Below, in pieces: positions 1 to 64,000 of a DNA stretch of 64,000 bases. The notes under the pieces were generated by a model that saw only the letters and a program-made list of their open reading frames with translations, did not search any database and was not told the DNA's origin. How positions within the stretch are numbered: the stretch's first letter is position 1; each line of letters begins with the position of its first letter. The stretch is taken from NCBI GenBank assembly GCA_025769875.1, contig JAGFNK010000275.1, positions 1 to 64,000 on the forward strand, given 5' to 3'. This stretch comes from Russula earlei. Lineage: Eukaryota > Basidiomycota > Agaricomycetes > Russulales > Russulaceae. The translations under genes were made by a program, and so were the position numbers.

Positions 1-81
1 CTGAACTATTGTCTGATAGATCTGCCTGCGATCTTATCATCTGCTGCTATCTAATCACACATACTGCGTCTATTTTCAACA
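1..81 (+). repeat. C1 5' LTR, 3'-terminal 81 bp
   Basis: Identical to 4809-4889 of the 3' LTR and ends in TTTTCAACA at base 81. The rest of this LTR lies upstream of the window. Confidence 0.95.
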
Positions 82-94
82 GGTTATGGGCCCT
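82..94 (+). other. C1 primer-binding site
   Basis: Reads ggttatgggccct directly after the LTR end. It resembles the initiator-Met-tRNA-type primer site of copia elements. The same sequence follows the 5' LTR of C2 at 22431, so it is conserved between the two families. Confidence 0.7.
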
Positions 95-322
95 GCCCGT
101 ATCTAAAATCCACAGAGATCACCACACACGTTTATTCCTATAACACCTCCCTTCCCCACAAACCTCTGTTATCAGACGACATCTTACTCCCTTGGCCCCT
201 GGAACCAAAGGATTGACGCGCGCGCAGTTACATCATGCGTCAAAGATACTGATTTGATCTCTAATTGATCCGGCTACAATTGCTCCGCTGGTCCGGATCG
301 GCAATTCACCTCATTACATCAT

Positions 323-3300
323 ATGGCACCCACATTCACTATCCCCTCGGGAACGCCCCTGGAGATCTTAGATTCATCAAATTGGACTACTTGGTCATTT
401 CGCTTCGAGGCCATTACCCGAATGAATGGTTTCCGGCGTCATCTTATCGATACAAAGCCCTCTGGAGATAGCACTTGGGACGTTGAAGAAGACATACTGT
501 TAGGCGTCTTCCAGCTTCATCTCCAGAAAGATAGATATATACGCAGAGATAAGCGATAACACCAAGTTCGACACCTGTAAACTCAAGTGGGAACAACTTA
601 AGACTACTTGCATCGGCGTTAGATCTATGTCCCTACATAACTCTTGGACCGCCTTCACGCGTTTTGATCTAGATGACACCAGCCCGATGTTCCCACAACT
701 ACAGAAATTGAATGATACTAGGATCAACCTTCAGAACAATGACATGCCCGTCACCGATCTCCAATTCAGTCTCACTCTAATTCAGTCACTTCCCAGCTCT
801 TACTCTGGTCTTACGCAAGCTATCCTCGGCTCTAATCTTCCAAACAAGCTTTCCCCGAAAGCCATTCAGGAACACATTCTCAATGAAGAGAGTTGTCGGG
901 CCGGCTCCTCCGCTTCCCTTAACAAAATTGCTCCGGTCAAGAAACAGAGCGATAAAAACAAAATAAAATGTTATTATTGTAACAAAGCTGGTCACAAGAG
1001 TCCTGAGTGCCGGAAGAAGAAAAAGGATGAGGAGGAGAAGGCGCAGAAAAAGAGGGAGTCTGGCGCGGACACTAACAGAAAGGTCAACGCGCACATAGTA
1101 GAGACTACTGCTACAATTACGGAGATCTCGGATGATGAAAATGACATTCGCATTTCCCTTTACTCGGCGACTAGATCGCGCTGGATGATTGACTCAGGAG
1201 CCACCCATCACATCAGTCCATTCCGGACCGACTTCATCACTTACGCTCCGGCCACCGGATCAGTTAACCTCGGTGGTCACGCTATCATCAAGCAGATTGG
1301 GACCGGATCTGTATCCGTCCTACCGTCTGGAGGCATTGGGAAGTTTCCATTAACCCTCACCGATGTCATGCATGTTCCGGAAGCCGACGCGCGCTACTTC
1401 TCAGTCAGCGCGTTGCTCCAAAGGGGGGGACATATCACTTTTACTCAGAACGCATGCCAAATCTACTACAAAGATCGGAAAGTCGCGCAAGGATACCTGG
1501 AGAATAACCTATTCTATATTGACTTTTCATCTCCGGCCCTACACGCGCAGGCGGGGGTGCTACCGCTTAACATCTGGCATCAGCGCATGGGACATATGTC
1601 CTCACGCGCGCTAATCAAATACGCTCATTCCGTCAAGGGAATCTCGCTTAGTTCAGCGGATCGCGATCAGTCACCTTGCCCCGGGTGTGAACTCAGCAAA
1701 CAGACGCGACTTCCTTTCCTGGCTTCGCCTAAGCGATCGGATCGGCGTCTACAGATCGTGCATACTGACTTAGCCAGTCCGATGCAGACCTGGTCAATCC
1801 GAGGTGCAACTTATTGGGCAACGTTTATCGACGACTACTCCCGTTATGGGGTAGTGTACTTCCTCAAAAGCAAAGATCAGTGTGCTGATGCGTTCAAAAA
1901 ATATCTCGCGTGGTCAGAAAACCAAACCAACGATAAGATCAAAGCACTACACTCGGATCGCGGAGGGGAGTACTTGTCCGGTACCCTCAGATCGGTCTTA
2001 GATCAAAAGGGAATTGAACATAGATTGACAATGCCAGGGTCACCACAGCAGAATGGCGTAGTGGAGAGATGGAACCAGACCCTCGAAGACAAGATGCGCA
2101 CTATGCTACACGGCGCCGGTCTTACTCTGGGTTTCTGGGAGCTTGCTACTGACGCAGCAGTCCATATCTACAATCGCACTCCTACACGCGTTCTCCGGTG
2201 GAACACACCTCACTCAGTCTGGACGGACGGACAAGTTCCGGACGTTTCCTATTTCCGCGTCTTTGGATGTAAGGCGTATGTACACACGCCTGCTAACAAA
2301 CGAAAGAAGCTCGATCCGAGATCGGTCGAGATGATTTTTGTTGGGTACGAGTCTGGATCTAAGGGTTACCGACTCTGGAATCAATCCACCCGAAAGCTGT
2401 TCTTATCGCGCGATGTCACTTTCGATGAGCGCATACTGCCTGCTAGGGGAGACCTTACTGACACTCCTCCTCCTGCACAACCCTTGGTCTTCACGGGACC
2501 GGTTTCTTTCACTGCCCCACTTCCGCACGAACCGGATGGCTGCGGACTTAGTCCTGCGCCTCCGGAAACCCCACTAGATCCCAATACACCTAATTCACTT
2601 TACCTTACCCCTCCCACTCAGCCCTTTCCACATACTCCGCCGTGCTGCGTTCAGCCTGTGCGCCAAGTCCGCTTGTGCCAGCCTCACTCAGCATTGCCGG
2701 GACCATCCTTTGGTCCACCGCGTCCGCCCTCACCTAGGTGTCTTCGCCCTAACCCGCGTTCTAATCCTAGATTTCTCACTTCTCACACAAATGCGGGGGG
2801 GCGCCTATCGCATACGGCACTATTAGCGACGGCAGAGGCAATCACTCCGGCTACGTTTCAGGAAGCGATGTCCTCGGACTCCGCCGATCAATGGAGAACC
2901 GCGTGTCAATATGAAATTGATGCACTCGCTAAAAATGGTACCTGGGAGCTTGTAGATCTGCCGCTGGGCCGCAAGGCCGTGCGATCTCGATGGGTGTTTG
3001 CACGCAAATCTGATGGTAGATTTCGCGCGTGTTTAGTCACAAAGGGGTTCACCCAAGTGGAGGGGATTGATTATGATGAAACTTTCTCACCAGTTGCCAG
3101 ATTTGAGTCTTTGAGACTGCTCCTAGCGTTGGCCGCGCTAGAGGATTGGGAGATCCATCAAATGGACATCAAGTCGGCGTTCCTTAATGGCACACTGGAG
3201 GAAGAGATCTACATGGAGCAACCACAAGGTTTCATCACTCCGGAACAAAAAGACAAAGTCTGTCGGTTAAAGAAGGCTCTCTACGGCCTCAAACAAGCCT

Positions 3301-4376
3301 CGCGCGCATGGAACTTACAGTTTCATGGAGTTCTCACTGGGCTCGGCTTCACGCGCACGCACTCAGATGCTGGGGTTTATCATCGCCAAGACGTGGGGGG
3401 AACCATAATCATTATCCTCTATGTCGATGATGTCACCATCTTAGGCGATTCACTCCCACTGATTGCAGACATTAAGAATTCATTGTCCACGCACTATGAA
3501 ATGACTGATCTAGGCGAGATCGACTCCTATCTTGGGATTCGTGTCACGCGTGATTGCTCGGCTAAGCGACTAGACATTGATCAATCTAGGTACATCTCGG
3601 AGATCGTCAATCGCTTCGGGATGGCGGATTCCAACCCAGTCCGCACTCCGCTGCCCTCCGGGGCAGATGTCCACTTGGTCAAGCACTCCGGGGAGGCAAC
3701 GCCTGATGAAATAAAGCTTTTTCAACGCATCATTGGCAGCCTTCTCTATGTGCAGATCGGGACACGACCAGATATATCATTTGCAGTCTCTTGACTTGCC
3801 CAATACTCATCCAATCCCTCATCGCATCATCTACGCCTTGCCAAATACGTACTATCTTATCTTAACAGCACTTCAGATCTAAAGCTGCGTTATGATGGCG
3901 CACGCGATACCGGATTACATGGGTACTCCGACTCTAGCCTCGGAGACAATGCAGATGACTACTGTTCCACCTCGGGCTATGTCTTCCTACTTTCCAGCGC
4001 TGCGATCTCCTGGACCTCACGCAAACAGAAGACTGTTGCCCAAAGTACCACTCAAGCCGAATATATGGCCTTAGCCGACGCAGCTAATCAAGCCGTGTGG
4101 TATCAGAGCTTCTTCTCCGAGATTGGCTATCAGATCTCCGATCCGATTCCGCTTCATGGTGATAACAAAGGCGCTGTTGACCTCGCGCTCAACCCAGTCA
4201 CCGGAAGATGGTCGAAGCATATCCCTATCAAGCATCACGCCATCCACCAATACATTGAGGACGGACTGATCATACTTATCCGTACTCCCACAGGAGAGAT
4301 GCTTGCAGATGGTCTCACCAAGCCGCATACTCACGCGCTGCTCCGGACCTTCGTCGATGGGTTGGGTCTTAATTGA
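323..4376 (+). pseudogene. C1 Gag-Pol polyprotein with one frameshift and one in-frame stop
   Basis: Gag starts at ATG 323. A one-base indel near 533-545, in an atatata run, shifts Gag into the frame that then runs open from before 627 to 3794. In numbering from the ATG at 627, a CCHC zinc knuckle (CYYCNKAGHKSPEC) is at residues 115-128 and the protease motif (WMIDSGATHH) lies near 1182-1211. An HHCC zinc-binding segment precedes the integrase core, whose catalytic residues are D381, D444 and E480 with the usual 35-residue D-E gap. The RT motif YVDD is at residues 932-935. A TGA at 3792-3794 interrupts the RT/RNase H junction, where a C-to-T change of CGA is the simplest explanation. The same frame then runs open to 4376 and encodes the whole RNase H. 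With only two lesions and all catalytic residues kept, this copy died recently. Confidence 0.93.
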
Positions 4377-4400
4377 TCTAATCTACCGACTGCCTTAATC

Positions 4401-4409
4401 ACGGGGGGA
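4401..4409 (+). other. C1 polypurine tract
   Basis: acgggggga lies immediately upstream of the 3' LTR and fits the plus-strand priming site. C2 has the comparable tract ggggggat just before its 3' LTR at 38977. Confidence 0.75.
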
Positions 4410-4889
4410 TGTTGAGATCTGCACTGCCCAGAGTCTCAGGTGTGTTGTGATGTGATCACAACTCGGATGCGCTGACGCGTCGGATCACCCAGACCAGGCA
4501 TCACCGGCTCAGCTCATACGCTGCAGCACGCGTTAGTTACATTGATAGAGTGATTTAGGACAATCGGTAGCTACTTACAACTGATCCTCGGACTTACTTA
4601 GTGATCCGTGATGGTAGTTAACTGTACTGCATCTAGTGGCAGTCTCAGGTACTTAAGAACACCACAAAGTACGTAGATCACTTCAGTTTTGTGTCAACCA
4701 AACTGAAGTGAGTATTTACACTATGACATCTTATCTCACAGTACTAACGACACCTTGTAGCTATTGTCTGATAGGTACATTATTTATATCAGTTTTGTGT
4801 CAACCAAACTGAACTATTGTCTGATAGATCTGCCTGCGATCTTATCATCTGCTGCTATCTAATCACACATACTGCGTCTATTTTCAACA
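4410..4889 (+). repeat. C1 3' LTR (480 bp)
   Basis: Starts TGTTGAGATCT and ends TTTTCAACA, giving the inverted termini TGTTGA/TCAACA. It contains two copies of a hairpin-forming block with the arms CAGTTT and AAACTG, each followed by ctattgtctgatag. The first copy (near 4681-4711) has an 11-bp stem. Confidence 0.95.
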
Positions 4890-5103
4890 CGCTCATGCAC
4901 ACAAGCACCGTCTGTCTGCAACATCTGCATGAGATTGGTCAGTGGGCCTAATGAGACATACATCACTGAGCATGCAGCGTGCTCATGTAGAAAGTCAAGA
5001 GTGGCTTCAGGCATGGGACTATCTCTGATCTTGAGATGAGGGTGATTTTGAGTCGACTTGGAAAGGAAACCTGGTGGAAGGTTCAGCTCTGGGTGTGACT
5101 CTG
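4890..5103. other. unassigned spacer
   Basis: No gene or repeat recognised. It continues across the solo LTR into 5991-6187 as the pre-insertion sequence. No protein family could be assigned to either side. Confidence 0.4.
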
Positions 5104-5985
5104 TGTTACACCATTTTCCTTTTACATTTACTTCTTACCTTTCGCTATGGACTGCTTGCTTTCGTACGTCCCTTTACTTACTGGTCTCATGATCTCTTAC
5201 ATCTTGTGATCCCTTCTGTGTTATCATGTGATCCATACACATCCAGGTAACACTGGATTGCTGTTACTTTCCCTTTGTTTGGTTCTCTTTCCATTTATAT
5301 TCACTTCTTAGTTTTGACTGTGCAATGCTGCGCATTTACTGCGCAGCACAGTTACTTAGTTATGACTCATTTGTGGCTTCATTTCTATGACTCCTACTTA
5401 TTATGACTCCTACTATACTAGTAGCACAGTCAAAGCGCAGCTATTGCTGCACTTCTCCTGTATATATAAGCTCAGTACTTTGTGACCAAAGCCCTAAGCT
5501 TGGTCTCTTGTAGAATCCAACCTACTCTTGTCCAACATATTCGCCTGCAACCCACTTCACTCCTAATCCTCAAACCACATCCACATCTCCATCTCACCAA
5601 CTCTTCACACACACCAACTACCATCTACTCTACCTATCCCTTCCTCCCCTAAGAGTCTCTCTTTACTCCACTGAGAAGAGCTCTCCTCCTTTAAAACCTA
5701 CCTTCTTCTACTCTCTCCGCATTGTTCAAGGTCTCTGACAGACTTGAACGCATATAGCTAGTGGAATCAGCCCTAGTCTATCCCATTACACACTTACCCT
5801 AGCTTCTCAATGGACTGAGTTGTACTAGGAAGGGTCTATTGGCCATAACCTGTTTAGCATAAAACACTTCGACCGCTGCAGGGATCCTTACTCTCTATAT
5901 ACGGGAACCAGCCTGTTTCTTGAACACATCTCTATTATTGACTTGTCTCCTCGCTTGAGAACTGACACGGCTCGTTACTGTGACA
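5104..5985 (+). repeat. Solo LTR of a gypsy-type element (882 bp), TSD CTCTG
   Basis: Starts TGTTACACC and ends ACTGTGACA, so the ends are near-perfect inverted repeats of the TGTCACA/TGTGACA type. It is flanked by CTCTG at 5099-5103 and 5986-5990. Internal promoter features support an LTR: TATATAA at 5463 followed by a hairpin. No internal region is attached, so it is a solo LTR left by LTR-LTR recombination. The ends resemble those of GyA and GyB (TGTCAC/GTGACA) but the body is a different family. Confidence 0.85.
5463..5506 (+). promoter_or_regulatory. LTR TATA box and downstream hairpin
   Basis: TATATAA at 5463-5469, then a stem made by GACCAA(A)GC and GCTTGGTC at 5484-5505. The 11-mer AAGCTTGGTCT begins 33 nt after the TATA start. 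The same layout, with AAGCTTGTTCT at 34 nt, is found in GyA and GyB. Confidence 0.6.
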
Positions 5986-6187
5986 CTCTGTGATGCTACT
6001 TAGACCATTGTTGATCATATGTCTCAATGCATGGGAACTTTGATAGATGAGCATATGTGCACCCGGCCATGAAAGTAGCTTGTGCTGTGCAATTTGCCAC
6101 TGAGTGGACTTGCAGCACCTTTCAGTAGGAGAGGTTTTTGCGCAGGGTTGTAGTTTGGAAAGGTTGTGCAACTTGGGGTACGCGACT

Positions 6188-6480
6188 GATAGATCCAAAA
6201 GTAGAAATGTCCCAAATGGGACGGCTCGAATCAGCTCAAAGTAACGGTGCCATCACTCAAGTCAAGCAAGTAACTCAATGACTGGCAAGTGGCAACAAGG
6301 GTGTTTGAGTGTTCTCAAAATGGAAAGTAGATCCAAAAGTGGAAACAGCCCAAATGGGATGGCTTGAATTGGCTCAAGCCACAAGCCATGGCTTGGCTCG
6401 GTCCAGCTCACCCAATCTGGCCAAGCCATTGCTGAGCCAAACCAAGCCAAGCCGAGCCGAGCCATGACAACACTACTGCA
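6188..6480. repeat. Direct repeat of about 50 bp and AGCC-rich low-complexity tract
   Basis: A unit beginning tagatccaaaagt is present at about 6190-6240 and again at about 6329-6378, followed each time by a cccaaatggga core. The stretch 6375-6465 is rich in aagcc and gagcc words. It abuts the FunK1 relic. No gene seen. Confidence 0.6.
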
Positions 6481-6483
6481 CAG

Positions 6484-7929
6484 TCCACGCTGGTGGTATA
6501 CAAGTGCATCAAGAAAGTTGAAGTTGAAGACCTTTGCCAGATTCTTGTCAATGACGATCATGCCATGGATGGACAGCCAAAGCCCTATATCACATTGATG
6601 CCAAGGGAGACGAAAACCCTTTTTGGTTGGTCGACCTTCAGATACATCTGCCACAACATTGAACAGAATAAACTCATGTACCTCAAAGATTACTGGTGTA
6701 CCAATTTCCCAGGTATTGAGAAAGAAGGGGATATTTATCATGATTTACAAAAAGCAAAAGTGCATTACATTCCGGATTTGGGTCCAGCTGGCAATGTGCT
6801 GTTGACACCGGAGCATTATTGATGTACAAAGCACAAGGATGCAAGACTATGTGAAAGATGGTGATTGCAAACGTATTTGGTGTCCCGGTACACTGTGCAT
6901 CAAATGATATGTCCACTACCGACTTGTCTTGAACATGCTTGGACGGCTGCTGAGTACGTTCAGATCAACTTGGGAGCTATGCAGGTCATTCAGGATGCTA
7001 TGATCGGTGAGGATTGGCATTACATTTTAGTTTGTTGTTTGACAATTTGGAACAGCTCATACAGATGCATATGACAAAGCAAAAATCTTACATTGGGATG
7101 TGAGCACAGGAAACATTCTGATCGCCCCAGATTGATCAGGTTTATTGATCAACTGGGACATGTCCAAGAGGATGGATGCAACCAGCAGAGACAACCCTCC
7201 TGCATGGTATGATCTGTTTATCCCCTATTCACAGTGAATTGACTTCATGTTCAGGGTACATGGCAGTTCATATCAACAGCACTTTTAGTACACCCTCACA
7301 CTTGATCTCATCAAGTTTCAGGTGATATTGAATCCTTTTACTGGGTTCTTCTTTATATTGTCATGAAATGCCAACATTCTGCAATCAAGGGCCTTTCACA
7401 AGATATGCAACACATATTTGATGGATCCAGAGACATGGATGATGATGGTGTTATCTGGGGTGGTGACGGAAAGCTATCTTTCCTACACAAACTAATATTC
7501 CACCTAGATTTGCTTGGTTTTGTCCCAGAACCATGCTGCCAGATCATTGAAGAGTTGTGCACCCTTCTTAAAACCTTCTATGATGGTATTAACCCAAAAT
7601 CAATTATGCCCAAACCTCAAGAGGAGAGGAATGTCCAGATGGGGGTCAAGGATGCTCACAAGAAGCTTTGTTCTTCTGAATGGGTCTTGAATCTCATAAC
7701 ACAGAACCTGGGATCCAAAAGTTGGCCCAACAATGACAGCAGCCTATTAAAGAACATCCATGGTCATGATCCAACGTTCAGCAGGGGCTGCTGCAAGTGC
7801 AAGGCTAAAGATAGCTGTGTAGCAAAGGGTCTACCATTCAACAAAAAGCGTAGAGGACAATATCCACCAGATGGGTCTTCACTTTCCAGGTATAGCTTGT
7901 TGGCTGTCTCACAAGGCTGTCCAGGGTAA
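6484..7929 (+). pseudogene. FunK1-type (fungal-specific) protein kinase pseudogene
   Basis: Conceptual translation in shifting frames follows the FunK1 kinase from N to C terminus. 6493-6822 gives the N-lobe, with a lysine-containing YLKDYW and IEKEGDIY. 6915-7010 gives HYRLVLNMLGRLL. After a likely 50-nt intron (about 7005-7054, GT...AG) comes ILHWDVSTGNILI, the catalytic loop, then GLLINWDMSKR in the position of the metal-binding motif. From about 7252 comes GTWQFIST and ESFYWVLLYI, both FunK1 hallmarks, running into an open frame to 7929. It is broken by at least one frameshift near 6970-7000 and by stops after IAPD and after VHPHT. The catalytic HRD-type arginine is tryptophan, a C-to-T change. 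FunK1 kinases are expanded in mushroom-forming fungi. It is not functional here. Confidence 0.85.
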
Positions 7930-8159
7930 TTCTTTAGTATGTTGTCACACAGTGTCCTGCTGTAAGGTGGCATCCCATTCCAGCCCTGCATCATTGCTCT
8001 TGACTCTCTTCCATCATGGACCAGTTCCACCTCCGCTGCCCAACGAGCTCTTGACCCTCTTTCATCGTATTGCCTCACCATGACCACTAAGATGCACTCT
8101 GCTGCCTTTTGTCACAAACACTCTCAAAGAGTCCATTCTATTAAGGGGACTTCAAAGGG

Positions 8160-8470
8160 ACTTAATGAGGAACACATATGACTATCAACAAGCAAGACAA
8201 TGGTGCCAAGATTGACTTCAGTTGTATCTCACATAATAGTCCATGACACAGGATTGAACCCAAGACCCTTGTTACAGAAGTTGGCTACAACCTTCTGATT
8301 GAAAGGGGATTAAACAACAAGCATTGTACAGTACACTTACAAGACAACAGTGCCAAGTTTGGCTCCAAGTCACCTCAGAAGATTGCCCACTGTCAGGATT
8401 GAACCCAGGACCTCTACCTGACCAGACTGGATGCTCATGGCCATTGAGCTACCCAGTCTTTACTACAGTA
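8160..8470 (-). repeat. Two diverged tRNA-derived SINE-like units
   Basis: On the minus strand the 8390-8465 segment reads like a tRNA relic. It has an A-box-like TAGCTCAATGG, a D-arm with GCTC/GAGC, and a B box GTTCAATCC matching the Pol III consensus GWTCRANNC. A second B-box-like ttgggttcaatcctg lies near 8250-8270. Each is preceded on the plus strand by a related stretch containing gtgccaag, so the unit is repeated about 140 bp apart. The anticodon stem does not pair, so this is not a functional tRNA. Confidence 0.5.
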
Positions 8471-8624
8471 AAGTGGTTCAACCCATATAACCCCTCAACA
8501 CATGAAATGAAAACTCAACGAGGAGACTCCTACAAAGGAGACCCATGTACCCTGACCTCCAGAGAAGAGTCGACAGGATTTACTGACTGTATTAGTAAGC
8601 TGGAGGTACAGCAAACGGACCAGG

Positions 8625-9083
8625 AAGTTCACATGATGATCACATGAACTCCAAGAGCAATTACTCATCACTGAAGGCCTCCTTACTCAGCAGGTTACTA
8701 AGCATGACTGAGCATGCTTACCAAGCACCCCTGAGTGCCTTACTCATCCAGCTATTGTGATTGATAACAAGGTTACGACACATCCTTTATTTAGTAGCTC
8801 TCTTGTAGTATATAAGCATCCAATAAAGTACTGGACAGTCCTCAGACTGTCCATTTGTTTACGGCACTCTCTACCCCTGGGATACTCCTTTAGGACCATC
8901 CCCTTGTGTCACTCTGGCCTCATCTCTACATAACTGCATGTCCCTTCCAGTAACTGTACCTCTTTGGTACCTGTTGCTACTTTGGACCCTTCTCCTTGCC
9001 CACGCCATCCTAGATGTCTATCGACTCATCTTCAAGCTTATCCCTCGCTCTTGAACTGGATAGTTCAACAGTGAGTCTTGACA
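8625..9083 (+). repeat. L1 family LTR, 3' half only, diverged
   Basis: Matches the distal half of the complete L1 LTRs at 23261, 48436, 15404 and 53213. Shared features are the tgactgagcatgct block, TATATAAG near 8810, the hairpin made by GGACAGTC and GACTGTCC, and the terminal gagtcttgaca. The 5' half beginning TGTCATGAACC is absent. It looks older than the other copies. Confidence 0.75.
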
Positions 9084-9150
9084 CCTTTCACTGTTGTCAC
9101 CACAGTCAGATGCAAGGGCTCAGTGCCCCAATGATTTCCATCATCATTGC

Positions 9151-9980
9151 TGTTACGAACCAAGGCCAAGCCCTGGCCGAGGATTGTCCTATTTTACTCA
9201 AGAAAGACCTCTCTCACTTTGCATTGCCGACTCCCTTCCATTTTCTGGGCTATCCCTCCTGTAGTACAAGATATTGCTATTGCGAAGGCACTCTAACACG
9301 ACCAGGCACCGGTTTCCTAATCGGGTAATCATCGCGTGGCAGCCACATGGCCACTCAGCCACCATTGACCCGAAACAGTGGCACAAACTCTTAGAAACTG
9401 TTGCATAAATCATCTGACATCATCAAGGCTCCAATGACATCATGGCTGACTGAGCAACTCCACAGTGACCTCATAGGCTCACTAGAGTGCCCCACAGTGA
9501 CATCATAATGATGTCATCGCTCCACAATGATCAGTAATGCGCTCAGTAAGCCTGAAAGTTGACACAAGCAAGTTTATGCCTCTGTAGTCCTATTGGATGG
9601 TACCAAAGAGTCTAGAATAGTCCCAGTGCTTTGTAATCGATCCTGTACACTGTATATAAGCCCCAATGAAGCATGGCAGTCGTCAGACTGTCCATTTGTG
9701 ATACTCTCATCTTCCTGGGTACTCCCCTGCAACCGCTCAGTCTAAAGATTCCCCTCGCTTCCAAGGTACTCTTCAACGACCGCCTTGTTTAAAGTCCCCT
9801 CGCTACACTGGCCTCCAGCCTTCGCCTTTGTCTCTTGCAACACCTACCAGTACCTATCTGGTACCTCCTCATCGTTTGGCTCGTCCTCTTGTTCAACGCC
9901 GCCTTCACCGCGTATCATCTGTTCCGACCCTTGCCCACCTGCTCCTGAGTCCACACGGATCAGCAGTACGTGTCTTGACA
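9151..9980 (+). repeat. L2 family solo LTR (830 bp), TSD ATTGC
   Basis: Starts TGTTACGAACC and ends GTGTCTTGACA, flanked by ATTGC at 9146-9150 and 9981-9985. A TATATAA is at 9653-9659, followed by a gcagtcgtcagactgtcc hairpin. A second copy with its own TSD is at 41558-42384. The open frames that run across it (for example 9828-10463) cross an LTR boundary and are not genes. Confidence 0.9.
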
Positions 9981-11388
9981 ATTGCTTCATGGACCCTTTG
10001 TACACTACTCCTCAGTTTCTGTCTTGCTACAAATTTGGACTCCCTAGTTACTTGGCCTCCAACTCCATTTGTTCCCTATGACTCACTTGTTACTGATCGG
10101 TTTCATTTACCTAAGTCAATGATACTGTTTCGGATTCATACTTATGCCTTGTTTTGCAGCATCATCACTCTGGCTCATCTTGTCTCACATCCATGTGTTG
10201 CACTCCCAACTCACATCTTTCTGTCTCCCCAATCCCCCAATATCCCCCTCTCTCATAGTTCGTGTCTCATATATAAACACTCTAGTTATGCCTCAGAACA
10301 AGAGACCTGTTTTGTCCCTTCTTCTGTGTGTGTTTTTGCAAACTCAGCAAGCCACTGCCTGCTGTGTCTCAAAGTTCTCAACTCACCTTCGACCCACAAC
10401 TCCTTTATCTTCACCTCTCGCCTTCTGGTCTTTCCCTTCTTGCCTGCTTGCCTTTCACTCTAGTGCTTGGTAGCTATCTTGCTCCTCTTCCACTCTCTCT
10501 CTCCTCTTCTTGGTCTCAGCAGCATCATGATCTCACATGTGTGTCCCCAGACTGGTTACGCTGCATACTCAGAATGTATCTTTACTCCGTTGGAGCTAGC
10601 TCAACTCACAGGGTATATCAGATGATTGTATCCTGTCTTCTAAGGCTCGCATGTAGCTAAGTATCTGGGCTTAGACTTTCTTGTTGTAGTTTGAATTCAT
10701 ATGAACAGGTTGCACATTCAATTCCTTTTGAGTTATTTGCAACGAGGCATCAGACATCCACAGCCAGTTGCCTTCAACACAGACTTGGTTCTTAGTGGGA
10801 AAATACAAACAAGATTCAATTATAAGAATGCTGACTATGTTATTTCGCTCAAGTAAAATTGTAACAAAATGTAAAGCCCAGATCATCACATTGATTTTAA
10901 TCTGTGTGGTCAGTCTCTGTCATTGAGGTGATTGATCCCCATCAGCCAATTATCACCATGTAATGAGTAGACCATTCTTATTTAAAATTTGGTGTCATAT
11001 TTGTGGATGCACTTTTATGGATGCACTTTATGTCTTGATTTATTCAATAGAAATCCATGTATTAACATATGCCATTGTGTTAAGTTTATCCAAGTCTGCT
11101 AAGGCTAAATTGATCGGGTGAATTAAGTGTATATAATCCCACTGGTGATTCGGCGTGACTCATGTTGCATCTTAGGTTACATAACTTGGGAACTGAGCTG
11201 CCCTCTCTTAAGCATTCAACTAATTTCTAATTGTTTGGGTTGACATATTTACAATAATGCAATGCATGAGGAGAGGGCAACAAATCAATCAATTGTTTTA
11301 AAATAATTTGTAATCTGAGCTGAGTCAATTCAGTGGTCAATATATTTCACCTTTATTGACCACTGAGTTGAGTTTTAGTGGACTGGAC
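9981..11388. other. Unassigned region
   Basis: No protein family recognised. 9981-10670 is pyrimidine-rich with a TATA-like catatataaac near 10270 and could be another decayed LTR. 10680-11340 is AT-rich. A short palindrome at about 11328-11375 (cagtggtcaata / tattgaccactg) resembles the arm of the foldback element at 48109. Confidence 0.4.
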
Positions 11389-11391
11389 TTA

Positions 11392-11580
11392 GGCCCATGA
11401 TACCAACCAAGAATTCTTGAACTTCGAACTTGAACTTGAATTTCGAGATTTTCTGGGAGTGACTGGTGTGACCAGTGTGATATAAGTGACATAGCATATA
11501 TGATAAACTAATAGGTTTTTTTTTAATATGAGTTTTTATTTGCTTGTGATTTGCATATTCGCTTGTGATTTGCATATTTG
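11392..11580 (+). repeat. Harbinger left TIR
   Basis: Inverted match to 14579-14766. It contains the word gtgatttgcatatt repeated twice near 11545-11580. Confidence 0.93.
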
Positions 11581-11817
11581 CATATTGTGATTGCAGCCGT
11601 GACTGGGAACTGACTCAGTCTGCTGTGTCCACTGAAGTTGCCAAGGCATACTGTAGGGCCCAGATCCATGCATGTGGAGCGAGAGATTTTTGAAGAGGAA
11701 ATGGAAAATCTTTTTTTGAAAAAGACACTATTCAACAACATGTTCTGCATGGTCCCTCTGAATTCTCTGATACTGCTCCCACATGTCATCAGCAACTTTA
11801 TCTCACCTGATATTTGC

Positions 11818-13089
11818 TCACTCCCTCTCACACTGCGTCACAGGGCCTGTTCCAAGTTCACCAGCCAGCACTTCCTCTTCTTGTGCATCCATCTGGAGGT
11901 CAGCCACTTGGTTGTCAAAGGTGCCAATCTCCCTAGAGTCATATGCGTGAATAAGATTGTGAAGTGCTGTGAGCGCACATGGGACGCGTGCTTGAACTCC
12001 CATGTCATACTTGCGGGGTTGTGAGAGAATGTTGAAACGCCGCTTGAGAATTCCGAAAATGTGTTGTATGAGATGGCGAGCTTGGGCATGACGCAAATTG
12101 AACAGCTCCTTGGGTGTGCATGGCCTAGGACAAACGTCAGTAAGACAACTTGAAAGTAAGACAACAAAGACTCACCTTGTGCAAGCATGGCCCCATTCAG
12201 CTAGATGGTACCGCACGCCTCGATAAGGGGTGAGAAGTACATCTGACGAGGCAAAACCCGCATCACCAAGATAATACTTCCCCCTTGGGACACAAAGATC
12301 AGAATGATGTGCTGCATGAAAAAGTGTCGCGTCAGCAGTGGAACCCTCCCAACCAGTCAGCAGGTAGGTGAAACAGAGGTCGAATGAGCATCCCATGAGG
12401 CAGTTCTGCGTGAGACCTCCTATGCGGTTCCTTGCCACATCACGCTCTGCAGCAGTGGTGAAACAGTTGATATGTGTACTGTTGATAGCACCCAGCGTGT
12501 CCTTGAGAAATGGAAAGAATTTGGGGTTGCTTTGGATAAAGGGGTGAGGGGGTGAATTGGCATTGGGAAGGCGCACAAATGTGGTGTAGAAGGGAGGGCT
12601 TGAGAGAACACCTAGAATTTCTTTAAAATACCTAGCTATCCATCAGAAGACATCTGAAAGAAACCTGAGAGATACTTACTTTGAAATGGTGCGGGGTGAC
12701 CACTGAAAACGCTCTCCGACATGTGTTGATGGCAGCCCTGTGACAGCTGTATAAAGGAAGATAGCAATTTGTTCTTCGACTTGGACGTGTCGTGATGATG
12801 AGATACCAAGTCATTGGAGGATCCGCTGGAGGATGATAAATACTTTTTTATGCACCCCAAGCTCAGTCCAAATGCACTCTGGATGGCCAGTGAGTAGGTC
12901 CTCAACCTACTTAGCCCCAGTGTATGAAGATGTGTGATATGGGATATGAGGACAATAGAGGGGCGCAAGGAGCTCAAGTAATGCTTGGCAGCAAAGTAGG
13001 AGAACAGTTGACATATTTAACATGACATAGAGCCATTGGTGCTGTTGGCGTCGCCATTGTACCCATTGCTGATGAGGGTTATCAGGCAT
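11818..13089 (-). pseudogene. HARBI1-like DDE transposase
   Basis: Read on the minus strand from an ATG at 13089. The N-terminal part contains ELGVHKKVF, then VEEQIAIFLYTAVTGL and HVGERFQWSPRTISK, typical of the HTH region of Harbinger transposases. Exon 2 holds GAINSTHI, where the first catalytic Asp is expected, then GGLTQN, LLTGWEGSTAD, YYLGDAGF and PYRGVRYHLAEW. Exon 3 holds RHAQARHLIQHIFGILKRRF. Two short introns with GT...AG ends and consistent phase are visible at 12632-12679 and 12125-12175. Lesions are TAG at 12907-12909, TGA at 12811-12813, the first catalytic Asp changed to Asn, and the catalytic Glu of the last motif changed to Gln. The superfamily assignment is firm; activity is excluded. 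Confidence 0.92.
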
Positions 13090-13223
13090 CTTGAGCGAGG
13101 GAGGGGACAATAATGGGGACAAAGCATGCAACTTTATTTATTTTTGGCACATCACATGTAATTTCACATATGTGAAATATTTATTTGGACACAAATACAT
13201 GACACAACAACACAAATCATCGC

Positions 13224-14420
13224 TTACGCTTGCTTCACTTTCTTCACCAGATTACATATGTATCCACATGCAAACTCACGTGATGCCTCCACGGATATGA
13301 GCGCGAGGTAGCCATCCACCTCTCCGATGCCGCAATTGGCAAACAGGGATAATGCTGGGACAATATCATCAGTTGGCAACCAACAACCATTTGTGATATC
13401 CTTGATATCACTGGCAAGGCATTGGACTGCCAGTGTCCGACATGCATACTTGGGAAGTGCTAAAAATCCAGGTATGGTATCACCTGTGAGTGCGGGTGCA
13501 GGTGCAGGTGTGGGTGCGGGTGCGGGTGCGGGTGTGGGTGCGAGTGTGGGTGTGAGTGCAGGTGCGAATTCAGGCATGGGTGGGGAGAGACCAAGAGAAT
13601 GGACAGTTGAGTCGAAGACATCAACAACTCTGTTCATGACCGCTGTAACACCCATGACAGCAGACACCATGGTGTCACCCTTCTGTATTTTAGCTGAAGA
13701 TGTTTCAGACATCAGGATATCATCAATGCGAGGTGATTTACGCTTGTTGGTTACAAAGTTGAATGAGGTATTTGCGAAGTTGAATGAGGTATCTGATGGT
13801 GAAGTCGATGCCCTCCTGCTGCCGCTGACTTGAGACAAATCGGGGGTCAGGTGAGCAGGAGTAGGTGGCTGGGATAGAGCATGCTCAGCACGAGGTGTTG
13901 GCTGCGAAGCCCAGTACGCATGTTTGCCTTTAGTTTTTGTTCCTACAAGAGATTCCATGGCCTTGCAATGTGGCCAGCCCTTGTGGTGGAACTTCTTGAC
14001 CACCGGTTTGTCCTACTAAAGTAAGATATTGTTGACAAATCAGGAGTTACAGACACACCGCGACCAGCTCATCATACACTGCCTGATTTTGATTTTCTGC
14101 TGATATGTCCATTCCTGTCACATCATCCCAAACCATGCCAGACTTATTTTGATCGCTGAAATGGTGTCCCAGTCGGTCTTCATCTAGTTGAATGGTGTCA
14201 GTGTTGAGGTGTAGTGAAAAGAGTAAACGCGTACCCTTTGCCACTTCATCTTGCACAAGCTCAGAGTTTTGAAGCCACCCTTCTTGCAAAGGGGCCTAAT
14301 TTGACTGGCTGCCTAATTGAAGACTTGATCCTTGAACATAGCGTTGGACGTCATTTGGTCCTTGTGCTCCAAGAGGAAGTTTAAGAACTTGGCTTCCTCC
14401 TCAGTCGTCCATCTTGCCTT
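13224..14420 (-). pseudogene. Harbinger SANT/Myb-like DNA-binding ORF2
   Basis: Near 14408 the minus strand reads ARWTTEEEAKFLNFLLEHK and, after a TAG stop, GGFKTLSLCKMKW, the two halves of a SANT/Myb-like domain. SGMVWDDVTGMDI and VVKKFHHKGWPH follow after frame changes. An open frame of 259 codons (13224-14003) carries the C-terminal part, including a Pro/Ala/Thr-rich segment encoded by a 6-bp minisatellite at about 13494-13565. In this superfamily the partner protein binds the TIRs and brings in the transposase. It is broken by one stop and at least one frameshift in the N-terminal half. Confidence 0.85.
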
Positions 14421-14578
14421 GATATCTCCTCAGGTTTCCTCTGCAGAGGAATCAGAGCTTCTTGATGAGTGGGTCTGCATGGGAGGTGATGATCAGGATC
14501 AGGAAAATAAAGTGTGGGGCAACGCCAAAGTGAAGGTGAAAAAGGTACTAACAAAGGGCTTACACATGTGCAATCACA

Positions 14579-14766
14579 CACAAATACGTGAATACACGAA
14601 TATGCAAATCACAAGCAAATAAAAACTCATATTAAAAAAAAACCTATTAGTTTATCATATATGCCATGTCACTTATATCACACTGGTCACACCAGTCACT
14701 CCCGGAAAATCTCGAAATTCAAGTTCAAGTTCAAAGTTCAAGAATTCTCGGTTGGTATCATGGGCC
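14579..14766 (-). repeat. Harbinger right TIR
   Basis: Inverted match to 11392-11580, ending tgggcc at 14766, followed by the TSD TTA. Confidence 0.93.
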
Positions 14767-15403
14767 TTATCCATTCCTATCCATTGTGTATGGACATTCT
14801 CCACACTGACTTTCCTAAAATGGTAGAATCGATAAGATTAGATCAGATGAGTAAAAGTGCATGAGCAGGTGAGTGAGAGGCTTGCTCACCCTCACTGTGA
14901 GATGGAACTGGCACACCATGAGTTCATGGTTGCAGGATTTTTCATGGCTATTGAGTGAAGACCCAATCACTGTGGCCCTTGGGTGTCTCAACTGTGGTGC
15001 TGGTAGTGTTGTCAGTGTTTGCAGAAAAGAAAGAAAAGGGGTAGAAAATAAAAAATGCATTGGTGTTGTGCACATGTAGTGAGCCTATCTGGGGTGTGCT
15101 AAGTTTGTGTGACTTGATCTGAGGGTGGGTAGCAGGGGAAGGGAGCAGGGGAGAGCAAGGTTGCACCCCAGAAATGCATCACATGCACAAAAGAGAGAGT
15201 GTGTGCGTGTTCTTGAAGGAATAGTTCACAGGCAGACAATAATGTATAATGCAGAGGCAAAAGTTGACCTCCTTTTCATTTGAGACAGTAGCTACTGGGC
15301 ATTAGATACTACAAACTACAGGGATCCTACTCCTCTGACTAAGGGTCTGCAAGTGTGGGATGGAGCAGCAATGACAAATGGGCGAGACGCTATGGGCAGC
15401 TAG

Positions 15404-16367
15404 TGTCAAGACTCACTGTTGAACAATCCAGTTCAAGAGCGAGGGAGGAGTTCAAAGACAAGTCGGTAAACATCTAGTACTGTGTGCACGAGGAGTAGAG
15501 TCCAGAGCAGTGCTAGGTACCAAAGGGGTACAGTCACTGGTAGTATCAAGAAGTTATGCAGGGAAGAGGCCAGGGTGATCACAAGGGGATGGTCCTTAAA
15601 GGAGTATCCCAGGAATAGAGAGTGCCATAAACAAATGGACAGTCTGAAGACTGTCCGCTACTTTATTGAGTGCTTATATACTACAGGAGAACTGCTAAAT
15701 AGGGAACAAGTCATAACCTTGTTATCAAGCACAATAGCTGGATGAGTAAGAGGTCGGAGGATGCTTACTGAGCATGCTCGGTCATGCTCAGTAAGCTGCT
15801 GAGTAAGGAGGTTCTTGTTGATGAGTAAGAGCTGTTACTATCCACGTGTTCACTGTCCTAGTACACATGTGAAGCACCTGATTCATTTACTGTTAGTTAG
15901 TTTAGGGCCGGTCATTTGAGGACTTGTAGTTTGGTGTGGGAATTAGAGTTGCCTATAAGGCCCCTAATATAGTTCTATTAGGGTCCTTAGGGTCGACCCT
16001 AACACTTATATTAAGGTCCTTAGTATTGCTCTATAGTCTGTTCTATGGTTATTAGAGTTAGTCTAATAACGCATTGTAGGCTCATTAGTATCTTGTTAGT
16101 GTCTCTTGTAGAGCACTTAGAGTCGTCACAAGGGGTCCCTAGAGAGGCCATAATACTGTCCTCTATTGCTAAAAGGGTTGCCACTATGTGGGGCTTGCTG
16201 TATGTTGATTGTGCTGAGAATCGTTCGCGCGACAATGCGTGCGCGATATTGTGGACACCTCTACTCACCCCTTTTGTCCGTGTGAACAGGGTGACACCAT
16301 AGGGACTGGGTTTCCTCTAATAAGGAAGGGTCCTTCAAGGGCCCTCTCTGGAGAATGGTTCATGACA
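15404..16367 (-). repeat. L1 solo LTR (964 bp), TSD GCTAG
   Basis: On the minus strand it starts TGTCATGAACC and ends GTCTTGACA. It is flanked by GCTAG at 15399-15403 and 16368-16372. The matching empty site is in the duplicate block near 50859-50866 (gggcaactaggcctc), so the insertion and its TSD are confirmed within the window. Confidence 0.95.
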
Positions 16368-17729
16368 GCTAGGCCTCAGGTCAAGTGGCAATGATGATGC
16401 GAATGTGTCATCCAAGTCCATGCATAGGTGCATGGCAGGGGCTAGGACAATGCTTGAGAGACAATGACAAAAGGGGAAAGAGTGGGATGGAAAGGAGTTG
16501 ATGATGGGTGAGAGCAATATGATGAAAAGGTGGGGAACTTGAGGCAGACAAAGTCACTAGTGGCACAGGAGATGGATGTGGATGGGGGAGCATGAGGTGT
16601 GGGCAACCAGGTGATGTCAGAGCTGATCAGGTTGAGCCACTTTCATTGTTCCTGGGTGCAGAGTGGGGAATGTGGTGGTAATGTCAAGGAATTGGCATGA
16701 GAGGGAAGGAGAATAGGAAAGGAAAAGCACCCATTGCATTTGGCCCTCTGGGGTCTTGACTGTGATGCTGGCAGTACTTGTATTCCACAGCCTGGGTGTT
16801 GTTGCATTTTGCAGTAAAGGGTGGATGACAAATGCACTGCTGCCATGTGGGATGAGACAACAAGCTGTTGACCCATGTTTTGCAACAATATCTCACTTGA
16901 AAATGAAAAAAAAAAAAAGAAAAATGCACAGACACAGCTCAACCCATAAAATTGTGCATGCAGGAAAACACATGTTTCTTGCCATTCAAGTATTGAGTGT
17001 GGGGATTGTACCATTGCGTGTGGAGGGAGCTTGGAGCACTTGAGGAAAGGGTGGAGAATATGAGAGAGAGCTCACAAAATGAAAAGGACAAATGCACCTG
17101 GTCACTCTGACATGCAAATATTGCACAATCAGGAGAGAAAGCAATGAAAATAATAAAAATAGACAGAGAAAAAAAATGCAGAGCTGAATGCATGGAAATT
17201 GTGCATGCAGGAAAAAAAAACATGTTGCATGTGACCAGGAATATGTGGATTACAGAGAAGCCCAAAGGTAAGAAAACAAAAGGAAAAATGAAAGAAAAAT
17301 GCACCCACATGTGGAGAAGAAAAGGCCAGTGATCTTTGAAGGATTTGGAGGCAGGAATAATAGCCCTTCATGGGCCTGTGAATGTGCACATGGTTTCTCC
17401 CTTTTGATGCATGTAATGTGCTTTCTTGGTCTGTGGCCTTTTGTCATTGTTGGCCCTGCCTGACTTGGCCAGATTGATGGTTTCAACATCAACATGGGTC
17501 ACATTGCTTGAACAAAGAGGTTACCAACCTCCAGAAGCCAGGCTTGCTGCATTTAACAGGAGGAAAGTTTTCATCTGTTGTGTTCTGAAAGTCCATGTTG
17601 TAGTTTCAAAGAGGTTTATTAAAATCTTTATTCTCACACTCAACATGGTACATAAGATTTGTAAGATTTCCTTTTATGGAAATGTGAGTTTGGGGGGAGA
17701 GGTAGGTCAGTTACTTAACATGCTTATTA

Positions 17730-17876
17730 GGGGGCATTCAAAGTAGTCACTTCTTGGCCACTTTTTTTGTTACTTATTTGTCACTTATTTGTGTTTTACT
17801 GCCAAATCAGCAATAAGTAAATGTAATAAGTAACAAATAAGAGACAAACAAGTACTACTTTGAAATCCCTCCTCCC
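17730..17876. repeat. MITE-like inverted-repeat element, copy 1
   Basis: Left end GGGGGCATTCAAAGTAG and right end the inverse of GGRGGGATTTCAAAGTAG. The inner part is also self-complementary (ttgttacttatttg / aaataagtaacaa). The same element is at 52127-52268 in the duplicate block. No TSD could be read. Confidence 0.55.
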
Positions 17877-17890
17877 AAGAATTCAACAAT

Positions 17891-18173
17891 TGTCATGAAC
17901 CATTTCCCAGAGAGGGCCCTTGAAGGACCCTTCCATATTAGAGGAAAGAGGTGCCCTATGGTGCCACCATATTCACATGGCCAAAAGGGGTGGGCAGAGG
18001 TGTCCACAATATTGCATGTGCATTGTTGTGTGATTGATTCTAGGCACAATCAACATACAGCAAGCCCTACTTATTGGCAACCTATCTAGCAGTAAAGGAC
18101 AACATTGGAGGCCTTCTAAAGACCCCTTAGGATGACCCTAAAGTCCTTATATTGGATGCTAATGGAGATACTA
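17891..18173 (+). repeat. L1 LTR, 5' part, truncated by copia remnant
   Basis: Starts TGTCATGAACCATTTCCC and follows the L1 consensus to about 18173, where a copia LTR begins. CpG sites of the other copies are mostly TpG or CpA here, so it is an old copy. Confidence 0.8.
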
Positions 18174-18481
18174 TGTTGTGCAGCATAGAGCGCAGCTAAC
18201 AGGCTAAGCAACCCACCTTAGAGGTTGTGCTAAGTGCTCAAGTGATATTGAGGTGTAGAGCAATGTGTATACTCATCTACATGTATGGTATTTATACCTC
18301 TATGACCCAGGGCTGTTTCTAAGTCCAAAAAAGGTGACTACAGGTGTCCACTATATCACGCACTCAGTGACATGTGATGTGGAGATGTTCTAGATGCAGC
18401 ATAAGGCTGCATCTTGTGATATATAGTGTAGTATGTGTAACCCTAGTCCCATATGTGTATATACTAAAGTTCTATCTAACA
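18174..18481 (-). repeat. Copia 3' LTR (308 bp)
   Basis: On the minus strand it starts TGTTAGATAG and ends GCTGCACAACA. It lies directly downstream, in minus orientation, of an RNase H relic of the same strand, as expected for the 3' LTR of a copia element. Confidence 0.7.
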
Positions 18482-18489
18482 TGTAATAT

Positions 18490-18860
18490 CTATGCAGATC
18501 TAGAACCTTGTATGAAGGTTTTTGCTTTCTTTGATCCATTTGGGTTCTGGTTCAACAGGTTCTTGATTTACATGTTGGCTGGGTTATTAGCCCCTTCAAT
18601 AAAGAATAGCTCCACCTGTTTATTTTGTATGACTTCATATTGAGCCTTGGTTATCACTGGACAGTGGGATAGGAGCAAGATGGATGCCAAGTTCTGTTAG
18701 TAAGGACTTGATTCAAACTAATTGTCTGCTCATGTCAGAGAGCGACATGTACTCAGCTTCAGTGGAGAAGAGCATGACTGTTTTAGGTGCTTGTGAGTTC
18801 CACAAAAATATTGCTCCGGCCAGGTTCACCATACTGTCACTGACCCACCAACCATGCAGC
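18490..18860 (-). pseudogene. Copia RNase H relic
   Basis: Minus-strand translation gives AIFLWNSQAPKTV, FSTEAEYMSLSDMSRQLV, LLTELGI and VELFFIEGANNPANM. These follow the copia RNase H C-terminal region up to the end of Pol. Several frame stops are present. Only the 3' end of the element survives. Confidence 0.8.
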
Positions 18861-19278
18861 TTACTTAAGGTACCTAGCAATTGGTCAGTCACACATAGTC
18901 ACAAGACATGTAATGAAAACCTTGAAGTGCTGTTTGAACCTTACATTGTTGATGAGACAGGTAAAAACACTGCAATTGGAGGTTTGGGGGGGGGGGGGGG
19001 CAAGGAAAAAAGACAATGTAATATTGTGTGCATACAGGAATTAACTAAACACTTGATGAACAAGGTCCAGGACGACCAACACACCACCCACCCAGCCCTG
19101 CCCATCATGCCCTGCTTGATCTCAAAGATCATCTCCCTTGAAGGATGACGCACACTTGTCAAGCACAAAAAATCCCTCCACACTGAAAGATGCCTGTTGT
19201 CGTGCAAGGCAGACCTTCATGGCTGTATCAATGCTGTGGTCCTAGCTGTGCTGTCTCTGTGAGAAAGGGGTAAGAAAA
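18861..19278. other. Unassigned spacer with poly-G run
   Basis: No gene recognised. A run of 15 G lies at 18986-19000. The first 60 bases share a word with 41050-41080 in the opposite orientation (see findings). Confidence 0.5.
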
Positions 19279-20004
19279 GTGAGCACAGAAAAAAACTTGA
19301 ACGAAATGTGCACAGAGTGCCATCATTGTGGTGGAGGTCATGACCATCGTGTTGTGATTGGGAGTGGGGACCTGCACCAGCTTGTGTGCCGCATCGACTC
19401 CCAGCTGCCCTCGCCCACCTCCTCCTTGTCAGTGGCCATGCAGAACAAAAATGGGTCATTGGGGGACAGTGATGCTGTGGGCATGCAAGTCTCCTGGTCC
19501 AACGGCATACTGGACATTGTTGTTGTGCTTGGGGAAGGGGCAAGCGGCATGGTGGAGGCAATGCGGGACAAGCAGATGAGCCGCTGGTTTGTGCGCAAGA
19601 TGACCATAATGCATGAGGGCCCACTGAAGCAGCTCATGCGCAAGCTTGCATTCCTCTCCAGCCTCAGGCACACAAACATGGTCTGTTTTTACAGCATGTA
19701 CATGTCACCATCAAACAGCAAGGTCAAGCTGATGATGGAGCTGTGTGAGGGAAAGAGCCTGGCCACTGTCAGGGAGCAGATCTGATGGAGGAAGGGCCAC
19801 ATGGGAGAGAAGGTCGCATGAGTGTTGGCGGAGGAAGTGTGTGGCCTGGCCTACTTGCACTTTAAGAAGGTCATCCGTTGGGACATCAAGCCATTAACAT
19901 CTTCCTCTTGCGACAGGGCACAGTCAAGCTTTGTGATTTTGGTGTTTCCAGTGAGCTCATTGGCTCTCACACAGGCACCTTCATGGGGACAACAAAGTAC
20001 ATGA
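19279..20004 (+). pseudogene. MAP kinase kinase (STE7-type) pseudogene fragment
   Basis: The open frame 19279-19785 contains a glycine loop LGEGASGMVEA, then LRHTNMVCFYSMY and LMMELCEGKSL of the N-lobe and hinge. After a TGA at 19783 and frame changes, the catalytic-loop region reads VIRWDIKP and then LRQGTVKLCDFGVSSEL and TFMGTTKYM. The DFGVS motif and the GT-YM activation segment point to the MAPKK group. The HRD arginine is kept but the histidine is changed (RWD context), and homology stops abruptly at about 20004. No intron is seen where one might be expected, so a processed copy or a fragment carried by a transposon is possible. Confidence 0.8.
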
Positions 20005-20440
20005 TGTTAGTGCTTTCAGGTCAGGTCACATTGACTGCAAAAAACTGCTTGACTGAACCTGACCTGACTGATCATGAGTGAACTTTCAGTCAAGGTCAAA
20101 CTGGATTGTAGAATGTCCAGTCACAGTCACATCAACTTTCAAGACTGATAAAAACTGGTTAAGACTAGTCAAGACTGGTCAAGACTGGTGTGCCTGGTGT
20201 GCCTGGGATTTCTGTCAAGATTTCATGGGTTTGAAGATTATGGTCATAACTAGTCATAAGTAAAGCATGACTGGGAACATGTGTGTGAGATTGTAATGCT
20301 GGTTACCTGACCCTGTACCTAGTGAGTACCCAAGGGAGCATAAAAATTGTCTATGCTGCACACAGAAAAAAAAAATGCACATCTCAATGCATGAAAATTG
20401 TGCACACAGGAAAAGATGCATTGCCATCAGGGGTTCAGAC
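20005..20440. repeat. actggtcaag-type minisatellite-like stretch
   Basis: Variants of actggtcaaga, cctgacctgac and tcaagactgg recur between 20015 and 20200. A similar island is at 40460-40700. No gene seen. Confidence 0.55.
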
Positions 20441-21939
20441 CTTACACCTCCCGGGGGCTTGAAATTTTGAGCATCCCCAGTCAAACCTTCTTGACTGAGC
20501 TTCGGCCTTGTGCATGTGGTCTTGTCATCTCGTTGTAGAAGGGGGATGATGGGTGCTGAGGTGTTGTTGCATGTTGAACGTGGGTGCAGTGTGGCGAAGC
20601 AGGGGGCATGGTGTGCTTGCAGCATGTTGAATGTGTCATCGCACCTCATGGTGTTGCTGCTGAGATCTGCACTGCCCAGAGTCTCAGGTGTGTTGTGATG
20701 TGATCACAACTCAGATGTGCTGATGCGTTGGATCACCTGGACCGGGCATCACCGGCTCAGCTCATACGCTGCAGCACGCGTTAGTTACATTGATAGAGTG
20801 ATTTAGGACAATCGGTAGCTACTTACAACTGATCCTCGGACTTACTTAGTGATCCGTGATGGTAGTTAACTGTACTGCATCTAGTGGTGGTCTCAGGTAC
20901 TTAAGAACGCCACAAAGTACGTAGATCACTTCAGTTTTGTGTCAACCAAACTGAAGTGAGTATTTACACTGTGACATCTTATCTCACAGTACTGATGACG
21001 CGTTGTAGCTATTGTCTGATAGGTACATTATTTACTTCAGTTTTGTGTCAACCAAACTGAACTATTGTCTGATAGATCTGCCTGCGATCTTATCATCTGC
21101 TGCTATCGAATCACACATACTGCATCTATTTTCAACTGTTGCCAAGCGTTGGCCATATTGGTGCTGTTGCTGCTGCTGTTGAAACAGAGGTGATGGTGGC
21201 AGCAAGAGTGAGGGCAGTGGTGAGAGAGGGTGGAGGCATGGAAAGGCATGGGCATGGGGGCATGACTTGCGCATTGCTCATGCTGTTGTCTTGTGGGCAC
21301 AGCGATGAGGACTTTGCCACTGCAGGTGGTGGCAGCATGCATGGATGTGATGGAAGGGGAGGCAAGGTGCAGCATGGTGCTTGCGTCGGCAGTGTCTCCT
21401 GTAGCAACATCGTGGTGGCGGGGTCCAATTATTCTGCAGGACAGCATTGTGGCATCTGCTTCTCTGAGGTGGCGGTGTGTGTGCTCTTCATTTTCTGGTT
21501 ATCTGTGCGTTCTTTCTTGGCAGCGTAATGGCTAGAGATAGAAGTGTGAGAGCAGCATGGTCAGAAAGCAGAGTGGTGGCTGGGACTAGGCCCAGAACAG
21601 CAGCGGATGAGGCTGAGGGTGTGGTGGTGACAGCTGGCTGTGCTGGCGATATGGTGGATGTGACTGAGGAAGCTGAAGCTGAAGTGGTGGAGGACGAGAC
21701 TGAAATGGAGATGGGAGATGAAGAGGTGGTGGCTGGATGAGTTGGGCCTGAGGTGGCAGGCATAGACATGATGGCAGGAGTGGGTGATGTGGAGACTGGT
21801 GAGGAGAGCATGGGAGTGGATGACGCTGAGACAGTGGCTGGCCAGACAGAGATGGTGGCATGGGATGGAGCTGCAATAGGTGGAACATGTACGGTGACAA
21901 TGGAGACAGCTGGCAATGAGACTATTGAGGCGGCGATGG
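20441..21939 (-). mobile_element. W element internal region, CpG-depleted copy
   Basis: Begins with the W purine tract and LTR edge (ccttacacctcccggggg) and follows 45405-46800 base for base, but nearly every CpG of that copy is TpG or CpA here. It is interrupted by the C1 solo LTR (20658-21137) and by C2 at 21940. Open frames inside it are low-complexity shadows. It is the oldest visible layer of the nest. Confidence 0.85.
20658..21137 (+). repeat. C1 solo LTR (480 bp), TSD GTTGC
   Basis: Same length as the C1 3' LTR and about 97 percent identical by eye. The terminal TG is followed by C instead of T, and the last base is T instead of A. It is flanked by GTTGC at 20653-20657 and 21138-21142. 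The empty site is the W copy near 45610 (ggtgttgccaagcg). Confidence 0.95.
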
Positions 21940-22430
21940 TGTTGAGATTACCACTGCTTTGGGCAGTCTGATGTAATCACAGCCCAGTCGTGTTAATGCA
22001 TCGGCTCCCATGGACCAGGCACTCCCAGCTCACGCGCGTCACTCACATGTCGGATCAGCCCAGACCGGCTCAGCTCAGATGCTGCAGCCTGCATATGTTA
22101 CAATGATAAGTTAATTGATGACAATCGGTAGCTACTAATGACTGATCCTTTATAATACAAGTTGGTAGTTATGATTACTTTGCTTAGAGACGCTTTCGTG
22201 TATTTAAGAGGCACTCAATTAGCTAGATCGCTTCAGTCTTGTCTTACACAATACTGAAGTGAGTACTTACTGTTTCTTATCTTATCTATCGCATCTAATC
22301 ACGCGTTGTAGATATCTTTTGATAGGTATTACTGAATTACAGTCTTGTCTTACACAATACTGAAATATCTTTTGATAGATCTTAAGGATCTTATCTCTAT
22401 TATCATAACCTGTCCCCATCTGCTTCAACA
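21940..22430 (+). repeat. C2 5' LTR (491 bp)
   Basis: Starts TGTTGAGATTACC, ends GCTTCAACA. It contains two cagtcttgtcttacacaata blocks able to form hairpins, analogous to the paired hairpins of C1. The primer site ggttatgggccct follows at 22431. Confidence 0.95.
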
Positions 22431-22683
22431 GGTTATGGGCCCTGACCATGTCTAATTCCAAAGTCGAAGATTCACACACAAGCTCATCATTTTTTCTCAA
22501 TATACATCTCCCTTATTCAACTGCCTCTGTTAATCAGACGACACCCTACTCCCTTGGTCCCTGGAGCCGAAGGATTGATGCACACGCTATCACACGTCAG
22601 GGGTACTGATTTATCTTCATTGATCTGGCAACAACCGCTCCATTAGCTGGGATTGGCAATTCACATTTACCTAACTTTTACCC

Positions 22684-25600
22684 ATGGCACCCTCACATCA
22701 TGTTTACGTTCCCTCCTGAAATCTTGATCACTCACTTGGTCATCTCGCTTACTGGCCATTACCCCACAAATCATGAATAGTTATCACATGTCACACATCA
22801 CAAATGATAGTCTCTCCAGCAATACCACTTGGGATGCTGGGGGAGATCTCCTTCAGACGCAAACACTCTTGAAATATATGTTCAGAAAGGTCACATTGGC
22901 AGTAACAAAAATGACATCAAATTGTTTACTTGCAACTCAAGTGGGAGGAACTCAAACACGCATATGGTGGCATTGGATCAAATGTCAGCATTCATATTCA
23001 TTCATAGCCCTCACAGGCACATTCCTAGACGACATACATCCGGCGTTCCCACAATTGCAACAATTAAACAATGCAAGAATCACTCTCCTAAATGACAACA
23101 TACTGATATCAAATCTCCTTATCACCTTGATACTGATTAAGGCATTACCTGATGCTTACTTGGCTGTTGCATTGACATTCTAGCCTCCAGTGCTCTGATG
23201 GACCTTTCCGCACACAATCCAGACACAGATCTTCAATGAAGACAGTCATCAGGCCAGGATTGTCATGAACCATTCTCCGGAGAGGGCCCTTGAAGGACCC
23301 TTCCTTATAGGAGGAAACCCAGCCTCTATGGTGTCACCCTGTTCACACAAGCAAAAGGGTGAGTAGAGGTGTCCACAATATCGCGTGCGCATTGTTGCGC
23401 GAGCGATTCTCAGCACAATCGACATACAGCAAGCCCCACTTAAAGGCAACCCTTCTAGCAACAAAAGACAGTATTAGGACCTTCCTAAGGACCCTTTGGA
23501 ACGACCCTAGAAGCTCTACTGTAGGCACTAACCTAGTATCAAAGGCCCTACAACGCATTATTAGACCAACTCTAATAACTATAGAACGAACTATAAGGCA
23601 ATATTAAGGACCTTAATAGAAGTATTAGGGTCGACTCTAGGGACCCTAATAGAACTATATAAGGGCCTTATAAGATAACACTATTCCCTAACCAAACTAC
23701 AAGTCCTCAAATGACCGGCCCTAAACTAACTAACAGGAAAGGAATCAGGTGCTTGCACGTGCACTAAAGCAGTGAACACGTGGACAATGGAAGCTCTTAC
23801 TCATCAAGAGAAGCCTTCTTACTCAGCAGCTTACTGAGCATGACTGAGCATGCTCAGTAAGCATCCTCCGACTTCTTACTCATCACTCTACTGTGCTTGA
23901 TAACAAGGTTATGACTTGTTCCCTATTTAGCAGTTCTCTTGTAGTATATAAGCGCTCAATAAAGTAGCGGACAGTCCTCAGACTGTCCATTTGTTTATGG
24001 CATTCTCCATCCCTGGGATACTCCTTTAAGGACCGTCCCCTTGTGACTATCCTGGCCTCTTCTCTGCGTGACTGCTCTACTCTCACAGTAACAATACCTC
24101 TCTGGTATTTGTTACTACTCTGGACTCTACTCCTTGCCCACACGGTCTTGGACGTCTATCGACTCGTCTTCGAGCTTATCCCTCGCTCTTGAACTGGATA
24201 GTTCAACAGTGAGTCTTGACAAGGACCTCCACCTCCCTTAACATAGTCACTCTGGTAAAGATACATGACAATATGTTCAAAACCAAGTGTTTTTATTGAA
24301 ATTAATTAATTTGGACACACAGTCTGGACTACTGGAAGAGGAGGAGTAGGTGATGAAAGACAGAAGGACAGGCACTGACAGAAATGTCAGTGTGTACATA
24401 GTGGGCACTACTGCACTATCACCGAGGTGTTGGATGTCCAATGAAGATGAGATTCAGGTTTCCCTTTACACAGCAGCTAGATCTTGATCAACTCCAGAGC
24501 TACCCATTACATTAGTCTGTTCCGGACTCCTGACTTCATTTCTTTGAGCTCCGGCCTCCGGATCTATTACTCTGGGAGGTCATATAGTCATCAGACAGAT
24601 TAGGACTGAATCTACAGCTGTCCTGGCTGGAAGGAGTTGGAGATATTCTATTAACCCTCAGACATCATACATGCACCAAAGGCCGATGCATGCGACTACT
24701 CAGTGCACTTGCTACTTCGGAACGGGGGATGCATCACATACACTCAAGAGGGGTGTTCAAATTTACACATCAAAAGATCAGAAGATTGCACAAATCTGGA
24801 GCACAATATACTGTTCATCATATTCATTTCATAACTCCAGCTCTACATGCACACAGAAGTGCCCTTTCATTCCACATCTCACATCAGCGCATGGAACATA
24901 TGTTTCCGCCATGTGTTAATCTACTAAAGTGATTCCGGTACTCGGATCTTGCTTAGTGCTATGGATCATGATCAGTCATCTTGTCCAGGGTATGCACTCA
25001 GCTAGCAAGCTTGGCTAGTGAACGTGACTTCTTTTCACAGCTGCCCCATGGTGATCGGATCCTTGGCTACAAATTATCTACAGTATCTTAGCCGATCTGC
25101 TGCACATGGAATCAATTCAAGGTGCTAGCTATTTGGCAACGTGTGCTCAGATCAGTCTTGGATCAGTGTGGAATCACACAGATTAACAATGCCAGATTCG
25201 CCACAGGAGAACAGAGGAGCCAAAAGATGGACTGAGACCCTTGAAGACAACACACGCTCACAGTTGCACGGCGCTGGTCTCACTCTCGGGTCCTGGAGCT
25301 AAATACAAACGCTGCCATCCACATCTACAATTGGACTCCATCACGCATTTCTCAGTTGGTGCACACTTCACACAGTTTCATCATTCCACGTCTTCAGATG
25401 TAGGGCATATCTGCACACGCCTGACTGTCATAATCTTATTGTGCGACGAGCACATACTACCTGCAGGGGAGATGTTTCTGACCCTACTCCTCCTGCACAA
25501 CCCTTGGTCCTTATAGGATCAGTGATACTTGATGCCATATTCACATAAACCGGTTGATTGCACATCTCCGGAAACCCCATTAGACTCCCCACACACCACA

Positions 25601-26741
25601 CTCACTTCACCTTACTCCGCATCACGCAGCCAGATCCCCTCATTCCACCTCACTGCACACAGCCTGTACATCAAGCCAAACTCACTCAGCACTGTTGGGA
25701 CACTCCATTGGTTCCCTGTGTCCACTCTCACTTAGACACCTTGGGTCTTGCTTGTGTCTGCGTCCAAAATATCTCAGAGGGACTGTGCACACAGATCTGA
25801 GAGGGCACTTATCACATATGGCTTGGCTACAGTGGAAGCGATCAATAGGCTCTATATCGGGCAGGCACTTAACTGGAATCTGCTGATGAGTGGCAAGTCA
25901 CGTGTCCATTATGCGATTGGCGCGCTTGCATAAACTGGCACCTGGGATCTCAATGATCTTATAGATCTTATCAGCATGGGTGTGTTAAGCATGCAAATCT
26001 GTTAAGAGATTTTGCGCATGCCTTCTAATTGCACAGGGGTTCACCCAAGTCAAAGGCATTGTAGTTGATGAAACCTTCTCACCAGTAGCCAGGTCTGAGT
26101 CTTAGCGACTCTTTATTAGCGTTGATCGCGCTATAGGATTGGGAGATCCGAAGATGTCCAGTTGGCATCCCTCTTTGGCTCACTGGGTGATGAAGATTAG
26201 ATTCATTTGGAGCAACCGCAAGGTTTCATCACACCAAAAGCACTTATCTGGTCTTACACAGACCTATCGTACATGGGATTTATGCTCTCATGGAGTCCTT
26301 AGTGGCTTGCGTTCACTTGCATGCATTCTCATGTGGGCATATGTCATCACCAAGATGCGGGGGGATCGCATTATCATTTCATCATTATCCTCTGTGTCGA
26401 TGATGTTACTATCTTAGGCAACTCTCACAGTCTCCACACCCACCTCTGCAGGCATACACCTCACCTCACATATCTATCTTTGTCTATGCACTATGAGTTG
26501 ACAGATCTAGGCAAGATCACATCATACCTCAGGATCCGCATTACACGCGATCGCTCGGCTAACACAGACATTGATCATTCAAGGTACATCTCGGATCTCT
26601 TCAGGATAGCAGATTCCACACTGCTCCACTTCTGTAATCTCAGAGGTCTTACCTCGGGATGGCGGACTTCCGTTCCGCTTCCGCTTTCCACTCTGCTCCG
26701 ACACAGAAATCCATTTGATCAAGCACTCCAGAGAAGCAACA
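22684..26741 (+). pseudogene. C2 Gag-Pol remains
   Basis: An ATG at 22684 matches the C1 Gag start. The Gag middle is seen at about 23015-23180 (FPQLQQLNNARITL), where the solo L1 LTR then cuts the frame at 23261. From 24222 Gag resumes, with protease, integrase and RT scraps in all three frames. The RT end at about 26385-26620 is clearest, with VDDVTILGNS and DIDHSRYISD. Many stops and small deletions are present. GyA inserted at 26742, in the codons matching C1 position 3700. Confidence 0.88.
23261..24221 (+). repeat. L1 solo LTR (961 bp), TSD AGGAY
   Basis: Starts TGTCATGAACC, ends GTCTTGACA. It is flanked by AGGAT (23256-23260) and AGGAC (24222-24226), one C/T difference. When removed, the flanks join to match the C1 Gag sequence near 905. 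TATATAA is near 23946, followed by the GGACAGTC/GACTGTCC hairpin. Confidence 0.93.
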
Positions 26742-26856
26742 TGTCACAAGAACTGGTACATCAGACCAGATCGGCAACCAGATATGCCTACCCAGACATG
26801 TCTCGAGTTTCTTGTGTGTTTCATGACTCAGTTAAAAGCCTCGCATGTACCAGACG

Positions 26857-27336
26857 TGTTGAAAATAGACGCAGTATGTGTGATTAGATAGCAGCAGATG
26901 ATAAGATCGCAGGCAGATCTATCAGACAATAGTTCAGTTTGGTTGACACAAAACTAATATAAATAATGTACCTATCAGACAATAGCTACAAGGCGTCGTT
27001 AGTACTGTGAGATAAGATGTCATAGTGTAAATACTCACTTCAGTTTGGTTGACACAAAACTGAAGTGATCTACGTACTTTGTGGCGTTCTTAAGTACCTG
27101 AGACCGCCACTAGATGCAGTACAGTTAACTACCATCACGGATCACTAAGTAAGTCCGAGGATCAGTTGTAAGTAGCTACCGATTGTTCTAAATCACTCTA
27201 TCAATGTAACTAACGCGTGCTGCAGCGTATGAGCTGAGCCGGTGATGCCCGGTCCGGGTGATCCGACGCGTCAGCGCATCCGAGTTGTGATCACATCACA
27301 ACACACCTGAGACTCTGGGCAGTGCAGATCTCAACA
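26857..27336 (-). repeat. C1 solo LTR (480 bp), TSD AGACG
   Basis: Reverse complement of the C1 LTR, exactly 480 bp, flanked by AGACG at 26852-26856 and 27337-27341. The 3' LTR of GyA near 38226 gives the uninterrupted sequence. Confidence 0.96.
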
Positions 27337-27412
27337 AGACGTTTCTTGTGTGTTCCAGTACAATCGCCTCATTGTTACCTCGTGAATACTATTTGATATG
27401 GTATTCTGTATG

Positions 27413-27458
27413 TATATAAGACTGCCATCTGATGAGAACAAGCCTTAAGCTTGTTCTC
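27413..27458 (+). promoter_or_regulatory. GyA LTR TATA box and R-region hairpin
   Basis: TATATAA at 27413-27419. A perfect 10-bp stem follows, GAGAACAAGC (27434-27443) and GCTTGTTCTC (27449-27458), with loop CTTAA. The 11-mer AAGCTTGTTCT (27447-27457) starts 34 nt after the TATA start, about where transcripts should begin. The 3' LTR has the same layout (TATA 38301, 11-mer 38335). Confidence 0.8.
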
Positions 27459-27723
27459 CTGTGAATATCACTGGATTCTTGCTTCAGAACTTGTAGGCTT
27501 GCAGGTAATCAAGCAATTGTCTCAGAAAACCTCCTATTCCTCTAAGTCTTCAAACACGAAGACTTATCATTTGTCTTTCCTCTCTGTGGTACACAATTGC
27601 CTTGGCATTGTCATCACCAAGATCCCTGAATCTCGTGAGAACTCTTTGTTCTCGCTCAACTCAGTGTGCATGTCTTGCGTGTGAATGGATTTGTCAGTGA
27701 CACCGCCCCCAGTCAGTGACATT

Positions 27724-27734
27724 AGAACAAGCTT
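27724..27734 (+). other. GyA self-complementary primer-binding site
   Basis: AGAACAAGCTT, two bases after the LTR end, is the exact reverse complement of AAGCTTGTTCT in the LTR. No TGG-initiated tRNA primer site is seen there. This matches the self-priming design known from Tf1/sushi chromoviruses. Confidence 0.75.
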
Positions 27735-27808
27735 CTCTCTCTTCGAACCCTCAACCCCAAACGCATATCCACGCATCCACCCTGAATACATCGATTTTCC
27801 TCTGAAAC

Positions 27809-29474
27809 ATGACTTCTATGGCTAGAGACTGGAGGTACAAGGGCCAAGGGAAACCCTCTGAACAAGGACTAGCCTTGCTTAGGCTTCCATTCAGAATAAG
27901 TCTAGACACCGACATCACCCTGGTTCCAGAACAATTTAGAAGGAATACTATATTTCGACAGCTCAGAGTAGATGCCACTCCCTGGACAGGATTCTTCACA
28001 CCCTACAAACAGGCAAAAGTAGCTCTTGGAACACTCTATGGAGTGTGGTTCGAGATCGAACAATGCGAAGACTATTTTGCAGCCATGCGCATCGCACACC
28101 TGATTTTCAAACTAACCTTTGATCCTCTTCCAGGATTAGACATGGATGCATTGGTTGCCTCAGGAGCACCAGTGCCACACTCTTCCCGAGCGTCAACTCT
28201 GGCACCTGCAGAAGTGATGGAACAAGAACACCCCACAACAACTCAAGTCTATGTTGCCGACGACGAACTGGACGCACCCATTCCACAGCAACTCGCATTG
28301 TCTGGTATGATGCGAGCCTTTCCCCGACCCAGCCAATTTCAAGGCTTCAGAGGATGTGGAAGACGACCTCCGAGCCCTGATCCCGATGACTACAACACAC
28401 ACGCCACTTACAGCTACAACGGATGCCCCTCCAACAATGGCAAACTCGAAGGTGTCCCTCCGAAAGCCTTCAATGGCAATCATGCATGCACCCACGCATT
28501 CCTCACCGCATTCCGACGCTTTATGAGGATGGACTTCAACAGCAAGATTGCCCAAAACCCCATTAAAAAATGTGCCTACTTCCTGTCACTTATGGAAGGA
28601 CCTCGCGTCGATGGATGGGTCAAAGCTATGGATGAATGGCTCAAAAAGGTCATGCACAACCCCGACAAGATCCCCTTTGGCCTCACTGCTTGGCATGCCA
28701 TGGAACAACAATTCAAATGTCCATTCACTGACTACACTGAACGTGAACGCATGCAAGATCAACTACGTGAGCTCAAAATGAAAGATAACAACTTGGATGA
28801 ATACATAGCTAACTTTGAACTGTTAGCACGTCGCGGATCCTTACACATGGACGACCTGATGGTTATGCGTCTCTTCACGTGTGGCCTTCCCAAACCCCTG
28901 GTCAAAGCCATTATTAGCCAGGAAGACCCCACCACCTTTCAAGAGTGGATCTCCAGTGCACAGAAACAACACCAGATCTGGATGCGCAAATGTGCAGTCC
29001 TTACGGATCACCAATACGCACAACCGCAACGCAAATCTGAACCACCTATGGGCTCGTCTTTCCACCTGGGGAACACACAGCAATGCCACCAACAACGCCA
29101 CTGTGCCTCACGCCCATCTCCCACCCTGCAATCCAAATGCAATGGATACCAGCACCAGCGCGGCATGCAAAGCCATCACCAAAGCCAACAAAGAAAAATA
29201 CCACACCAAAGGCAGGTGTTTCCACTGCTCAAAACAGGGACACCTCACCAGAGATTGCCCCACAAAACCAAAACACGAAATGACACACACACATGCGGCA
29301 GAGGTAACCACCACCACATCTGAATCCTCCGTTGTCAAGATCATCGAAGAGAGCATGACCGCTAAAGTCGCGAAGGCTGCTAAAGCCCTCTCTAAAGAAG
29401 AAAGAGAAGAATTCATCAAGATGCTGACTGGAGAAGCCGACAATGATGAGGAGAAGGATTTTTCGGACACCTGA
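27809..29474 (+). pseudogene. GyA Gag
   Basis: Starts at ATG 27809. The central capsid-like region includes KKCAYFLSLMEGPRVDGW and ELKMKDNNLDEYIANFELLA, the retrotransposon-gag fold region of gypsy elements. A frameshift between about 29060 and 29085 moves the C-terminal part into another frame. That part carries a CCHC knuckle, CFHCSKQGHLTRDC, near 29215-29260, and an acidic tail. It ends at TGA 29472-29474. GyB has the same organisation. Only the one frameshift separates it from an open Gag. Confidence 0.9.
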
Positions 29475-31682
29475 GCATATCGGCAATTGCTCAGGCCCTA
29501 GGTACTGCCAATGTATATAACACTATAAAGAAGTCAATGCAGGTCAATTTGACAATATACATTGGAACCTCAAAAGCCGAAAAGAAAGTTGTGTTGATCG
29601 ACAGTGGGGCAACCAAATGTTTTATCTCCCCAAAATTAACTAAAGAACTCCAACTAAAAACACAAGAACTGTCAACACCTAGGATAGTAAAAAATGTCAA
29701 CGATACTCCCAACCATCTAGGAAGAATCACCCAAGCAGTGGACCTAGAATTGAAACTATTAGGACAAAGAAGCAAACACCAATTCCTCATAGCAGACATC
29801 AGACAAGACGATCTAATCCTGGGATACCCCTTCCTTGGATCAACAAACCCCAAGATCAATTGGACCAAAGGAACATTAATGGGAAGGATAGTCCTATCCG
29901 GAGATAAAGAAATACCAGAGTGGATAAGAAACATCACTGAATGGGAAGAGGGCGATGAACTCTGGATACAAACTCAATTATGGAAGACTACGATTGCCCA
30001 ACAACTGGCAGAGGCCCAAATGGAATCGAAACAACTAACCTGGCAACAAATAGTCCCCCCTCAACATCACATCTACGGCCAAGTCTTTATGGAATGAGAA
30101 TCAGAAAGATTCCCTGGACCAAGAAAATGGGACCACACCATTGATCTCAAACCTGATGCCCCCACAACAATCAATTGTAGAGTATATCCTCTTTCACCCA
30201 AGGAAAAAGAGAAACAAGGAAAATTCCTTGAACAAAACCTACAATTGAAACGAATTAGAAGATCCAACTCACCATATGCGAGTGGCTTCTTTCTCATTAA
30301 AAAGAAGGATGGCAAATTCCGACCAGTACAAGACTACAGAAACTTGAACAAATGGACTATACCTAACGTCTATCCACTCCCCTTAATCCCAGAGTTGATA
30401 CATGCCCTGGCAGGCAAAGAACTGTTTACTAAGTTCAACATTAGATGGGGCTACAACAACATTAGGATTAAGGAAGGAGACAAATGGAAAGCCACCTTCA
30501 AAACCAGTGATGGATTATTCGAACAAATCATAATGTTCTTTGGACTAACCAATTCCCCAGCAACCTTCCAAACTATGATGGACGACATCTTTCAAGAAGA
30601 ACTCACCCAAGGATGGCTTAAAATTTATATGGATGACATCATCATTGCCACAAAAAACAATAAAGAAGAACACCAATCTAAAGTTGAACATATCCTATCA
30701 AAATTGAAACAACACGACTTGTACCTCAAACCAGAAAAATGTCAATTCCACAAAAAGAAGGTTGAATACCTAGGAGTAATCATTGGTGAAGGAAAAATCA
30801 CTATGGACCCAGTCAAAGTCAAAGGAATCAAAGACTGGCCTACACCAAAAATGTTAAAAGAAGTCCGAAGTTTCCTAGGGTTCTGCAACTTCTATCGCAA
30901 TTTCATTTCAAACTTCTCAATAAAAGCCAGACCCCTCAATGACCTAACAAAAAAGAACAGACAATGGGAATGGACACCCAAAGAAGAACAGGTGTTCCAA
31001 ACACTAAAAGATACATGTGTATCTTACCCAGTCCTATGAACTCCAGATTGGACTAAACAATTTATTCTCGACACTGATGCATCAGGATTTGCCATAGGAG
31101 CAGTCATTTCCCAAGAACATGAAGATGGACTCCATCCTATAGCATTTTATTCAAGAACATTACTAGATGCAGAAAGAAACCATGATGCACATGACAAAGA
31201 ATTAGCTGCCATCATTTTTGGTCTTAAAAGTGGCCGACCATTCTTCCTAGGCGAAGAAAAACCTGTTCAGATAAGAACAGACCACAAGAATCTTACATAC
31301 TTCAAAGAACCACACCAGACGACAAGCAAGGTGGATGCAATATATGCAAGACTTCAACATAACCATGGAACACGTCCCTGGACATACCCATACCATTGCT
31401 GACACACTTTCTCATCACAAAGACCTTAACAAGGGGGTAGAAGAACAAAAAACTACCCTCCTCCCACCTGAAATTTTTACACGGAAAATCTACCTACCTG
31501 ACAAGCTAGACAAATGACAAGAAATCTTACAACAATTCCATGACGCCCCACCTGCAGGACACCCTGGAATAGCCAATACATGGGACTTAGTCAAACAACA
31601 TTACAAAGGACCCAGATTACGACAGTTCGTAGAACAATACATAAAAGGTTGCGCCAAATGCCAAGAATCTAAAACTAACTTA

Positions 31683-33302
31683 CAGTGACCCAAAAAACCG
31701 TTCAAATGTTTTGTACATTTTCATTGTATTAACCATATCTAGAGAACCACTGCAGCTGATAACATGTTAGTGGGCTTGTTTTAAAGCTCTACATCATAGC
31801 TTTGTAATGAAATACTATATATACTATGAACATAATTATGTAAGAAGATATAAGGTATTTCTTCCAGTGTATCCATTTGAACAGTTTTTTTGCCTTGGTA
31901 TCTAAATAGGGTATATGCCAAAAATTAGTAGTTTGTGTACCCTCCATTTGCTTTGAACACCTCTTCCACCCTCCTAGGCATACTTTCTATCAAATTCTGC
32001 ACAACAGTTTGATCAATGGCCTCCCATTCCAGCTGTGTGCGCTCCCAAAGTACATTGATTCCCTTAGGGGGTGTTGGATAAGCTGCAAGCTTCTTTTTGA
32101 GATGAGCCCAAAGATGCTCAATAGGATTGAGGTCTGGGGATTGAGCTGGCCAGTCCATGACCTGAATTCTGTGGTCTTGGAACCAAGATGTGGCAAGCCT
32201 GCTCTTGTGGATAGAGGCATTGTCCTGTTGAAAGAGGGTATCTTTGCATTTCTTCTTGAAATACTTGATAGATGCAAGTAGTTCATCCTCCAAAATGCTG
32301 CAATAAAGTTCAGCATCCATCCTTCCATCAATCTTTGCTGCATGCCCAACTCCTTCCCAAGACATGCAGCCTCACAACATCAAGGAACCTCCTCCATGTT
32401 TGACTGTTGGCTGAACAAGGCATTCAGAAAGGTGCTCTCCTCTTTTTTTCCAAGCCCATTTCTTGCCATCTGAGCCCATACGATTGATTTTGGTCTCATC
32501 TGACCAAATTACCCTCTTCCAGTCCTCCACAGTCCAGTATAGGTACTTTTCTGCAAAGTCCTTTCTGGCCCTATAGTGACTTGGTTTAAGGTAAGGCCTC
32601 TTCTTCTTTGTAACTGCCTTCAAGCCTGCCTTGTTAAGGTAGTTTCGAATGGTCTGATTGGAGATAGTGGACTCTTTGATGACCTCCAACCTTCTAGCAA
32701 CCTGAGGTGCAGTATCTGCTTCTCCAGAGCTAAGAAGGCGTGTGGCAAAGCGGATGTCAAGGTTAGAGAGCTTGGAAGGACGACCTCCAGAGGACTTTGG
32801 AAGGTCAGGAAGGTATTTCTGGTGAATGTTGGTGATTGAACCAATGCTTCTGTGTGCTGCCTTGGCAATGTTACGAACTGAATGGTTGGCCTGGAGAAGG
32901 GAGATGATGTAGTTGACTTCATGAGGAAGAAGAGACTTCATGATGTTGTTGGTGAAGAAGAAGCAGCTGTTTTGGCTTATTTGCACATGGTTTGAGTTTA
33001 TTATAGGTCACATGACCTCCATGTTCGATTTTAGCCCTCTGGGGAAAGAATATGAATCTTAATCTGAGAAATAATGAATTCACTTACCAAGGCCAAAAAA
33101 CTGTTCAAATGGGTACACCAGCAAACATACCTTATATATTCCTAAACAATTATGCTTATGCTGTATAAAGTATACCATTACAAAGCTATGATGTAGAGCT
33201 TGAAAACAAATCTAGTTACATATTATTAGCTGCAGTGGTTCTCTAGATATGGTCAATACAATGAAAATGTACAAAACATTTGAATGGTTTTTTGGGTCAC
33301 TG
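31683..33302 (-). mobile_element. Tc1-type transposon (1620 bp), TSD TA
   Basis: Terminal inverted repeats begin CAGTGACCCAAAAAACC and extend about 85 bp with few mismatches. TA lies at 31681-31682 and 33303-33304. Removing the element rejoins the GyA integrase (KTN followed by RKKA). It encodes a DD34E transposase on the minus strand. This is the least decayed DNA transposon in the window. Confidence 0.97.
31925..32941 (-). pseudogene. Tc1 DD34E transposase with a single stop
   Basis: Minus-strand frame from ATG 32941 (an upstream in-frame ATG at 32986 is possible) to the stop at 31925. The HTH region includes SVRNIAKAAHRSIGSI and a GRPSKL motif. Catalytic residues are all present: WSDETK, QQDNASIH and NPIEHLW, with exactly 34 residues between the second Asp and the Glu. 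A TGA at 32372-32374 replaces the Trp of the conserved GGGS-M-WGC block, a G-to-A change, and is the only lesion. About 338 residues in total, the usual size for Tc1 transposases. Confidence 0.95.
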
Positions 33303-34989
33303 TACCAAGAAAAAAGGCCATGACCTTTCCACTTGACACACATGTGGAACAAGGCCCATTCCAATATGTATCGATGGACCTTATCACTGACCTACCAAAA
33401 TCAGAAGGATTTGACAGTATTCTCACCATCATCGATCAAGGATGTTCCAAAGCAACCAAATTCATTCCATGCACCAAGATGATTGATGGAACAGGTGTTG
33501 CACACAAGTATCTGAAACACCTCGTACCCTGGTTCAGAGTCCCGAAAAGAATCATATCTGACAGAGACCCCTGATTTGCATCAAATTTCTCCAGAGCCCT
33601 ATGCAAAAGTCTAGGCATCAAACAAAACATGTCAACCACATTCCACCCCCAAACTGACGGACAAACCAAAAGAATGAACGCTTGGCTAGAACAATACCTA
33701 AGACCCTGGACCACGACCCATCCACACTCCTGGGCAAAAATGCTCCCCATTGCGGAATATGCACACAATTCATGGAAACACAAGGTGTCACGACAATCAC
33801 CACACGAACTCCTCATGGGATTCAAACCCCAAATCAACATAAACCTTGAAGACAACAATGTTCCCGCCTCTACCAATCGCCTCAAAGAACTAGAACAATC
33901 TAGACATGACGCACAACAACTTTTAGAACATAAACAACAACCCCTAAGACCTGACGTCCCGGAAATGAAAGAAGGAACCCTTGTATGGTTAGAAAGCAAG
34001 AACCTCAAAACACGAGGAAACCGCAAACTAACACCAAAATGTTATGGACCCTTCCCCATCACCAAGAAAATTTCTAAAGTCACTTACCAACTCCATCTCC
34101 CATCATCTATGAAGATACATGATGTTTTCCACGTCAACCTACTCCTACCCTATATAGAAATGGAGGAATATGGCATGCCATTCACACAACCTCCTCCAAT
34201 CATCAATAACGAAGAAGAATACGAAATCAAAGCCATTCTAGATGCTAGAAGGTTCGGACAAACATGTAAACTTCAATACCTCGTACACTGGAAAGGTTAC
34301 CCAACATCAGATGACTCGTGGGTTGACCATCACAACCTCAATGCCCCAGAACTCCTAAAAGAATTCTACTCCACCACGGCTGGATGACCTAATGCATAAA
34401 AGGACCACTATTCCCAACCAACATTCCCCACCGCTCCTCCCTTCTCTCCAAACATCCTAACATGTCCTCAAATTCTAATTTACCCACTGCCTCCTCTGCT
34501 ACCCTCGTCCCCACTCCTCCATACACTCCAACCCTTATTCCCCTACCAATCTCTAGAGAACCATCACCATCCACAGCTGCGACCATCAATGCCCAACTCT
34601 TAGTGCGATGTGCTGCACGACTTGCTGCAATGATAGCACAAGCCCAAGAACTCTGGCATGAAGAGACTCTACCCACTATCCTACGAGCTTTCGGCAACCG
34701 CTCTCCTACCAGAGGGACTAACTCTCCAGTGGCTTGCAGTCTGTCCTACCACATTCATTCTCCCTCCCCCGATCCCATTCCTATCCCCCCTCGACTCAAC
34801 ACACCTATTCCTTAACAACCAATAAACCTAACCCTTCTCAACAAAAACTTTGTCCCAGCACCACCACTTGACAACAATATTCCTCCCCCTGCCTATGTAG
34901 CACCCATAGCTCCTGGAACAGATACTGTGGCTGAACTACGAGAACTAGGAGACAGCTGGATGGAAGGAAATCTGGGACTTGACATCTTA

Positions 34990-37364
34990 TTGCCGTTTTC
35001 AGCGCACTTGGTGGAGCTTGAATTCCACCCAAATCGGCGCAGAAACCCCCTCAAACATGCGGGATAAATATCTCCCTCAAACCAGCTTCAATTCATATGA
35101 AATTTATTGTCCCTGAATTGCCTGAATGAGGGCTAGGCAGCCCCATTGTTTTCATGAGATTTGAGTGAGAATTGGTGGAGCTGGACTCAAGCCACCTCCA
35201 CATGTGTATTAGATGAATTACAACTCAAAATCATGGTCTATATCTATTATTTTTCCCTCATGTTGTACCCATGGGCTGTCTTGAGGCAGCCCCATAGTGT
35301 TTTTGACTCAAGTGTTGTGGTGTGCAACGTTGTTTCCAGTGCAATTGGAGTCGTGGCCAGCCACTCATCACCCCTCTCGCCTCTCCATTCTGACCATCCT
35401 TTGCCCTCATTCCCACCACACCCGCTGTCTCAGACGCATCAGTCGCACCGCTCCCTTCCAACTCGCATTTGGCCCTCCACACCCACAGTTGCAGCCGTGC
35501 CAGTCACACTGCCCTCAGCCTCAGCCTTCTCAGTCTCAGCCGCCGCCACTGCGCCCCTAGTTTTGCCAGCTGTCTCCGTCGCCCCAGCTTCAGATCAGTC
35601 AACCACCACCACCATGCTCTTAGCCTTGCCAGCTGCCTTAGTCTCATCAGCCACCACCATAACCTCAGCCTCAGCCACCGACGTCTTAGCGCCACACGCC
35701 GCCATCTCCACCACCGTCTCACAAGCCACCGCCGCCACGCCCTTGTCAGCCACAGCCACCGTCGCCCCTGCATCGCCCTCAGTCGTCGCCTCCGCCCTGT
35801 CTGCCTCCACCGTCGCACCAGCTCAGTCTGCCGCCACCTTCTCAGTCTCAGCCTCAGTCTTCTCAGTCTCAGCCGCCGCTTTAGTAGTTTCGCGCGACAC
35901 CAGCACCGCCGCACCGCCACAACCCCTCGCCACCAGCACCACCCCAGAAGACCAAGAAGGCCTCGGCCATGAACTTAGCCATGACATGCCACAACAGGAG
36001 CAGAAGCCGCCGCCACGCTGCCAATGCCAACAGCACACCGCACACCGCCTCCCACATCGCCTCCCCATCCATTCGCGCGCTCTCACCCACGTCTGCTGCC
36101 AACACCTGCAGTGGAGATGACCCCACCACTGCCGCCGCAAGATGACAGATCCCACCCCCGCGGCAAGCCGCCCCACGCATCCTCTTTCTCGAGTCCTCGC
36201 CACCTACGTCCCTATCTACGAACTCATGCTCACCGCCTACGCCTTCGCTCCTCGTCCACACCTGCTGCCACCACCTGCAATGGAGACGACCACACCAGCA
36301 CCGCCACAAGACAACACCACCACCACACAGCCGCCATCTCGTCACTGCCACCCTTGTCTCCATCGCCTCCGTTTCCCATCCCCCTCGCCTCTTCCGTCAT
36401 CGCCATCGCCGATTGCCGCCTTCACATCTTCCGCAGCACAAGCAGCCACGACCACCGCCTCAATTCAGACGCGAAAGGCTCAAAACACTTGCATTCAGAC
36501 GCTTGACCAAGGACGGTCAAAGTTTCAAGCCCCCGGGAGGTGTAAGGAAGATTATGGCTGGCCTCAAAATCACATGCGAAAACGCGACACGACATGACAT
36601 GACACTGACACCTCAGCTCCCTTTCATCCCTTGCCACCTCCCTCTCGTTCCAGGCAGTCCACCGACTGCACACCACAAGCCATCTCGCGTGCGACATCAA
36701 GACCTCAATCGCATCGCCCAGCCCTCGCCACTGACCACACGCGCATGCACACCTCGGCACACTAGACGCATTCGCGTCTCAAGCCTTTCACAACCGCCTT
36801 GACCGTCTCAACCAGTCTTGATTCACTTTCATGCCTTTCATCTCTAGTACCTCTCTCCTGTATATAAAAACACCCTAGCTACTCTGTAGTAGAAAGAGTT
36901 CAGAATAGGACCCCTCTTTGCAACCCACTCCTCTCTGTCTGTGAAAAACAAGAAGGATGGTCAGAATTGAGAGGCAAGAGGGGTGATGAGTGGCTGGCCA
37001 CGACTCCAATTGCACTGGAAACAACGTTGCACACCACAACACTTGAGTCAAAAACACTATGGGGCTGCCTTAAGACAGCCCATGGGTACAACATGAGGGA
37101 AAAATAATAGATATAGACCATGATTTTGAGTTGTAATTCATCTAATACCCATGTGGAGGTGGCTTGAGTCCAGCTCCACCAATTCTCACTCAAATCTCAT
37201 GAAAACAATGGGGCTGCCTAGCCCTCATTCAGGCAATTCAGGGACAATAAATTTCATATGAATTAAAGCTGGTTTGAGGGAGATATTCATTCCGCATGTT
37301 TGAGGGGGTTTCTGCGCCGATTTGGGTGGAATTCAAGCTCCGCCAAGTGCGCTGAAAATGGCAA
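34990..37364. mobile_element. Foldback element with 411-bp TIRs carrying a W-like LTR fragment, TSD TA
   Basis: Arms 34990-35401 and 36954-37364 are inverted repeats of each other at about 96 percent by eye, beginning TTGCC and flanked by TA on both sides. Joining the flanks gives a sequence that aligns without gaps to GyB near 54515, so the TA duplication is confirmed. The centre 35402-36953 is GC-rich and related to W elements. It includes the W purine tract (36527-36540) and a 410-bp LTR-like segment 36541-36950 with TATATAAA near 36857. The 319-codon frame at 35161 is Ala/Ser-rich low complexity, not a gene. No transposase is present. Confidence 0.88.
36541..36950 (+). repeat. W-related LTR inside the foldback element
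   Basis: Follows agcccccgggagg directly and starts TGTAAGGAAG, like the W LTR start TGTAAGGTATG. It ends gtgaaaaaca at the arm boundary. Its body differs from the W LTRs at 45089 and 61419, so it is a subfamily. Confidence 0.6.
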
Positions 37365-38101
37365 TAATTCCTGACCCAGGAAACAAAGATGATACCATCC
37401 CCCCCACAGTTCGTCTTACCTGATTTAACTAACAGGTTTCCATCAATCGTCACAACTTATGGCCCTGGATGCCCTACTCATTGAATCTCAGTCCAAGCTC
37501 GTGCTGAGCCTTACCCTCGTCCTCTCCTCACAACAAAAGATGCCTTCCTGTTCTGAGAAGGACTCAAACACACCAAAGCCGTAAACGAGGCCCTCACTTT
37601 TGAGGAAGACTTGTCTCTTGAAGCTGAAGTCCTTCGTTACCGATTCGCTATCAAAAAGGCGCAACAAATGGCTAACCAACTTGTCACAGCTAGAGGATGC
37701 TACCACGACATGTTGTGGGAGATTCGAGACAGTGAAGTCAAGTTGGCAAGGGCCAATGCTAAAACCCGGCTCAAGCCTAGAATTTTTTTTCAATCCATGC
37801 CACAGTTGACTGAACAGGAGCATAAAGACACCAAAGAAGCAATTATGGACCCATGGTATCAATTTTCCCCCCACACCTCTGACAGATGCTCCTGGTGTCT
37901 TGACGGCGGACATGACATCGTCGACTGTCCCAAAATCACTACCTGCATCCTCTGTAATCGCCATGGACACAAGGCAGATCTTTGCAGGACCCCACACCGA
38001 TGATGCAAACCACACAAAATATGCTGAGTTCCCCAAGATCAACTTCACAACCATACTCACCACTGTGTTTCCAACATTCACCCCTACACAGGTTAGACCT
38101 T

Positions 38102-38114
38102 AACAAGGGGGTAA
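38102..38114 (+). other. GyA polypurine tract
   Basis: aacaagggggtaa directly upstream of the 3' LTR. GyB has the same tract at 52803-52817 on the minus strand. Confidence 0.85.
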
Positions 38115-38609
38115 TGTCACAAGAACCGGTACATCAGACCAGATCGGCAACTGGATAAGCCTACCCAGACATGTCTCAAGTTTCTCACGTGTTTCATGAC
38201 TCAGTTAAAAGCCTCACATGTACCAGACATTTCTTGCGTGTTCCAGTACAATCGCCTCATTGTTACCTCGCGAATACTATTTGATATGGTATTCTGTATG
38301 TATATAAGACTGCCATCTGATAAGAACAAGCCTTAAGCTTGTTCTCCTGTGAATACAGTATCACTGGATTCTTCCTTCGGAACTTGTAGGCTTGCAAGTA
38401 ATCAAGCAATTGTCTCGGAAAACCTCCTATTCCTCTAAGTCTTCGAACGCGAAGACTTATCGTTTGTCTTTCCTCTCTGCAGTACACAATTGCCTTGGCA
38501 TTGTCATCACCAAGATCCCTGAATCTCATGAGAACTCTTTGTTCTCACTCAGTGCACACGTCTTGCACATGAACCAATTTGTCAGTGACACTGCCCCCAG
38601 TCGGTGACA
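38115..38609 (+). repeat. GyA 3' LTR (495 bp)
   Basis: Starts TGTCACAAG, ends GTCGGTGACA. It contains TATATAA at 38301 and the 11-mer AAGCTTGTTCT at 38335-38345. Confidence 0.95.
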
Positions 38610-38976
38610 CAACGCCTATGAAGACTGGGCAAAATCAGCATTCTATTGGCAGCCTCCTCTATGTGCATATCTGGACATGTTTACACACTTCCTTTGCAGT
38701 CTCTCAACTGTATGCTCACATGCGTTCACACACTTTCTCTTGCAGTCTCTCGACTGTGCATTTACACACGTCCACACGCATTCACCCTTCCTTTTGGAGT
38801 CTTTCAACTTGCAGTCTCTGGACTCACCCACTTTTCATTCATTTGCAGTCCTATCTTATCAGGACATCTACGCACTGATGGTCCACTTCACTGCACGCCC
38901 ACGTGCAACTCCAGTCTTTTGTGTCACTGGATCAGATCTTATCTCACATTGACTGACTGTATCAATCATGGGGGGA
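38610..38976 (+). pseudogene. C2 Pol end, with tandemly expanded RT/RNase H junction
   Basis: Resumes the RT end (IGSLLYVHIW) and then enters an imperfect tandem repeat built on ttgcagtctctcractgt, seen four times between about 38690 and 38825. In C1 this word occurs once (3779-3796). RNase H is missing. The C2 purine tract precedes the LTR at 38977. Confidence 0.8.
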
Positions 38977-39467
38977 TGTTGAGATTACCACTGCTTTGGG
39001 CAGTCTGATGTAATCACAGCCCAGTCGCGTTAACGCATCGGCTCCCATGGACCAGGCACTCCCAGCTCACGCACGTCACTCACGCATCGGATCAGCCTGG
39101 ACCGGCTCAGCTCAGATGCTGCAGCCTGCATATGTTACAATGATAAGTTAATTGATGACAATCAGTAGCTACTAACAACTGATCCTTCATGATACAAGTT
39201 GGTAGTTATGATTACTTTGCTTAGAGATGCTTTCGTGTATTTAAGAGGCACTCAATTAGCTAGATCACTTCAGTCTTGTCTTACACAATACTGAAGTGAG
39301 TACTTACTGTTTCCTATCTTATCTATCACATCTAATCACATGTTGTAGATATCTTTTGATAGGTATTACTGAATTACAGTCTTGTCTTACACAATACTGA
39401 AATATCTTTTGATAGATCTTAAGGATCTTATCTCTATTATCATAACCTGCGCCCATCTGCTTCAACA
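38977..39467 (+). repeat. C2 3' LTR (491 bp)
   Basis: Same length and ends as 21940-22430. It differs from it mainly at C/T and G/A positions. Confidence 0.95.
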
Positions 39468-39517
39468 GATGGGAGACATTGAGGAAGTGGCAGTGGTGAT
39501 ACTACTGAGGGTGTGGG

Positions 39518-40072
39518 TGTAGCGAGCCACCACAGCTACACAGAGTTCTTGAGGCTTGATCTGAGGGCAGGTATGAATTGAAGGGCGCAGGGAGCAAGCA
39601 AGGTTGTGCCCCAGGATGGAATGCACACGTGAGAGAGAGAGTGTGTGTGTGTGTGTACTTGAAGGAGAACAAGAGTGAGAGCTTGAGGGAGGCGAGGTGT
39701 TCTTAGCCAACACAAATACTTAAATACAAAAATGCTACTCCTCTGAATGCAACTTGAGAGTGCAAGGTGGCATGGTGATGATGAAGGGGCAAGACGCTAT
39801 GGGCAGCAAGCCCTTGGGCAAGGCAACAATGATGATGAATGTGCCATACAGGTCCATGCATATGCACATGGTGGGGGCGAGGGCGAGGCGAGTGACATCT
39901 TACGGTGATTGTGTTGAGCCGTTGTTGCAGTTCCTGGGCACAGAGTGGGGAAGGCGAGGGGATGACATTGAGAGGAGATGAGAAGAGTTAGAGAGGGAAG
40001 GAGGATGTGTGGGAGGTGGGGGTGAGTGCAGGTCATGTGAGTTTCCTAGTCAGCGGGCTCACATACCTTACA
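39518..40072 (-). repeat. W-family LTR (about 555 bp)
   Basis: On the minus strand it starts TGTAAGGTATG and ends GGCTCGCTACA. It shares cttgatctgaggg and a gcagagtgggga block with the LTRs at 43813, 15075 and 50533. No TSD is readable. Confidence 0.6.
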
Positions 40073-40880
40073 CGGGAGAGGCAAGGAGCGGGTGTGTGCA
40101 TTGGAGGCAAGAGGTGGGGGATAAGGTGGCATTTGCATGCATGACGTGGTGATGGGAGAAAGGAGAGTTGTGGGGCGCATGTGTCAGGCATTTGGTGGTA
40201 ATGTCGTCGGAGGTGGAGAGGGAGTGTGCATCAAAGTCAAGAGATGGAGGGCATGGAGGCATTTGTGTGTGTGACATGGTGGTGGGAGAGAGGGAGTCGC
40301 AGGGCGCGCATGTGGGCATTCGGTGGCTGGCTGGTTTCTCATGGTGGAAGGGAAGTGGAAGGGAGAGATGGAGAGACAAACAACTGAGACAAGAGAGGGA
40401 GGGATGTGAATGGGAGAGATGGCAGCATGTGGATGTACAAGTCATCATGCAAACAGACAGCCATGACTTACCTGGTCAAGAACTGGTTTCAACCAGTCAT
40501 CTTCCAGTTTCAGTTGAGACTGGTCTGAACTGGTCAAATGACTGCAAATGACCACATGTAACTGGTCACATGCAGTCCAGTCTGGTTTTTTCAGGGTTGG
40601 GCAAACCAGCAGGCAGTCACAGTCACAGTCACACCAAAATCGTGGGAAAAACTGGACTTGACTGGACTTTGAAGCACTAAGTACATGGTGGTGCAAATAG
40701 TTGCTGTGAGATCCTGCACTTGGCTGATCGCTTGCCATCTGGCCACCCTAGCCCAAACACATCATGGGGAGGGAGTTTACCATCTGTGTGGATGTATGGT
40801 CAATGGGGCTTGAGGATGAGGACAGCTTAGAGACATGTGATTAGCCAAGGATGCCAATTTGAAGCACCGACTTAAACTCT
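40073..40880. other. Decayed repeats, no gene
   Basis: A unit of about 115 bp is repeated (about 40105-40210 and 40225-40330), both containing gtggtgatgggag or gtggtggtgggag. 40460-40700 is an actggtcaa-rich island like 20005-20200. Confidence 0.5.
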
Positions 40881-41089
40881 ACCATTCTGCATGACATCTC
40901 TCCAAAAATATGAGGAACAGGAAAACATCAAATGGGTATATTCTGACAAAAAAAAACATGGGTGGATTCACATTAATCACTACTTTTACCCCCATTTGAA
41001 AGAAATCAAGATCATCATTTTCAGTGTGTCTACAAATTCTTACCAAGTGCTAGGTACCTTAAGTAAGCTGCACAGTTGGTGGGTTGATG

Positions 41090-43047
41090 ACAGTATAGTC
41101 TGTTGTGGACCTCCGATTAGTTGGATCAGAAGCCCAGTCAGAGTCAGCATATGCTATTAGACTGCCATTAGATGGTCCATCATAGACCAAGGCATAATTT
41201 GCAGTTCCCAAGAGGCATCAGCAAATATAGAATGCATGATTTAAATGATCCTCTGAGGGATTGGCAGTGTGTTGCAACAACTTAGTGACTGCAAAGGCTA
41301 TATCTGGATGTGTTCCAAGCATTATGTATAGGAGGGATCCTATAACTTGCTGGAATTTTGACTGCAAGGCTGGGTCAGCAGCAGAAGTGTTGGGAGAGGG
41401 GTGATAGCCCTCTGGTAATGGAGTAGGAGCAGGGTTTGCATTAAGCAAGTCAAAACACTGCAGCACTTTCTTTAGATATTCAGTCTGGTCCAGATGTATC
41501 TGGCTGGACTTGCATTGAATGTGTATGCATAGAAATTCTTGGGCATCACCCAGATCTTGTTGTGAACCAAGGCCAAGTCCTGGGCATATATTGTCCAATT
41601 TCACTCAAAAGAAACCGCTCTCGCTTTACATTGTCAATCCACTTCTATTTCATGGGCTACTCTTCCTGTGGTAGAAGATATCGCTGTCACAAAGGCACTA
41701 TGACACGACTAGACACCCATTTCCTAATCAGGTAATCACCATGTGGCAGCCACATGGCCACTCAGCCACCAAGAACCCAAAACAGTGGTATAGACTCCTA
41801 CAACTTGTTGCATAACTCATATGACATCACTTAGCTCCAATGACATCATGGCTGACTGAGTGACTCCACACTGACATCATCTGCTCACCAAGCACTCCAC
41901 AGTGACATCATCATGATGTCATCGCTCCACAATGATCAGTAATATGCTCAGTCAGCCCTAAATCTGACACAAGTGAGTTTATGCCTCTAAAACCCTATTG
42001 GATGGTACCAAAGAGTCTAGAATAGTTCCTGTTCTTTGTAATCAACCATGTGCACAGTATATAAGCCCCAATGTAGCATGGCAGTCATCAGACTGTCCAT
42101 TTGTGATACTCTCCTTCCAAAGTATTCCTCAGTGACCACTTTGTCTAAAGTCCCCTCTCTTGTCTTCAAGGTACTCTTCAATGACCACCTTGTTTAAAGC
42201 CCCTTGTCACACTGGCCTCTAGCCTTTGCCTCTGCCTCCTACAGCACATACCAGTCCCTATCTGGTACATCCTTGTCATTTGGCTTGTCCTCCTGTTCAA
42301 CACCATCTATGCTGTGTACCATCTGTTCCAACCCTTGCCCACCTGCTCCTGAGTCCTTAGTGATCAGCAGTATGTGTCTTGACAGATCTTGACATTCCCA
42401 GAGCTTCATAAAGCGCTCCTTTGTTTTATTGATTTGTTTTTTGTCTGCTCCAAAGAAGAGCACATCATCGGCATAGACGATGGCTATTAGGCTCTTGTCT
42501 TTACTAACAAAGAGCCCAGAGTCAGACATAAGATGAATGAGGCCAAGCGAGGCCATAGACTTGTCAAGGCTTTCCACCATGCAAGTGCCACTTGCTTGAG
42601 TCCATATATTGCATGTTTTAGGTGCATGACTTTTCACTCTTGGCCTTTTATTTTGAAGCCCTCAGGCTGCTCCATATAGAGCTCTTCATTGAGCTCTCCA
42701 TAGAGAAAGGCAGTTTTGATGTCTAGTCTGCTAATGTGCCAGTTTTTGAGCACTGCAAGCACAATCATCAGGCGGACTGTCTCAAACTGTACCAAGGGTG
42801 AGAATATCTCATCGTAGTCAATGCCTTCTACTTGGGAGAAGCCTTTGGCAACTAGTCCAGCTATTTTATGACCATCAGACTTAAGGTCAAATACCCATCT
42901 ATTTTTAATTATTTTGTGATCCTTGGGAGGATTGACTAGTTTGAAGACTTTGCATCTGCAGAGGGATTCCAACTCCTCACAACAAGCATCTTTCCACTCC
43001 TTTTGGAGTTCACTGTTAAGGCTCCAAAGTGCCTTAAATATGATCAA
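41090..43047 (-). pseudogene. Copia Pol relic (RT and start of RNase H), split by L2 LTR
   Basis: Minus strand from 43047: the RT N-terminal part with NRWVFDLKSDG, VAKGFSQVEGIDYDE and LDIKTAFLYGELNEELYMEQPEGF, then YADDVLFFGADKKQ, where the RT active site reads YADD. The L2 LTR interrupts right after WECQDL at 42384. RT continues from about 41557 (LGDAQEFLCIHIQ, GSLLYIMLGTHPDIAFAV) into RNase H (YADSDWASDPTNRRSTT), where it stops abruptly at about 41100. Few stops are present. It is a different copia lineage from C1 and C2. Confidence 0.9.
41558..42384 (+). repeat. L2 solo LTR (827 bp), TSD GATCT
   Basis: Starts TGTTGTGAACC, ends GTGTCTTGACA, flanked by GATCT at 41553-41557 and 42385-42389. 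It is inserted in the copia RT. TATATAA is near 42057, followed by the same hairpin position as in the other L2 copy. Confidence 0.93.
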
Positions 43048-43124
43048 TGGTCACATCTATGAATGCATCCTACCAATGCAGATATGTTTAAGTCAAGCAA
43101 GCAATACTTGTTGAGGGGAAGGAG

Positions 43125-43512
43125 TGTTAGATCCTTCTGGAGTATGGCAACAAGATGAGAGGGGCTCTGCAAACGGGGTAGGAGTCAACTGTTTGGGATT
43201 GGCAAACTAAGTCGAGCTTAAGGCTCAACTGCTACAAACTGGGGGCTTTATATAGCCCTCAGGGATAAGGTTTGTGCTACTGTAGTACTGGTCAGTGTTA
43301 TAGAAGCAAAGGTGGCTCACAGAAGCAATAGTTGCTTCTTTGTAAACAATCTTGGTGCTGGAAGCATTATGTGCTTCCCTAGTAGCAATCTCAGTGTCAT
43401 AAGTACTTTCCCGATCAGGGAAGCAATGTACGTGGCAGTACAGGAACATCAGGGACAGAAGCAATGCTACCCATTGCTTCTTCAATACATCTTCAGAAAG
43501 ATATGATCAACA
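43125..43512 (-). repeat. LTR-like segment
   Basis: Bounded by tgttagatc and gatcaaca, with ctatataaagccc as a TATA box on the minus strand near 43250. It lies directly upstream (minus strand) of the copia RT relic, but too close to be its intact 5' LTR unless Gag and integrase were deleted. No TSD seen. The signal-peptide-like open frame at 43225-43485 is not supported. Confidence 0.4.
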
Positions 43513-43812
43513 TGTTCCAAACGCGATATCAAAGGACATAAATGGTCAAGATCTGATGCATGCATGATGCAAACAATGCAGTCCATAGTTCAGGTGTTCC
43601 AGCATCTTCTGGACCCCAAACCACTCAGTAACAGGCAGGCCACCATCTGACAAGGCAGAGCTGCTCTCCCAACTCTACATAGCAATCAAGCAAATACCAA
43701 GTAAAACCCCTCTGGCAATGGTGGGAAATCCACTCAGCAAGTTCTTGAAAGATCCTTCAACCCTTGTCCAAGGTCCCACAGATGACAACTGGGAAGAGGT
43801 GCTGAACCCAAT
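43513..43812. other. Unassigned spacer
   Basis: No gene or repeat recognised. Confidence 0.4.
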
Positions 43813-44711
43813 TGTAGTGCGCCCCCACAGGCATGCAGAGTCCATTGTGACTTGATCCAAGTGTGGGTATGAACAGGGAAGAAACTGAGAGGGGAGCAAG
43901 CAAGAGTTGAGACACAAGGCTTGATGTCTTGGAGATGATGAGCTTGATGTCTCAGAAGTGTGGGCATGAGACCAGATGTGTGTGTGCATGTGTTCTTGAA
44001 GGAAAAAGGGAAGATTTTGATGGAGTCAAAGTGTTCTTCAGGCAGACATTGATGATAACAAGCATGCAGGAAGCTGGAACTGCTGATTCAATTCACTGAG
44101 CTGTGAAGGACTCATATTCAAAACTGTAGCTATTGGGCATTAAATACTGTACCTAAGCCAAACTGGAAGACAAGCTACACTAAAGTCCTATTCTTCCTAC
44201 TGCAATGTCTGAGAGTGTGAGGTGGTGTGGCAATGACATAGGGGTGACACACTATGGGCAGGGAGCCCTCAGGTGAGGCAATGATGATGATGCATGTGCA
44301 TCATCTGGGTCTGTGTGTTGATGTGTGGTGAGGGTGAGGACAATGCTTAAGAGTTGGTCAGAGGGGCAAGAACATAATGACAAAGGGGGAAGAATGTGGT
44401 GGATAAAGTAGCCTAGTGGCACAGGGGATAGATGTAAGCAAGAGAGTGCAAGGAGTTGGGCAGCAAGGTGAGTGACATTGATGGTGATTGACTTGAGCCG
44501 TTGTCACAGTTCTTGGGTGCAGAGTGGGGAACATGAGGGGATAATGTCAAGCAGAGTGTGCAAGATGGACAAAGAAGGAGAGGGAAGGAGCAACAACAGT
44601 TGGAGGAAAGGGTAGAAAGGTGATAAAATGATGCATGGTGTGGTCATGTGGTGCATGGGTGTGGGTACAAGTTGTGTGAGTTTCCTGGTCAGAGGGCTCA
44701 CACACCTTACA
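43813..44711 (-). repeat. W-family LTR (about 899 bp)
   Basis: On the minus strand it starts TGTAAGGTGTG and ends GGCGCACTACA. It shares internal blocks with 39518-40072 and with 15075 onward. The longer size comes from an extra middle segment. Confidence 0.5.
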
Positions 44712-44827
44712 TGATGAAGAGAGCATTTAGGTGGGGAGAGGATGCAATGCATGCCACAGTGAAGGGCATGATGCAACAGGGTCAATATGGACTTGAAGGC
44801 TTTTTAGTGTTCATCAGGTACTTCATG

Positions 44828-45088
44828 ATGTGGTGTGGTTTGAAGGGTGGCATGTTTGAATCAAAGGTTAAAGCTATTCGTATTCTGGAAGAGCTGGAAG
44901 CTCATGCAGCACAAAATGGTGCCATACTTGATATTCATGAGAAAATACAATTTCTTGAGCAAACATGTGATCTAACATGTGATGTGAAATTACCATATAT
45001 AGAAGGAGGGGGGGCAATTCCACACTGAAACAGAAGTTCTGACTGTATATGTAAAATGCCAATTCCACCACCACCTTGGCTCATGCAC
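44828..45088 (+). other. Coding-like fragment of unknown family, copy 1
   Basis: An open frame reaching 45028 ends in a charged helical stretch (ILDIHEKIQFLEQTCDLT) and KLPYIEGGG. The same fragment is at 61165-61418, so it is part of a repeated block next to the W LTR. Family not recognised. Confidence 0.45.
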
Positions 45089-47716
45089 TGTAGCACACCA
45101 GGTCAGGGCACCCAGAGTTCAGTGGGCTTGATCCGAGGGTGGGTACAGACAGAGAATAACAGAGGGGAGCAAGCACCTCACATGCAGTTGTTTGGCTTCT
45201 TGGCTTTTGCAGGCAGGTGTGAGAGGTACAAAAGAGAATCCATTCATCCAGAGGGTGGGAGGACAGGAGGCAGGAGGCATGATGAAAGGAATCTAGACTA
45301 AGAGATGATGAAAGAAAGGGGGCATAGGGAATAATAACTCGAAGACGACGCGTGCATGGGGGCAAGGACAGGTCACATGATTTGTGCTCAGCCGGATCAC
45401 ATACCTTACACCTCCCGGGGGCTTAAAATTTGACCCATCCCCAGTCAAACCTTCTTGAGTGAGTCTTCGGCCTGGTGCGCGCGGTCTTGTCGTGTCGTCG
45501 CAGAAGGGGAATGGCGAGTCGTCGCGTGTTGAACGCGGGCGCGGTGTGGCGAAGCAGGGAGCTGGTGTGCTTGCGGCGTGTCGAAAGTGTCGTCGCGCCT
45601 CGTGGTGTTGCCAAGCGTCGGCCGTGCTATTGCTGTCGATGCAGAGACGATGGCGGCAAGGGCGAGGGCGGTGGTGAGAGAGGATGGCGGCGCCGGAGGG
45701 TGAGGGTCGTGGGAGACGAAGGCGACGGAGAAGAGGGTGAGGACGGTGGCGAGATGGCGGCGGACGTGGAGGTGGAAGATGCGTGGGGCGGCTTGCGCGG
45801 GGGTGGCGTTTGTCGTCTTGCGGCGGCGGTGGCGGGGTCTTCTCCACTGCAGGTGGCGGCAGCAGACGTGGGCGAGAGCGCGTGAACGGACGGAGAGGCG
45901 ATGTGGGAGGCGGCGTGCGGCGCGATGTTGGAGGCGGCGGGGGCTTCTCCTGCGGTGACGGCGTGACGGCGGCGTGTGATCTTCCTGCGGGGTAGCGTTG
46001 TGGCATATGCTTCTCTGAAGCGGCGGCGTGCTCTTCGTTTTCCAGTTATCTGTGCGTTCTTTTTCGGCTGTGCGAGGCGGCGTAACGACTAGAGACGGAA
46101 GTCAGAGGGCGGCGTGGTCAGAAAGCAGAGCGGTGGCTGGGACTAGGCCCGGAACGGCGGTGGACGAGGCTGAGGGCGTGGTGGCGACGGCCGACTGAGC
46201 TGGGCTTGAGGCGGCGGGCGGCGCTAAGACGTCGGTGGGCGAGGCTGAGGCTACGGGTGCGGCGGTGCGCGAGACGACGACTGGGGCGGCGACGGGAGGC
46301 GTAGAGGCGGTTGGCAATGCCGAGGCTGAGACTGGGGGCGCGGAGGCTGTGGCTGACGCGGACGTAGAGGAGACGAGTGAGGGCACGGCGGCGGACGAGA
46401 CGAAGGCCGGGGTGGCAGACGAGGCTGAGGCGGCTGCTGCTGGTGGGGCTAACAGCGCGGCGGCGGCTGGCGATGCTGGAGATACGACGGTGGACGAGAC
46501 TGGAATGACAATGGAAGGAGGAGGGACGGTGGGCGAGGCAGGCAGGGCTGGAGCTTGGGCAGATGCGGCAACGGACGGCACTGGGTGCGAGACGGCGGTG
46601 GACGAAACTGGAGCGATGGCAACAGGCAGGGCAGGTGGGGCGATGGCGATGGCGACTGGAGGAGCGGAGGCACTCGAGGGTGAGGCGACGATAGACAAGG
46701 TTGGAGGTGCGGGAACCGCAGGGACGACGGGAGCGGGAGACGTGAAGGGCGATGACGGGCGACGCTGGACGTGCGGAGACGGCAGGGACGACGGACAAGG
46801 CAGGTGAGGCGGAGGCGATGGTGCACGACGTAGGGACGGAAGCTGGAGCGGGCATGGGCGTAGGGAAGGTGTAATCGTCTTCGTCGTCGTCGAGAGAGCC
46901 GAGTTGGCGTTCCCATGGATGTCGCGAGGGTCTTGAGAGCAGATGTCGACAGCGGTGTCGAATACCTCTCAGAAGTCGATATAGATTTTTCGTCGCTCGT
47001 CCATGCGCCAGGGGTCGAGTCGTCGTGAAATCGTCTTGCGGTCGTCCGGGTGGAGTCCGAGCCAGAACAGCTCGTCGCAATCTTCATGGGATAGGCGGCG
47101 TAAACGTACAAGGGGTCCGCATAACGCTCTGAAACTGCCGTGATACTGAAGGACATCTTCCCGGTCGCGCATGCGACGTCGTGATGAGGCGGCCATATAG
47201 CCTTCGAGATCCCGGTCATAGTACCGGTTGGGAATCGGCATGATGGCTAGTGTGATCGGAACGTGGCGAGGGTGTGTCGTGTTGGCGGGATGTTGGCGTG
47301 CGCGACGGGCAAGAGAGGGATGAAAGTAGGGAGTGAGGATACTACTAGCGGGAGGAAGAAGGACGCGGGGACGATGAGAGAGAAGGAGGGTGTGATATAA
47401 TGATGAAACGCAGCGAGTGGACTGAGCAATGGGGCCACGGGAGGGCTCGACGCCGTTTCGCGTGATTCGCCAGTGCAGATGGTGTGCTTGCTCGTAGGAC
47501 GTGTTGCCCGAGGCAACTGGGGCGAGGAAGTTGAATGGAAACAGGGGGAGTCAGGTCAACTCGGATCACCGCCTCACTGGGGCAGCCAGTTTGTAGCGCG
47601 CCAGGTCGGGGCACACGGAGTTCAGTGGGCTTGATCCGAGGGCGGGTACGGACAGAGAAGAACAGACGGGGAGCAAGCACCTCGCGCGCAGTTGTAGGCA
47701 GGTGTGAGAGGTACAA
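45089..47716 (-). mobile_element. W element copy 1: non-autonomous, GC-rich LTR retrotransposon
   Basis: The 3' LTR is at 45089-45410 (minus strand: TGTAAGG...GTGTGCTACA). A purine tract aagcccccgggagg is next to it. The internal region is 45411-47591. A 5' LTR beginning (plus sense) TGTAGCGCGCC at 47592 is truncated at about 47716. The only coding potential is a gag-like ORF followed by Ala/Ser/Pro-rich sequence; no protease, RT or integrase. CpG content is high and undecayed. A possible primer site, tggctgccccag, follows three bases after the LTR. Confidence 0.8.
46102..47241 (-). pseudogene. W gag-like ORF, copy 1
   Basis: Minus strand from ATG 47241: about 90 codons rich in Arg with LVRLRRLSHEDCDELFWLGL and LHPDDRKTISRRLD, which resembles the capsid-region helix pattern of fungal retroelement Gag proteins. 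A TGA follows KIYIDF at about 46969-46971, then EVFDTAVDI continues in frame, then a Pro/Ala/Ser-rich tail after a frameshift. Copy 2 has the same TGA. Gag assignment is by pattern only. Confidence 0.6.
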
Positions 47717-48108
47717 AAGCCAACGTTCTTGCTGTCCTCGTTCTTGCTCAGGAATTGGTGATGGCTTTCAAATTTCTTTTGAGCATCAACCCCCCCAAAT
47801 TTGGGTCTCAATTCCGGCCGAACGAAGGTCCGAATGCATCATAACCGACCTCGTTATCAATCTCTTTCTCCCAACAAGTCAATTTACCACTACGGCTTAA
47901 CCCCTCGCTTGGCTCAGCTGCTATCACAACACCTAGGAAAAAATAATACATATAACTGTTCTGATGTGCAGGACTGAGTTGATATGCATGTTCCGTTCAG
48001 ATGGCCAGCCAGTATAAAGCCAATGCTTGCAATTATGTTACACACTATCCGGACTGGTTCCTGATATAACTGTTCTAAACTTTCTACGCCACTGCTTTAT
48101 TCAAACTT
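47717..48108. other. Unassigned, possibly low-copy host sequence
   Basis: No repeat recognised elsewhere in the window and no protein family assigned. Confidence 0.35.
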
Positions 48109-49500
48109 CAACAATCTAACATGACGAGCAGGAAGGGATAAGTCAAGTCTGCTTATAGTCAACTCAGTGGACAATAAAAGTAAAATATTTCAAGTGCTGA
48201 GTAGGCTCTGTTGCGGCCACAAATTATATTACATAAGTAATGACCTTAGTTGAGCACGAAAAATGTGACAAATAAGGTTAAATATGGAGAGTCTACTCAT
48301 TCCGGCACAACATTTACCCTAACCTGGCTAAAAGTTGTACCGGAATGAGTAGACTTTCTATATTTAACCTTTTTTGTCACATTTTTCGTGCTCAACTAAG
48401 GTCATTACTTATGTAATATAATTTGTGGCCGCAACTGTCATGAACCATTTCCCGGAGAGGGCCCTTGAAGGACCCTTCCTTATAGGAGGAAACCCAGCCT
48501 CTATGATGCCACCCTGTTCACACGAGCAAAAGGGGTGAGTAGAGGTGTCCACAATATCGCGCGCGCATTGTTGCGCGAGCGATTCTCGGTACAATCGACA
48601 TACAGCAAGCCCCACTTAAAGACAACCCTTCTAGCAACTAAGGACAGTATTAGAGCCTTCCTAAGGACCCTTTGGAACGACCCTAGGAGCTCTACAATAG
48701 ACACTAACCTAGTATCAAAGGCCCTACAACGCGTTATTAGACCAACTCTAATAACTATAGAACGAACTATAAGGCAACACTAAGGACCTTAATAGAAGTA
48801 TTAGGATCGACTCTAAGGACCCTAATAGAACTATATAAGGGCCTTATAAGATAACACTATTCCATAACCAAACTACAAGTCCTCAAATGACCGGCCCTAA
48901 ACTAACTAACAGGAAATGAATCAGGTGCTTGCACGTGTACTAAAGCAGTGAACACGTGGACAATGGAAGCTCTTACTCATCAAGAGAAGCTTCTTACTCA
49001 GCAGCTTACTGAGCATGACTGAGCATGCTCAGTAAGCGTCCTCCGACTTCTTACTCATCACTCTATTGTGCTTGATAACAAGGTTATGACTTGTTCCCTA
49101 TTTAGCAGCTCTCTTGTAGTATATAAGCGCTCAATAAAGTAGCGGACAGTCCTCAGACTGTCCATTTGTTTACGGCACTCTCCATTCCTGGGATACTCCT
49201 TTAAGGACCATCCCCTTGTGACTATCCTGGCCTCTTCCCTGCGTGATTGTTCTACTCTCACAGTAACAATACCTCTCTGGTATTTGTTGCTCCTCTGGGT
49301 TCTACTCCTTGCCCACGCGGTCTTGGACGTCTACCGACTCGTCTTCGAGCTTATCCCTCGCTCTTGAACTGGATAGTTCAACAGTGAGTCTTGACAGCAA
49401 CAGAGCCTACTCAGCACTTGAAATATTTTACTTTTATTGTCCACTGAGTTGACTATAAGCAGAGTCGACTTATCCCATCCTGCCCATCGTGTAAATTGTT
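48109..49500. mobile_element. Palindromic foldback element (about 426 bp net), split by L1 LTR
   Basis: Left arm 48110-48308 and right arm 48330-48435 plus 49402-49500 are nearly perfect inverted repeats, with a small asymmetric loop near 48310-48330. Outer ends read aacaat and attgtt. The L1 LTR entered the right arm; removing it restores the pairing exactly. No ORF. No clear TSD. Confidence 0.85.
48436..49396 (+). repeat. L1 solo LTR (961 bp), TSD GCAAC
   Basis: Starts TGTCATGAACC, ends GTCTTGACA, flanked by GCAAC at 48431-48435 and 49397-49401. CpG-rich, hence young. Confidence 0.96.
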
Positions 49501-49539
49501 CGCGCATGCTTCAGCGTATGCCAACCTCTTCAGCTCTTT

Positions 49540-49895
49540 CTCCCCTGAAATTGATGTTACCTCGCAGAATTCATTTTGATAAGAGGGGGGGGTTCTTAGG
49601 ATTCAGAAAAGGAAACTCTGACACAGAGAAGTTGGCTTCAATAACTCGAGAGCTGGAGGAGCGGACCAATAGGCTGAGTTCAGAGGCCCACACTCTGGGG
49701 TCGGATGCTGCTGCTGCTAGCCTTCGAAAGAAATATGAAACGCATTGCAAATTCCTGAACACGAAGGAGAAGGAGGTGGAGAAGATCCACAACAAGAATC
49801 CAAGCGCGTCTAGTGCAGTAGTGTTGGGGTCGTTGAGGGCGGCTAAGGCGCTTTCAGGGACTTTTCTAGCCATGGACAAACCACGTGCTGGATGA
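49540..49895 (+). pseudogene. Coiled-coil coding fragment, possibly host gene 3' end
   Basis: An open frame ends at TGA 49893-49895. The part from about 49600 has good coding character: EKLASITRELEERTNRLS, KKYETHCKFLNTKEKEVEK and SLRAAKALSGTFLAMDKP. Heptad-like spacing suggests a coiled coil. The frame continues upstream into the foldback element, so its start is not real. I do not recognise the family. It is one of the few stretches that may be host-derived. Confidence 0.45.
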
Positions 49896-50148
49896 ATCAG
49901 AGCGTGACAGCGAGAGAAAATAGCCAGAAAAGCGCCAGCAAAGAAGATAATTAGCACACAAAGAGAATGTAGTACTACCTCATCTATAAAATGTGTTGAC
50001 CATCCAACATGTAGACTTCAAGTCAAATCTCCTGCCTCCTAGTCTCATAGTCTCTCAAATCACAGTCTTTGTCCACTCATGAGCATTTGGAACTAGAGCT
50101 CCATGCCATTACATCAGGAAAATCTGGAAAAAACTTAGCTGACTTAAC
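49896..50148. other. Unassigned spacer
   Basis: No gene or repeat recognised. TATA-like ctataaaatg near 49984. Confidence 0.35.
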
Positions 50149-52280
50149 ATAAGTGTCCTTCCTCTCCCCCCAAACTCACATTACATTTCCATAAAAGGAT
50201 ATTCTTACACATCTTCTGCATGTACCAGGCTTGCTGATGTGCTCAGCTGCCTATGGACATTCTCCACACTGACTTTACTAAAATGATAGAATTGATAAGA
50301 TTAGATCAGATGAGTAAAAGCATGTGAGCAGGTGAGCAAGAGGCTTGCTCACCCTCACTGTAGGATGGAACTGGTGCACCGCGAGTTCATGGTTTCAATT
50401 TTTCTATTGAGTGAAGACCCAATCATTGTGGCCCTTGGGTGTCTCAACTGTGGTGCTGGTAATGTTGTTGGTGTTTGCAGAAGAGAAAGAAAAGGGGTAG
50501 AAAAAATAAAGAATGCATCAGTGTTGTGCACATGTAGTGAGCCTATCTGGGGCATGCTGAGTTCATGAGACTTGATCTGAGGGTGGGTAGCAGGGGAAGG
50601 GAGCAGGGGAGAGCAAGGTTGCACCAGGAAATGCAACATGTGCATGAAAGAGAGAGAGTGTGTGTGTGTTCTTGAAGGAATAGTTCACAGGCAGATGAGA
50701 ATGTATAATGCAGAGGCAAAAGTTGACCTCCTTTTCATTTGAGACAGTAGCTACTGGGCATTAGATACTACAAACTACAGGGATCCTACTCCTCTGACTA
50801 AGGGTCTGCAAGTGTGGGACAGAGCAGTGATGACGAATGGATGAGACACTATGGGCAACTAGGCCTCAGGTCAAGTGGCAATGATGACACAAATGTGTCA
50901 TCTGAGTCCATGCATAGGTGCATGGCAGGGGCAAGCATGATGCTTGAGAGACAAAGACACTAGTGGCACAGGGGATGGATGTGGATGGTGGAGCGTGAGG
51001 TGTGTGTGAACAGGTGATGTTGGAGCTTATCAGGTTGAGCCACTTTCATTGTTCCTGGGCACAGAGTGAGGAATGTGGTGGTAATGTCAAGGAATTGGCA
51101 TGAGAGGGAAGGAGAATATGAAAGGAAAAGCACCCATTGCATTTGGCCCTCAGGGGTCTTGACTGTGATGCCAGCAGTACTTGTGTCCCACATCCTGGGT
51201 GTTGTCACATTTTGTGGTAAAGGGTGGATGACAAATGCACTGCCACCATGTGGGATGAGACAACAAGCTGTTGACCCATGTTTTGCAACAATATCTTGCT
51301 TGAAAATGAAAAAAAAAAAAGAAAAACACACAGACACAGCTCAACCTGTGAAAATTGCACATGCAGAAAAACACACATTTCTTGCCATTCAAGTATTGAG
51401 TGTGGGGATTGTACCATTGTGTGTGGAGGGAGCTTGGAGCACTTGAGGAAAGGGTGGAGAGTATGAGAGAGAGCTCACAAAACAAAAAGGACAAATGCAC
51501 CTGGTCACTCTGACATGCAAATATTGTGCAAGCAGGAGAGAAAGCAATGGAAATAATAAAAATAGAAAGAGAAAAAAAATGCAGAGCTGAACACATGGAA
51601 ATTGTGCATGCAGGAAAAAAAAACATGTTGCATGTGACCAGGAATATGTCAGAGAAGCCCAAAGGTAAGAAAACAAAAGGGAAAATGAAAGAAAAATGCA
51701 CCTGTGTGTGGAGAAAAAAAGGCCAGTGATCTTTGAAGGATTTGGAAGCAGGAATAATGGCCCTTCATGGGCCTGTGAATGTGCACATGGTTTCTCCCTT
51801 TTGATGCATGTAATGTGCTTTCTTGGTCTGCAGCATTTTGTCATTGTTGGCCCTGCCTGACTAGGCCAGTTTGATGGTTTCAACATCAACTTGGGTCACA
51901 TCACTTGAACAAAGAGGTTACCAACCTCTGGAAGCCAGGCTTGCTGCATTTAACAGGAGGAAAGTTTTCATCTGTTGTGTTCTGAAAGTCCATGTTGTAG
52001 TTTTAAAGAGGTTTATTAAAATCTTTATTCTCACACTCAACATAGTATATAAGATTTGTGAGATTTCCTTTTATGGAGATGTGAGTTTGGGGGGAGAGGT
52101 AGGTCAGTTACTTAACATGCTTATTAGGGGGCATTCAAAGTAGCCACTTCTTGGCCACTTTTTTGTTACTTATGTGTTACTTATTTGTGTTTTACTGCCA
52201 AATCAGCAATAAGTAAATGTAATAAGTAACAAATAAGAGACAAACAAGTACTACTTTGAAACCCCCCCTCCCAAGAATTC
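50149..52280 (+). repeat. Duplicated block, copy 2 (empty of L1)
   Basis: 50251-52280 is collinear with 14781-17880 without the L1 LTR. The left edge starts agtgtccttcctctcccccc; the same edge recurs at about 63901. A partly inverted version (ggggggagaggtaggtca) lies at about 52088-52108, so the block may be a TIR-bounded element. A W-family LTR start is at 50533 (minus). No gene seen. Confidence 0.75.
52127..52268. repeat. MITE-like inverted-repeat element, copy 2
   Basis: Ends GGGGGCATTCAAAGTAG and, inverted, GGGGGGTTTCAAAGTAG. Partner of 17730-17876. Confidence 0.55.
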
Positions 52281-52286
52281 AACAAT

Positions 52287-52312
52287 TGTCATGAACCATT
52301 TCCCAGAGAGGG
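52287..52312 (+). repeat. L1 LTR, first 26 bp only
   Basis: The L1 start TGTCATGAACCATTTCCC is cut by the GyB LTR edge at 52313. It is orthologous to the longer remnant at 17891. Confidence 0.75.
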
Positions 52313-52802
52313 TGTCACCAACTGGGGGTGGTGTCACTGACAAATCATTTCACCCACGAGACATACGCACTGAGTTGGGTAAGATGACAAGTTCTCACAA
52401 AAGTTGGGAATCTCGGTGACAACAGTGAAGGCTAGTGTGTACCGTGGAAGAGAAATATAATGAATAAGTCCTTGCATTCGAAGACTTGGAGAGATGAAAG
52501 AATTTCTGAGATGATTGCTTGATTTCCTGCAAGCCTACAGTCCAGAAGCTGAATCCAGTGATATTTCACAAGAGAACAAGCTTAGGGCTTGTTCCCTTCT
52601 ACTGACAGGTTTATATAGACAAATATGTCCTATATCAAATGATAGGCATGAGGTAGCAATGAGACAATCGGAACTGAAACACGCTGGAAGGTAGTGGTAC
52701 ATGTGAGGCAAATGAGTCATGAGAACATGCGGGCATCATGAGGCTAGTCTGGGTAGGCTTGTCCGGTTGCTGGTCCGGTCCGAGATGCCAATACTTGTGA
52801 CA
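52313..52802 (-). repeat. GyB 3' LTR (490 bp)
   Basis: Inverted TGTCAC/GTGACA ends. The purine tract ttaacaagggggtga lies next to it at 52803-52817 (minus). Confidence 0.93.
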
Positions 52803-52820
52803 TCACCCCCTTGTTAATGT

Positions 52821-55031
52821 CTAAGCGGTGTAAGGGATGATGGTGGAGTGGCAGCGATGAGTGTGGAAATGGAGTTGGTCGCGGGGAACTCGACACATTC
52901 TGTCGGTTTTGCATGGCCGGTGTGGATTTCTGCAGTGGTCGGCTATATGTCCATGACGATTGCAGAGGACGCAGATGGCAATTTTGGGGCATTCAAAAGT
53001 GTCGTGCCCTCCGTCATGACACCAAGCACATTTGTCAGAGAGTCGAGGGGAGAACTGGTACCATGGGTCCATCAAGGCTTCTTTGGCATCCTTGTGTTCT
53101 TGATCGGTGAGTTGGGGCATGGTCCCAAATAAGACTCATGGTTCGAGACGAGCTTTGGCATTAGCCTTGGCTAGTTTGACTTCTGAATCCCTTACTTCCC
53201 ATACCATGTCATTGTCAAGACTCACTGTTGAACTATCCAGTTCAAGAGCGAGGGATAAGCTCGAAGATGAGTCGGTAGACGTCCAAGACTGCGTGGGCAA
53301 GGAGTAGAGTCCAGAGTAGTAACAAATACCAGAGAGGTATTGTTACTGTGAGAGTAGAACAGTCACGCAGGGAAGAGGCCAGGATAGTCACAAGGGGATG
53401 GTCCTTAAAGGAGTATCCCAGGGATGGAGAGTGCCGTAAACAAATGGACAGTCTGAGGACTGTCCGCTACTTTATTGAGCGCTTATATACTACAAGAGAA
53501 CTGCTAAATAGGGAACAAGTCATAACCTTGTTATCAAGCACAATAGAGTGATGAGTAAGAAGTCGGAGGATGCTTACTGAGCATGCTCAGTCATGCTCAG
53601 TAAGCTGCTGAATAAGAAGACTCTTCTTGATGAGTAAGAGCTTCCATTGTCCACGTGTTCACTGCTTTAGTGCACGTGCAAGCACCTGATTCATTTCCTG
53701 TTAGTTAGTTTAGGGCCGGTCATTTGAGGACTTGTAGTTTGGTTATGGAATAGTGTTATCTTATAAGGCCCTTATATAGTTCTATTAGGGTCCTTAGAGT
53801 CGACCCTAATACTTCTATTAAGGTCCTTAGTGTTGCCTTATAGTTCGTTCTATAGTTATTAGAGTTGGTCTAATAACGCGTTGCAGGGCCTTTGATACTA
53901 GGTTAGTACCTATTGTAGAGTTCCTAGGGTCGTTCCAAAGGGTCCTTAGGGAGGCCCTAATACTGTCTTTTGTTGCTAGAAGGGTTGCCTTTAAGTGGGG
54001 CTTGCTGTATGTTGATTGTGCCGAGAATCGCTCGCGCAACAATGCGCGCGCGATATTGTGGACACCTCTACTCACCCGTTTTGCTCGTGTGAACAGGGTG
54101 ACACCATAGAGGCTGGGTTTCCTCCTATAAGGAAGGGTCCTTCAAGGGCCCTCTCCGGAGAATGGTTCATGACAGTCATGATATCTTTCTCGAGCGGTGA
54201 CGAGGCTGTTTGCCATTTGTCATACCTTTTTTATGGTGAACCGATAGCAACGTACTTCAGCCTCTAGGGACAGGTCCTGTTCGAACCTGAGTGCTTCATT
54301 TATTGCCTTGGTATGTCTAAGGCTGTCTTTGAACAGGAAGGCATCCTTCTGTGAGAGGAGAGGGCGAGGGTAGGGGTCGGCTCATGCTCGAATAGGTATG
54401 TGGTGAGTAGGGCATCCAGGGCTGTAAGTGGCTAGCAAGGAGGGGAAACCGTGTGTAAGGTTGGGAAGGACAAAGCGAGGGGGAAGTGTGTCATCTTCAT
54501 TGCCTGGGTCTGGGATTAGTAGGTCAAGTCCTAGATTTCTTCCCATCCTTCTCCGAGTTCCTCCAGTTCTGAAAGTTGGGTGCAGTTAGCAGGTGGTTCA
54601 TAGATGGGGGGTGGTGTTCCCTCATGGTTTACTTGGGCGAAGTTTTCATTGAGCAGGATGACGTTTTCGGCCTGTTTGATGATGGGAGTGGTTGTTCGTG
54701 GAGGGATTGGAATGGGATCAGGCGATGGGGAGTGGACGTGGTAGGAAGGGCTACAGGTTCTGATGGGAGAGTTGGTTCCTTGTGTGGGGGATTGATTGCC
54801 AAAGGCGCATAGTATGGTGGTGAGAGAGTCGTCTTCCCATAGTTTGTGTGCTTGTACAATCATTGCGGCGTGTTGTGCAGCACGTCAAATGAGTAGTCTA
54901 GTGTTAATGGTCACTGCTGTTGAAGGGGATGGTTCTCTGGACAGCGGTAGATGAATGAGCGCAGGAGAGTAAGGTGGAGTGGGTACAAGAGTAGTGGTGG
55001 AGGTAGCAGGAGAGTTTTGTGTGGAGGACAT
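52821..55031 (-). pseudogene. GyB third ORF (ORF3) with two CCHC zinc knuckles
   Basis: Minus strand from ATG 55031 (MSSTQNSPATS), 53 nt after the Pol stop, to about 52821. N-terminal Pro/Ser/Thr-rich, then an acidic segment with ELEELGEGWEEI, a helical middle with LSLEAEVRCYRFTIKK and VKLAKANAKARLE, and two CX2CX4HX4C knuckles, CAWCHDGGHDTFEC (53030-52989) and CVLCNRHGHIADHC (52973-52932). Lesions include a TGA near the N terminus, a TAG after WEEI, and further stops in the helical part. The L1 LTR lies inside. Net length about 414 codons, matching GyA ORF3 from end to end. Confidence 0.82.
53213..54174 (-). repeat. L1 solo LTR (962 bp), TSD GTCAT
   Basis: Minus-strand L1 LTR flanked by GTCAT at 53208-53212 and 54175-54179. 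Its removal rejoins the helical part of GyB ORF3. Confidence 0.95.
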
Positions 55032-55083
55032 ATTGTAGAGTGGGGAGTAGAGCGGTGAGGAATGACTGTTGTAGGTGGTGTCT

Positions 55084-58000
55084 TTATATCTGGGGTCGTC
55101 CAGCTGATGCGGAATAATATTCTTTTAGAAGTTCTGGGGTGTTAAGGTCATGGTGGTCGACCCAGGAGTCATCTGATGTAGGGTATCCTTTCCAATGTAC
55201 AAGATATTGAAGTTTACGTGTTTGTCCAAACCTTCTGGAGTCTAGAATCACTTCAATTTCATATTCTTCCTCGTTTTCAACAGTCGGTGGGGGGTGTGTA
55301 AACGGTGTGCTGTATTCTTCTGTCTCCTTATAAGGGAGGAGTAAATTGACATGGAAGACGTCATGTATCTTCATTGACGGTGGGAGTTGTAATTGATAGG
55401 CGACTTTGGAAATTCTTTTTGTGATAGGGAATGGGCCATATCTTTTAGGCATTAACTTGCGTGTTCCTCGTGTTTTGAGGTTCTTTGCTTCTAGCCATAC
55501 GAGGGTTCCATCTTTCTTCCATTTCCTTGACGTCAGGTTTTAGGGGTTGTTGTTTGCGTTCTAGAAGTTGTTGTGCATCCCGTCTTGCTTCTTCTAGTTG
55601 TTTTAGGTGATTGGTGGATGAAGGCACGTTGTTGTCTTCTAGACTAATGTTAATTTGGGGTTTGAATCCCATGAGAAGTTCATGTGGTGATCTTTGTGAT
55701 GTCTCATGTTTCCATGAGTTATGTGTGTATTCCGCTAAAGGAAGCATTTTTGCCAAGGAATGAGGATGGGTCATGGTCCAGGGTCTTAGGTATTGTTCTA
55801 GCCATCCATTCATTCTTTCTGTTTGTCCATCAGTTTGGGGGTGGAATGCGGTGGACATGTTTTGTTTGATGCCTAGATTTTTGCATATGGCTTTGGAGAA
55901 GTTTGATGCGAATTGAGGGTCCCTGTTGGAGATGATTCTTTTGGGAATACTGAACCAGGGTATGAGGTGTTTCAAATACTTGTGTGTGATGCCTGTTCCA
56001 TTGATTGTTTTGTTGCATGGGATGAACTTTGTCACTTTGGAGCATCCTTGGTCAACAATGGTGAGGACACTGTTGAATCCTTCTGATTTAGGTAGGTCAG
56101 TGATGAGATCCATTGATATGTATAGAAAGGGGCCTTGTTCAACGTGTGTGTCAAGCGGGAAAGTTGTGGCTTCTTTCTGGGTATGTTGGTTTTAGATTCT
56201 TGACATTTGGGGCACCCTTTGACATATTGTTCTATGAACTGTCATAGTCTAGGTCCTTCGTAATGTTGTTTGACTAAATCCCAGGTGTTAGCTATTCCTG
56301 GATGTCCTGCAAAGGGGGTGTTGTGGAATTGTCTCAAGATTTATTGTTGTTTGTCAGGTTTGTCTGGTAGGTGGGTTTTTCGTGCGAAAATTTTGGGTGG
56401 TAATAGTGTGGTTTTTTGTTCTTCTACCCCCTTGTTAAGGTCTTTGTGACGAGAAAGTGTGTCCGCAATTGTGTGTGTGTGTCCAGGGACGTGTTTCGTG
56501 GTGATGTTGAAATCTTGCATGTATTGCATCCATCTGGCTTGTTGTCCTGTTAATTTTTGTGGTTCTTTGAAATAGGTGAGATTTTTATGGTCCGTCCTTA
56601 TTCTGACTGGTTTATTGGCTCCTAGGAAGAATGGTCGTCCACTTTTTAGTCCGAAGATTACTGCTGCTAATTCTTTGTCATGTGCGTCATAATTTCTTTC
56701 TGCATCCAATAATGTCCTAGAATAGTATGCAATTGGGTGTAGACCATCTTTGTATTCCTGGGATATGACTGCTCCAATGGCAAATCCTGATGCATCAGTA
56801 TCTAGAATGAACTGTTTTGTCCAATTCAGGGTGCAAAGTACTGGGTAGGATACGCAAGTTTCTTTTAAGATCTGAAAGGCTTGATCCTCTTTTGTTGTCC
56901 ATTCCCATTGCTTATTTTTCTTTGTCAAGTCATTCAATGGTCTGGCTTTTATGGAGAAGTTGGGTATGAAGTTTTGATAGAAGTTGCAGAATCCCAAGAA
57001 ACTTCTGACTTCCTTTAATGTCAATGGGGTTGGCCAATCTTTAATTCCTTCGACTTTGACGGGATCCATAGTTATTTTTCCTTCTCCTATAATCACTCCA
57101 AGGTATTCTACCTTTCTTTTGTGGAATTGGCATTTTTCTGGTTTGAGATAGAGGTTGTGTTGTTTTAATTTGGATAGTATGTGGTTGACTTTAGACGTAT
57201 GTTCTATTTCATCATTTTTTGTGGCGATGATGATGTCATCCATGTAGATTTTCAACCATCCTTGTGCGAGCTCTTCTTGAAAAATGTCGTCCATCATGGT
57301 TTGAAAGGTGGCTGGAGAGTTTGTCAGTCCGAAGAACATTACCGTCGGTTCAAACAGCCCATCGCTAGTTTTGAAGGCTGCTTTCCACTCATCTCCTTCT
57401 TTGATCCGGATATTGTTGTAATCACATCTAATGTTGAATTTTGTGAAGAGTTCCTTTCCTGCTAAGGCATGGATAAGCTCTGGGATCAGGGGCAGTGGAT
57501 ATACATTAGGTATCGTCTATTTCTTTAGATTCCTATAGTCTTGTACCAGTCAAAATTTACCATCTTTCTTCTTTATAAGAAAGAATCCACTAGCATATGG
57601 CGAATTGGACCTTCTTATTTGTTTAAGCCATAAATTTTGTTCGAGAAATTTCCCTTGTTCTTCTTTTTCTTTAGGTGAAAGAGGATACACTCTGCAGTTG
57701 ATCATTGTTGGGGCGTCTGGTTTTAGGTCAATAGCGTCATCCCATTTTCTTGGTCCAGGAAATCTTTCTGATTCTTGTTCCATAAACACTTGTCCGTATT
57801 GATGGTATCAATGGGGAACTATTTCTTTCCAGGTTTTAGGTTTATCCTGTATTTGTGAGTCCACTAGTTGTTGAGCTATGGTAGTTTTGTGTATTTGAGT
57901 TTGTAGCCATAGTTCATCTCCTTCTTCCCAGTCCATCAACGCTTTAATCCATGCTGGTGTTTCTTGGTCTCCTGAGAGGGTAATCCTTCCCATCATGGTC

Positions 58001-58398
58001 CCTTTGGACCAGTTTATTCTTGGATTGGTCAATTCTAGGAATGGGTATCCCAGGATGATGTCGTCTTGTCCTATGTCTGCAACTAATAATTGATGTGTGT
58101 GTCTTTGTCCCAATAGTTTCAAATCTAAGTTGACAGTTTGAGTGATTTTTCCTAAACGATTGAGCATTCCATTGACATTTTTGACGTTCCTGGCTGGGGT
58201 TAACTTTCTAGTTTGTAGGTGTAGTTCCTTTGTCAACTTGGGAGATATGAAGCATTCGGTGGCTCCACTGTCTATCAGAGCCTTTCTTTTGGCTTTGTTC
58301 GATCCAATGTAAATAGTAGTCATCACTGATATTGATTTTCTTTGAGACTTGTACATGGAGTTGATACCTAAAGCTTGAGCAATCACCGTTATGCTCAA
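55084..58398 (-). pseudogene. GyB Pol: protease, RT, RNase H, integrase, chromodomain
   Basis: Minus strand. Protease has LIDSGATECFIS near 58265. A short gap with stops lies before RT near 57800. RT runs through KIYMDDIIIAT near 57240 and RNase H (ILDTDASGF, TDHKNLTYF) to 56341 with only a few stops. The integrase zinc-binding region and core follow. The second catalytic Asp is Asn (ISNRDP) while the Glu is kept (DGQTERMN). A frameshift near 55510 precedes the chromodomain with YLVHWKGYPTSDDSW. RT is better preserved than in GyA. Confidence 0.95.
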
Positions 58399-60596
58399 GC
58401 ATCCAAAAAATCCTCCCCTCTGTCTTTGTTGTCTCCCATCAAAGCCTTGATAAAGGCTTTCCTATCTTCCATGGAAAGTGCCTTTGCTGTCTTTGCTAAT
58501 TTAACAACCACATCTTCTTCTATAACCTCTACGGTAGGAGGTTCGGTCATGGTGGTGACTTCGGTGGTGTGGGCGCAAGTCATTTCGCGTTTCGGTTTCA
58601 TAGGGCAGTCACAGGCTAGGTGTCCTCTGAGAGAGCAGTGGAAGCATCTTCCTTCCTCTCGGTGCTTCTGTTTCTCTGCCTCAGTAACTGCTTTGCGGGC
58701 AGCGCCTGCGCTGGTATCCATCGCGTTTGGGTTGCATGGTGGAAGGCGTGGGCACACAGGTGTGGTGTTGTTTTGATTATTCCCACGGTTGGCCCAGGCC
58801 GAATTGATAAGTCATCCCCAAGGTCTCTTGTTCTGGGGTTGATTGAAGTTGCGCCTGCATGTGCTGGAATGATCAGATAAGATTGTGTGTTTGCGCATCC
58901 AGACTCTGTGGTGCTTCTGTGCTGCTGCAATCCAGTCTGTGAATGAAGTGGGATCTTCGAGATTGAGACAAGACTCGACCAGGGACCATGGGAGTCCCCA
59001 TGCAAACAGCCAGCATGACTGTTGGTTCGTCAACATCAAGTCCTGCACGCCTTGCCAGCAATTGGAATTCAGATATGTTGTCGTCCAAGAGTCCATCCTT
59101 CATTTTCAGCTCTTTGAGTTTGTCTTGAGCTTTCTCACGTTCTGCGTAATTGGTGAACACGTGACGGAACTACTGTCATAGTGCTTCCCATGCAGTGAGC
59201 CCAAGTGGGACGTTGGTGGGGTCGTCTTGTACATCCTCGAGCCATTGGTCCATGGCTTCGAGCCATCCTTCAACTTTGGGTCCTTTCATTAGTGAGAGAA
59301 AATATGCACACTTTTTGATGGGATCCCTGGCAATCTTGCTGTTGTGGTTCATGGACATAAACCTGTTGAACGCGACCAAAAATGCATGTGTGCGCATGCA
59401 GTTGCCATTGAAAAAGTCAGGGGGAATTCCCTCAAGCTTTCCGTTGTCGGTGCTGCATGCGTTGCGGTCACGATCAGCACATGTATCGTGGTCATCGGGG
59501 TCAGGGTCGGGGCTTGGAGGTCACATTCCGTGTCCTCCGAATCCTGTGAATGAGGTGCAAGGGGGTGCTTGCGCCATTCCAGACGACGCGGGTTGTTGTG
59601 GTTGATAAGGATTGGGTTCGGTGGTGGCAGCGAAAATGTTCGTTGTTGTCGTTGGTTCGAGCTCCATTGGAGTGTGGGTGGTTGGAACAGGTCCTGGTGT
59701 CAGGGCGCAGCTCAGAGCTTTCGAGTTAGGGAGGGGTTTCTCCTGAGACTGTCAATGTGGTGAGGTTAATCCCTCTAAGGGGGCTTTGAGCAAGGTGAAA
59801 GGCCAGGCGAGCGACACGCGTCGCTTCCCAGGTGTCCCCATGTCTCGCAATTTCAACCAAAGGCCATAATGTGGCTTAGGGCTACCTTGGCATTCTTCCA
59901 GGTGACATAGTAGCCTGTCCAGGGTACACCATCTGTCACAAGAACCGGTATATCGGATCGGACCGGCAACCGGATAAGCCTACCCGGACGTGCCTCGAGT
60001 TTCTCTCGTGTTTCATGACTCTTTCATAGCCTCGCACATACCAGACGTTTCTCGCGTGTTCTAAATTTGATTGCCTCGCTTCCCACCTCGTGAATACTAT
60101 TTGATATAGTATCTGACATGTATATAAGACTGTCGATTGATGAGAACAAGCCTTAAGCTTGTTCTCCTGTGAATTCTCACTGGTTTTCTTGCTTCGGAAC
60201 TTGTAGGCTTGCAAGACCTCAAGCAAACTATCTGAGAAATCTCCTGTTCATAAGTCTTCCCGACGCGAAGAACTTATTCCCAGTTTCCCATCTACGCGGA
60301 ACGTATTTGCCTTGGCATACTGTCTCCGAAATCCCCGAACTTCGCGAGAACTTGGTGTCTCGCTCGACTCGCTACGCCCGTCTCGCGCGTGAACTGATTT
60401 GTCAGCGACACCGCCCCCAGTCGGTGACACCATCTGTCCATACTGATAAGAAGTCGACTCCATCATTGAATGTGGTCATGCTGGGGACATTCTTTTCTTG
60501 ATCATGGAGTAGCTCAAATGGGCATTTGAGAGCTGCCAGTCCTTCAGTAGTTGGTGTGCTAAGTCCCTTGCATCTCCAGTCTTGAGTCGTGGTCAT
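58395..60596 (-). pseudogene. GyB Gag, split by GyA solo LTR
   Basis: Minus strand from ATG 60596 (MTTTQDWRCKG, like the GyA start). The solo LTR at 59934-60429 interrupts before PWTGYY. The central region is seen at 59397-59176 (KKCAYFLSLMKGPKVEGW) and 59160-58900 (ELKMKDGLLDDNISEFQLLA). The CCHC knuckle CFHCSLRGHLACDC is near 58640-58600. Several frameshifts and stops lie in the N-terminal half. Gag ends at TGA next to the Pol -1 frame. Confidence 0.88.
59934..60429 (+). repeat. GyA-family solo LTR (496 bp), TSD CCATC
   Basis: Starts TGTCACAAGAACC, ends GTCGGTGACA, flanked by CCATC at 59929-59933 and 60430-60434. CpG-rich compared with both GyA LTRs, so younger or less mutated. TATATAA at 60121, 11-mer AAGCTTGTTCT at 60155. 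Confidence 0.96.
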
Positions 60597-60659
60597 GTTG
60601 AAGAGAAATCAGTATATTGTCTGTGAGAGCGCGTGGTTCGGGGTTGAGGGTTTGGAATT

Positions 60660-60670
60660 AAGCTTGTTCT
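60660..60670 (-). other. GyB self-complementary primer-binding site
   Basis: On the minus strand AGAACAAGCTT, two bases after the 5' LTR end. Its complement AAGCTTGTTCT lies in the LTR at 60935-60945, 34 nt after the TATA start, exactly as in GyA. Confidence 0.75.
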
Positions 60671-60672
60671 AA

Positions 60673-61164
60673 TGTCACTGACTGGGGGCGGTGTTGCTGA
60701 CAAATCGTTTCATGTGTGAGATGTACGCACTGAGTTGGGTGAGACGACAAGTTCTCACAAGAGTTGGGGATCTCGGTGACAACACAGCGAAGGCTAGTGT
60801 GTACCACGGAAGAGAAATATAACAAATAAGTCCTTGTGTTCGAAGACTTGGAGAGATGAAAGAATTTCTGAGATGAATGCTTGATTTCCTGCAAGCCTAC
60901 AGTCCGGAAGCTGAATCCAGTGATATTTCACAAGAGAACAAGCTTAGGGCTTGTTCCCTTCTACTGACAGGTTTATATAGACAAATATGTCCTATATCAA
61001 ATGGGAGGCATGAGGTAGCAATGAGACAATCGGAACTGAAACACACTGGAAGGTAGTGGTACATGCGAGGCAAATGAGTCATGAGAATGCATGGGAATCA
61101 TGAGGCTAGTCCAGGTAGGCTTGTCCAGTTGCCAGTCCGGTCCAAGATGCCGATACTTGTGACA
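60673..61164 (-). repeat. GyB 5' LTR (492 bp)
   Basis: Inverted TGTCAC/GTGACA ends. TATA on the minus strand at 60979-60973. Confidence 0.93.
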
Positions 61165-61418
61165 TGTGGTGTGGTTTGAAGGGTGGCATGTTTGAATCAA
61201 AGGTTAAAGCTATTCTGGAAGAGCTGGAGGCTTGTGCAGCATAAAATGGCACCATACTTGATATTCATGAGAAAATACAATTTCTTGAGCAAACATGTGA
61301 TCTAACATGTGATGTAAAATTACCATATATAGAAGGAGGGGGGGCGATTCCATGCTGAAACAGAAGTTCCAACTGTATATGTAAAATGCCCATTCCACCA
61401 CCACCTTGGCTCATGCAC
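61165..61418 (+). other. Coding-like fragment of unknown family, copy 2
   Basis: Matches 44828-45088 with a 6-bp deletion and a stop. It starts exactly at the GyB LTR edge. Confidence 0.45.
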
Positions 61419-63900
61419 TGTAGCACACCAGGTCAGGGCACACAGAGTTCAGTGGGCTTGATCTGAGGGTGGGTACAGACAGAGATGAACAGAGGGGAGC
61501 AAGCACCTCACATGCAGTTGTTTGGCTTCTTGGCTTTTGCAGGCAGGTGTGAGAGGTACAAAAGAGAATCCATTCATCCAGAGGGTGGGAGGACAGGAGG
61601 CAGGAGGCATGATGAAAGGAATCTAGACTAAGAGATGATGAAAGAAAGGGGGCATAGGGAATAATAACTCGAAGACGACGCGTGCATGGGGGCAAGGACA
61701 AGTCACATGATTCTGTGCTCAGCCGGATCACATACCTTACACCTCCCGGGGGGTTAAAATTTGACCATCCCCAGTCAAACCTTCTTTAGTGAGTCTTCGG
61801 CCTGGTGCGCGCGGTCTGGTCGTGTCGTCGCAGAAGGGGAATGACGAGTCGTCGCGTGTTGAACGCGGGCGCGGTGTGACGAAGCAGGGAGCTGGTGTGC
61901 TTGCGGCGTGTCGAATGTGTCGCGCCTCGTGGTGTTGCCAAGCGTCGGCCGTGCTGTTGCTGTCGATGCAGAGACGATGGCGGCAAGGGCGAGGGCAGTG
62001 GTGAGAGAGGGTGGCGGCGCCGGAGGGTGAGGGTCGTGGGAGACGAAGGCGACGGAGAAGAGGATGAGGACGGTGGCGAGATGGCGGCGGACGTGGAGGT
62101 GGAAGATGCGTGGGGCGGCTTGCGCGGGGGTGGCGTTTGTCGTCTTGCGGCGGCGGTGATGGGGTCTTCTCCACTGCAGGTGGCGGCAGCAGACGTGGGC
62201 AAGAGCGCGTGAACGGACGGAGAGGCGACGTGGGAGGCGGCGTGCTCTTTGTGTTCCAGTTATCTGTGCGTTCTTTTTCGGCTGTGCGAGGCGGCGTAAC
62301 GGCTAGAGACGGAAGTCAGAGGGCGGCGTGGTCAGAAAGCAGGGCGGTGGCTGGGACTAGGCCCGGAACGGCGGCGGACGAGGCTGAGGGCGTGGTGGCG
62401 ACGGCCGACTGAGCTGGGCTTGAGGCGGCGGGCGGCGCTAAGACGTCGGTGGGCGAGGCTGAGGCTACGGGTGCGGCGGTGCGCGAGACGAGGACTGGGA
62501 CGGCGACGGGAGGCGTAGAGGCGGTCGGCAATGCTGAGGCTGAGACTGGGGGCGCGGAGGCTGTGGCTGACGCGCGCGTAGAGGAGACGAGTGAGGGCAC
62601 GGCGGCGGACGAGACGAAGGCCGCGGTGGCAGACGAGGCTGAGGCGGCTGCAGAGCTGGTGGGGCTAACAGCGCGGCGGCGGCTGGTGATGCTGGGGATA
62701 CGACGGTGGACGAGACTGGAATGACAATGGAAGGAGGAAGGACGGTGGGCGAGGCAGGCAGGGCTGGAGCTTGGGCAGATGCGGCAACGGACGGCACTGG
62801 GTGCGAGACGGCGGTGGACGAAACTGGAGAGATGGCAACAGGCAGGGCAGGTGGGGCGATGGCGATGGCGACTGGAAGAGCGGAGGCACTCGAGGGTGAG
62901 GCGACGATAGACAGGGTTGGAGGCGCGGGAACCGCAGGGACGACGGGAGCGGGAGACGTGAGGGCGATCACGGGCGACGCTGGACGTGCGGAGACGGCAG
63001 GGACGACGGACAAGGCAGGTGAGGCGGAGGCGATGGTGCACGACGTAGGGACGGAAGCTGGAGGGGGCATGGGCGTAGGGAAGGCGTAATCGTCTTCGTC
63101 GTCGTCGAGAGAGCCGAGTTGGCGTTCCCACTGAATGTCGCGAGGGTCTTGAGAGAAGATGTCGACAGCGGTGTCGAATACCTCTCAGAAGTCGATATAG
63201 ATTCTTCGTCGCTCGTCCATGCGCCAGGGGTCGAGTCGTCGTGAAATCGTCTTGCGGTCGTCCGGGTGGAGTCCGAGCCAGAACAGCTCGTCGCAATCTT
63301 CATGGGATAGGCGGCGTAAACGTACAAGGGGTCCGCATGATGCTCTGAAACTGCCGTGCTACTGAAGGACATCTTCCCGGTCGCGCATGCGACGTCGTGA
63401 TGAGGCGGCCACAAAGCCTTCGAGATCCCGGTCATAGTACCGGTTGGGAATCGGCATGATGGCTAGTGTGATCGGAACGTGGCGAGGGTGTGTCGTGTTG
63501 GCGGGATGTTGGCGTGCGCGACGGGCAAGAGGGAGGAAGTGAGGGATGAAAGTAGGGAGTGAGGATACTAGTAGCGGGAGGAAGGACGCGGGGACGATGA
63601 GAGAAGGGGCCACGGGAGGGCTCGACGCCGTTTCGCGTGATTCGCCAGTGCAGATGGTGTGCTTGCTCGTAGGAGGGGTTGCCCGAGGCAACTGGGGCGA
63701 GGAAGTTGAATGGAAACAGGGGGAGTCAGGTCAACTCGGATCACCGCCTCACTGGGGCAGGCAGTTTGTAGCGCGCCAGGTCGGGGCACACGGAGTTCAG
63801 TGGGCTTGATCCGAGGGCGGGTACGGACAGAGAAGAACAGACGGGGAGCAAGCACCTCGCGCGCAGTTGTTAGGCTTCTTGGCTTTTGCAGGCAGGTGTG
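61419..63900 (-). mobile_element. W element copy 2
   Basis: 3' LTR 61419-61741, internal 61742-63766, 5' LTR from 63767 truncated at about 63900. About 97 percent identical to copy 1 by eye, with a deletion of about 115 bp near 62243. It lies in the same flanking context as copy 1, so the two arose by duplication of a larger block. Confidence 0.85.
62316..63457 (-). pseudogene. W gag-like ORF, copy 2
   Basis: Minus strand from ATG 63457. One frame reads through Gag-like sequence into the Pro/Ala/Ser-rich tail. It is interrupted by TAG at about 63359-63361 (Tyr codon in copy 1) and by the TGA after YIDF shared with copy 1. The frame is more continuous than in copy 1. Confidence 0.6.
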
Positions 63901-64000
63901 AAGTGTCCTTCCTCTCCCCCCTAACTCACATTACATTTCCATAAAAGGATATTCTTACAAATCTTCTGCATGTACCGGGCTTGCCGATGTGCTCGGCCGT
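63901..64000 (+). repeat. Start of the 50149-type repeat, third occurrence
   Basis: agtgtccttcctctcccccc and the following 95 bp match 50149-50246, with CpG retained (accgggcttgccgatg). It is cut by the window end. Confidence 0.8.

Follow-up and report, generated by a model that had tools for sequence, protein, structure and literature searches.

A third open reading frame behind Pol, with tandem CCHC knuckles and a PPPxY motif, kept by selection in a chromovirus family of Russula earlei

A chromovirus family in the genome of the basidiomycete Russula earlei carries, between Pol and the purine tract and 3′ LTR, a third open reading frame (ORF3) which is best explained as an accessory protein gene of the lineage, neither a relic nor a host gene. 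A proline-rich linker in ORF3 bears a near-invariant PPPxY motif; the protein further has two CCHC knuckles, a third cluster of Cys/His residues, and what is predicted to be a long helix. The element very probably uses this protein at some step of its life cycle. Fungal chromoviruses are usually drawn as gag-pol only. Chromoviruses make up most of the Gypsy elements in fungal genomes (PMC3248453).

The window, a stretch of 64,000 nucleotides (contig JAGFNK010000275.1, positions 1 to 64,000), contains two elements of this family, GyA and GyB. GyA lies on the forward strand. Its 5′ LTR is split by a repeat into two parts, 26742–26855 (92% identity over 115 nt with the start of the 3′ LTR) and 27334–27721 (91% identity over 393 columns with 38222–38609). 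The Gag frame of 504 residues (27809–29323; PF03732, E 1.3e-7) is frame-shifted near its end, so that the Gag-side knuckle at 29217 lies in a different frame, and no PPxY, P(T/S)AP, or CCHC motif was found in this broken frame. Pol is present in pieces over 29537–34387, with protease, RT, integrase C-terminal SH3, and chromodomain on separate open frames (PF08284, PF00078, PF24626, and PF00385), and its end at 34387 is the chromodomain (E 4.1e-10). The RT, the SH3 domain beside the integrase, and the C-terminal chromodomain mark GyA as a chromovirus; a core-integrase match was absent among the pieces scanned with Pfam. A spacer of 74 nt (34388–34461) separates the Pol stop from the ORF3 start codon at 34462. 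The Pro/Ser-rich N-terminal part of ORF3 (34462–34989) contains PPPAY and a premature stop at 34813–34815; it is followed by a nested inverted-repeat element of 2.4 kb (about 34990–37364, no strand assigned) with 415-nt arms that are 98% complementary and TA flanks. Premature stops also occur in the C-terminal part (37365–38093), which comprises the middle region, the predicted long helix, the third Cys/His cluster, and two knuckles (37887 and 37944). The earlier note on this DNA had ended ORF3 at 38003, which is a premature stop; reading goes on to 38093, and the third cluster had thereby been overlooked. A purine-rich tract directly behind ORF3 precedes the 3′ LTR (38115–38609).

GyB lies on the reverse strand, between a 5′ LTR at 60673–61164 and a 3′ LTR at 52313–52802 (91% identity with 60673–61162). 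A separate knuckle is found at 58646. Its Pol pieces (55084–58398) cover protease, RT, RNase H, and the integrase end, with Pfam matches on 57808–58398 and 56341–57339 and none on the piece 55445–56113. The Pol stop is at 55086–55084, and the ORF3 start codon at 55031 lies 52 nt past it. The N-terminal part of ORF3 (54175–55031), with the sequence PPPIY, shows premature stops and a frame change; a solo LTR of another element, flanked by ATGAC and with related repeats elsewhere in the window, is nested at 53213–54174; and the C-terminal part (52821–53212) has one premature stop and carries the third Cys/His cluster and two CX2CX4HX4C knuckles, at 53030 and 52973.

The two knuckles in both elements, a spacing of 50–75 nt behind Pol, and the GyB coordinates 55031–52821 agree with the earlier description. 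A length of about 400 residues holds for intact genomic copies (see below), but both window copies are broken, by premature stops and one nested insertion each. Gag was said to have its own knuckle: a separate one exists in both elements, but in GyA it falls outside the Gag frame. GyA and GyB had further been taken for independent, diverged elements. Because their 3′ LTRs are 72% alike and their Pol ends 77–82% alike at the DNA level, sequence comparison shows them to be two subfamilies of one family and not unrelated elements; within each element, the two LTRs are about 91% alike.

The host assembly yielded about 101 further scored ORF3 copies (677 candidates), among them 24 distinct intact genes of 415–418 residues, all with two knuckles by construction, since this motif was used for finding the genes. 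All 26 distinct loci selected by Pol, GyA counted in, have ORF3 sequence behind it, and in 19 of 19 further loci Pol lies directly upstream of ORF3; these numbers rule out a gene common to two copies only. The median dN/dS of ORF3 is 0.075 in subfamily B (190 pairs) and 0.066 in subfamily A (6 pairs), and 67% of substitutions fall at third positions. In the same 14 copies, dN/dS is 0.078 for ORF3 (91 usable pairs) versus 0.065 for the integrase/chromodomain end (78 usable pairs), while silent divergence is 0.85 versus 0.43 in the integrase piece, an approximately twofold difference. ORF3 is under purifying selection of a strength near that on the integrase/chromodomain end, and these ratios rule out a chance or decaying reading frame. 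The view that the lineage has kept ORF3 is thereby borne out for the GyA/GyB family: a dN/dS near 1, intact relatives lacking ORF3, and a gene shared by the two copies only, each named in the earlier note as telling against it, were not what we found, and relatives of ORF3 at 31–35% identity also occur in metagenomic sequences.

The spacer between Pol and ORF3 measures 49–68 nt in 38 other copies and is G-poor and weakly structured. Among 21 scored copies with intact ORF3, its phase relative to Pol is 0, 1, and 2 in 8, 6, and 7 cases, respectively. All three phases are used, and therefore ORF3 has its own ATG start codon; the same distribution means that translation cannot in general pass from Pol into ORF3 by readthrough or by a fixed frameshift. 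Avoidance of ATG in the spacers was no better than chance (4/38, shuffle mean 6.3, P 0.2). Splicing may serve as a route of expression, as YAG is present in 16 of the 38 spacers.

Neither the PPPxY motif nor the third Cys/His cluster had been recorded in the earlier note. PPPxY is present in 23 of the 24 intact copies, and P140, P141, and Y144 are kept in all 24; the x position is free, and the surroundings are the most variable stretch of the protein. PPxY also occurs in seven of eight representative sequences (shuffle chance 8–18% each); the relatives P0001, P0003, P0004, and P0005 carry it, and P0002 lacks it. ORF3 resembles a zinc-knuckle, coiled-coil-like protein, and its nearest solved structures are retroviral nucleocapsids, with E-values of 0.04 or worse. 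Pfam searches of two ORF3s and P0001 gave no zf-CCHC match at E ≤ 10, and at E ≤ 1 on four relatives they returned only an AIR2-like ZnK4 on P0002, at 0.38 below the cut-off. The fold model of P0003 is poor (mean pLDDT 55.9, pTM 0.25), and Foldseek with this low-confidence model gave no structural match at E ≤ 0.001. An env-like protein is ruled out by hydropathy, which revealed no transmembrane segment (maximum over 19 residues 0.65–1.08 in seven of eight sequences and 1.66 in P0005).

The R. earlei genome also harbours a second family of chromoviruses, in which a module homologous to ORF3 continues the Pol frame past the chromodomain. After metagenomic relatives had been added to the profile, HHalign gave a probability of 97.3% and a score of 89, against a maximum of 34.6 in 100 block shuffles; the first-family profile alone had given no more than a hint of homology (59.6%, score 41.9, shuffle maximum 36.6), and the knuckle part alone could not be aligned significantly with second-family sequence (probability 0.2–14%). 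The module has one knuckle versus two in ORF3. The in-frame fusion was present in 12 of the 20 second-family loci fetched, the module has a dN/dS of 0.064 (42 of 45 pairs), and PPxY occurs in all 12 modules read. A third chromovirus family has no such module in two loci examined. The statement that chromoviruses normally end at the chromodomain therefore suits the third family but not the second. A protein search with the second-family module found no relative among 7992 candidates, and IMG/VR, scanned with either ORF3 or the Pol end, yielded none. Searches of the host genome with P0004 and P0003 gave ORF3-like places at 27–39% identity, and no further element family was recognised in these match lists, from which alone this was judged.

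The reading that we favour, and to which we give an even chance, is that ORF3 encodes a nucleic-acid-binding accessory protein that works with Pol/integrase and can recruit NEDD4-type ubiquitin ligases. Reinitiation after Pol, across the short spacer, would produce ORF3 at a low level, and the long helix would allow it to oligomerise. Element RNA or cDNA would be bound by the knuckles together with the third Cys/His cluster, and PPPxY would recruit a WW-HECT (NEDD4/Rsp5-type) ligase, either to the particle or to the pre-integration complex; three host loci have such a WW-HECT layout. Joint action with integrase/Pol is suggested because one family makes the homologue inside the Pol frame, and this fused form narrows down where the function lies. 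A wider proposal, possible but doubtful, is that these proteins form an unrecognised old family of fungal chromoviruses, encoded either in a third ORF or in a C-terminal extension of Pol, that brings a NEDD4/Rsp5-type ligase to the nucleoprotein complex. If true, elements thought to be purely intracellular would have a ubiquitin- or ESCRT-linked step in their life cycle. The conserved PPPxY is a simple and direct handle for a binding test.

The same features admit other explanations, and the roles put forward in the earlier note, a second nucleocapsid, an RNA chaperone, or a silencing counter-factor, all stay candidates. Free cytoplasmic ORF3 might shield element RNA or block RNAi or another host defence, which would fit its RNA-binding type of motifs and the proposal that an additional ORF of the plant Tekay chromovirus modulates RNA silencing (PMC11728184). 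This is unlikely, however, as a homologue inside the Pol frame would hardly suit a free suppressor unless cut off, and Pfam recognised no known family in ORF3 or its relatives. Low probability also attaches to a late-domain role in which PPxY links particles to NEDD4/ESCRT so that they can cross membranes, by a cell-to-cell or cell-fusion route. Retroviral PPxY late domains engage NEDD4-type ligases (PMC2940739), the motif persists in relatives only about 31–35% identical, the one broken Gag inspected, that of GyA, lacks PPxY and P(T/S)AP, and the host has three loci encoding three WW domains followed by HECT; yet ORF3 shows no transmembrane segment, no envelope gene was noticed, and PPxY serves ordinary ubiquitination too. 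The place of ORF3 directly behind the chromodomain and its fusion there in the second family would also suit a nuclear, DNA-bound factor for integrase targeting or stability, whose zinc cluster and helix bring integrase to chromatin beside the chromodomain; this is to a similar degree improbable, since the first family makes ORF3 as a separate protein and the two examined loci of the third lack it. Far less probable still is an origin of ORF3 by duplication of Gag within the element, nucleocapsid end included: CCHC knuckles are common to both, but when the ORF3 profile was compared with GyA Gag by HHalign, a test of low power with one broken Gag, the probability was only 0.5–0.8%.

Compared with known systems, ORF3 shares CX2CX4HX4C knuckles and a weak PDB similarity with retroviral and Ty3-type nucleocapsids. 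Those knuckles are, however, part of Gag, whereas ORF3 stands behind Pol or extends it, and its third Cys/His cluster, PPPxY, predicted long helix, and lack of a match to the curated Pfam knuckle family set it further apart. Most full-length fungal Gypsy elements are described with one or two ORFs, and additional ORFs had been noted in some (PMC2864245, Figure 3 legend), giving, as here, gag, pol, and an extra ORF; the latter, known by description only, may or may not be ORF3. A literature search, judged by titles and abstract openings, gave no description of the ORF3 protein. A strongly selected extra protein, present in one genome both as a separate ORF and as an extension of Pol, shows that chromoviruses can need a further function. 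Plant Tekay and Athila elements likewise have conserved extra proteins beside gag-pol, one in a chromovirus clade, which resemble ORF3 in being proline-rich and largely disordered; unlike ORF3, the Tekay ORF lies on the 5′ side, one Athila 3′ ORF has a membrane segment, and the available text mentions no knuckles (PMC11728184). Bdelloid rotifer LTR elements differ in that their ORF3 types are env-like, GDSL esterase, DEDDy exonuclease, and others, and in that no chromodomain was found in them; as here, however, their ORF3 lies behind pol, and the same type can recur in different element lineages (PMC5408684).

In GyA and GyB, the two chromovirus copies in the window, translation of the frame behind Pol yields a protein that begins with a proline/serine-rich part, is charged in its middle, and carries two CX2CX4HX4C zinc knuckles; the extra gene (ORF3) proposed in the earlier note is seen in both. 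The end that the note gave for ORF3 of GyA, at 38003, is a premature stop; the frame continues to 38093, a few bases short of the purine tract and the 3′ LTR, and the stretch previously cut off contains a further Cys/His cluster. Both genes are broken, that of GyA by premature stops and a 2.4-kb element at 34990–37364 (TA flanks; inverted ends of about 415 nt, 98% complementary), and that of GyB by an inserted solo LTR together with premature stops and a change of frame. The 5′ LTR of GyA is split by a repeat at 26856–27333, which has near-identical inverted copies at 4410–4891 and 20658–21136, and an LTR at 59934–60430, 77% like that of GyA, lies within GyB close to its 5′ LTR.

A search of the host assembly (66.6 Mb, 1374 contigs) with an intact ORF3 returned 102 matches, corresponding to about 101 copies (one in two pieces), which is a lower bound given 677 first-look candidates. 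Requiring at least 390 codons and the knuckle motif, we found 24 distinct intact genes among 45 distinct loci of this first family (L001–L028 and L030–L048; L002 and L009 are the same place, as are L004 and L010). ORF3 sequence was present behind Pol in all 26 distinct loci chosen by Pol, namely the best eight by similarity to GyA, including GyA itself, and 18 with a stop-free Pol end; in a few, it was partial because an insertion interrupts it or the locus runs out. A Pol end lay upstream of ORF3 in all 19 further loci, most of them picked by ORF3 matches; both samples are non-random. By eye, internal stops in the 150 Pol-end copies listed appear to be mostly TGA, which may reflect C-to-T decay at CpG.

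Nei–Gojobori analysis gave a median dN/dS of 0.075 (range 0.033–0.159; 20 genes, 190 pairs) for subfamily B and 0.066 (four genes, 6 pairs) for subfamily A, the two branches of the first family. Between them the value was 0.114, with 79 of 80 pairs computable and silent sites near saturation. Third positions take 67% of substitutions. In 14 copies where both regions were readable, dN/dS was 0.078 for ORF3 (91 pairs) and 0.065 for the integrase/chromodomain end (78 of 91 pairs), and silent sites had diverged roughly twice as much in ORF3 as in the integrase piece.

The spacer between Pol and ORF3 measures 49–68 nt in 38 distinct copies and 74 nt in GyA. Among 21 intact copies scored, ORF3 occupies phases 0, 1, and 2 relative to Pol in 8, 6, and 7 cases, respectively; since all three phases occur, its expression does not depend on readthrough or a single frameshift, both of which are ruled out as general routes. 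We prefer reinitiation after Pol. The −3 position is a purine in 37 of the 38 copies, whose spacers are G-poor (6%) and weakly structured; the absence of ATG from them is no better than chance. Splicing may offer another route, and YAG occurs in 16 of the 38 spacers.

Locus L026 extends into a different chromovirus whose Pol frame continues beyond the chromodomain. In this second family (138 matches scored among 739 candidates), the frame stays open in 12 of 20 fetched loci, running from the chromodomain over about 560 further residues; one of the 12, L063, has lost the module end via a frame change. All 12 modules contain PPSY and PPFY, and a CCHC knuckle is followed by PHxxC and more Cys/His residues. 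An ORF3 profile including metagenomic relatives matched the module with a probability of 97.3% and a score of 89, against a maximum of 34.6 in 100 block shuffles. The match is carried by the middle region; by itself, the knuckle part does not align significantly. In a third family, retrieved by a Chromo family search, Pol stops shortly after the chromodomain, and the 2 kb behind it at two loci held no knuckle in plus-strand frames of at least 50 codons; one more locus had only 387 bases there. Integrase ends of the three families share 44–49% identity over 243 columns, the second and third being closest, so that by this measure the ORF3-bearing families are not mutual nearest relatives. Loss or transfer of the module could explain the distribution.

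A PPPxY motif occurs in 23 of the 24 intact copies, with P140, P141, and Y144 invariant and the residue preceding Y variable, within the stretch of highest dN/dS (0.38, alignment codons 121–160). The third Cys/His cluster, PHxxCx5C...H...C, is likewise found in 23 of 24. A Pfam scan of ORF3 gave no family above the cut-off, and a PDB search returned mostly retroviral nucleocapsids at E values of 0.04 or worse. The profile search found five proteins at E ≤ 1. P0001 is a Russula earlei gene model matching ORF3 in its first 191 residues; the remainder is unrelated and internally repeated, and the model is perhaps chimeric or a host fusion. P0002–P0005 are metagenomic proteins, of which P0002–P0004 cover the middle region and zinc end at 31–35% identity and P0005 ends ahead of the zinc end. 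A fold model of P0003 from five sequences contains a 61-residue helix of mostly moderate confidence; confidence is low for nearly everything else, a small beta-rich region included, and Foldseek gave no match at E ≤ 0.001.

ORF3 is a gene under selection with its own start, and a homologous module is fused behind the chromodomain in the second family. The protein would bind nucleic acid, oligomerise, work together with integrase/Pol, and recruit a ubiquitin ligase. Fusion to Pol in the second family favours a role within the particle or pre-integration complex over that of a free suppressor. Host contigs C75 and C23 carry three loci, of which two lie near each other on C23, each encoding three WW domains followed by HECT; the host therefore has a likely PPxY reader. 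PPxY and NEDD4-type ligases are covered in PMC2940739. A figure legend in PMC2864245 mentions an additional ORF of unknown function, and passages of PMC5408684 and PMC11728184 describe other ORF3/aORF types; known work further includes PMC2774666, PMC3248453, and PMC5689174.

Elsewhere in the window, two long copies at 44881–47695 and 61211–63870 are 94–98% alike; three frames of 237–320 residues in the former had no Pfam match. A Copia-type open frame of 1055 residues at 627–3794 shows Gag-like, integrase, and RVT_2 matches.
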